Positions 1-30,273 of a stretch of DNA of 30,273 nucleotides are shown piece after piece. A model generated the notes under the pieces. The model searched no databases. It had not been told where the DNA came from and worked only from the letters and a program-made list of their open reading frames with translations. Every line of letters begins with the position of its first letter. Within the stretch, counting starts at the first letter, position 1. This DNA comes from Chloroflexi bacterium UBA4736 (lineage in GTDB: Bacteria > Chloroflexota > Dormibacteria > Dormibacterales > Dormibacteraceae). The stretch is from the NCBI GenBank assembly GCA_002404015.1, contig DHIW01000076.1, positions 15,956-46,228 on the forward strand, read 5' to 3'. Made by a program: the position numbers and the translations under genes.

Positions 1-954
1 CACATCCGCGAGGCCGGCTCGACCGCCGTCCAGGAGCTCGCCTTCACGCTGGCCGACGGCTTCGCGTATGTGGAGGCCTGCCTGGAGCGGGGCATGAAGG
101 TGGACGATTTCGCCCCCCGGCTGTCGTTCTTCTTTGACGCCCACATCGACTTCTTTGAGGAGATCGCCAAGTTCCGCGCCGCCCGCCGGATCTGGGCCCG
201 GCACATGCGCGAACGCTACGGAGCCCAGGACGAGCGCTCCTGGAAGCTGCGCTTCCACACCCAGACCGCGGGGGTCTCGCTGACCGCTCAGCAGCCGGAG
301 CTGAACATCGCGCGCACGGCGGTCGAGGCCCTGGGCGCCATTCTGGGCGGCACCCAGTCGCTGCACACGAACGCCATGGACGAGGTGTTGGCGCTGCCGA
401 CCGACAAGAACGCCCGGATCGCCCTGCGCACCCAGCAGATGCTGGCCAGCGAGACCGGAGTCGCCAACACCGTCGATCCCCTCGGCGGCTCTTACTTCAT
501 CGAGGACCTGACGCGGCGGATGGAGGAGGGGGCGGAAGCTTACTTCGCAGAGATCGACAGGCGGGGCGGCGTCGTCCCCTGCATCGAGGAGGGCTACCTG
601 CAGAGAGAGATCGCGGATGCGTCATTCCGCTACCAGCGCGAGCTGGAGGCGAAGCAGCGCGTCATCGTCGGCGTCAACGGGTTTGTGAGCGACGACGAGG
701 ACGATCTCGAGATCCTCAAGATCAGCCCCCAGCTGGAGGCCGAGCAGGTGGCGCGGGTGCGCGAGGTCCGGCGCAAGCGCGACAACGCCCGGTGCTCGAA
801 GGCGATCGACCAGCTCAGGAAGGCCGCGGGGTCGCCCCGCGAGAACCTGATGCCGCACATCCTTGACGCGGTGCGCGCCTACGCCACCGAGGGCGAGATC
901 ATGGGCGCAATGGTGGACGTGTTCGGCCTGTACACCGAGCAGGCGATCATCTAG
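1..954 (+). CDS. Acyl-CoA (methylmalonyl-CoA-type) mutase large subunit, 5' end outside the window
   Basis: This is the C-terminal 317 residues of the catalytic subunit of a B12-dependent acyl-CoA mutase, which rearranges the carbon skeleton of a CoA thioester such as methylmalonyl-CoA to succinyl-CoA. The reading frame is open from base 1, so the apparent GTG at position 70 is internal. Family landmarks are the segments FHTQTAGVSLTAQQPELNI, LGGTQSLHTNAMDE and TVDPLGGSYFIE, which form the second half of the TIM barrel that binds CoA. The protein stops before any cobalamin domain; that domain is the next gene, so this is the split-subunit architecture (as in archaeal-type MCM or HcmA/HcmB). 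The residues that separate methylmalonyl-, isobutyryl- and 2-hydroxyisobutyryl-CoA mutases lie upstream of the window, so the substrate cannot be decided here. Confidence 0.93.
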   Translation, partial: HIREAGSTAVQELAFTLADGFAYVEACLERGMKVDDFAPRLSFFFDAHIDFFEEIAKFRAARRIWARHMRERYGAQDERSWKLRFHTQTAGVSLTAQQPELNIARTAVEALGAILGGTQSLHTNAMDEVLALPTDKNARIALRTQQMLASETGVANTVDPLGGSYFIEDLTRRMEEGAEAYFAEIDRRGGVVPCIEEGYLQREIADASFRYQRELEAKQRVIVGVNGFVSDDEDDLEILKISPQLEAEQVARVREVRRKRDNARCSKAIDQLRKAAGSPRENLMPHILDAVRAYATEGEIMGAMVDVFGLYTEQAII

Positions 955-1365
955 ATGCCTCAGACGGCCGTCAAACCGGTGCGCATCGTGCTGGCCAAGG
1001 TCGGGCTGGACGGCCACGATCGGGGCGTCAAGGTGGTGGCCAGGGCGCTGCGCGACGCCGGCTTCGAGGTGATCTACACGGGGCTCCGGCAGACCCCGGC
1101 TATGGTGGTCGACGCGGCCCTCCAGGAGGACGCCCAGGTGATCGGCCTGTCGCTCCACTCAGGGGCCCACATGACGCTCTTTCCCGCCGTGGTGGAGGAG
1201 CTCAAGAAGAAGAAGGCCGAAGACATCACCGTGTTCGGAGGCGGGATAGTCCCGGATGACGACATCGAGGCCCTGAAGAAGATCGGCGTCGCCGAGATCT
1301 TCACCCCCGGCACGCCCCTCCAGCAGATCGTGGACTGGCTGCGGGAGCGCTTCCCCGAGAGCTAG
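955..1365 (+). CDS. Cobalamin-binding small subunit of the acyl-CoA mutase
   Basis: This 136-residue protein is the stand-alone B12-binding subunit that delivers adenosylcobalamin to the mutase encoded just upstream. It has the DxHxxG signature at residues 19-24 (DGHDRG), with His21 the expected lower axial cobalt ligand, then GLSLHSGAH (64-72), and the GGG loop at 95-97 ([11 protein letters not shown]), which are the usual base-on B12 fold landmarks. The third residue of the common SxL triplet is His68 here. The ATG follows the TAG of the large subunit with no spacer, so the two are surely co-transcribed and translated in balance. The C-terminus ([16 protein letters not shown]) is the normal end of this fold. 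Confidence 0.93.
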
Positions 1366-1378
1366 CCGGGCCGCCTCG

Positions 1379-2722
1379 CTACGCGCCCTTGACGGCCTGT
1401 CCGGCGTTGGTGTCGATCGTGTCGGCCGCCAGCTGCTGGGCCTGCGGCTGCCCGTTGCCCGGGATGACGATCACCGGGGTGCCGACGGGAGCCCAGTCGT
1501 ACACGAAGTCGACCGTCGAGCCGGGAAGGTTGATGCAGCCGTGCGTGCCGTCGCCGCTGTTCGAGCCCGGCCCGAACCAGCTTCGCCAGGAGGCGTCGTG
1601 GAGCCCCTCGCCGCTGGCCGTGAACCAGAGCACCTTGCGGACGTCGGTCGGCGGGTAGTAGAAGGGTGACCCCTGGGGCCAGGGGGAGACCATCTTCCAG
1701 GGCGTGACCTTCCAGAGGACCTTCATCGGGCCGACGTCGGTCGGCAAGGCCGGCCGGCCGGTGGTGACCACCGTGGCCAGGACCGGCTGGGCCTTGCCGT
1801 TCTCGTAGGCGCGCAGCTCCTGCTCGTTCAGCGAGACCAGGATCGCCTTGCCCGGCATCCCCTTGACGAGCGCGTCGTGGATCTGCGCCGCGTACCGGAG
1901 CTCCGCCCCCGCCGCCAGCGCCGCCGCGTCGGCGTCGGAGGCCGACAGCTGGCCCGCGTATCTCTCCAGCGCCCGGTAGGCTCGCGCCACGCTGTCGTAG
2001 CCGTTGAACGTGCCCGCCTGGTTCAGGAAGCCGGCGTAGGTGGCCTCGTTGCGACCGGTCGCCAGGGCGTCCGAGCCGGCCTTTGCGAGAGCCGGCACGC
2101 TGCCGCTCTTCTGGGCCTTCAGGTCCGCGGCCGCCTTGAGGAGCACTGCGTTCTCGGCCTGCTGGACGGCCGCCGCCTTGGTGGCGTCCTCGGTGAGCGT
2201 CCGCGCGCCGCCATCCGCGCTCCGGAAGTCGAGCAGCGTGTGGCCGTCCCCGATTGCTTTGTTCAGGTCGTCATAGCGGGCCTGGAGCGCAGCCACGTCG
2301 CCCGCGTCGAGGCCGAGGGAGCTGTCCTGGTCGATCTGGGCCTTCGTGCTCCCCAGGTCCTTGAGCGCCTGGTCCTTGCTGCCACCCAGGACTGCCTGCT
2401 GCTGCTGGCCGAGCTGGGCGCGAAGCTGCACGATCACCAGGCCCTGGGCGTGGTAATAGGCCGGCCGGTCGCCGACCCAGACCGGCTGGGGAGCGCGGTC
2501 GACGCCGGCCAGCCGATCCAGCACCGGCCGCAGGTCGTCCTGGCTGAAGCCCTGGGCCTGGGCGGTCGCCAGCTCGCGGTCCAGGTGCTGACGGTTGGCC
2601 TGGAAGCTGTTGGAGGCCTCGACCGTGGCGGCGTCGCTCTCCGCGATCAGGACAGCGACCAGGCCCAGGAGGGCGGCCACGCAAAGCGCGATCAGGCGGC
2701 GGCGATGGGCGGACATGGTCAT
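1379..2722 (-). CDS. Membrane-anchored L,D-transpeptidase (YkuD domain)
   Basis: This is a 447-residue cell-wall cross-linking enzyme that acts outside the membrane. Residues 9-28 form an uncleaved signal or membrane anchor. Residues about 40-285 are a helical, Ala/Gln/Asp-rich spacer without a recognisable domain. The YkuD catalytic domain runs from about 292 to 420 and holds GLHD (373-376) and THGCINLP (393-400), where Cys396 is the nucleophile and His394 is part of the active site. The large spacer may place the active site within the peptidoglycan. Two in-frame ATG codons (2722 and 2716) are equally possible starts. It converges on the mutase genes with a 13-base gap and diverges from bL25 across 72 bases. 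Confidence 0.9.
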   Translation of the reverse strand: MTMSAHRRRLIALCVAALLGLVAVLIAESDAATVEASNSFQANRQHLDRELATAQAQGFSQDDLRPVLDRLAGVDRAPQPVWVGDRPAYYHAQGLVIVQLRAQLGQQQQAVLGGSKDQALKDLGSTKAQIDQDSSLGLDAGDVAALQARYDDLNKAIGDGHTLLDFRSADGGARTLTEDATKAAAVQQAENAVLLKAAADLKAQKSGSVPALAKAGSDALATGRNEATYAGFLNQAGTFNGYDSVARAYRALERYAGQLSASDADAAALAAGAELRYAAQIHDALVKGMPGKAILVSLNEQELRAYENGKAQPVLATVVTTGRPALPTDVGPMKVLWKVTPWKMVSPWPQGSPFYYPPTDVRKVLWFTASGEGLHDASWRSWFGPGSNSGDGTHGCINLPGSTVDFVYDWAPVGTPVIVIPGNGQPQAQQLAADTIDTNAGQAVKGA

Positions 2723-2794
2723 GCAGTTGGTAACCTTTGCAACGCTTCGGCGGGCCAGATCGTTTCAAGCCCGCGCTCGAAACTGTAGGGAAAG
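2723..2794. promoter_or_regulatory. Divergent intergenic region, L,D-transpeptidase / bL25
   Basis: This 72-base gap must hold both promoters. On the plus side AGGGAAAG (2787-2794) abuts the bL25 ATG and serves as its ribosome-binding site, although it is very close to the start. On the minus side TTGCAA and TACCAACT lie just upstream of the transpeptidase ATG, but they do not form a convincing -35/-10 pair. No leaderless-type hexamer sits 7 nt before either start. Confidence 0.35.
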
Positions 2795-3469
2795 ATGGAA
2801 CTCAAAGCCAAGATAAGAGACAAGACGCGGGGCGAAAACCGCCGCCTTCGCAGCCAGGGCAAGATCCCCGCAGTCGTCTACGGCCATCACGTCGAGACCA
2901 GGTCGCTGGTGTTGGAAAGCCACGATTTCACTCGTGTCCTGGCCCGAGCCGGCCACAGCCAGCTGGTCGACCTGGTGGTGGACGGCAGCCCGGCCCACAA
3001 GGTCCTCATCAAGGAGGTCCAGATCAGCCCCCGCCGCTTCAACACGGTCCACGTTGACTTCTTGCAGGTCTCCCTCCTGGAGAAGCTGCAGGTCGACGTC
3101 CCGATCGTCCTCCAGGGCGAGCCGGAACTGGTGAGGCTCGGCGACGCCGACATCCTCCACGTCCACCACACGCTTCGGGTGGAGTGCCTGCCCACTGACA
3201 TCCCCGAGAAGATCGAGGTGGACATCTCCGGCCTGGCCGAGATCGACGCCGGCGTCTACGTGCGCGACCTGAAGCTCAGCGAGGCGGTCACCGTCGTCAC
3301 GGACGAAGACGAGCTGATCGTCAAGCTGACCCAGCGCCGCGACATGGCCGCCGAGCTGGCCGAGGAGGAGAGCCAGGAGGCCGCAGCGACGGGCGCGGAG
3401 GCAGCCGAGGCCGAACCTGCGGAACCGGGCGACGAGGCTGCCGGCGAGGTTTCGAAGGAACCCGAGTAG
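2795..3469 (+). CDS. rplY: 50S ribosomal protein bL25 (Ctc/TL5 form)
   Basis: This is a 224-residue 5S-rRNA-binding protein of the large ribosomal subunit. The N-terminal L25 domain (about 1-92) shows the family pattern, with the RLRSQGKIPAVVYG segment and the QISPRRFNTVHVDF strand. It is followed by the TL5/Ctc beta domain (about 95-185, including VECLPTDIPEKIEVDISGL), so it is the long form found outside enteric bacteria. The last 35-40 residues are a low-complexity Ala/Glu tail, which is common in this family. It starts at ATG behind AGGGAAAG. The downstream MscS gene begins 18 bases after the stop and may be co-transcribed. Confidence 0.96.
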   Translation: MELKAKIRDKTRGENRRLRSQGKIPAVVYGHHVETRSLVLESHDFTRVLARAGHSQLVDLVVDGSPAHKVLIKEVQISPRRFNTVHVDFLQVSLLEKLQVDVPIVLQGEPELVRLGDADILHVHHTLRVECLPTDIPEKIEVDISGLAEIDAGVYVRDLKLSEAVTVVTDEDELIVKLTQRRDMAAELAEEESQEAAATGAEAAEAEPAEPGDEAAGEVSKEPE

Positions 3470-3487
3470 GCCGTACCCTTACGGGCC

Positions 3488-4045
3488 GTGGACCTGATCC
3501 ACGCCGTGCTCGGCGTTCTTGCATTCGCGGCGCTGCTGCTGCTGGCGACATGGCTGCGGACTGTCATCCGAGCCGCCCTGGAAAAGCGCCAGGTCCGCGC
3601 GGACATGGTCCAGCTGGTGATGCGCGCCTTTTGGGGCGCGGCGATCATGGTCGCGCTGGTCGCCGGCTTCACGATCGTCACCCAGCAGCCCAGCCTGGGG
3701 CTGACGGGCTTCCTGACCGCCGCCATCATCACCAGCCTCGGCCTCCAGGACCTTTTCAAGAACTACGTCGCCGGTTACTACGTGCTCCTCGAACGCAACA
3801 TCAAGGTGGGGGACATCGTCGAGTCGCAGGGCTATAGGGGAGTGGTCACCGAGGTCAAGATGCGCGTCACCTACCTGCGAGGCGAGACTGGAGAGCTGAT
3901 CATCGTGCCCAACCTCGAGCTCTTCAACCACACGACGGTCGTGCTCTCGGAAACGAAACCGCCCAAGCAACCCAGGCGCCGGCCGAAGCTACGCGAAGGC
4001 CCCGAGAACGATCCGGACCATAGCCTCGAATCCGTCTCCCTCTAG
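3488..4045 (+). CDS. Short MscS-family mechanosensitive channel
   Basis: This 185-residue membrane protein is a minimal small-conductance mechanosensitive channel that would release solutes on osmotic downshock. Predicted membrane segments are residues 3-23, 44-64 and 71-101. The last matches the pore helix and following conserved stretch (SLGLQDLFKNYVAGYYVLLE), then the beta domain (VGDIVESQGYRGVVTEV) and the PN turn at 141-142 (IIVPNLELFNH). The large C-terminal alpha/beta vestibule domain of E. coli MscS is absent. The final 30 or so residues are charged, and the last 57 bases overlap the 3' end of the convergent kinase-like gene, so this tail is probably unconstrained. It starts at GTG. 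TACCCT ends 9 nt upstream and no Shine-Dalgarno sequence is seen. Confidence 0.88.
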   Translation: MDLIHAVLGVLAFAALLLLATWLRTVIRAALEKRQVRADMVQLVMRAFWGAAIMVALVAGFTIVTQQPSLGLTGFLTAAIITSLGLQDLFKNYVAGYYVLLERNIKVGDIVESQGYRGVVTEVKMRVTYLRGETGELIIVPNLELFNHTTVVLSETKPPKQPRRRPKLREGPENDPDHSLESVSL

Positions 4046-4609
4046 CTCGGTCTCCTCGCGCAGCAGCTTCCGGATCTCCTGCGCGGCCAGGTCCTTGTGG
4101 ATTCCCGCCGCGTACTGCGTGGCCAGCGAGCGCAGGTGGAACGTGTGGTCGGGCGCCTCGGAGGAGCTCTCCAGGCCGGCGTCCACCTGGTCGAGCTGGA
4201 GGTAGCGGGCCCAGAGCTGGGTCTCCTTGACGCCCGCCTCGGGGGAGTCCGAGAGGTGGACGCAGTTGACGCCGCCGCCGATCCCGAAGCGCTCCCTCAG
4301 GGAGCCCGGCCGGGCTTCCTGGATTCGCGTCTCGCCCAGCTCGTAGCGCATCGCCTCGAGCGTCCCCGAGTCCGCGTTGACGCGGCCGACCACCACCGGC
4401 AGCGCGCTCATGAAGTCCACCAGCCAGGGAAAGAAAGGGCGTCCCTCCAGGAAGTCGTAGTGGCTCCTGATGAGCTCGCCGGGAGGCGTGAACCAGGTCA
4501 GCGCCGTCAGCTTCCAGTCACGTTCGGAGCCCAGCCAGGTCCAGATCGCGGCCCGGGCCGCAAGCCGGTGGGCCGAGTCGGGCTTGAAGATGACAAGTGC
4601 GTCGGCCAC
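3989..4609 (-). CDS. Nucleoside diphosphate kinase-like protein with C-terminal extension
   Basis: This 206-residue protein matches the nucleoside diphosphate kinase fold over residues 1-129. The key positions of that family can all be read: Lys9 in FKPD, Tyr51 in SHYDF, Phe59 in GRPFF, Arg88, Thr94 in GET, Arg105 in GSLRERFG, Asn115, and the phospho-accepting His118 in GVNCVHLSDS. The active site therefore looks intact, and it should move gamma-phosphate between nucleotides. Residues 130-206 are an extra helical, acidic region with no counterpart in the usual 130-150 residue enzyme. The start is GTG, 10 nt after the RarA stop, so it is likely the second gene of that transcript; TAGAGT also ends 8 nt before the GTG. 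Sequence around the motifs is diverged, so its real substrate is open. Confidence 0.78.
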   Translation of the reverse strand: MADALVIFKPDSAHRLAARAAIWTWLGSERDWKLTALTWFTPPGELIRSHYDFLEGRPFFPWLVDFMSALPVVVGRVNADSGTLEAMRYELGETRIQEARPGSLRERFGIGGGVNCVHLSDSPEAGVKETQLWARYLQLDQVDAGLESSSEAPDHTFHLRSLATQYAAGIHKDLAAQEIRKLLREETELEGDGFEAMVRIVLGAFA

Positions 4610-4619
4610 TCATCCAACT

Positions 4620-5858
4620 CTACCGGTCGCGTGGATTCGGCTCGTAGAACCGGCGCTCCTTCAACTGGTCCGGGAGATGCTGCTGCTCGACCTCGCCGCC
4701 CTCGAAATCGTGGGCGTAGCGGTAGCCCTTGCCGTAACCCATCTGCCGCATCAGCCCGGTGGCCGCGTTGCGGAGAGGAAGCGGTACGGGCAGGTTGCCG
4801 GTCTCCTGGATCGCCTCCCGCGCGGCCATGTAGGCGCCCAGCGTGGAGTTCGACTTGGGGGCCTTGGCCAGGTAGAGCGCAGCCTCGGTCAGCGGGAAGA
4901 GCGCTTCCGGCAGGCCGATGAAGTGCGCCGCCTGCTGGGCGGCGACGGCGACCGGCAGCGCCATCGGGTCGGCCAGGCCGACATCCTCGGAGGCCAGGAT
5001 CACGAGGCGGCGGGCGACGAAGTTGGGGTCCTCGCCCGCCTCCAGCATGCGGGCCAGCCAGTAGACGGCCGCGTCCGGGTCGCTCCCGCGCACGCTCTTG
5101 ATGAGGGCGGAGACGATGTCGTAGTGCTGGTCGCCGGCGCGGTCGTACAGAAGATGGCGCTCCTGCATCGCCTGCTCGATCGAGGCGACTGTCAGCGGGC
5201 CTTCGGGGCTCAACGCGGCGGCGGTCTCCAAAGCGTTGAGGCCGCTGCGGGCGTCGCCTCGCGAGGCCTCCAGCAGGCCGGCCATGGCGTCGTCCTCGAT
5301 CTCCCGGTGCAGCTCGGCCAGCCCCCGCCGCATGACCGCTTCCAGGTGCTGCGGCTCCAGCGCCTCGAGCCGGAAGACCCGGCTGCGCGAAAGCAGTGGC
5401 GCGATCACCTCGAACGACGGGTTCTCGGTGGTGGCCCCGATCAACGTCACGGTGCCGTCTTCGACGTGGGGCAGGATCGCATCCTGCTGGGCTTTGTTGA
5501 ACCGGTGCAGCTCGTCGATGAACAGGACCGTTCGCTGGCCTCGCTCGCGGGCCAGCCGGGCCTCGGCGATGACGCGCCGGAGGTCCGCGACGCCGGACGT
5601 GACCGCGCTGATGGACGTGAAACGGGCGCCGGTCGCCTTGGCCAGGATGCCCGCCAGCGTGGTCTTGCCGCTGCCGGGTGGGCCCCAGAGCACGATGCTG
5701 GGCAGCCGGCCGGCCGCCGCCAGGTCGCGGAGCGTCGTGACGACGCGCTCCTGGCCGACCAGGTCGTCGAACGTCGTCGGTCTCAGGCGCGACGCCAGGG
5801 GTGCGTCCGGCGCCCGTCCGGGCTCCTCCTGCGGAAACAGCGAGGTCTGGTCGGACAC
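4620..5858 (-). CDS. rarA: Replication-associated recombination ATPase RarA/MgsA
   Basis: This 412-residue AAA+ ATPase acts at stalled replication forks (RarA/MgsA in bacteria, WRNIP1/Mgs1 in eukaryotes). Walker A is GPPGSGKT at 59-66 and Walker B is VLFIDEL at 111-117, followed by the family-specific HRFNKAQQD. Sensor 1 lies in GATTENPSFEV. The C-terminal half has the tetramerisation region typical of the family, including SVRGSDPDAAVYWLARML and SEDVGLADP. The frame is open further upstream, but the N-terminal alignment and a TATCTT hexamer ending exactly 7 nt before GTG 5858 both support this start over one at 6146. It diverges from the zinc-ribbon gene. Confidence 0.94.
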   Translation of the reverse strand: MSDQTSLFPQEEPGRAPDAPLASRLRPTTFDDLVGQERVVTTLRDLAAAGRLPSIVLWGPPGSGKTTLAGILAKATGARFTSISAVTSGVADLRRVIAEARLARERGQRTVLFIDELHRFNKAQQDAILPHVEDGTVTLIGATTENPSFEVIAPLLSRSRVFRLEALEPQHLEAVMRRGLAELHREIEDDAMAGLLEASRGDARSGLNALETAAALSPEGPLTVASIEQAMQERHLLYDRAGDQHYDIVSALIKSVRGSDPDAAVYWLARMLEAGEDPNFVARRLVILASEDVGLADPMALPVAVAAQQAAHFIGLPEALFPLTEAALYLAKAPKSNSTLGAYMAAREAIQETGNLPVPLPLRNAATGLMRQMGYGKGYRYAHDFEGGEVEQQHLPDQLKERRFYEPNPRDR

Positions 5859-5864
5859 GCCTGA

Positions 5865-5870
5865 AAGATA
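5865..5870 (-). promoter_or_regulatory. -10 hexamer TATCTT of rarA (leaderless)
   Basis: Read on the minus strand, TATCTT ends 7 nt before the GTG start of rarA. That places the transcription start on the G of the start codon. No Shine-Dalgarno sequence is present between them. This is one of five exact matches to TANNNT at this offset in the window. Confidence 0.55.
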
Positions 5871-5894
5871 GCGGTCGGCCGCAAGGGCTGCGGC

Positions 5895-5900
5895 TACAAT
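5895..5900 (+). promoter_or_regulatory. -10 hexamer TACAAT of the zinc-ribbon/GGDEF gene (leaderless)
   Basis: TACAAT differs from the consensus -10 (TATAAT) at one base and ends 7 nt before the ATG at 5907, so the mRNA should begin at the start codon. No clear -35 element is seen. Confidence 0.6.
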
Positions 5901-5906
5901 TCCGCG

Positions 5907-6515
5907 ATGATCTGCTGGAGTTGCGAGGCGCAGGTTCCGGAGGGCGCCCAGTACTGCCCGACCTGCGGCCACAGCCAGAGCAACCGCAATACGAGTCCGA
6001 TCTTCGTCGTGGACGCCACGACCGAGCTTTTCAACGCCGTCTTCGTGAAGGCGATCGTGGGCCAGGAGGCGAACCGGGCGATCCGCTACAAGCGCCCGCT
6101 GTCGGTCCTGGTCGTCGAGGTCGACCACGCCGAGCACATGCACCACGACCTGGGCGTGTCACTGCTGAACGGGCTGCTGCGTGAGCTGGCCCAGGCGCTG
6201 GTCCAGGCTGTGCGCGACACCGACACGGTCGGCTTCCTGGACAGCGACGGCCCCCCGCACTTCGCGATCGTGCTGCCCGAGACTGACGCCCAGGGCGCCG
6301 TCCTGGCGGCGGACAAGACGCGGCGCTCCATCGCCTCTCACGACTTCGAGGCGGGCGGCCAGTGGCAGCGGCTGACGGTCAGCGTCGGGGCGGCCACGGT
6401 GAACCTGGAGAAGATGGGCGTCCAGGACCTGCTCCAGGAGGCCTACCTGACCCTCCAGCAGGGCCGCGCCGACGGCGCCGGCCCCAACCGCACCTACAAC
6501 CCGCTCCACGTCTAG
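5907..6515 (+). CDS. Zinc-ribbon protein with degenerate GGDEF domain
   Basis: This is a 202-residue cytoplasmic protein of unknown role. Residues 3-20 form a zinc ribbon of the type CxxC-x10-CxxC (Cys3, Cys6, Cys17, Cys20). Residues about 35-195 match the diguanylate cyclase fold: a LFNAVFVKAI helix in place of the LxNRR region, the RPLSVLVVEVDH strand with an Asp-containing metal-site equivalent, FAIVLPETD, and LTVSVGAA near the end. The catalytic GGDEF motif itself reads DGPPHF (114-119), so cyclase activity is very unlikely. It may be a c-di-GMP or GTP binding or protein-interaction module. It is divergent from rarA and 25 bases upstream of the phosphatase. Confidence 0.82.
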   Translation: MICWSCEAQVPEGAQYCPTCGHSQSNRNTSPIFVVDATTELFNAVFVKAIVGQEANRAIRYKRPLSVLVVEVDHAEHMHHDLGVSLLNGLLRELAQALVQAVRDTDTVGFLDSDGPPHFAIVLPETDAQGAVLAADKTRRSIASHDFEAGGQWQRLTVSVGAATVNLEKMGVQDLLQEAYLTLQQGRADGAGPNRTYNPLHV

Positions 6516-6528
6516 CCGTCGGTGTAGG

Positions 6529-6534
6529 TAATCT
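6529..6534 (+). promoter_or_regulatory. -10 hexamer TAATCT of the histidine phosphatase (leaderless)
   Basis: TAATCT lies in the 25-base gap after the zinc-ribbon gene and ends 7 nt before GTG 6541. The phosphatase can therefore be transcribed on its own, without a 5' leader. Confidence 0.55.
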
Positions 6535-6540
6535 CGGGTC

Positions 6541-7188
6541 GTGACGACCCGGATTTTCCTGATCCGCCATGCCGACGTCCAGAACCCGCAGCGGCTGCTC
6601 TACGGCCACCTGCCCGACTTCCGCCTCAGCCCGCTCGGCCGCGCCCAGGCGGCGGCGGTAGGCCAGAGGCTGCGGGGGAGCGGCCTCTCGCTGATCGTGC
6701 ACAGCCCACTCGACCGGGCCCGGGAGACCGCCGAGATCATCAGGGACCAGCTGAAGCACCTCGTGCCGCTGCGGCCGGAGCCGGAGCTGCGCGAGGCAGA
6801 GTTCAGCCGCTACCTACAGGGCGTGCCCTTCTGGCAGATCCCGGCCCGGCGCCCCCTCTGGTGGGTCCACAAAGCCAGGCGGGGGCTCCTGCCGGGCGAT
6901 GAGACGGTCGCCAGCATGGGCGGCCGGATCCTGGATGTGATGTGGAAGGTGGCGCGGGAGCGGCCGGACGAGGTCACGGCGCTGGTCAGTCATGCCGACC
7001 CCCTGCAGGCCGCCTGGATCCTGCTCGACGGCAGGCCCCACAAGGAGCGCGAGATGTACCGCAAGGCGGTGGACCGGGCGGGCGCCCTTGAGATCGACCT
7101 GGAGGGCGACGAGATCAGCCGGATGGACTACGTCCGGACGCCCAAGGTCAGCCTGGAGGCCGCGGAGGGGAGCCGGCCCGCGCCCTGA
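6541..7188 (+). CDS. Histidine phosphatase (phosphoglycerate-mutase-like) family protein
   Basis: This 215-residue protein belongs to the branch 1 histidine phosphatase superfamily, which hydrolyses phosphate monoesters through a phospho-histidine. The RHG motif is present as LIRHAD, with nucleophile His10 and Arg9. Arg61 falls in HSPLDRARETAEI, an acidic catalytic residue in LREAEF (Glu85/Glu87), and the second catalytic His151 in VSHADP. The substrate is unknown: family members range from cofactor-dependent mutases to alpha-ribazole and broad phosphatases. The residues after about 190 are a Pro/Ala-rich tail, and the last 41 bases overlap the 3' end of the convergent phosphoesterase gene. 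Confidence 0.87.
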   Translation: MTTRIFLIRHADVQNPQRLLYGHLPDFRLSPLGRAQAAAVGQRLRGSGLSLIVHSPLDRARETAEIIRDQLKHLVPLRPEPELREAEFSRYLQGVPFWQIPARRPLWWVHKARRGLLPGDETVASMGGRILDVMWKVARERPDEVTALVSHADPLQAAWILLDGRPHKEREMYRKAVDRAGALEIDLEGDEISRMDYVRTPKVSLEAAEGSRPAP

Positions 7189-8464
7189 AGGGCAGCGCCA
7201 TCGCGCCGAGCACCAGCGCCGCCCCCACGGCCGCGGTGGCGCCGCCCGCGAGGTCTACGCGGGGCGGGCACAGCGGCCGCGGGCGGGGGATGGTTGGTGA
7301 CTCCCCGGGGGGCACCGGGAGAGAGAGGACGGAGGTCTCCCAACCCGTCGGCAGCAGGTCGTTGACGAGGCGCCGGCGGTCCGTGTAGGAAACGAAGCCC
7401 GGCTCCGAGTGGCCGAAGTCGAAGGCGTCCTCCAGCGGGTTCGCCGAAGCCTCTCGCGAGTTCAGCGCCCGCAGCCCGAAAACGCTGCGCACGAACGCCA
7501 GGACCGAGGTGTGGTCGAACGGTTTCGCGCTGACGTGGCCGGGCTTGGCAAAGGGCGAGGCGACGATCGCGGGCACCCGGAAGCCGTAACCCCGGGAGTC
7601 CACCTGGGGCGGCGCCACGTGGTCGTAGAAGCCGCCGTTCTCGTCGTAGTTGAGGATGACCGCCATGGATTGCCACTGGGGCCCGGCGGCCAGGCTGTTG
7701 ATGGTCAGCGCCACGAACCGCTCCCCCCAGGAGATGGGGTCGGGAGGGTGCTCGGTGACCGGCTCCTGGGTGATGACCCAGGCCACGCTCGGCAGCCGCC
7801 CCGTCGCCGCATCGGCCAGCAGCTGCGAGTAAGGCCGCTGGGCGCGGGCTTCGCCGCGGTGCTCCGGGTAGTAGGTCACCGGATTGAAGCCTTCGGCAGG
7901 CACTTTGGCCACATAGCAGGCCCAGTCAACGCCCGCCTCGTCCAGGCGGTCGACCAGGTTCGGCCGCGGCAGCAGCCGGGCGTCGATCGTGGCCGGGTTG
8001 TCCTTGAAGCCCCCCGCCGATGCGGCGATGCTGTAGAGGCGGTTGGGAAAGGTGGGCCCCAGCACGGAGCAGAAGTAGCTGTCGCATAGGGTGAAGCGGT
8101 TCGCCAGCGACCAGTAGTAGGGGATGTCCTCGCCCGTGTAGTAGGTGAGGGCCCGGCTGCCGGCGAGGCTGAAGCGATCGTTGCGGCCCTGGTCGAACTC
8201 GGCCTCGGCCACGTCGGTCGTGTGCGGCACGTCGCTCAGGGCCAGCGTGTCGGCGTGGCTGACGGGCGCGCAGTCGGGCAGCCCGTTGGCGCCCGGGTAG
8301 AGCCCGAAGTAGTGGTCGAACGAGCGGTTCTCCTGCATAAGCAGGACGACGTTGCGGATCGGCGTGTCCGCCGCCCGCCCGATCCGGACCGCCGGAAAGG
8401 CCAGCCCGGCGGCCACGCCGGCCGCCCCGGCGAGGAATCGGCGTCGAGTCGGGCGACTGGCCAC
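7148..8464 (-). CDS. Tat-exported phosphoesterase (phospholipase C / acid phosphatase family)
   Basis: This 438-residue protein belongs to the PF04185-type phosphoesterases, metal-dependent enzymes that cleave phospholipids or phosphate esters outside the cell. Residues 1-31 are a twin-arginine signal (RRRFLAG at 7-13, then a hydrophobic stretch ending in Ala). ENRSFDHYF (45-53) is the family's metal-site and nucleophile region; NYDENGGFYDHVAPP and PFDHTSVLAFV are the later active-site blocks. A hydrophobic segment near the C-terminus (LAGGATAAVGAALVLGAMAL) followed by Arg residues suggests retention in the membrane. The frame is open to 8698, but GTG 8464 sits right before the Tat motif and 7 nt after TCATAT, so it is chosen. 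It is divergent from the glycosidase by only 21 bases. Confidence 0.88.
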   Translation of the reverse strand: MASRPTRRRFLAGAAGVAAGLAFPAVRIGRAADTPIRNVVLLMQENRSFDHYFGLYPGANGLPDCAPVSHADTLALSDVPHTTDVAEAEFDQGRNDRFSLAGSRALTYYTGEDIPYYWSLANRFTLCDSYFCSVLGPTFPNRLYSIAASAGGFKDNPATIDARLLPRPNLVDRLDEAGVDWACYVAKVPAEGFNPVTYYPEHRGEARAQRPYSQLLADAATGRLPSVAWVITQEPVTEHPPDPISWGERFVALTINSLAAGPQWQSMAVILNYDENGGFYDHVAPPQVDSRGYGFRVPAIVASPFAKPGHVSAKPFDHTSVLAFVRSVFGLRALNSREASANPLEDAFDFGHSEPGFVSYTDRRRLVNDLLPTGWETSVLSLPVPPGESPTIPRPRPLCPPRVDLAGGATAAVGAALVLGAMALPFRARAGSPPRPPG

Positions 8465-8470
8465 GGGCCG

Positions 8471-8477
8471 ATATGAT
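8471..8477. promoter_or_regulatory. Overlapping bidirectional -10 region of phosphoesterase and glycosidase
   Basis: The heptamer ATATGAT gives TATGAT on the plus strand, ending 9 nt before the TTG of the glycosidase. On the minus strand it gives TCATAT, ending 7 nt before the GTG of the phosphoesterase. With only 21 bases between the two start codons, both promoters must overlap here and neither mRNA can have a leader of more than a few bases. Confidence 0.5.
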
Positions 8478-8485
8478 CGGGCGCG

Positions 8486-9721
8486 TTGGCTGAGCTGCGC
8501 AAATTCCCCGACGGATTCCTGTGGGGCACCGCCAGCGCGGCCCACCAGGTCGAGGGCGGCTGCCACAACTGCGACTGGTGGCGTTTCGAGCAGCAGGGCG
8601 GCATCGTGACCGGCGACAGCGCCGACCCGGCCTGCGACCACTACCGCCGCTTTCGGGCCGATTTCCGCCTCTTCCGCAAGCTGAAGCACAACGCGCACCG
8701 GCTCTCGATCGAGTGGTCACGCGTCGAGCCCGCGCCGGGCGAGTTCGACAAGCGGCAGGTCCGGCACTACCGGACCGTGCTGGCCGAGCTCCGCGAGCAG
8801 GGCATGAGCCCGATGGTGACCCTGCACCACTTCACAAGCCCGACCTGGTTCGCCGACCGGGGCGGCTGGGCGGCCGCCGGTGCCCCTGACGGCTGGCTGC
8901 CGTTCGTGGAGCGCATGGCCGACGAGCTGGGCGACCTCGTCGACTTCTGGTGCACCATCAACGAGCCCAACATCTACGCCCACAACGGCTGGCTGGTTGG
9001 CGAGTTCCCGCCCGGCCGGAAGGGCGACCTCCGCGGGATGTATCGGGTGCTGGCGAACATGCGCGAGGCCCACGAGCGGGCCTACCGTGCGCTCAAGAAG
9101 CGGCGGCCGGACACCCCGGTCGGTCTCGCCCACCACAAGTGGCTGATGCTGCCGGCCGATCCCGGTCGTCGGCGTGACGTGTGGGCGGCCGCCTTCGCCC
9201 AGACCGCCATGGACCGCTGGCCAGTCTCGGCGACCCGGCTCGAGAACGTGGTCCAGGCGAGTGGCGATTACGTCGGCCTCAACCACTACACCGGCTCTCT
9301 CATCGCCTTCGACCCGTTCCGGCCCCAGGATCAGTTCGTGCGGCGCCTCAACCCGCCCGGCCTGCCGGAGACCGATATGGGCTGGGCCGTGGAGCCAGGT
9401 TGGCTCCGGCGCTCGCTGGAGCAGCTGAAGGCGCTGGGCAAGCCGGTCTATGTCACCGAGAACGGCATGGCGACCACCGATGACTCTCACCGTCAGAGGT
9501 TCCTGCGGGAGGTCCTGGAGCAGGTCTGGCTGGCGATCGAGGAGGGCGTGGACGTGCGGGGCTACTTCCACTGGACGGCGATGGACAACTTCGAGTGGGC
9601 CAAGGGCTACTCGATGAAGTTCGGCCTGATCGGGGTGGACCTGAAGAGCCAGGAGCGCACAGCCAAGCCCAGCGCGGCCCTGTTCGCCCGGATCGCCGCC
9701 GCCAACGCCCTCGTCGAATGA
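8486..9721 (+). CDS. Family 1 glycoside hydrolase (beta-glucosidase/beta-glycosidase)
   Basis: This 411-residue TIM-barrel enzyme hydrolyses beta-linked sugars from disaccharides or glycosides with retention of configuration. The N-terminal FLWGTASAAHQVEGG (11-25) is the family entry motif. The acid/base Glu160 is in CTINEPN (156-162) and the nucleophile Glu325 in VTENG (323-327). HRLSIEWSRVEP (71-82), LNHYTG (265-270) and DNFEWAKGY near the end are further signature blocks. It has no signal peptide, so it is cytoplasmic and would act on imported sugars. It starts at TTG; an ATATGAT promoter element lies just upstream. It is slightly shorter than the usual 440-470 residues. Confidence 0.95.
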   Translation: MAELRKFPDGFLWGTASAAHQVEGGCHNCDWWRFEQQGGIVTGDSADPACDHYRRFRADFRLFRKLKHNAHRLSIEWSRVEPAPGEFDKRQVRHYRTVLAELREQGMSPMVTLHHFTSPTWFADRGGWAAAGAPDGWLPFVERMADELGDLVDFWCTINEPNIYAHNGWLVGEFPPGRKGDLRGMYRVLANMREAHERAYRALKKRRPDTPVGLAHHKWLMLPADPGRRRDVWAAAFAQTAMDRWPVSATRLENVVQASGDYVGLNHYTGSLIAFDPFRPQDQFVRRLNPPGLPETDMGWAVEPGWLRRSLEQLKALGKPVYVTENGMATTDDSHRQRFLREVLEQVWLAIEEGVDVRGYFHWTAMDNFEWAKGYSMKFGLIGVDLKSQERTAKPSAALFARIAAANALVE

Positions 9722-9726
9722 CCGCA

Positions 9727-9732
9727 TAGACT
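9727..9732 (+). promoter_or_regulatory. -10 hexamer TAGACT at the head of the LLM-ccm operon (leaderless)
   Basis: TAGACT lies directly after the glycosidase stop and ends 7 nt before GTG 9739. It is the only promoter-like element seen before the nine overlapping genes 9739-15881, so it probably drives the whole cytochrome c maturation operon as a leaderless transcript. Confidence 0.5.
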
Positions 9733-9738
9733 TCGGTC

Positions 9739-10755
9739 GTGCGATTGGGACTGTCCGTCCCGTATTCGGATCAGATCCCGCGCGAGCTGATCCTTGCGTT
9801 CGTTCAGAACGCGGACCGCCTCGGCTACGACACGGTCTGGGTCGCCGAGGCGTACGGCTGGGACGCCTTCACCATCCTGTCCCAGTTCGCCTGCGCGACC
9901 CAGCGCATCAAGCTGGCAACCGGCATCGTCAACGTGTTCAGCCGCAGCCCAGCGCTGATCGCCCAGAGCGCCGCCTCGATGGACCAGATCAGCAACGGCC
10001 GCTTCGTGCTCGGCCTCGGCACCTCCGGCCACCAGGTCGTGCAGGGCTGGCACGGCGTCCCGTTCGAGCGGGGCATCCGGCGGCTTCGCGAGACCGTGGA
10101 CATCGTTCGGATGGTGCTGAAGCGCGAGCCCGTGCGATACGAGGGCGAGATCTTCCACCTCGACGGAGGCCTGAAGCTGATCACGCACCCCGTGCGCGAC
10201 ACCATCCCCATCTACCTGGCCACGCTGACCCCGACCGGGATCCGCCTGGCCGGCGAGCTGGCCGATGGCTGGATGCCGGTGTTCTTCTCGCCCCGCCACT
10301 ATGAGACGTTGATCAAGCCCGAGCTTCAGAAGGGGGCCGACGCTGCCGGCCGCTCGCTCGACGACCTATCGGTCTGCGTCTCCCAGCCCGTGGTCGTCAC
10401 CGACGACCGCAAGGCGGGGCGCGACGCGGCCCGGCCCGCGCTCGCGCTGTACATCGGTGGCATGGGTTCGCGCGAGAAGAACTACTACAACCAGCTCTTC
10501 CGCCGTTACGGTTTCGAGGCAGAGGCGGCGCACATCCAGGACCTCTACCTGGAGCGCCGGCGCGAGGAGGCGATGGCCGCGCTGACCGATGAGATGATCG
10601 ACCTGGTGACCATCATCGGGCCGGTCGAGGAGTGCCGCGAGCGCCTGGCCGAGCTGGAGCGGACCGGGGTGGACGAGGTCGCGCTCGCCCTCCAGGTGCC
10701 GGACAACGACCCGGCGGCGGTGCTGGCCGCGATGGAGGGCCTGGCGCCCCGATGA
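9739..10755 (+). CDS. LLM-class F420-dependent-type oxidoreductase, first gene of the ccm operon
   Basis: This 338-residue protein has the luciferase-like TIM-barrel fold used by F420H2- or FMNH2-dependent oxidoreductases. Family landmarks are MRLGLSVPY at the N-terminus, GYDTVWVAE, KLATGIVNVFSRSPALIAQ, NGRFVLGLGTSG and PIYLATLTPTGIRLAGELADGW. The substrate cannot be deduced. Its stop overlaps the start of the TlpA-like gene (ATGA), so it is translationally coupled to the cytochrome c maturation genes, an unusual partner for them. F420 dependence is inferred from the subfamily and not shown by a diagnostic residue. Confidence 0.88.
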   Translation: MRLGLSVPYSDQIPRELILAFVQNADRLGYDTVWVAEAYGWDAFTILSQFACATQRIKLATGIVNVFSRSPALIAQSAASMDQISNGRFVLGLGTSGHQVVQGWHGVPFERGIRRLRETVDIVRMVLKREPVRYEGEIFHLDGGLKLITHPVRDTIPIYLATLTPTGIRLAGELADGWMPVFFSPRHYETLIKPELQKGADAAGRSLDDLSVCVSQPVVVTDDRKAGRDAARPALALYIGGMGSREKNYYNQLFRRYGFEAEAAHIQDLYLERRREEAMAALTDEMIDLVTIIGPVEECRERLAELERTGVDEVALALQVPDNDPAAVLAAMEGLAPR

Positions 10756-11267
10756 GGCGGGCCGGCTGGCTGGCTGGCGGCGGGCTCGTGGCGATCGTCC
10801 TGGCTGCGCTGGGCTGGGGCCTGGCCCATCCCGCCAACCCGGCGGAGGGCACGATCATCGGCCGGGCAGCCCCCGAGATCACCGTCCAGTCCCTGGACGG
10901 GGCGACGGTCCGGCTCTCCGACCTGCGGGGCCAGCCGGTGGTCGTCAACTTCTGGGCCTCCTGGTGCGCGCCCTGCCGCCAGGAAGAGGGAGCCCTGAAG
11001 CAGGCCGCCGCCAACCACGGCGGGGTCCGCTTCCTGGGGGTCGACATCCTCGACAGCCCGGCCGCGGCTCGCGCCTACCAGGCCGAGGTCCACTACCCCT
11101 ATCCCGTAGGCCCGGCCGGCGACGCTTCGGTGACGGCTTTCGGCGTCAAGGCGCCGCCCCAGACGTTCTTCATCGACGGCCACGGCACCGTCGTCGCCAG
11201 CTTCCTGGGCCCTCTCGACCTGCCCGTCATCGACCGCTACCTGCAGCTGGTAGGCGTAGCCAGGTGA
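10752..11267 (+). CDS. TlpA/CcmG-like membrane-anchored thioredoxin
   Basis: This 171-residue thiol-disulfide reductase keeps the apocytochrome CxxCH cysteines reduced before haem attachment. Residues 4-24 are an N-terminal membrane anchor; the thioredoxin fold follows on the outer side. The active site WCAPC lies at 71-75 (Cys72, Cys75) and the cis-proline loop in VKAPPQTFFID. The frame is open upstream to 10632, but ATG 10752 overlaps the LLM stop as ATGA and directly precedes the anchor. By context it fills the CcmG role. Confidence 0.9.
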   Translation: MRRAGWLAGGGLVAIVLAALGWGLAHPANPAEGTIIGRAAPEITVQSLDGATVRLSDLRGQPVVVNFWASWCAPCRQEEGALKQAAANHGGVRFLGVDILDSPAAARAYQAEVHYPYPVGPAGDASVTAFGVKAPPQTFFIDGHGTVVASFLGPLDLPVIDRYLQLVGVAR

Positions 11268-11641
11268 TCCGCTTCGCGGTGCTGGCCGTGGTGATCGCGG
11301 GCTGCGTCGGCTACCTCATCTACTCCGCGACCGGCAGCTCAGCCGAGTACTACAGGACGTTGCCAGAGATCCGCGCGCACCCCAGCCCGGGCACCGTGCG
11401 GGTGCTGGCGACGGTCCAGGACGACGTGCAGACCAGCCAGGGCGGCTTGCACGTCCGCTTCACCGCCAGCGACTCCGGGGCGACCATGCCCGTCGACTAC
11501 ACGGGAACGGTGCCCGACATCTTCCGGCCCGGGATCAAGGTCGTCGTGGAGGGCCGATTCGGACAGGACGGGGTGTTCCACGCCAGGACCCTGCAGGCCA
11601 AGTGCCCTTCCCGCTTCTCTTCGACCAGTGCCGCAAGCTGA
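11264..11641 (+). CDS. ccmE: CcmE haem chaperone, Cys-type variant
   Basis: This 125-residue membrane-anchored OB-fold protein carries haem from CcmC to CcmF during cytochrome c maturation. Residues 3-22 are the signal anchor; the beta barrel runs from about 42 to 112 (RVLATVQDD, VDYTGTVPDIF, KVVVEGRFG, FHARTLQAKC). In the usual protein the haem is bound covalently by His in the HxxxY motif. Here the site reads CPSRF, with Cys114 replacing His and Phe118 replacing Tyr. A CxxxY form is known from archaea and some bacteria; the Phe is a further departure. It starts at GTG inside the TlpA stop (GTGA) and overlaps ccmF by 14 bases. Confidence 0.9.
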   Translation: MIRFAVLAVVIAGCVGYLIYSATGSSAEYYRTLPEIRAHPSPGTVRVLATVQDDVQTSQGGLHVRFTASDSGATMPVDYTGTVPDIFRPGIKVVVEGRFGQDGVFHARTLQAKCPSRFSSTSAAS

Positions 11642-13592
11642 GCTAGGTTCCGCCTGCCTGCTGGCCGCGCTTGCCCTGGCGGGCTTCGCCGGCCTCGTGT
11701 CAGCGCTCGCTGGGCGCCGGCAGGACGCGATCCTGGCGCGCGTGGGCCGGCGCGCCTACTACGCCGCCGCGGTGTGCGCGGCCGGCGCCTCGGCCGCACT
11801 CGTCTGGGCGCTCCTCGGCCACGACTTCGAGATCGCGTTCGTGACCGAGCACAGCGACCGCTCGATGCCGGGGTCGCTGCTGGTCGCGGCCTTCTACGGC
11901 GGCCAGGAGGGGTCCCTCTTGTACTGGACCCTTCTGCTGACGGGGGTGGGCGCAGTCTCGCTGGCGGCCGCGTCCCGCCAGGGCGTCCAGCTCACCGCCT
12001 ACGCTACCGCGATCCTGGCCGCAGTCAGCGGCTTCTTCCTGGTCGTGCTGGTGTTCGTGGCCAGCCCCTTCGACGTGCTGCCGATCACCCCCGCCGACGG
12101 TCTCGGCCTGAACCCGGTCCTGCGCGACGGCGGCATGCTGATCCACCCGCCCTTCCTGCTGGCGGGCTTCAGCTCCTTCGCGGTGCCCTTCGCGTTCGCG
12201 ATGGCCTCGCTTCTGGCCGGCCGTCAGGACGCGGGCTGGATCGCTGCCACCCGCCGGGTGGCCCTGCTCGCCTGGGGCCTGCAAGGCGTCGGCCTCACCC
12301 TCGGCATGTGGTGGGCCTACCACGTGCTGGGCTGGGGCGGCTACTTCGGCTGGGACCCCGTCGAGAACGTGGCGCTGATGCCGTGGCTGGCGACCACCGC
12401 CTACATCCACTCCGCGCAGGTCCAGGAGCGGCGCGGCCAGCTGAAAGCGTGGAACTTCGGCCTGGTCATCCTGGCATTCCTGCTCTCGGTGTTCGGGACC
12501 TTCATCGTGCGCAGCGGCGTGCTGCCGTCGGTGCACACGTTCGCGCTGAGCCCGATCGGGCCCTGGTTCTTCGGCTTCCTGGCGGTGGCGATCGTGGTCT
12601 CCGGCGGGGTGCTGGCCTGGCGCGCGCCGCAGCTGCGGTCCGACCAGCCGCTGGAGTCCCTGGTCTCCCGCGAGGGCGCCTTCCTGCTCCAGAACCTGCT
12701 GCTGGTCGCCCTGACGGCTGCGATCCTCTGGGGGACGGTCCTCCCACTCCTGTCCGGCATGCTGGGGGACCAGCTGGTCGTGGGCGCGCCGTATTACGAG
12801 CGCGTGGCCCCGCCCCTGTTCCTGGCGCTGCTCGCCTTGCTCGCGGCCGGCCCCCTGCTGCCCTGGCGGCGAGCCGGGCGGACCTGGCTGCGAGCGCTCC
12901 GCCTGCCGGCGGCGGCCGCCCTCCTCACACTGGCCCTGCTGCTCGGGCTGGGGGCTCGCTCCGCGGCTGCGCTGCTGACGATGCCGCTCCTGGCGGCGGC
13001 CGCGGCCACCTCGCTCCTGGAGTATGTGCGGGGCGGCCGCTTCGCCACCCGCCTGGCCGGCCCCTGGCCGCTGGCGGCGGCTCGACTGGCGGCCCGCAAC
13101 CGGCGCCGCTACGGCGCCTACCTGGCGCACCTCGGGATCGTCGTCGTGGCTGCTGGAATAGCGGGCTCGCACCTCTGGCAGCAGGAGCGGACCGTCAGCC
13201 TGCAGCCCGGCCAGTCAGTGAGCGTCGCCGGCCACCAGCTGACCTACACCGGCCTGGTCCGGCGGGACCTGGGTGACCACTCGGAGCTGGTGGCGCGGCT
13301 GCAGATGGGCACTGAGAGCCTGGAGCCGGCGCGGGCGCTCTACGCCAGCCTGGGGGGCCAGTCGCTGACCAGGGTCGCCATTCGGAGCACCCCCCTGGAC
13401 GACGTGTACGTGGTGCTGGCGGGGACGGGCCCCGGCGACGCGGCCACGCTCCAGGTGTTCGTGAACCCCCTGGTCACATGGATCTGGGCGGGCGCCGCGC
13501 TCCTGATACTGGGCGTCCTCCTCGGCAACCTCGGCGGGCCCAGGCCGGAGCTCAGGCGGGCCGCCTCCACGGTCCGGGTGCCCGCCCCATGA
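11628..13592 (+). CDS. ccmF: Haem lyase CcmF
   Basis: This 654-residue polytopic membrane protein is the core of cytochrome c haem ligation. The tryptophan-rich WWD haem-handling domain spans 228-247 (from WWAYHVLGWGG to GWDPVEN). His173 (MLIHPPF), His232, His261 and His303 (LPSVHTF) are at or near positions known for haem ligands in this family. About a dozen hydrophobic segments fill the rest, with a soluble outer loop between about 510 and 625 and a final membrane helix. Its length fits the family (about 630-680). The GTG start overlaps ccmE by 14 bases, and the stop overlaps the next start as ATGA. Confidence 0.95.
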   Translation: MPQAELGSACLLAALALAGFAGLVSALAGRRQDAILARVGRRAYYAAAVCAAGASAALVWALLGHDFEIAFVTEHSDRSMPGSLLVAAFYGGQEGSLLYWTLLLTGVGAVSLAAASRQGVQLTAYATAILAAVSGFFLVVLVFVASPFDVLPITPADGLGLNPVLRDGGMLIHPPFLLAGFSSFAVPFAFAMASLLAGRQDAGWIAATRRVALLAWGLQGVGLTLGMWWAYHVLGWGGYFGWDPVENVALMPWLATTAYIHSAQVQERRGQLKAWNFGLVILAFLLSVFGTFIVRSGVLPSVHTFALSPIGPWFFGFLAVAIVVSGGVLAWRAPQLRSDQPLESLVSREGAFLLQNLLLVALTAAILWGTVLPLLSGMLGDQLVVGAPYYERVAPPLFLALLALLAAGPLLPWRRAGRTWLRALRLPAAAALLTLALLLGLGARSAAALLTMPLLAAAAATSLLEYVRGGRFATRLAGPWPLAAARLAARNRRRYGAYLAHLGIVVVAAGIAGSHLWQQERTVSLQPGQSVSVAGHQLTYTGLVRRDLGDHSELVARLQMGTESLEPARALYASLGGQSLTRVAIRSTPLDDVYVVLAGTGPGDAATLQVFVNPLVTWIWAGAALLILGVLLGNLGGPRPELRRAASTVRVPAP

Positions 13593-13804
13593 CCTGGCTG
13601 CTGGCGACCCTGGTCGTGGTCGCCGCCGCGCCCGTCGTGCTCTGGCCGCTGATCCGGCACTGGCAGCCCGACGCCGATCCAGAAGCGCCGGCCGACCCCC
13701 GCGAGGCCCGCCTGCGCGAGCTCGAGGAGCTGGAGCTGGACGTCGCCTCGGGTCGGCTCTCGCGGCTCGAGGCCGACCGCCGGCGGGCGGAGCTGCAGCC
13801 GTGA
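13589..13804 (+). CDS. CcmI-like short membrane protein
   Basis: This is a 71-residue protein with one N-terminal membrane helix (about 3-22) and a charged helical tail. The tail (RLRELEELELDVASGRLSRLEADRRR) resembles the first cytoplasmic helix of CcmI, the protein that holds apocytochrome c for ligation in proteobacteria, but the TPR domain is absent. The start ATG overlaps the ccmF stop (ATGA) and its stop overlaps the ccmA start (GTGA), so it is a genuine coupled gene and not an intergenic accident. The CcmI relation rests on position and a short similarity. Confidence 0.72.
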   Translation: MTWLLATLVVVAAAPVVLWPLIRHWQPDADPEAPADPREARLRELEELELDVASGRLSRLEADRRRAELQP

Positions 13805-14439
13805 TCGCGGTCCGCGGCCAGGCCCTGTTGCAGCGATTCGGCGGCACGGTGGCCCTGGGCCCTCTCGCCCTCGAGCTGCGGGCCGGTGAACGCCTGGCGG
13901 TGCTCGGCGACAACGGCGCCGGGAAGACCACGCTGCTCCGGCTGCTTTCGACCGCCGCCCGGCCCGCCGCCGGCCGCCTGGAGCTGTTCGGCCTCGACGC
14001 CGGCCGCCAGCGCGACCGCCTGCGGGCCCGCCTCGGCTTCGTTGGCCACCAGCCCGGCCTCTACCCGAATCTCACCGCACTCGAGAACCTCGAGTTCTTC
14101 GCCACCCTCCAGGGGCTGCCGAGCTACCGCGCCCGGGAGGCACTGGAGATGGTCGAGGTGCCCAACCGGCGGGCCGGACAGCTGTCGCGCGGTCTCCAGC
14201 AGCGCGTCGCCCTGGCCCGGGCGGTCATGCACGCGCCCGAGCTGCTCGTCCTGGACGAGCCGGACGCCAGCCTCGACGAGGGGGGCCGGGCGCTGCTGGG
14301 GCGCCTCCTAGACGACCGCACGGTGGTCCTGGCCACCCACGACCGCGTGCTGGCACGCTCTCTGTGCGGGAGGGCGATGCTGCTGCGGGCCGGCCGGGAC
14401 GTCGGCGACCCCTGGCAGCTGGGGCTGGTCGAGGCGTGA
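13801..14439 (+). CDS. ccmA: CcmA, ATPase of the CcmABCD haem-release complex
   Basis: This 212-residue ABC ATPase works with CcmB, CcmC and CcmD to release holo-CcmE. Walker A is GDNGAGKT at 36-43, the signature LSRGLQQR at 128-135, Walker B LLVLDEPDASLD at 148-159, and the H-loop lies in LATHD. The length is normal for CcmA, which is shorter than most ABC ATPases. It starts at GTG overlapping the previous stop, and its stop overlaps the ccmB start. Confidence 0.93.
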   Translation: MIAVRGQALLQRFGGTVALGPLALELRAGERLAVLGDNGAGKTTLLRLLSTAARPAAGRLELFGLDAGRQRDRLRARLGFVGHQPGLYPNLTALENLEFFATLQGLPSYRAREALEMVEVPNRRAGQLSRGLQQRVALARAVMHAPELLVLDEPDASLDEGGRALLGRLLDDRTVVLATHDRVLARSLCGRAMLLRAGRDVGDPWQLGLVEA

Positions 14440-15098
14440 GCTTCATCGCCGCCGCCGCGGCGGTCGCGCGCAAGGACCTGCGCTCTGAGCTGCGAGGCCG
14501 CGAGATCCTGCCGGCGCTGGCCCAGTTCGTGGTCCTGGCGCTGGTGATCGCCAACTTCGCTTTCGACCTGGACCTGGTCTCGGCCGCCCGGCTGGGGCCG
14601 GGAATCCTCTGGTTGGTGCTGGTCTTCGTCGGGCTCGTCGCCTTCGGGCGCACCTTCGCGGCGGAGAAGGAGCAGGCGACCCTGGAGGCGATGCTGCTGA
14701 CCCCGGCCGGCCCGGCCGCCATATTCGCCGGCAAGGCGCTGGCGGCGGCCGGCCTGCTGGTGGCCTGCGAGGCGGTCCTGCTGCCTGCCATGGCCGTGTT
14801 CCTGGGCAGCCCGATCTCACCGCCGGTGGTCGCCACGGTGCTGCTGGCGACGATCGGGATGGCCGCCCTGGGCAGCCTGTTCGCGGCGCTGGCGGCCCAG
14901 ACCCGGGCCCGCGAGCTGCTGCTGCCCGTACTGGCCCTGCCGCTCTGGATCCCCTTCGTGGTGGTCGGCGGCCACGCCGTTCAGGCGGCCATGGGCGGAA
15001 CCCCGATGGGCGCCCAGCCGCTCACGATCCTGCTCGATTTCGACATACTCTTCTGCGTCGTGGCCTCCCTGGCCGCGCGCTTCGTGCTCGATGACTAG
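14436..15098 (+). CDS. ccmB: CcmB, membrane subunit of the haem-release ABC complex
   Basis: This 220-residue integral membrane protein has about six hydrophobic segments. The start is GTG 14436, which overlaps the ccmA stop; the same frame is open further upstream but that part lies inside ccmA. Family features are the N-terminal VARKDLRSELRGRE and, after the second helix, AFGRTFAAEKEQATLEAMLLTP, a conserved CcmB stretch. It pairs with CcmA. It overlaps ccmC by 8 bases. Confidence 0.93.
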   Translation: MSFIAAAAAVARKDLRSELRGREILPALAQFVVLALVIANFAFDLDLVSAARLGPGILWLVLVFVGLVAFGRTFAAEKEQATLEAMLLTPAGPAAIFAGKALAAAGLLVACEAVLLPAMAVFLGSPISPPVVATVLLATIGMAALGSLFAALAAQTRARELLLPVLALPLWIPFVVVGGHAVQAAMGGTPMGAQPLTILLDFDILFCVVASLAARFVLDD

Positions 15099-15786
15099 AA
15101 GGCTTCAGCTCCTCACCCTCGCCTCGCTGCTGGCGATGCTCGCCGCGGCCGGGATGATCTTCGTGTACGCCCCCCAGGATGTCCTGCAGGGCCCCGTCCA
15201 GAAGATCTTCTACGTCCACGTCAGCTCGGCGATCGCCTCCTTCTGCTGCTTCGGCCTGGTGACCGGTGGCAGCCTGGCCTACCTCTGGCGGGGCAGCCTT
15301 CGGGGCGACCGGCTGGCCCGCGCGGCCGCGATGAGCGGGCTGGTCCTGGTGACGATCACGATCGTCATGGGCGTGCTCTGGGCGAAGCCGATCTGGAACT
15401 GGGACCCCACCCAGACCTGGGACGCCCGCTTCACATCGACCGTGGTGCTCTGGATGATCTACGCCGGCTACCTGCTGGTCCGCAAGTTTGCCGACCCGGG
15501 CCGGCAGGCGGCGCGGCTGGCCGCCGTGGTGGGCATCGTGGGCTTCATCGACGTGCCGGTCGTGTACGAGAGCGTCAACTGGTGGCGCACTCTGCACCCG
15601 GGGCCGGTCATCACCGTGCAGGGAGCGCTGCCGCCGGCGATGCTCCTGACATTCCTGGTGACCATGGCCTGCGAGCTCCTGCTGGCGGCCACCCTGGTCT
15701 CGCTCCGCTACCGGCTGGAGCTGCTGCGGGACCTGCGCGAGGGGTCGCCCGCCGGCGCGGTCTCGCCCGTTGAGTTCGCTCGATGA
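15091..15786 (+). CDS. ccmC: CcmC, haem delivery protein
   Basis: This 231-residue protein with six membrane segments loads haem onto CcmE. The WWD-type motif is at about 97-113 (WAKPIWNWDPTQTWDAR). The two flanking histidines expected to ligate haem are His43 (YVHVSSA) and His169 (NWWRTLHPG). The PVVYESVNWWRTLHPG segment is a family hallmark. The start ATG lies 8 bases before the end of ccmB, and the stop overlaps the ccmD start as ATGA. Confidence 0.94.
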   Translation: MTRRLQLLTLASLLAMLAAAGMIFVYAPQDVLQGPVQKIFYVHVSSAIASFCCFGLVTGGSLAYLWRGSLRGDRLARAAAMSGLVLVTITIVMGVLWAKPIWNWDPTQTWDARFTSTVVLWMIYAGYLLVRKFADPGRQAARLAAVVGIVGFIDVPVVYESVNWWRTLHPGPVITVQGALPPAMLLTFLVTMACELLLAATLVSLRYRLELLRDLREGSPAGAVSPVEFAR

Positions 15787-15881
15787 CGTACCTGGTGCTC
15801 GGCTACGCCGCGGCGACCGTCCTGCTCTTCGGGTACCTGGGCGTGACGATCATCCAGCTGAGGAACCAAGAGCGGCGCTGA
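15783..15881 (+). CDS. ccmD: CcmD-like small membrane protein
   Basis: This is a 32-residue peptide: a Tyr-containing N-terminus, one hydrophobic segment (residues 4-24) and a charged tail ending NQERR. This matches CcmD, the small protein that stabilises CcmC-CcmE and helps release holo-CcmE. Its ATG overlaps the ccmC stop (ATGA), as for most junctions in this operon. The last 32 bases overlap the 3' end of the convergent Nudix gene. The assignment depends on place and shape more than on sequence. Confidence 0.75.
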   Translation: MTYLVLGYAAATVLLFGYLGVTIIQLRNQERR

Positions 15882-16449
15882 AGCGCGGCAGCAGGTCGGC
15901 CAGGATCCGCGCCGTCAGGCCCCAGATCCGGGCCTCCTCCCAGGGGAAGTAGCGGCCCATCCAGACCTCGTCGGGCTCGAGCCACTCCTCCTCGGACAGC
16001 AGCCGGGCCAGCGGCACCTCCAGGACGCCGACCAGCTCTCGGGTGTCGTGGACGAAGTTGATCTCCGAGGCATCGTCGAGCCAGGCCACGAAGGGCACCA
16101 CCGAGAAGTTGGTGACCGCGGCGTAGATCGCAGACCCGGCGCCCAGCGGCACCAGGCTGGAGGCGGCCACGCCGACCTCCTCCTCAACCTCGCGGGCAGC
16201 CGCCGCCCAGGCGTCCTCGCCGGGCTCGACCTTGCCGCCGGGTAGCGCCACCTGGCCGGGATGGCTGGGCAGGTCCGGCCGGCGGGTCACAAAAGGCAGG
16301 TGCCACTCCCCTTCCCGCCTGTACAGGACGGCCGTCACGGCGGCCTCGCGGGCCCCCCGCCGGAAGCTGCCCCAGCCGTCAAGGGGCTGGAGCAGCGAGG
16401 CCAGCCGCTGCAAAAAGGGGTCGGAAAGGGTTTTAGCGGACCCGGCCAC
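15850..16449 (-). CDS. Nudix hydrolase, CoA-pyrophosphatase type
   Basis: This 199-residue protein has a perfect Nudix box at residues 72-94: Gly72, five residues, Glu78, seven residues, then REVEEEVGV. Upstream, RRPDLPSHPGQVALPGG fits the extra signature of the CoA-type (NudL/YeaB) branch, and IWGLTARILADL near the end is another NudL-like block. It would cleave CoA or a similar dinucleotide to phosphopantetheine plus nucleotide. The frame continues to an ATG at 16485, but GTG 16449 lies 7 nt after TACCTT and keeps the two divergent genes apart, so it is preferred. It is convergent with ccmD. Confidence 0.88.
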   Translation of the reverse strand: MAGSAKTLSDPFLQRLASLLQPLDGWGSFRRGAREAAVTAVLYRREGEWHLPFVTRRPDLPSHPGQVALPGGKVEPGEDAWAAAAREVEEEVGVAASSLVPLGAGSAIYAAVTNFSVVPFVAWLDDASEINFVHDTRELVGVLEVPLARLLSEEEWLEPDEVWMGRYFPWEEARIWGLTARILADLLPRFSAALGSSAG

Positions 16450-16455
16450 TTGGGT

Positions 16456-16461
16456 AAGGTA
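16456..16461 (-). promoter_or_regulatory. -10 hexamer TACCTT of the Nudix gene (leaderless)
   Basis: On the minus strand TACCTT ends 7 nt before GTG 16449. The overlapping plus-strand hexamer TAAGGT (16455-16460) ends 9 nt before the ATG of the divergent gene at 16469, so both promoters appear to share these bases. Confidence 0.5.
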
Positions 16462-16468
16462 GGGATAG

Positions 16469-16816
16469 ATGATCGACCGCACCAATCTACGTATTGAGGA
16501 AATGGAAGAGGAGATCCGGCGCGAGAACGACCGCCGGTACGCCTTCTATCGGATGCTTAACGCCACCGACCGGGTGCTGTGGCGCCTGGAAGAGATGAAT
16601 CGGGACGGTGTCACCACCATCCCCGACCCTGTCCGCCACAAGATCCGGGAGACGGTCGAGGAGCTGCCCGATCCCTGCCACGAGGTATTCCGTGACAGCG
16701 ATCGAGTGCAGGAGACCCTGGACAGCATCTTCGAGCTGCAGGAGTCCCTGTTCAAGTGGCGCAACCCGGAGTGGGCTCTGGAAGAGGGCGACGACCTGGA
16801 GCGGGCCGCCAGCTGA
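16469..16816 (+). CDS. Conserved-looking acidic helical protein of unknown function
   Basis: This 115-residue protein is not one I recognise. It is rich in Glu, Asp and Arg and should be almost wholly alpha-helical, with heptad-like stretches at 8-25 (RIEEMEEEIRRENDRRY) and 60-95 that could form coiled coils. There is no signal peptide or membrane segment, and one Cys (CHEVF). Codon use is like the neighbours. It starts at ATG, with AGGGA 3 nt before the start as a possible but close ribosome-binding site. It diverges from the Nudix gene and converges on the ZIP gene with a 10-base gap. Confidence 0.75.
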   Translation: MIDRTNLRIEEMEEEIRRENDRRYAFYRMLNATDRVLWRLEEMNRDGVTTIPDPVRHKIRETVEELPDPCHEVFRDSDRVQETLDSIFELQESLFKWRNPEWALEEGDDLERAAS

Positions 16817-16826
16817 GCCGCCGGCG

Positions 16827-17609
16827 CTAGCCTGTTGCCGCCGTCAGGACCAGGTCGGTGCCGAACGCGGCCAGGAAGCCGGCCAGGACGCCCCAACCCA
16901 TCATGGCCGGCGTGTTGAGACGCTTGCCGAGCGCGAACAGCTCGTTGAGCACGTAGATCAACGCGCCCGCGGCCAGCGCCAGGAAGAGCACCGACACGAC
17001 CGCGCTCGTCGCCACGTACCCGATCAAGGTCCCCACCAGGGTGGGCCCGCCGCCGATCAGCCCGGCCAGGCCCAGGAACCCCCAGGAGGCGGTGACCGAG
17101 TTCATGGTCATGGGCGCGGCGATCCCGAAGCCCTCCGTGATGTTGTGGAGGGCGAAGCCGACCACCAGCACGCCGGCGAAGGCCACGGCGCCGGTCGCCG
17201 CCGACTGGCCGATGGCGAGACCCTCGGAGAAGTTGTGGAGGCCGAGGCCGGTGGCGATCATCATCGAGAGGGCCTGGGGCGAGGGTGAGCCCGGGCTCGA
17301 ACCCTTCAGGCGGCCCAGGATCTCGGAGTTGAAGTAGACCAGCGAGAGCAGGCCGGCCGCGATGCCGGCCGCGAAGACGCCGGCCAGCAAGACGAAGCGC
17401 CCGGCGTCGTGGCCTCGAACGGCGATGCTCACAGGAGCCCCGGCATGCTGGAGGATGTCCCAGAGCAGGAAAACCAGGATGCCCGTGGCGACCGCGTTCA
17501 GGAAGCCCTGGAGCCGCTTGGGAAGACCGCGCAGGCGGGCCACCGGGAGGCCGATGAAGATGGTGACTCCGGCGATTCCACCGAGCAGGGCCGCTGTGTA
17601 GATGCTCAT
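16827..17609 (-). CDS. ZIP-family divalent metal transporter
   Basis: This 260-residue membrane protein with about eight helices imports divalent metals such as zinc, iron or manganese. The metal path residues are seen in helix 4 as GLHNFSEG (123-130: His125, Asn126, Glu129) and in helix 5 as ALHNITEG (153-160: His155, Asn156, Glu159). It is of the bacterial ZupT/GufA length. It is divergent from a DtxR/MntR-type metal regulator, with only 20 bases between start codons, so regulation by metal is likely. The ion cannot be told from the sequence. Confidence 0.9.
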   Translation of the reverse strand: MSIYTAALLGGIAGVTIFIGLPVARLRGLPKRLQGFLNAVATGILVFLLWDILQHAGAPVSIAVRGHDAGRFVLLAGVFAAGIAAGLLSLVYFNSEILGRLKGSSPGSPSPQALSMMIATGLGLHNFSEGLAIGQSAATGAVAFAGVLVVGFALHNITEGFGIAAPMTMNSVTASWGFLGLAGLIGGGPTLVGTLIGYVATSAVVSVLFLALAAGALIYVLNELFALGKRLNTPAMMGWGVLAGFLAAFGTDLVLTAATG

Positions 17610-17615
17610 TGGCGG

Positions 17616-17623
17616 ATGATCAT
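17616..17623. promoter_or_regulatory. Shared palindromic -10 element between ZIP gene and DtxR regulator
   Basis: ATGATCAT is a perfect palindrome lying in the middle of the 20-base gap. Each strand gives GATCAT, which ends exactly 7 nt before the start codon of its own gene: GTG 17630 on the plus strand and ATG 17609 on the minus strand. This fits a symmetric pair of leaderless promoters, although the first base (G for T) departs from TANNNT. Confidence 0.45.
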
Positions 17624-17629
17624 TAGTAC

Positions 17630-18325
17630 GTGCAAAGACAGAAGTTAGACAATACTAACGGCCGCGCTCCGTCCGAGGTCATCTCCCGCTACCTGGAGGC
17701 GATCTACTACATGGATGCCGAGGGCGAGATCGTCAGGAGCGCCCGCCTGGCGGACTGGCTGGGGGTGACCCGGCCCACCGTGACCGTCGCCCTCCGCCGG
17801 ATGACGCGCGACGGCATGGTCCGCATCAACGCCCACAAGGAGATCGAGCTGACCGACGACGGCCGCGCCGCTGCGGCCGCGATCGTGCGCCGGCACCGGA
17901 TCATGGAGCGCTGGCTGACCGAGTCGCTGGGCCTGGACTGGGTGGTCGCGGACGAGGAGGCCGCCCGCCTGGAGCACGCGGTCTCCGAGGTAGTCGAGCA
18001 GCGACTGTACGAGGCGCTCGGCCGGCCCACGACCTGCCCCCACGGCAACCCGATCCCCGGCCACTCGGAGCCCAACCCCGCGGAGAAGCGCCTGTCCGAG
18101 CTGGGAGCCGGCGGGCAGGCGAGCGTGAGCCGCATCTCGGAGGTCGCCGAACGCGAGGCCCCGGTCCTGCTGGGCTACCTCTCCGAGCGACGGCTGGTGC
18201 CCGAAGCGCCCGTGCACTTGGTCGAGGTGGACGGGGTCGGGCGCACCCTCCGGATCGCGGTCGGCGGCCGCGAGGTCACGCTCAGCCACGAGACGGCGGC
18301 CAAGATCTGGGTCGTTCCGAGTTGA
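17630..18325 (+). CDS. DtxR/MntR-family metal-dependent transcriptional repressor
   Basis: This 231-residue regulator binds DNA when loaded with Fe, Mn or a similar ion. The winged helix covers about 18-75, with ARLADWLGVTRPTVTVALRRM as the recognition part. The dimerisation/metal domain includes His89 and Glu93 (RRHRIMERWL) and Glu115-His116 (RLEHAVSE), matching ligands of DtxR; the position of DtxR Cys102 is Ala112. TCPHGNPIP (135-143) is a family motif, and residues about 154-231 are an SH3-like FeoA domain. A TAG lies two codons upstream in frame, and no later start precedes the helix-turn-helix, so GTG 17630 is fixed. It ends in TTGA, overlapping the next gene's TTG. Confidence 0.92.
   Translation: MQRQKLDNTNGRAPSEVISRYLEAIYYMDAEGEIVRSARLADWLGVTRPTVTVALRRMTRDGMVRINAHKEIELTDDGRAAAAAIVRRHRIMERWLTESLGLDWVVADEEAARLEHAVSEVVEQRLYEALGRPTTCPHGNPIPGHSEPNPAEKRLSELGAGGQASVSRISEVAEREAPVLLGYLSERRLVPEAPVHLVEVDGVGRTLRIAVGGREVTLSHETAAKIWVVPS
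17644..17659. promoter_or_regulatory. Candidate DtxR-type operator, GTTAG-n6-CTAAC
   Basis: A perfect 5-base inverted repeat with a 6-base A/T-rich spacer (ACAATA) sits inside codons 5-10 of the regulator gene, 14 bases after its start. Relative to the divergent ZIP gene it lies 35-50 bases upstream, over the -35 position. Half-sites with TTAG/CTAA resemble DtxR and IdeR boxes. The local A/T richness stands out from the GC-rich surroundings. The likely ligand is the regulator itself, giving control of the transporter and autoregulation by road-block. Confidence 0.55.
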
Positions 18326-19149
18326 GCCTGGGCGTCGGCGTGAAGCTGCCCTGGCGCTTTGAGTCGCCGGGGGAGTTCCTGGCCGACGCCCAGGCCTACG
18401 AGGCGGCCGGCGCCGATTCGCTCTGGGTCTCCGACGGGATGTTCAGGCCGGCGCAGGGCGGGCGCGCGAAGCCGGGCCTCGACCCCTGGACGCAGCTGGC
18501 CGCCGTGGCCGCGGTCACCAGCCGGGTCCGGATCGGAACATCGGTGGCGGTCGTCCTGCAGTGGCCTCCGGCGATATTGGCGCAGACCCTGACAACGCTC
18601 GAGCACCTGAGTCGCGGCCGCCTGCTGGTCGGCGTCGGGGCCGGCTGGGAGCGGGTCCAGCTGGCGGCCGGCGGCGTGCCTTTCGAGGCCCGCGGCCAGC
18701 GCCTGGACGAGTACATCGAGGTCGTGCGGCGGATCTGGCGAGGCGAGGAGACGCCGTTTGAGGGCCGCTTCTACAGCCTGCCCGCGCTGCACGTGGTGCC
18801 GGGCGTCCGCCCGGGCGGCCCGCCGATCCTGGTGGGCGCCTTCTCGGAGCCTGGGTTCCGCCGAGCCGCCCGGCTCGGAGACGGGTTCATCCATGGCGGC
18901 GGGACTCCGGCCCAGGTGAGGGAGGTCTTCGACCACGTGCTCGGGCTCCGCGAGGCCGAGGGCGACTTCGATCTCTGGGTTCAGGTCAGCCCGCCGGCCG
19001 GCCGGTCGGAGTGGAAGGAGACTCTGGAGGCCTACGGCGCGGCCGGGGCGACCGGGGTCATCGTGGGCCACGCGCCCAACCTGCTGGACATCCTGCGCAA
19101 CCCGGACCAGGAGGACGACCGCAGCGACCTGCAGATGGCGACCGGATAG
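18322..19149 (+). CDS. LLM-class F420-dependent-type oxidoreductase
   Basis: This 275-residue luciferase-like TIM-barrel protein is shorter than the first LLM enzyme in the window. Landmarks are SLGVGVKLPW at the first strand, GADSLWVSDG, TSRVRIGTSVAVVLQWPPAILAQ, SRGRLLVGVGAGWE and AARLGDGFIHGG. The start is TTG 18322, which overlaps the regulator stop (TTGA) and gives a full first strand; GTG 18340 would cut it. Its coupling to the metal regulator upstream and salvage genes downstream does not suggest a substrate. Confidence 0.85.
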   Translation: MSLGVGVKLPWRFESPGEFLADAQAYEAAGADSLWVSDGMFRPAQGGRAKPGLDPWTQLAAVAAVTSRVRIGTSVAVVLQWPPAILAQTLTTLEHLSRGRLLVGVGAGWERVQLAAGGVPFEARGQRLDEYIEVVRRIWRGEETPFEGRFYSLPALHVVPGVRPGGPPILVGAFSEPGFRRAARLGDGFIHGGGTPAQVREVFDHVLGLREAEGDFDLWVQVSPPAGRSEWKETLEAYGAAGATGVIVGHAPNLLDILRNPDQEDDRSDLQMATG

Positions 19150-19180
19150 AGTGTCCCGCTTCCGGACACAGCCCCAGCGC

Positions 19181-20491
19181 ATGAACGCCCTCGAAGTCAT
19201 CGGCCGCAAGCGCGACGGCGAGGAGAACTCGCCCGAGGAGCTGAGGTTCCTGCTGTCCGGCTACCTGGCCGGCTCGATCCCCGACTACCAGGTGGGGGCC
19301 TGGCTGATGGCGGTCTGCACGCGCGGCATGAGCCGCGCCGAGACCCTGGAGCTGACCCGGGCGATGGTCGAGAGCGGGGAGGTTCTGGACCTCTCCTCGA
19401 TCCCCGGCCTGAAGGTGGACAAGCATTCGACGGGCGGGGTCGGGGACAAGGTCACGCTGATCGCGGGCCCCCTGGCGGCCGCCTGCGGCGTGTTCGTGCC
19501 GAAGCTCAGCGGGCGCGCCCTGGCCCACACCGGGGGGACGCTCGACAAGCTGGAGTCGGTCCCCGGCGTGACCGTTGACCTGGACCCCGACCGGTTCCTG
19601 CGCCAGGTGCGCGAGATCGGGCTGGCGGTGGCCGCCCAGTCGCCGCGGATGGTGCCGGCCGACAAGGCGCTCTACGCTCTGCGCGACGTCACTGCCACGG
19701 TGCCCTCGGTGCCCCTGATCGCCTCCAGCGTCATGTCCAAGAAGATCGCGGCGGGCGCCGACGCCATCGTGCTCGACGTCAAGTTCGGCAGGGGCGCCTT
19801 CATGCCCGACGCGGACATGGCCACGTTCCTGGCCGGCGAGATGGTGCAGATCGGCGAGGGTGCCGGGCGGCGCACGGTAGCCCTGGTGACGGCCATGGAC
19901 AACCCGCTCGGGCGCAGCGTCGGCAACTCGATCGAGGTCGAAGAGGCGATCTCCGTGCTGAGCGGGGAGGGCGATGCGGAGCTGACCGAAGTCTCGGTCG
20001 CGGTGGCCGACGAGATGTGCCGGCTGGCCGGCGTCGACGCCGATCCGTCCGGCGCGATCCGGTCGGGCGCTGCGCTGGACAAGTTGTGGCAGATGCTGGA
20101 GGCCCAGGGCGGCCGCCGTGACCGGCCGCTGCCGTCGCACCCCGTCCAGCTCACGGTCCGGGCAGTCGCGGAGGGCTGGGTGCAGTCGATCGACGCGCTG
20201 GCAGTGGGCCTCTCCATCATCGACCTGGGCGGGGGCCGGCTGCGCAAGGAGGACCCCATCGACCACGCCGCGGGCCTCCACATAACGGCCGGCGTCGGCG
20301 ACCGGGTCCGGAAGGACGACCCGCTGGTCGAGGTCCGGGCGGCCTCGCTGCCGGTCGCGGAGCGGGCGCTGGCGCGCCTGGACTCGGCCTGGCAGATCGT
20401 TCCCCAGGAGGTCGGCCGGCCACCGCACATCCTCTTCCGGGTGGACCGGGACGGGGTCACGCGGCCCGATAAACTAGCGCCGCGTGGCTGA
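19181..20491 (+). CDS. Pyrimidine-nucleoside / thymidine phosphorylase
   Basis: This 436-residue enzyme splits thymidine, deoxyuridine or uridine with phosphate to the base and (deoxy)ribose 1-phosphate. Key blocks are KHSTGGVGDK (81-90, phosphate loop), PKLSGRALAHTGGTLDKLES (the family signature, 107-126), SSVMSKKIAAGADAIVLDVK and, in the C-terminal domain, VGDRVRKDDPLVEV. ATG 19181 aligns with the family N-terminus (MNALEVIGRKRDG). GTG 19151 in the same frame is one base after the preceding stop and is the alternative, adding 10 residues. It overlaps the next gene by 8 bases and forms a nucleoside salvage operon with it. Confidence 0.93.
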   Translation: MNALEVIGRKRDGEENSPEELRFLLSGYLAGSIPDYQVGAWLMAVCTRGMSRAETLELTRAMVESGEVLDLSSIPGLKVDKHSTGGVGDKVTLIAGPLAAACGVFVPKLSGRALAHTGGTLDKLESVPGVTVDLDPDRFLRQVREIGLAVAAQSPRMVPADKALYALRDVTATVPSVPLIASSVMSKKIAAGADAIVLDVKFGRGAFMPDADMATFLAGEMVQIGEGAGRRTVALVTAMDNPLGRSVGNSIEVEEAISVLSGEGDAELTEVSVAVADEMCRLAGVDADPSGAIRSGAALDKLWQMLEAQGGRRDRPLPSHPVQLTVRAVAEGWVQSIDALAVGLSIIDLGGGRLRKEDPIDHAAGLHITAGVGDRVRKDDPLVEVRAASLPVAERALARLDSAWQIVPQEVGRPPHILFRVDRDGVTRPDKLAPRG

Positions 20492-21251
20492 GGCAGAGCG
20501 GAAATACCACGTCGGCCTCGCCGAGGGCGAGGTCGGCGGCTACGTGCTGATGCCCGGCGACCCGTTCCGGACGGCGCTCATAGCCAGGTACCTGGAGGGG
20601 GCCGACGAGAAGGCCTTCAGCCGTGAGTACCGGACGTTCACGGGCACGGTCGGCGGCGAGAAGGTCTCCACCACCTCCAGCGGCATCGGCGGCCCCTCGG
20701 CCGCGATCGCGGTCGAGGAGCTGGGTGAGCTGGGTGTCCACACCTTCCTGAGGGTCGGCACCTGCGGCGCCGCCCAGCCCCATATCAAGACGGGCGACCT
20801 CGTGATCGCGACCGGTGCGGTCCGCAGCGAGGGCACCCCCGACGCCTACGTTCCCAAGGAGTACCCGGCGATCGCCTCCCACGACGTGATAACGGCCTGC
20901 ATGGAGGCCGCCGAGGCGGCCGGCGCGCCGCACCACCTGGGCCTCATCCGCTCGGTGGACGCGCTCTACAGCGACCTGATGCCGGAGCGGATGCCGCGCC
21001 CCGCCGAGCTCCGCGCGGAGCTGGAGATGTGGGCCCGGGCCGGTGTCGTGGCCAACGACATGGAGTCCTCCACGATCCTGATCGTGGCCTCGCTGCGCCG
21101 CTTCCGGGCCGGCGTGATCCTCCTCTGCGTGGACGAGCTGGGCGCGGGCGAGATCCAACACCTGGACCCCTCCTACATGGACCGCATGCTGCGGGTGGCC
21201 GTCAACGCCATCGGCCTCCTGGTGGAGCGCGACCGTGCCGCTGCACATTAG
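20484..21251 (+). CDS. udp: Uridine phosphorylase
   Basis: This 255-residue nucleoside phosphorylase of the PNP/UDP (NP-1) family converts uridine and phosphate to uracil and ribose 1-phosphate. Gly25-Asp26 in MPGDPFR and Arg90-Val-Gly-Thr form the phosphate site (FLRVGTCGA, 88-96). SSGIGGPSAAIAVEEL (66-80) is closer to uridine phosphorylase than to purine enzymes, and NDMESST (191-197) carries the ribose-binding Met-Glu. The product, uracil, is the substrate of the next enzyme. It starts at GTG inside the end of the phosphorylase gene; TAAACT ends 9 nt before it and could be a second promoter. Confidence 0.88.
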   Translation: MAEAERKYHVGLAEGEVGGYVLMPGDPFRTALIARYLEGADEKAFSREYRTFTGTVGGEKVSTTSSGIGGPSAAIAVEELGELGVHTFLRVGTCGAAQPHIKTGDLVIATGAVRSEGTPDAYVPKEYPAIASHDVITACMEAAEAAGAPHHLGLIRSVDALYSDLMPERMPRPAELRAELEMWARAGVVANDMESSTILIVASLRRFRAGVILLCVDELGAGEIQHLDPSYMDRMLRVAVNAIGLLVERDRAAAH

Positions 21252-21855
21252 CCGCCACCCGATCGTGGCCGACAGCCTGGCCGGGCTGCGCGACGTCAGC
21301 ACCGAGCCAGAGGAGTTCCGGGTGCTGGCGCGCAAGGTCATCACCTTCCTGGTCTACGAGGCAACCGCCGACCTGCCGGTCCGCCAGTCAACCGTGATGA
21401 CGCCGCTGAAGGAGGCGCTCGTGCGGCTGGCCGACGCCGAGGTCGTCGCCATCCCGGTGCTGCGCGCCGGCCTGGGTCTCCTGGCGCCCGTGCTGGAGCT
21501 GCTGCCTCGGGTCAGCGTCGGCTATATCGGGCTGGAGCGGGACGAGGAGACGGCGCTGGCGCGCATCTACTACAACAAGCTGCCGCCCCTGGCGGGCAAG
21601 ATCCCCCTGCTGCTCGACCCGATGCTGGCGACCGGCGGTTCCGCCTCGCGCGCCATCGAGCTGATCAAGGAGGCGGGGGGTGAGGGGACCCGGATGGTCT
21701 GCGTGGTGGCCGCGCCCGAAGGCGTCAAGGTGATCTCCGACAGCCACCCCGAGGTCCACATCTACACGGCCGCGCTGGACGAAGGCCTCAACGAGCGCGC
21801 CTTCATCGTGCCCGGGCTGGGCGACTTCGGCGATAGGCTGTTCGGAACCGGATGA
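21235..21855 (+). CDS. upp: Uracil phosphoribosyltransferase
   Basis: This 206-residue enzyme makes UMP from uracil and PRPP. The PRPP loop is LLLDPMLATGGSA (126-138). The uracil site near the C-terminus reads ALDEGLNERAFIVPGLGDFGDR, the usual family end. VLRAGLGLL (75-83) is the other conserved block. It starts at GTG, overlapping the uridine phosphorylase gene by 17 bases, with GGAG 8 bases upstream. The pair channels uridine to UMP through free uracil. Confidence 0.96.
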   Translation: MPLHISRHPIVADSLAGLRDVSTEPEEFRVLARKVITFLVYEATADLPVRQSTVMTPLKEALVRLADAEVVAIPVLRAGLGLLAPVLELLPRVSVGYIGLERDEETALARIYYNKLPPLAGKIPLLLDPMLATGGSASRAIELIKEAGGEGTRMVCVVAAPEGVKVISDSHPEVHIYTAALDEGLNERAFIVPGLGDFGDRLFGTG

Positions 21856-22349
21856 GCCAGGTCCACGATTTCCGCGCCCGGGTCGAGGCCGCTCGCCAGC
21901 TCTACGCGGGGATGCCGCGGCGGGGGCGCGGCGAGCTCGGGCCCGCCGACGACAAGACCGGCGAGCGCTGGGACCGGGCCAACGTCCTGGGCCATGTCGC
22001 CGAGATACTCCCCTTCTGGACCACCCAGGCCCGCGCGGTCCTGGCCGGTGCCGAAGAGGTCGGCCGCGACGAGGAGGGCTACGCGAAGCGGCGGGAGGGC
22101 ATCGAGTCCGGCGACCGGCTGACCGAGGAGCAGATGCAGGCGCAGATCGGGGCCGGCATCGTCGCGCTGGACGCCTTGCTGGGGGTGCTCGACGACCTGG
22201 ACCTCGATAGGCCGGCGATGTGGAGGTCCAAGACCGGCGACCGCCAGATGGACCTGCGAATGGTGCTCGACGAGCTGCTGGTCGGCCACCTGGAATTGCA
22301 CGCCAGGCAGCTCGCAGAGCTGGAGCCCGCTCCCGAGGCCGCCCCCTAG
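21852..22349 (+). CDS. DinB-like four-helix protein
   Basis: This 165-residue protein resembles the DinB/YfiT and mycothiol-dependent maleylpyruvate isomerase N-terminal fold, a four-helix bundle with a three-His metal site. Candidate ligands are His48 (NVLGHVAE) and the two in VGHLELHARQL near the C-terminus. Members act as thiol transferases, hydrolases or stress proteins, and no specific substrate can be named. It is coupled to upp through ATGA. Its stop and the stop of the convergent mscL share CTAG. Confidence 0.72.
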   Translation: MSQVHDFRARVEAARQLYAGMPRRGRGELGPADDKTGERWDRANVLGHVAEILPFWTTQARAVLAGAEEVGRDEEGYAKRREGIESGDRLTEEQMQAQIGAGIVALDALLGVLDDLDLDRPAMWRSKTGDRQMDLRMVLDELLVGHLELHARQLAELEPAPEAAP

Positions 22350-22765
22350 GTTTTCGGCCTCGCCGCCGGGACCTTGCTGCCGCAGAAGCGGCAGCGCCGG
22401 GCTTCGCTGGGGATCTCGCTCAGGCACTCGGGGCACTTGCGGACCGTGGGGTCAGCGTCTTCCTCCCCCCGATGGACGCGCTCCTGGATCCGGACAAAGG
22501 GACTGACCACGAAGTAGTAGATCACCGCGGCGATCAACAGGAACGCCAGCAACGCGTCGATGAACTCGCCGATCAGAAAGCGGCTGCCGTTGACGGTGAA
22601 GTACAGGGCCGCGAAGTCCGGTTTGCCGCCGATCGCCGCGAGCAGGGGGGTGACGAGGTCCCTGATGAAAGCGTTGATGACGGCCCCGAAAGCCACCCCG
22701 ATGACGACGGCGACCGCGAGGTCCAGGAGGTTGCCGCGCAGAACGAACTTCTTCAAACCGCTCAT
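22346..22765 (-). CDS. mscL: Large-conductance mechanosensitive channel MscL with C-terminal zinc ribbon
   Basis: This 139-residue channel opens under membrane tension to release solutes. Residues 1-95 are MscL: the N-terminal LKKFVLRGNLLDLAVAVVIG, the pore helix, the outer loop (KPDFAALYFT) and the second helix ending FVRIQE. After a short acidic linker, residues 111-128 form a CxxC-x10-CxxC zinc ribbon (Cys111, 114, 125, 128), which replaces the usual cytoplasmic helix bundle. ATG 22765 overlaps the stop of the Nudix gene upstream (ATGA). An in-frame TTG at 22771 is better spaced from GGAG and is the alternative. Confidence 0.93.
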   Translation of the reverse strand: MSGLKKFVLRGNLLDLAVAVVIGVAFGAVINAFIRDLVTPLLAAIGGKPDFAALYFTVNGSRFLIGEFIDALLAFLLIAAVIYYFVVSPFVRIQERVHRGEEDADPTVRKCPECLSEIPSEARRCRFCGSKVPAARPKT

Positions 22766-23382
22766 TGCCAAGGGATCTCCTCAGTCAACACGGGAGCCGG
22801 CATCCGCAAACCCAGCACCTCGCCGTATATCAGAAGTATCTCCTCCATGACGTGCGCGCTGGCGCCGTACATCGAACCGGCCTCGAAGTCGAAGATGGGC
22901 GACTGGTAGCCGCCCAGGTCGATCGCGCGGTAGGAGACCCGGCCGGCGAAGAAGTCCGCCACCAGCATCCGGATCAAGACCGCCACCTCGTCCGCGGCGG
23001 GCTCCGCGACCGCGTGGCGGGCCACCTCGACCACGAACGGGTTGAGGGTGAAGCGGCTGGTCGCGGTCGGGACCGGCGAGAGCGCGCCCAGCACCCTCAT
23101 CTGGTCCCGGGGGATGCCCAGCTCCTCCTCCGTCTCCCTCAGCGCCGTCGCCAGCAGGTCCTGGTCGCCGGGATCGGGCTTGCCGCCCGGGAAAGCGATC
23201 TCGCGGGCGTGGTGGCGGAGCCGGTCCGGCCGCTTGATGGCCCAGATCTCGACGCCGCGCGCGCCTTCGTGGAGCGGGACGCACACGGCCGCCTCGATCC
23301 GGCCCGCCAGCGACCACCGCGCCGGCCGCCGTGGCCGCTCGGCGATCGCCTTTTCCAGGTCAGCGGTCGAATCGAGCGTCAT
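22762..23382 (-). CDS. Nudix hydrolase, CoA pyrophosphatase (NudL-like)
   Basis: This 206-residue protein is a NudL-type Nudix hydrolase, expected to cut CoA or acyl-CoA at the pyrophosphate. The CoA-branch motif RPDRLRHHAREIAFPGG (51-67) leads into the Nudix box GKPDPGDQDLLATALRETEEELG. Its spacing (Asp then eight residues before RE) departs from the textbook box in the way NudL proteins do. Metal-binding Glu86 and Glu87 are present. It overlaps the adenosine deaminase gene by 23 bases and mscL by 4, so all three are translated from one mRNA. It is a second CoA-type Nudix protein beside 15850-16449. Confidence 0.9.
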   Translation of the reverse strand: MTLDSTADLEKAIAERPRRPARWSLAGRIEAAVCVPLHEGARGVEIWAIKRPDRLRHHAREIAFPGGKPDPGDQDLLATALRETEEELGIPRDQMRVLGALSPVPTATSRFTLNPFVVEVARHAVAEPAADEVAVLIRMLVADFFAGRVSYRAIDLGGYQSPIFDFEAGSMYGASAHVMEEILLIYGEVLGLRMPAPVLTEEIPWQ

Positions 23383-24292
23383 GGGCGGTCCGGTTGCAGG
23401 CGCGCAGCTCGTCCTCGGTCATCCCCATGACGGTCGCACACAGCTCGTATTCGCGGCTGAGCGTCGTGCCGGCGACCGTCCGGGAGTCGGTGCTGACGGT
23501 GCAGCGCACCCCCGCCCGGACCAGTCTGGGAAGAGGATGGGCGGCGAGCTCGGCCACCGCCTTGCACTTCCAGTTGGCGGTCGGACAGAGGTCGAGCACC
23601 ACACCCTCCGCCCGCACCCGCTCCACCACTTGGGGGTCGGCGGCGCCGATCACCCCATGTGCGACCCGGCTCACGCCCAGGCTGAGCGCGTCCGTCACGT
23701 GGGAGGCTGGACCGGCTTCCCCGGCGTGGCAGGTCAGCCCCAGACCCGCGGCTCCAGCCACGGCGAAGGCCGGGCGGTGCGGCTCGAGGTCCGGAAAGCC
23801 CGCCTCGTCGCCGGCCAGGTCAAAGCCCACCAGCCCTCGGCCCAGGAACCGGGCGGCGTCGCGGGCCAGCCTCTCGTTGGCCTCGCCCGAGTCGGTGCGC
23901 ATTGCGCAGGCGATCGCCACGGCCCGAATGGGGCCGGCGGCCAGGCCCCTGAGCACGGCCTCGATCACGTCAGTCACCTGCAGGCCCGTCCGCAGATGCA
24001 GGCGCGGCGCCCAGCGGACCTCCAGGTAGTCGATGCCGTCCGCGGCGGAATCGAGGCACAGCTCGTAAGCGGTCCGTTCCAGCGCTTCCTCGGTCTGCAT
24101 GACGGCGATCGCGTCGCCAAAGTAGGAGATGTACTCGGCCTGGGAGGCACAGGAGCCGGGGGCGAGGAGGCGGAGCGTCCGCGGCAGGTCGAGGCCCTGC
24201 CGCCGCGCCAGCTCATCCGCGGTGGCCGGCCGGACCGCACCGTCGAGGTGACAGTGCAGCTCGGCCTTCGGCCACGCGCGAAAGTCTTCTAT
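23360..24292 (-). CDS. Adenosine deaminase family protein without a standard start codon
   Basis: This protein converts adenosine (or a related purine) to inosine with a zinc-bound water. Counting from the ATA at 24292 it has 310 residues: HCH at 13-15 (PKAELHCHLDG), His189 and Glu192 in TCHAGE, His212 in RVAHG, and Asp269 in STDSRT, which together form the metal and catalytic site. Homologues usually have Asp or Asn after that Asp; here it is Ser270. The frame runs back to the TAA of the binding-protein gene, only two codons before the ATA, and contains no ATG, GTG or TTG before the HxH motif. The first ATG (24100) would remove HxH. ATA initiation is therefore the best guess, or a base error at the start. 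The stop lies in the Nudix gene. Confidence 0.85.
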   Translation of the reverse strand: MEDFRAWPKAELHCHLDGAVRPATADELARRQGLDLPRTLRLLAPGSCASQAEYISYFGDAIAVMQTEEALERTAYELCLDSAADGIDYLEVRWAPRLHLRTGLQVTDVIEAVLRGLAAGPIRAVAIACAMRTDSGEANERLARDAARFLGRGLVGFDLAGDEAGFPDLEPHRPAFAVAGAAGLGLTCHAGEAGPASHVTDALSLGVSRVAHGVIGAADPQVVERVRAEGVVLDLCPTANWKCKAVAELAAHPLPRLVRAGVRCTVSTDSRTVAGTTLSREYELCATVMGMTEDELRACNRTAHDARFDR

Positions 24293-24295
24293 CGG

Positions 24296-25639
24296 TTACC
24301 CGTTGGCCAGCAGGTCGTCAACCTTCTTCTGGGCGTCCCCGAGCCCCAGCGAGGCCGACTTCTTGCCGTCCACGATGTTGACCAGCTCGACCAGGATGTC
24401 GGTGATCGACTCGTCCCACACCGCCAGCGCGGGGCCGCCGAAAGCGTGCGGTAGCTGGTCCACCGCGACCTTCAGGTTGGCGCCGTCCTTGTTGGAGGGG
24501 TAGAAGGTGGTCTGCATGTCGTTGACGGCAGACTGCCGCACGGGCATGTAGCCGGTCTTCTCGGACCAGAGCTCCGTCGAGGCCTTACTGGTGATGTACT
24601 TGGTCCACTGGAAGACGCCCTGCTGGACGTCCTGGGAGGACTTGTTGAAGGTGCACACGTTGGTGCCCGCCATCTCGACCGCTGCCGTCTTGGTGCCCGC
24701 CGGAATCTGGGCGGTCTTAAGCGTGAAGCCGTTGCCAACGGACTTCTGCACGAACGAGTAGCCGGCGATCGTGTTGACGATCATGGCGGCGTGCTTAGAG
24801 CCCAGGTCGTCCTCGTCCTCGAAGCCGTTGACCCGGTGCGCGGCGCCGGACCTGACCAGGTCCGCCCACATCTGGATGGACTGCTGGCCGGCGGTGGAAT
24901 TGAACGCGGACTTGCTGCTGTCCTTGTTGACGAGGCTCCCGCCGTTCGAGACGAGCTGGCCCTCCCAGGCCTGCTCATAGCCGGGCGAGTTGCTGAAGTC
25001 GGTGCCCCAGTGCTTGCCGTCCGACGACTTCGTCTGGGCCGACTGGGGCGAGTAGCTCTGCAGCTTTTTGGCGTCCGCGGCGAACTCGTCCCAGGTCTTC
25101 GGCGGCGACGTGATACCCGCCTCCTGGAACATCTCGGCGTTGTAGTAGATGACAGGAGTGGACTTGTTGAAGGGGATGGTGTACTGCTTGCCGTTGAGCT
25201 GCCCGTCCTTCAGCAGGCCGGGGAAGAAGTCCTTCAGATCGGCCTGGCTGAGACCGTCCTTGGCGTCGATGAAGGGCGTGATGTCGGCCAGCGCCTTCTT
25301 TTTGTTGAACTGGTCGGCCCAACCGGTGTAGCACTGGGTGGCGTCTGGGGGCTGGCCCGCCGCCAGGGCGGCCAGGTTCTTGGAGAGAAGGGTCGGATAG
25401 TCCACCTGGTCGACCAGCGTGACGGTTACGTTGGACTGGCTGGAGTTGAACTGCTGGGCCAGCTGCTCGATGGTCGGCTTCTGGCTGCCGCCGTGCATCG
25501 CGTGCCAGAACGTGATGTTGACGTGGTGGCTCAGGGCCGGCAGCTGGCTGCCGTTGGACGTCGTCGTGGTGCTCGCGGTGCCGCCGCCGCAGGCGAGCGT
25601 GGCGATCACGGCCAGAACTGAGACAGTCCTGAATCTCAT
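24296..25639 (-). CDS. ABC sugar transporter substrate-binding lipoprotein
   Basis: This 447-residue extracellular solute-binding protein is of the family 1 (UgpB/MalE-like, CUT1) type. It starts with a lipoprotein-like signal (basic MRFR, hydrophobic stretch, then TLAC with Cys17 as probable lipid anchor) and a Ser/Thr linker. Landmarks are NITFWHAMHGG, the GQPPDATQCYTGW hinge region, INTIAGYS-type core and the C-terminal domain. The ligand is probably an oligosaccharide or glycerol-phosphate-like compound; the sequence does not decide. AAGGAGG (25653-25659) lies 13 bases upstream, a long spacing. It follows the two permeases by 34 bases. Confidence 0.92.
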   Translation of the reverse strand: MRFRTVSVLAVIATLACGGGTASTTTTSNGSQLPALSHHVNITFWHAMHGGSQKPTIEQLAQQFNSSQSNVTVTLVDQVDYPTLLSKNLAALAAGQPPDATQCYTGWADQFNKKKALADITPFIDAKDGLSQADLKDFFPGLLKDGQLNGKQYTIPFNKSTPVIYYNAEMFQEAGITSPPKTWDEFAADAKKLQSYSPQSAQTKSSDGKHWGTDFSNSPGYEQAWEGQLVSNGGSLVNKDSSKSAFNSTAGQQSIQMWADLVRSGAAHRVNGFEDEDDLGSKHAAMIVNTIAGYSFVQKSVGNGFTLKTAQIPAGTKTAAVEMAGTNVCTFNKSSQDVQQGVFQWTKYITSKASTELWSEKTGYMPVRQSAVNDMQTTFYPSNKDGANLKVAVDQLPHAFGGPALAVWDESITDILVELVNIVDGKKSASLGLGDAQKKVDDLLANG

Positions 25640-25652
25640 CGGCTGTACTGCT

Positions 25653-25659
25653 CCTCCTT
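25653..25659 (-). promoter_or_regulatory. Shine-Dalgarno AAGGAGG of the binding-protein gene
   Basis: AAGGAGG on the minus strand is a full match to the anti-SD core, but it is 13 bases from the ATG, longer than the optimal 5-9. It lies in the 34-base gap after the second permease and shows that high-level translation of the binding protein uses a leadered mRNA. Confidence 0.6.
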
Positions 25660-25673
25660 CTTGAACGTGATCG

Positions 25674-26504
25674 CTAGCCCCGGATGCCGGTCGCCGCGAT
25701 GCCGCCTACCAACTGCTTCTGGGCGAACAGGAAGATGACCAGGATCGGCAGCGTTGTCATCAGGGCCCCTGCCGCCAGAAGCACGGGCTGGGTCGAGTCT
25801 GCCGCCGCAAACGAGGAAAGTCCAACCTGGATGGGCCGGAAGCGGTCGTCCGACGTGACGATCAGCGGCCACAGAAACGAGTTCCAGCCGGCCACGAAGT
25901 GGAACAGCGCAACAGTTATCACAGCTGGCCGGGCCAGGGGGAGCGCGATCAGCCAGAGGAACTTGAAGTGGCCGATCCCGTCCAGTTGGGCGGCCTCCCA
26001 GAGATCCTTGGGCAGCGTCAGGAAGAACTGGCGCATCAGGAAGATGCCGAAGATCGAGGCGCCGAACGGGACGATCTGGGCCTGGAAGCTGTTCATCCAG
26101 TGCAGGTCTGTGAGGATCACGTAGTTGGGGACTAGCGTGATCTCCTGGGGGACCATATACATGCCCAGCACGCAGGCGAAGACGAGCGCCTTGCCCGGGA
26201 AGCTCATGGAGGCGAAGGCGTATCCGGCCAGCACCGAGGTGACGATGACCATGATCATCGTGCCGCCGGCCACGATGAACGTGTTCAGGAAGTAGCGAGG
26301 CCACGGCGCGTAGTTCCAGGCGTCCGCGAAGTTGCCGAAATTGAAGTCCGGCCAGAGCTTCGGCGGCAGGCTGAAGGGCGTGTTGAGGCCGTCGAGAGAG
26401 AGCACCACCATCCAGTACAGCGGGAACACGAAGGCGATCGTGATGACGACCAGCACCAGGTAGCGGGGGACATAGTAGACGAGGCGCCGGCCCAGCAGGC
26501 TCAC
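25674..26504 (-). CDS. ABC sugar permease, second (MalG-like) subunit
   Basis: This 276-residue membrane protein with six helices belongs to the CUT1 permease family. The EAA loop that contacts the ATPase reads LWEAAQLDGIGHFKFLWLIALP. The N-terminus YLVLVVITIAFVFPLYWMVV and the PQEITLVPNYVIL stretch are typical of MalG/UgpE. The frame is open far upstream inside the first permease, but GTG 26504 overlaps that gene's stop (GTGA), precedes the first helix, and gives a normal length. It works with the next-listed subunit and the binding protein. Confidence 0.94.
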   Translation of the reverse strand: MSLLGRRLVYYVPRYLVLVVITIAFVFPLYWMVVLSLDGLNTPFSLPPKLWPDFNFGNFADAWNYAPWPRYFLNTFIVAGGTMIMVIVTSVLAGYAFASMSFPGKALVFACVLGMYMVPQEITLVPNYVILTDLHWMNSFQAQIVPFGASIFGIFLMRQFFLTLPKDLWEAAQLDGIGHFKFLWLIALPLARPAVITVALFHFVAGWNSFLWPLIVTSDDRFRPIQVGLSSFAAADSTQPVLLAAGALMTTLPILVIFLFAQKQLVGGIAATGIRG

Positions 26505-27454
26505 CGGTAGAAGACCCGCCGCGAGGCGAAGCGCATCTGGCTCACGGTGACCAGGATGATGATCAGGAAGAAGATCACCGAGATCGCCGAGGCATAGCCG
26601 GCGCGGAAGTGCTGGAACGCCTCCTGGTAGAGGTAGAAGCCGATCGTCTCCGCCGCCCTGTCGGGCCCTCCCGTGCCTACCGTGAACTGGTAGATCTGCA
26701 CGAAGACCTTGAAGGACCCGATCATGGCGATGAAGAGCACGAAGTAGGTCGTCGGGCTGAGCAGGGGCCAGGTGACGTTCCAGAAGCTCTGCCAGCGGTT
26801 GGCGCCGTCGACCCGGGCGGCCTCTTCGAGCTCGGGCGGGATGTTCGCCAGCCCCGCGAGAAAGATCACCGTGTTGTACCCGGTGAAGTGCCAGATGCTG
26901 TAGATGATGATCGCGGGCATGATCCACTGGGAGTCCCGGACCCACCCCAGCTTGGGCAGGTGGACGGCCTGCAGGAGCCCGTTCATGACCCCGTAGTCGG
27001 CGTTGTAGATCCACTGCCAGAGGACGGTGGTGGCGATGACAGGCAGCACGTACGGCGAGTAGAGGACCGCCCGGAAGAAGCCTCGCGCGGGCAGCTTGGC
27101 GTTGAGCAGCACCGCGATGAACAGGCTCAGGGCCATCCCGGTGGGAACGGTCCCCGCCACGAAGTAGAGCGTCTGGTAAACGGACCTGTGGAACAGGTCG
27201 TCCTCGAGCAGCAGGCGCTGGAAATTGCGCAGACCGACGAACTGGGGGTCGCCGATGAAGTCCCACTTGAACAGTGAGAGCCCGAAGACCCAGACCGTCG
27301 GGATGACCAGGAAGAGGAGAAAGATCGCGAGCGCCGGAGCCAGGAAGAGATAGCCTTCCCAGCCCTCTCGGCCGAGGCCGCGGAGCCTGGTGAGGCGGCG
27401 GGCGACGCGGAGTCCGGTCAGCGGCTGGTCGGCGAAGCCGGTGCCCGGTTGCAT
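26501..27454 (-). CDS. ABC sugar permease, first (MalF-like) subunit
   Basis: This 317-residue permease is the likely first gene of the minus-strand operon 22346-27454. After a basic N-terminal tail, helix 1 begins at about 34 (YLFLAPALAIFLLFLVIPTV). The EAA loop reads ELEEAARVDGANRWQSFWNVTWP. FYLYQEAFQHFRAGYASAISV near the end is characteristic of the MalF/UgpA branch. No ATPase gene is present in the window, so the system probably uses a shared MsmX/UgpC-type ATPase encoded elsewhere. No ribosome-binding site or TANNNT at 7 nt is seen before ATG 27454. Confidence 0.94.
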   Translation of the reverse strand: MQPGTGFADQPLTGLRVARRLTRLRGLGREGWEGYLFLAPALAIFLLFLVIPTVWVFGLSLFKWDFIGDPQFVGLRNFQRLLLEDDLFHRSVYQTLYFVAGTVPTGMALSLFIAVLLNAKLPARGFFRAVLYSPYVLPVIATTVLWQWIYNADYGVMNGLLQAVHLPKLGWVRDSQWIMPAIIIYSIWHFTGYNTVIFLAGLANIPPELEEAARVDGANRWQSFWNVTWPLLSPTTYFVLFIAMIGSFKVFVQIYQFTVGTGGPDRAAETIGFYLYQEAFQHFRAGYASAISVIFFLIIILVTVSQMRFASRRVFYR

Positions 27455-27543
27455 CTATGAGGAGCCCAGGGATGCGTCAGTCAATGCGGCCCATCAGTAT
27501 CGCCCAATATCCGGCGTTGCTCCAGCCCGGACCTCAGTCGCCC

Positions 27544-27585
27544 CTGACGGTTAGAGGGCCGGCGATCGCCGCTTCCAGCCGTCAG
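27544..27585. repeat. Nested inverted repeats in the divergent region before the metallo-beta-lactamase gene
   Basis: CTGACGG (27544-27550) and CCGTCAG (27579-27585) form a perfect 7-base inverted repeat. Between them lies the perfect 10-base palindrome GGCGATCGCC (27561-27570), offset by 10 bases on the left and 8 on the right. The element is in the 168-base gap between the ABC permease operon and the divergent gene at 27623, so an operator for either is possible. Some such repeats are expected by chance in GC-rich DNA. Confidence 0.3.
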
Positions 27586-27605
27586 AGCGAGCCTGGGCGC
27601 GGGGC

Positions 27606-27611
27606 TATGAT
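27606..27611 (+). promoter_or_regulatory. -10 hexamer TATGAT of the metallo-beta-lactamase gene
   Basis: TATGAT matches the -10 consensus at five of six bases and ends 12 nt before TTG 27623, so the leader would be about 5 nt. No Shine-Dalgarno sequence is present. No good -35 is seen at 16-18 bases upstream. Confidence 0.45.
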
Positions 27612-27622
27612 GGACAGCTTTC

Positions 27623-28861
27623 TTGGCCGCCCCAACCACCGTCCTGACGTTCCTCTCCACGGGCAACCCGACCGGCCTCAAGTTCACCGTCGAGCGCGCC
27701 GGGACCCGGGCCATCTTCGACTTCGGGCTGGAGCACGCCCCGGGCCGGGCTCCCTTCTCGCTGGGGCTGGAGCCGCGGCCCGGCCGGGAGTTGGCGGACC
27801 TCATCGCGGTGGGCTCGGCGCCGCGATTGGAGGGCGTCTACGAGGCCTGGGACGGCCGCACCAGCCTCTTCCTGAGTCACATGCACCTGGACCACACGAG
27901 CCTCGTGCCCTTCGTGCACCCCGAGGTGCCGCTCTTCTATCCGGAAGCCATGGAGGGGTTGCGGTCCGCCGCCGATCGGACGGGCTACCTGCCCTGGCGC
28001 CAGGGCCCTCCGGGGAACCCGGCCGGCAACCGGGAGCGGGTCCGGGTGGGAGAGATCGAGGTCGAGTTCGTGGCCGTGGATCACGACCTCCCGGGCGCCA
28101 CCGGCTTCCTGATAAGGGCCCCTGACCTCACCATCGCCTACACCGGCGACCACCGCTGGCACGGCCTCCACGCCGAGGTGACGGCCGCGTACGCCGCCGC
28201 CGCCCGGGGATTCGACGTACTCATCCAGGAGGGCGTGCTGCTCGGTTTCGACCGCCCGCGGGCGGAGGGCGAGGCAGCGCCCTTACGGCGGACGGAGGCC
28301 GAGGTGCACGCGGCGTTCGACGCTCTGGTCGAGGGAGTGGCCGGACTGCTGGTGGTGAACCTCTATCCCATGAACCGGGAACGAGTGAATGCTTTCGCCC
28401 GCTCGTGCGCGGCGCGCGGCCGCCGGTTCCTGATGGAGCCCGTCTCCGCTGCCCTCGCGGGCTGGCGGGACGTCCTCGGCGACCTCGACGCCATCCGCTT
28501 CAACCCGGAGCGGTACTGCGTCCAGCTGCCGTACGCGCAGCTGCCCCTGCTGATCGATCTGGAGCCCCCGCCAGGGTCCGTGTTCGTCCAGAGCGACGGC
28601 CCGCCGATCGGCGAATACGACCCCGCCTGGGGGGTGCTCAACGCCTGGACCCAGGCTCTGGGCCTGGTCCTCACGCGAATCAGCTCCAGTGGCCACTCGC
28701 GCCCGGCGGACATCGTGAGGATGGTGGAGTCGGTAGGACCGGGGGTCGTCCTGCCCGTTCACACCCAGACTCCCGAGGCGCTCGCCGTGGCGGGAATCCC
28801 CAGGCTTCTGCCAGCTGCCAACCGGCCCTACGATGCGGGCGAGTTGAAGGCAATTCGGTGA
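27623..28861 (+). CDS. RNase J-like metallo-beta-lactamase-fold hydrolase
   Basis: This 412-residue protein has a metallo-beta-lactamase core with the two-zinc site: HMHLDH at 86-91 (His86, His88, Asp90, His91), His154 in AVDHDLPG and Asp176 in YTGDHRWH. C-terminal SSSGHS (His358) and LPVH (His380) resemble the beta-CASP motifs of RNase J. The middle region (about 190-330) would be the CASP insertion. RNase J proteins are about 550 residues and have a further C-terminal domain, which is absent here. It is thus a short relative that may act on RNA, DNA or a small ester. It starts at TTG; an in-frame TGA is four codons upstream. Confidence 0.83.
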   Translation: MAAPTTVLTFLSTGNPTGLKFTVERAGTRAIFDFGLEHAPGRAPFSLGLEPRPGRELADLIAVGSAPRLEGVYEAWDGRTSLFLSHMHLDHTSLVPFVHPEVPLFYPEAMEGLRSAADRTGYLPWRQGPPGNPAGNRERVRVGEIEVEFVAVDHDLPGATGFLIRAPDLTIAYTGDHRWHGLHAEVTAAYAAAARGFDVLIQEGVLLGFDRPRAEGEAAPLRRTEAEVHAAFDALVEGVAGLLVVNLYPMNRERVNAFARSCAARGRRFLMEPVSAALAGWRDVLGDLDAIRFNPERYCVQLPYAQLPLLIDLEPPPGSVFVQSDGPPIGEYDPAWGVLNAWTQALGLVLTRISSSGHSRPADIVRMVESVGPGVVLPVHTQTPEALAVAGIPRLLPAANRPYDAGELKAIR

Positions 28862-28888
28862 TATCATTGCTGTCAAGAAATCGCCCGT

Positions 28889-28896
28889 AAAGGGGG
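28889..28896 (+). promoter_or_regulatory. Shine-Dalgarno AAAGGGGG of the acyl-CoA dehydrogenase gene
   Basis: AAAGGGGG ends 6 bases before GTG 28903 and fixes that start. It is the clearest ribosome-binding site in the window and shows that leadered genes occur beside the leaderless ones. Confidence 0.7.
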
Positions 28897-28902
28897 TCGC
28901 TT

Positions 28903-30177
28903 GTGCAGCGCGCCGTTCGCCTACAGACTCGAAAGAACCCGGCCAGCAGGGCCGGCCTCGTCAAAAAGGCGGCCAGAAAGGCGGCAGTCCCGGACACGCC
29001 GCGGCCGGTAGACCCGCTCGACACCGACTTCTACCTGCTCGACGAGCTGCTCACGGCGAAGGAGAGGGCGGTGCGCGACAAGGTCCGCGCCTTCTCCGAC
29101 GCGGAGGTCGTCCCGGTCATCAACGAGTACTGGGAGAAGGCCCAGTTCCCCTTCGCGCTCATCCCCAAGATCGCCAAGCTGGGGATCGCGGGCGCCACGA
29201 TCAAGGGCTACGGGTGCCCGGGCATGTCGCCGCTGGCGGCCGGGCTGATGGCGCAGGAGCTGTCCCGCGGGGATGGCAGCATATCTACGTTTTTCGGCGT
29301 CCACTCCGGCCTGGCCATGACCTCGATCGCGTACCTGGGAAATGCGGCCCAGCGCAGGCGCTGGCTGCCGCCGATGGCGAGGATGGAGAAGATCGGCGCC
29401 TTCGCCTTGACCGAGGCCCAGCACGGCTCCGACTCCCTGCTCCTGGAGACCAGCGCTGTCCGCAAGGGCGAGCACTGGGTGATCAACGGCGAGAAGAAGT
29501 GGATCGGGAACGGCTCCATCGCGGACGTGCTGGTCGTCTGGGCGCGTGACGCGGAGACGGACCAGGTCGGCGCCTTCCTGGTCGAGCGAGGCTCACCCGG
29601 CTTCAGGGCCGAGGTCATGACCGGCAAGATCGCCAAGCGGGCGGTCTGGCAGGCCGAGCTGACCTTCAAGAACGTCAAGGTGCCGCTGGAGAACCGGCTG
29701 GCCAAGTCGCACAGCTTCAAGGACACGGCCAAGGTGCTGACGGCGACGCGCTCGGCGGTCGGCTGGGAGGCGATCGGTCACGCCCTCGCCTGCTACGAGG
29801 CCGCGCTGGCGTACGCCAAGGAGCGCGAGCAGTTCGGCAAGCCGATCGCCAGCTTCCAGCTGGTCCAGAGCAAGCTCGCGCGGATGCTCTCCGAGCTGAC
29901 GGCGATGCAGCTGATCTGCTTCCGGCTGGCGCAGCTTTCCGCCGAGCACAAGATGACGGCCGCGATGGCCTCCATGGCCAAGATGAACAACGCCAAGAAG
30001 GCGCGCTGGATCGCGGCGTCGGCCCGCGACATCCTGGGCGGGGTCGGCATCCTGCTGGAGAACCACGTCGCCCGCCACCAGGCGGACATGGAGGCGGTCT
30101 TCACCTACGAGGGGACGGACTCCATCCAGTCACTGATCATCGGCAAGGAGATCACGGGCACCCAGGCGTTCGCATAA
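28903..30177 (+). CDS. Acyl-CoA dehydrogenase, glutaryl-CoA dehydrogenase-like
   Basis: This 424-residue flavoprotein oxidises an acyl-CoA and passes electrons to ETF. It matches glutaryl-CoA dehydrogenase in several blocks: KGYGCPGMSPLAAGLMAQEL, FALTEAQHGSD, WVINGEKKWIGN, ADVLVVWARD and, at the C-terminus, YEGTDSIQSLIIGKEITG, with Glu403 in the catalytic-base place. If the assignment holds, it converts glutaryl-CoA to crotonyl-CoA in lysine or tryptophan breakdown. A basic N-terminal extension of about 35 residues (KNPASRAGLVKKAARKAA) is unusual. It starts at GTG with a strong ribosome-binding site, 41 bases after the previous gene. Confidence 0.9.
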   Translation: MQRAVRLQTRKNPASRAGLVKKAARKAAVPDTPRPVDPLDTDFYLLDELLTAKERAVRDKVRAFSDAEVVPVINEYWEKAQFPFALIPKIAKLGIAGATIKGYGCPGMSPLAAGLMAQELSRGDGSISTFFGVHSGLAMTSIAYLGNAAQRRRWLPPMARMEKIGAFALTEAQHGSDSLLLETSAVRKGEHWVINGEKKWIGNGSIADVLVVWARDAETDQVGAFLVERGSPGFRAEVMTGKIAKRAVWQAELTFKNVKVPLENRLAKSHSFKDTAKVLTATRSAVGWEAIGHALACYEAALAYAKEREQFGKPIASFQLVQSKLARMLSELTAMQLICFRLAQLSAEHKMTAAMASMAKMNNAKKARWIAASARDILGGVGILLENHVARHQADMEAVFTYEGTDSIQSLIIGKEITGTQAFA

Positions 30178-30209
30178 AAACGTGGGGGAAACCTCAGGTT
30201 CCCCCCACG
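30176..30209. terminator. Hairpin terminator, best oriented for minus-strand transcription
   Basis: CGTGGGGG (30181-30188) pairs with CCCCCACG (30202-30209); one A-C mismatch is followed by AACC/GGTT closing a TCA loop, giving an 8+4 base-pair stem. It is preceded by AAAAA (30176-30180), so on the minus strand the stem is followed by TTTTT, a classic intrinsic terminator. On the plus strand no T-run follows. It overlaps the dehydrogenase stop codon and may end a convergent gene to the right of the window, as well as weakly ending this one. Confidence 0.7.
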
Positions 30210-30273
30210 AGCCCCTTTCCTCTCAAGGCGAGCCTGGTCGGCGGGCAATCAACTCAGACGCCCTGGCGGAGCC
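30210..30273. other. 64 bases at the right edge with no recognised feature
   Basis: After the hairpin, the sequence is C-rich and then ordinary GC-rich DNA. It is too short to tell whether it is the 3' end of a convergent gene, which the orientation of the hairpin would predict. Confidence 0.3.

Follow-up and report, generated by a model that had tools for sequence, protein, structure and literature searches.

TANNNT hexamers near start codons as probable marks of leaderless genes, and candidate -10 boxes shared by closely spaced divergent genes, in Candidatus Dormiibacterota

The window analysed here is a stretch of 30,273 nucleotides from Chloroflexi bacterium UBA4736 with a GC content of 69.7%, in which the hexamer TANNNT occurs just 53 times on the two strands together. 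Five genes carry such a hexamer with its last base 7 nt from the start codon, a spacing that we denote k=6, where k is the number of bases separating hexamer and start codon. The putative -10 boxes are TATCTT (5865-5870, minus strand) for rarA, which encodes an MgsA/RarA AAA+ ATPase (4620-5858, minus, GTG at 5858; Pfam PF12002, 8.6e-64); TACAAT (5895-5900, plus) for a zinc-ribbon/GGDEF gene (5907-6515, plus, ATG start; PF00990, PF13240); TAATCT (6529-6534, plus) for a histidine phosphatase gene (6541-7188, plus, GTG start; PF00300); TAGACT (9727-9732, plus) for the luciferase-like monooxygenase (LLM) gene that heads the ccm operon (9739-10755, plus, GTG start; PF00296); and TACCTT for a Nudix hydrolase gene. 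The first is read from the window letters, and the next three from these letters and from orthologues. A sequence-only reading of the window had reported these five hexamers without Shine-Dalgarno sequences, and we find them at the claimed places, with AGGAG, GGAGG, GAGGT and AGGTG absent from the 25 bases upstream of each start.

That reading was also correct that TCATAT before a phosphoesterase gene and GATCAT before the genes for a ZIP transporter and a DtxR-family regulator sit at the same 7-nt offset, and that four hexamers end 9 nt ahead of a start (k=8). The latter, read from the window letters, are TACCCT (3474-3479, plus) before an MscS-like gene (GTG 3488), TATGAT before a glycosidase gene with a TTG start, TAAGGT before the gene beginning at 16469, and TAAACT (20470-20475, plus), which lies within the 3′ end of the preceding gene, before a phosphorylase gene (GTG 20484). 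It had missed TAGAGT (4617-4622, minus), at k=7 to the GTG at 4609 of the gene at 3989-4609. Across the window, TANNNT followed by ATG or GTG after k=0 to 15 bases is found 0, 1, 0, 1, 0, 1, 6, 1, 5, 0, 1, 0, 1, 0, 0 and 1 times. Five of the six sites at k=6 are gene starts, the sixth (206, minus) being antisense within a gene, and three of the five at k=8 are gene starts (3488, 16469 and 20484; those at 15060 and 204 minus are not). The Poisson probability of at least six sites at k=6 is 6e-5, given an assumed mean of 0.65 and with 16 spacings looked at; the mean count at the other spacings is 0.5, or 0.8 if k=8 is included.

Three divergent gene pairs in the window, absent from the earlier reading, have start codons merely 19-21 bp apart, and two of them contain a single symmetric -10-like box. 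The Nudix hydrolase gene (15850-16449, minus, GTG start; PF00293) and the gene for a 115-aa protein without a Pfam match (16469-16816, plus, ATG start) are separated by 19 bp from start codon to start codon. Between them lies TAAGGTA (16455-16461, both strands), which reads TAAGGT on the plus strand (k=8 to ATG 16469) and TACCTT on the minus strand (k=6 to GTG 16449); GGTAAGGTAG is retained at this box in relatives L203 and L218. The 115-aa protein has matches at E <= 0.001 in 71 of 110 genomes of the class, and in 40 of these the E-value is under 1e-20. The second pair, 21 bp apart, consists of the phosphoesterase gene (7148-8464, minus; PF04185), whose GTG start is less certain, and a glycoside hydrolase family 1 gene (8486-9721, plus, TTG start; PF00232). 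Its near-symmetric box, TATGATC (8472-8478, both strands), reads TATGAT at k=8 to TTG 8486 and GATCAT at k=8 to GTG 8464, and is overlapped by TCATAT (8471-8476, minus, k=6 to GTG 8464). One glycosidase orthologue, in G130, has TATGAT at k=8 and a divergent gap of 24 bp; for the phosphoesterase, our filters retained no orthologue start among the loci examined.

The third pair comprises the ZIP metal transporter gene (16827-17609, minus; PF02535) and the DtxR-family metalloregulator gene (17630-18325, plus; PF02742, PF01325, PF04023), 20 bp apart. Here the palindrome ATGATCAT (17616-17623, both strands), a weak candidate, presents GATCAT on each strand at k=6 to GTG 17630 (plus) and ATG 17609 (minus). 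We rejected it as a conserved shared box: TANNNT precedes 8 of 26 DtxR orthologues against 8.1 expected from shuffles, and no consistent hexamer was found upstream of the ZIP orthologues among the matches listed.

The nearest relatives that we examined are 12 sampled Candidatus Dormiibacterota genomes (2,178,958 bp and 2,080 called genes, with contigs split into pieces no longer than 20 kb that were handled separately, so that genes spanning cuts were lost). Raw whole-genome pattern counts were dropped, their signal being swamped by coding background. A start-agnostic count of TANNNT ahead of an in-frame ATG or GTG near the onset of coding, pooled over the 12 relatives, is at background level for k=0-5 (7, 10, 6, 9, 13 and 7) and reaches 74, 75, 59, 54 and 36 for k=6-10, where the background is 11.9. 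The sharp rise at k=6, which bears out the genome-wide enrichment anticipated from the window, is found pooled and also individually in the seven relatives with at least 200 kb sampled (G001, G109, G029, G134, G073, G019 and G114; weakest in G109). No comparable peak was found at non-start codons, where there is a small bump in G001 only (9-12 at k=6), and none in 198 kb of other Chloroflexota loci. The control for the spacing peak drew on 56 of the 78 loci L003-L080.

These counts also revise the spacing of exactly 7 nt first proposed, which is not general: the hexamer lies at k=6 to about 10, and the original figure best fits genes that begin with GTG. There are 88 GTG starts at k=6-7 versus 49 at k=8-10, and 61 ATG starts at k=6-7 versus 100 at k=8-10 (P=9e-6 for the contrast). 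A Shine-Dalgarno peak is likewise present in the relatives. No -35 motif was found at the TANNNT-led genes of the 12 genomes, and the flanks of the hexamer are not A/T-rich.

The hexamer is concentrated where promoters are expected. With chosen starts in the 12 relatives, TANNNT leads 30% of divergent genes (172 of 570), versus 7% (42 of 590) of those that lie at most 15 nt behind a same-strand gene (Fisher 4e-25). We then counted orthologues with at least 45% identity whose alignment starts within the first 6 residues, merging identical upstream stretches and excluding loci close to a contig end or without a nearby in-frame start. TANNNT at k=6-10 precedes 24 of 26 zinc-ribbon/GGDEF orthologues (2.15 expected), 14 of 18 for the histidine phosphatase (3.29 expected), 17 of 29 for gene 4609 (2.93 expected) and 2 of 4 for the LLM gene (0.41 expected). 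For seven operon-internal control genes, one of which has no orthologues, the figure is 1 of 29. The hexamer of rarA was rejected as a conserved TANNNT (1 of 27 orthologues); CAGAAT or CACAAT stands at k=6-10 in 20 of 27 (counted at E <= 1e-50), and in many orthologues the alignment begins at residue 1. The hexamer of the 16469 gene is near the start in just 2 of 33 orthologues. In most of the 30 relatives listed, its box lies farther upstream and is followed by a purine-rich stretch, and therefore this gene is probably leadered in those relatives.

A GatD-like gene provides a further comparison. Matches occur in 71 of 110 genomes, and from the best 30 loci we removed one that was truncated. 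Where this gene is divergent from a GT2 neighbour, TANNNT is present in 13 of 13 cases, compared with 1 of 16 where it has no such neighbour. The GatD/GT2 gap is 19-25 bp, and it contains TANNNTA in 13 of 13.

Short divergent gaps are overrepresented in the relatives. The distances between divergent start codons in the relatives have a mode at 10-30 bp, the transcription starts themselves being what we infer from them. Gaps of 10-30 bp account for 34 of 285 divergent pairs in the 12 relatives versus 1 of 117 in control loci from other Chloroflexota and other phyla (74 of the 78 loci L003-L080; L030, L040, L056 and L059 were ungrouped). Nineteen gaps measure 17-25 bp, and in 12 of these the pattern A-N-N-N-T lies at k=6-10 on both sides, whereas shuffles give a mean of 2.3 and 0 of 2000 reach 12. 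Scanning for divergent pairs with a stricter coding threshold missed the window's own pairs, and a looser scan was dominated by in-phase antisense frames; we therefore relied on called genes.

Chance compaction or errors of gene calling might produce short gaps that hold no shared promoter box. Our gene finder is simple, open frames that run antisense and in phase are frequent at such GC content, and the ZIP/DtxR palindrome shows no conservation as a shared box. Nevertheless, the control loci were processed identically and yielded a single short gap, and the excess persists when a hexamer-blind start picker is used (24 of 285 versus 1 of 117; P=0.0025) or when leftmost starts are taken (38 of 285 versus 2 of 117). 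The GatD/GT2 gaps of 19-25 bp, all with TANNNTA, likewise argue against this explanation, which we regard as improbable.

We also searched for the fully symmetric arrangement CAY-N6-TANNNTA-N6-RTG, in which a TANNNT hexamer stands at k=7 on each strand. It has 51 matches in 110 genomes of the class, and a version with N4 spacers has 11. About 24 of the 51 matches belong to three orthologous families, and among 13 other loci that we examined, frames of more than 200 codons occur on both sides in only one. Control patterns read backward give about 103 matches (a column summed by hand). We think that this excess reflects AT being commoner than TA in these genomes, which would make the backward control unsuitable, and so the altered-spacing control was relied on. 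In 60 genomes drawn from the phylum to which L018 (titled Acidimicrobium) belongs, the N6 and N4 versions number 128 and 79, summed by hand, a weak excess confounded by genomes that are high at both spacings. A 50-kb plasmid region of Deinococcus radiodurans has two divergent gaps that are short, at 30 and 54 bp, and neither showed a convincing symmetric box on inspection by eye.

Alternatively, ordinary leadered promoters could have these hexamers as their -10 boxes, with the true start codons lying farther downstream. The start codons are indeed predicted, and some DtxR orthologues have no GTG at the corresponding position and begin with an ATG 9 nt downstream, so the hexamer does not always resolve start codons as had been claimed. 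However, conserved protein sequence follows immediately after predicted starts, for example those of the GatD/GT2 pair (LRIAHLY and VCIPTYNE), as do the cysteines of the zinc ribbon in the zinc-ribbon/GGDEF gene, and misplaced starts would blur the lower edge at k=6, which is sharp. We consider this alternative unlikely. Many bacterial translation starts that lack a Shine-Dalgarno sequence avoid nearby structure, yet a reading of these letters as an unstructured or AT-rich initiation signal in leadered mRNAs, with no promoter, is very hard to sustain when the hexamer occurs at divergent genes four times as often as at packed genes inside operons, marks divergent GatD copies almost exclusively (13 of 13 versus 1 of 16 others), is symmetric in short divergent gaps and has adjacent bases that are not A/T-rich.

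The reading that we favour, with a probability of roughly 0.88, is that the hexamers are -10 boxes for the housekeeping sigma factor that give rise to leaderless or near-leaderless mRNAs, and that some close divergent pairs share one box. The presence of leaderless genes in this lineage, suggested earlier from the window, is the reading best supported by the enrichment, the promoter-proximal bias and the conservation among several sets of orthologues. With a -10 box so placed, transcription would begin at the start codon's first base or within a few nucleotides of it, and at k=8-10 the mRNA could carry a leader of 1-4 nt. Leaderless genes would be read alongside ordinary Shine-Dalgarno genes in the class. 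Since A-N-N-N-T is self-complementary at the bases that sigma would read (-11A and -7T), one box could serve RNA polymerase in both directions, and sharing it may let some divergent leaderless genes close to about 20 bp, a space holding both promoters and both translation starts.

Far more tentatively, leaderless transcription may have reshaped gene layout in Dormibacteria. Perhaps about one in eight divergent pairs collapsed to 10-30 bp, many around one symmetric -10 box serving both genes, and polymerase might have to pick one direction per binding event, which would couple the two genes in a built-in switch. Start codon and geometry would be linked too: the preference of GTG for k=6-7 and of ATG for positions farther out looks as though a GTG had to form the very 5′ end and an ATG could function behind a short leader.

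Several elements of this arrangement have precedents. Leaderless genes are reported to be marked by TANNNT about 12 bp upstream (PMC3160421), and in Actinobacteria and Deinococcus-Thermus such genes likewise stand alongside Shine-Dalgarno genes (PMC3160421, PMC3898074, PMC12340547). Mycobacterium tuberculosis is described as using TANNNT without a -35 motif at its leaderless genes (PMC3898074), which agrees with the relatives examined here. Chloroflexi are listed among groups with leaderless genes, the pattern given there being TAtaaT (PMC3160421), whereas here it is TANNNT. What sets the present case apart from Actinobacteria and Deinococcus-Thermus is the lineage, here the Candidatus Dormiibacterota class.

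The description of bidirectional promoters that share a -10 element reportedly goes back to the study of Warman et al. in 2021. In Escherichia coli and Salmonella, the divergent starts of such promoters are stated to be 7-25 bp apart, most often 18 (PMC12825309, PMC10268837). As described, they carry reciprocal -11A and -7T in one box, as do 12 of 19 gaps in our relatives and the Nudix/16469 box. Those pairs are mapped transcription starts, and the divergent RNA is often antisense and non-coding, whereas in the present pairs each direction codes for protein and appears to be leaderless, the putative promoter takes up all of the space between the genes, and some examples show conservation. The M. 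tuberculosis genes Rv1130 and Rv1129c are divergent neighbours with leaderless mRNAs (PMC3898074), and lysG and lysE have overlapping -10 and -35 motifs between them, closely juxtaposed divergent promoters being called common (PMC5648196). Both cases resemble the divergent leaderless neighbours that we propose. They differ in that the lysG/lysE gap is 108 bp and just one lysE promoter is leaderless (PMC5648196), and in that the portion of the Rv1130 account used here describes neither a shared symmetric -10 box nor a gap of about 20 bp (PMC3898074). In a literature on leaderless genes with bidirectional, divergent or overlapping promoters that was thin on subscription papers, we found no -10 shared by two leaderless genes. 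Both leaderless genes and bidirectional promoters have been described before; their fusion into one unit of about 20 bp looks like a new variant.

The GatD/GT2 genes, which are divergent in some relatives while GatD lacks a GT2 neighbour in others, make the promoter claim testable by reporters. Our reading would extend leaderless expression to the class of Candidatus Dormiibacterota, here in an uncultured bacterium and in a lineage represented in this analysis by metagenome assemblies, and the hexamer spacing offers a sequence rule for better annotation of start codons in the lineage. Should the shared-box reading be correct, such pairs would be very small divergent promoters, with two promoters and two translation starts in about 20 bp, and the paired genes would be placed in enforced competition.

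All five TANNNT hexamers that the sequence-only reading had placed with their last T 7 nt before a start codon (those preceding rarA, zinc-ribbon/GGDEF, histidine phosphatase, the luciferase-like monooxygenase LLM and Nudix, names assigned by Pfam) are present at those positions. This distance corresponds to k=6, where k counts the bases separating the hexamer from the start codon. A tally of all TANNNT-N(k)-ATG/GTG occurrences on the two strands of the window, made with no prior choice of starts, gives 6 sites at k=6 and 5 at k=8, with 0 or 1 at each remaining k from 0 to 15. At k=6 all sites but one, which is antisense within a gene, coincide with gene starts (five of six); at k=8 three of five do.

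The closest titled genome by RarA is a Candidatus Dormiibacterota MAG (72%), whose class, Dormibacteria, is represented by 110 genomes in the collection searched, with G134 nearest to the window (77%). Our genome-wide statements concern relatives of this class rather than the window's own genome. Using a small gene finder based on codon usage and written for this analysis, we tallied, for all in-frame ATG and GTG codons near the onset of coding, how often TANNNT precedes them at a given k, a choice of starts untuned to the motif. Across 12 relatives (2,178,958 bp, 2,080 called genes), the predicted genome-wide enrichment is evident: counts of 7, 10, 6, 9, 13 and 7 at k=0-5 are followed by 74, 75, 59, 54 and 36 at k=6-10 against a background of 11.9, a surplus of approximately 239 sites. 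The hexamer does lie close before starts, but a distance of exactly 7 nt is not general, the peak spanning k=6 to about 10. The peak is visible individually in seven genomes (G001, G109, G029, G134, G073, G019 and G114), coexists with a Shine-Dalgarno peak, and was not found in other Chloroflexota loci (198 kb, 169 genes). Acidobacteriota loci among L024-L077 exhibit a weak rise (5, 3, 6 and 6 at k=6-9; 130 genes), and some genes might be leaderless there too.

Spacing in the relatives varies with the start codon. GTG has 88 sites at k=6-7 and 49 at k=8-10, whereas ATG has 61 and 100 (P=9e-6, counts including background). Possibly GTG functions only at the extreme 5' end, with ATG tolerating a leader of 1-3 nt; alternatively, the difference derives from start-site choice by the polymerase.

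The hexamer is also most frequent among divergent genes. With chosen starts, TANNNT leads 30% of these (172/570). Among genes that follow another on the same strand, the share is 13% when the gap exceeds 60 nt (64/481), 21% for 16-60 nt (45/218) and 7% for at most 15 nt (42/590). Absolute shares are inflated because this start choice gives the motif a bonus, which is identical in all four groups. No -35 consensus is visible upstream of TANNNT-led genes in these relatives.

Conservation differs from gene to gene. TANNNT occurs at k=6-10 in 24 of 26 zinc-ribbon/GGDEF orthologues, with a variable spacer and mostly as TAGAAT or TACAAT (14 orthologues listed), in 14 of 18 for histidine phosphatase, in 17 of 29 for gene 4609 (3989-4609, minus strand) and in 2 of 4 for LLM. 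Seven operon-internal control genes, one without any orthologue, yield 1 of 29. Contrary to the sequence-only reading, only 1 of 27 rarA orthologues carries TANNNT (20 have CAGAAT or CACAAT), as do 8 of 26 for DtxR, where shuffles predict 8.1, and 2 of 33, close to the start, for gene 16469 (16469-16816, plus strand). Most of the 30 listed relatives of gene 16469 instead have a TAAGCTA-like box farther upstream, followed by a purine-rich stretch, and therefore the close spacing in the window looks like a local change from a leadered to a leaderless gene. Its 115-aa product has no Pfam match but is found with E below 1e-20 in 40 of the 110 class genomes, in several of them close to the DtxR gene.

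In five DtxR orthologues (L243, L249, L251, L255 and L260), a non-start codon replaces the GTG, an ATG lies 9 nt downstream, and the upstream TTAGTAC is unchanged: the start codon shifts, the promoter region does not. The palindrome TTAGACAATACTAAC (17645-17659), located within the opening codons of DtxR, resembles a DtxR operator and may be an autoregulatory operator inside the coding sequence. An expression for TTAGT with TTAG-N6-CTAA following nearby matches 24 of the 30 DtxR loci L232-L261.

Three divergent pairs in the window have start codons separated by only 19 bp (Nudix/16469), 21 bp (phosphoesterase/glycosidase) and 20 bp (ZIP/DtxR). The Nudix/16469 box, TAAGGTA, reads TAAGGT on the plus strand and TACCTT on the minus strand, TANNNTA being self-complementary in the letters that matter. 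TATGAT/GATCAT is common to phosphoesterase and glycosidase, at k=8 on each side. By contrast, rarA and zinc-ribbon/GGDEF (4620-6515), divergent neighbors kept in many relatives, have a 48-bp gap and two separate -10-like boxes.

Such short gaps recur in the 12 relatives, where 34 of 285 divergent pairs (33 distinct gap sequences) are separated by 10-30 bp, compared to 1 of 117 pairs (Fisher, 7e-5) in 74 control loci, which were drawn from different phyla as well as from other Chloroflexota. The numbers become 24/285 and 1/117 when starts are picked without the motif bonus, and 38/285 and 2/117 with leftmost starts. In the 17-25 bp range there are 19 gaps, and 12 of them have A-N-N-N-T at their center, spaced k=6-10 from each start; the shuffle mean is 2.3, and none of 2000 shuffles reached 12. 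Six of the 34 short gaps lack a TANNNT-led start on either side.

The pattern CAY-N6-TANNNTA-N6-RTG, which places k=7 on both strands and 19 bp between starts, matches 51 times in the 110 genomes; with both spacers shortened to N4 there are 11 matches (both our column sums). Read backward it gives about 103, exceeding the pattern itself, and was not used as a control. Among 30 matching loci examined, 9 carry a GatD-like/GT2 pair (GATase_3 and Glycos_transf_2 on L190) and 6 a carboxyltransferase/LysR pair (Carboxyl_trans and LysR on L197). In 2 more, a biotin-ligase-like gene (BPL_LplA_LipB on L194) adjoins a 62-aa frame. In the GatD-like/GT2 and carboxyltransferase/LysR sets, a long frame starts on each side. 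Only L174 of the other 13 loci has frames above 200 codons on both sides, and therefore many of the remaining matches are probably due to chance. The carboxyltransferase/LysR pair, with TANNNTA in its 19-bp gap, is a conserved divergent arrangement found by the pattern's letters in 12 genomes; the six loci examined (L195-L200) are among these.

The 30 best-scoring GatD-like loci were also collected by protein similarity, irrespective of the pattern; one of them is truncated and was left out. Where GT2 lies divergently beside the GatD-like gene, TANNNTA is found in the 19-25 bp gap in 13 of 13; without GT2, TANNNT at k=6-10 occurs in 1 of 16. The box accompanies the GatD-like gene where it needs a promoter of its own.

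Leaderless genes with TANNNT approximately 12 bp upstream are described across bacteria including Chloroflexi (PMC3160421), in M. tuberculosis (PMC3898074) and in Deinococcus-Thermus (PMC12340547). The same holds for bidirectional promoters of E. coli and Salmonella that have a common -10 and starts most often 18 bp apart (PMC12825309, PMC10268837), and for divergent neighbors with leaderless mRNAs in M. tuberculosis (PMC5648196, PMC3898074). The finding therefore belongs to a known kind. No description of a leaderless pair around one shared -10 was found in the work consulted on leaderless transcription and divergent or bidirectional promoters, and what looks new here is this combination.

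Taken together, the k=6-10 peak in relatives, the excess among divergent genes and the orthologue conservation uphold the leaderless interpretation with corrections, and we assign a probability of about 0.88 to leaderless or near-leaderless transcription. It is moderately likely that, as a feature of the class, one symmetric box would drive both genes of close divergent pairs.
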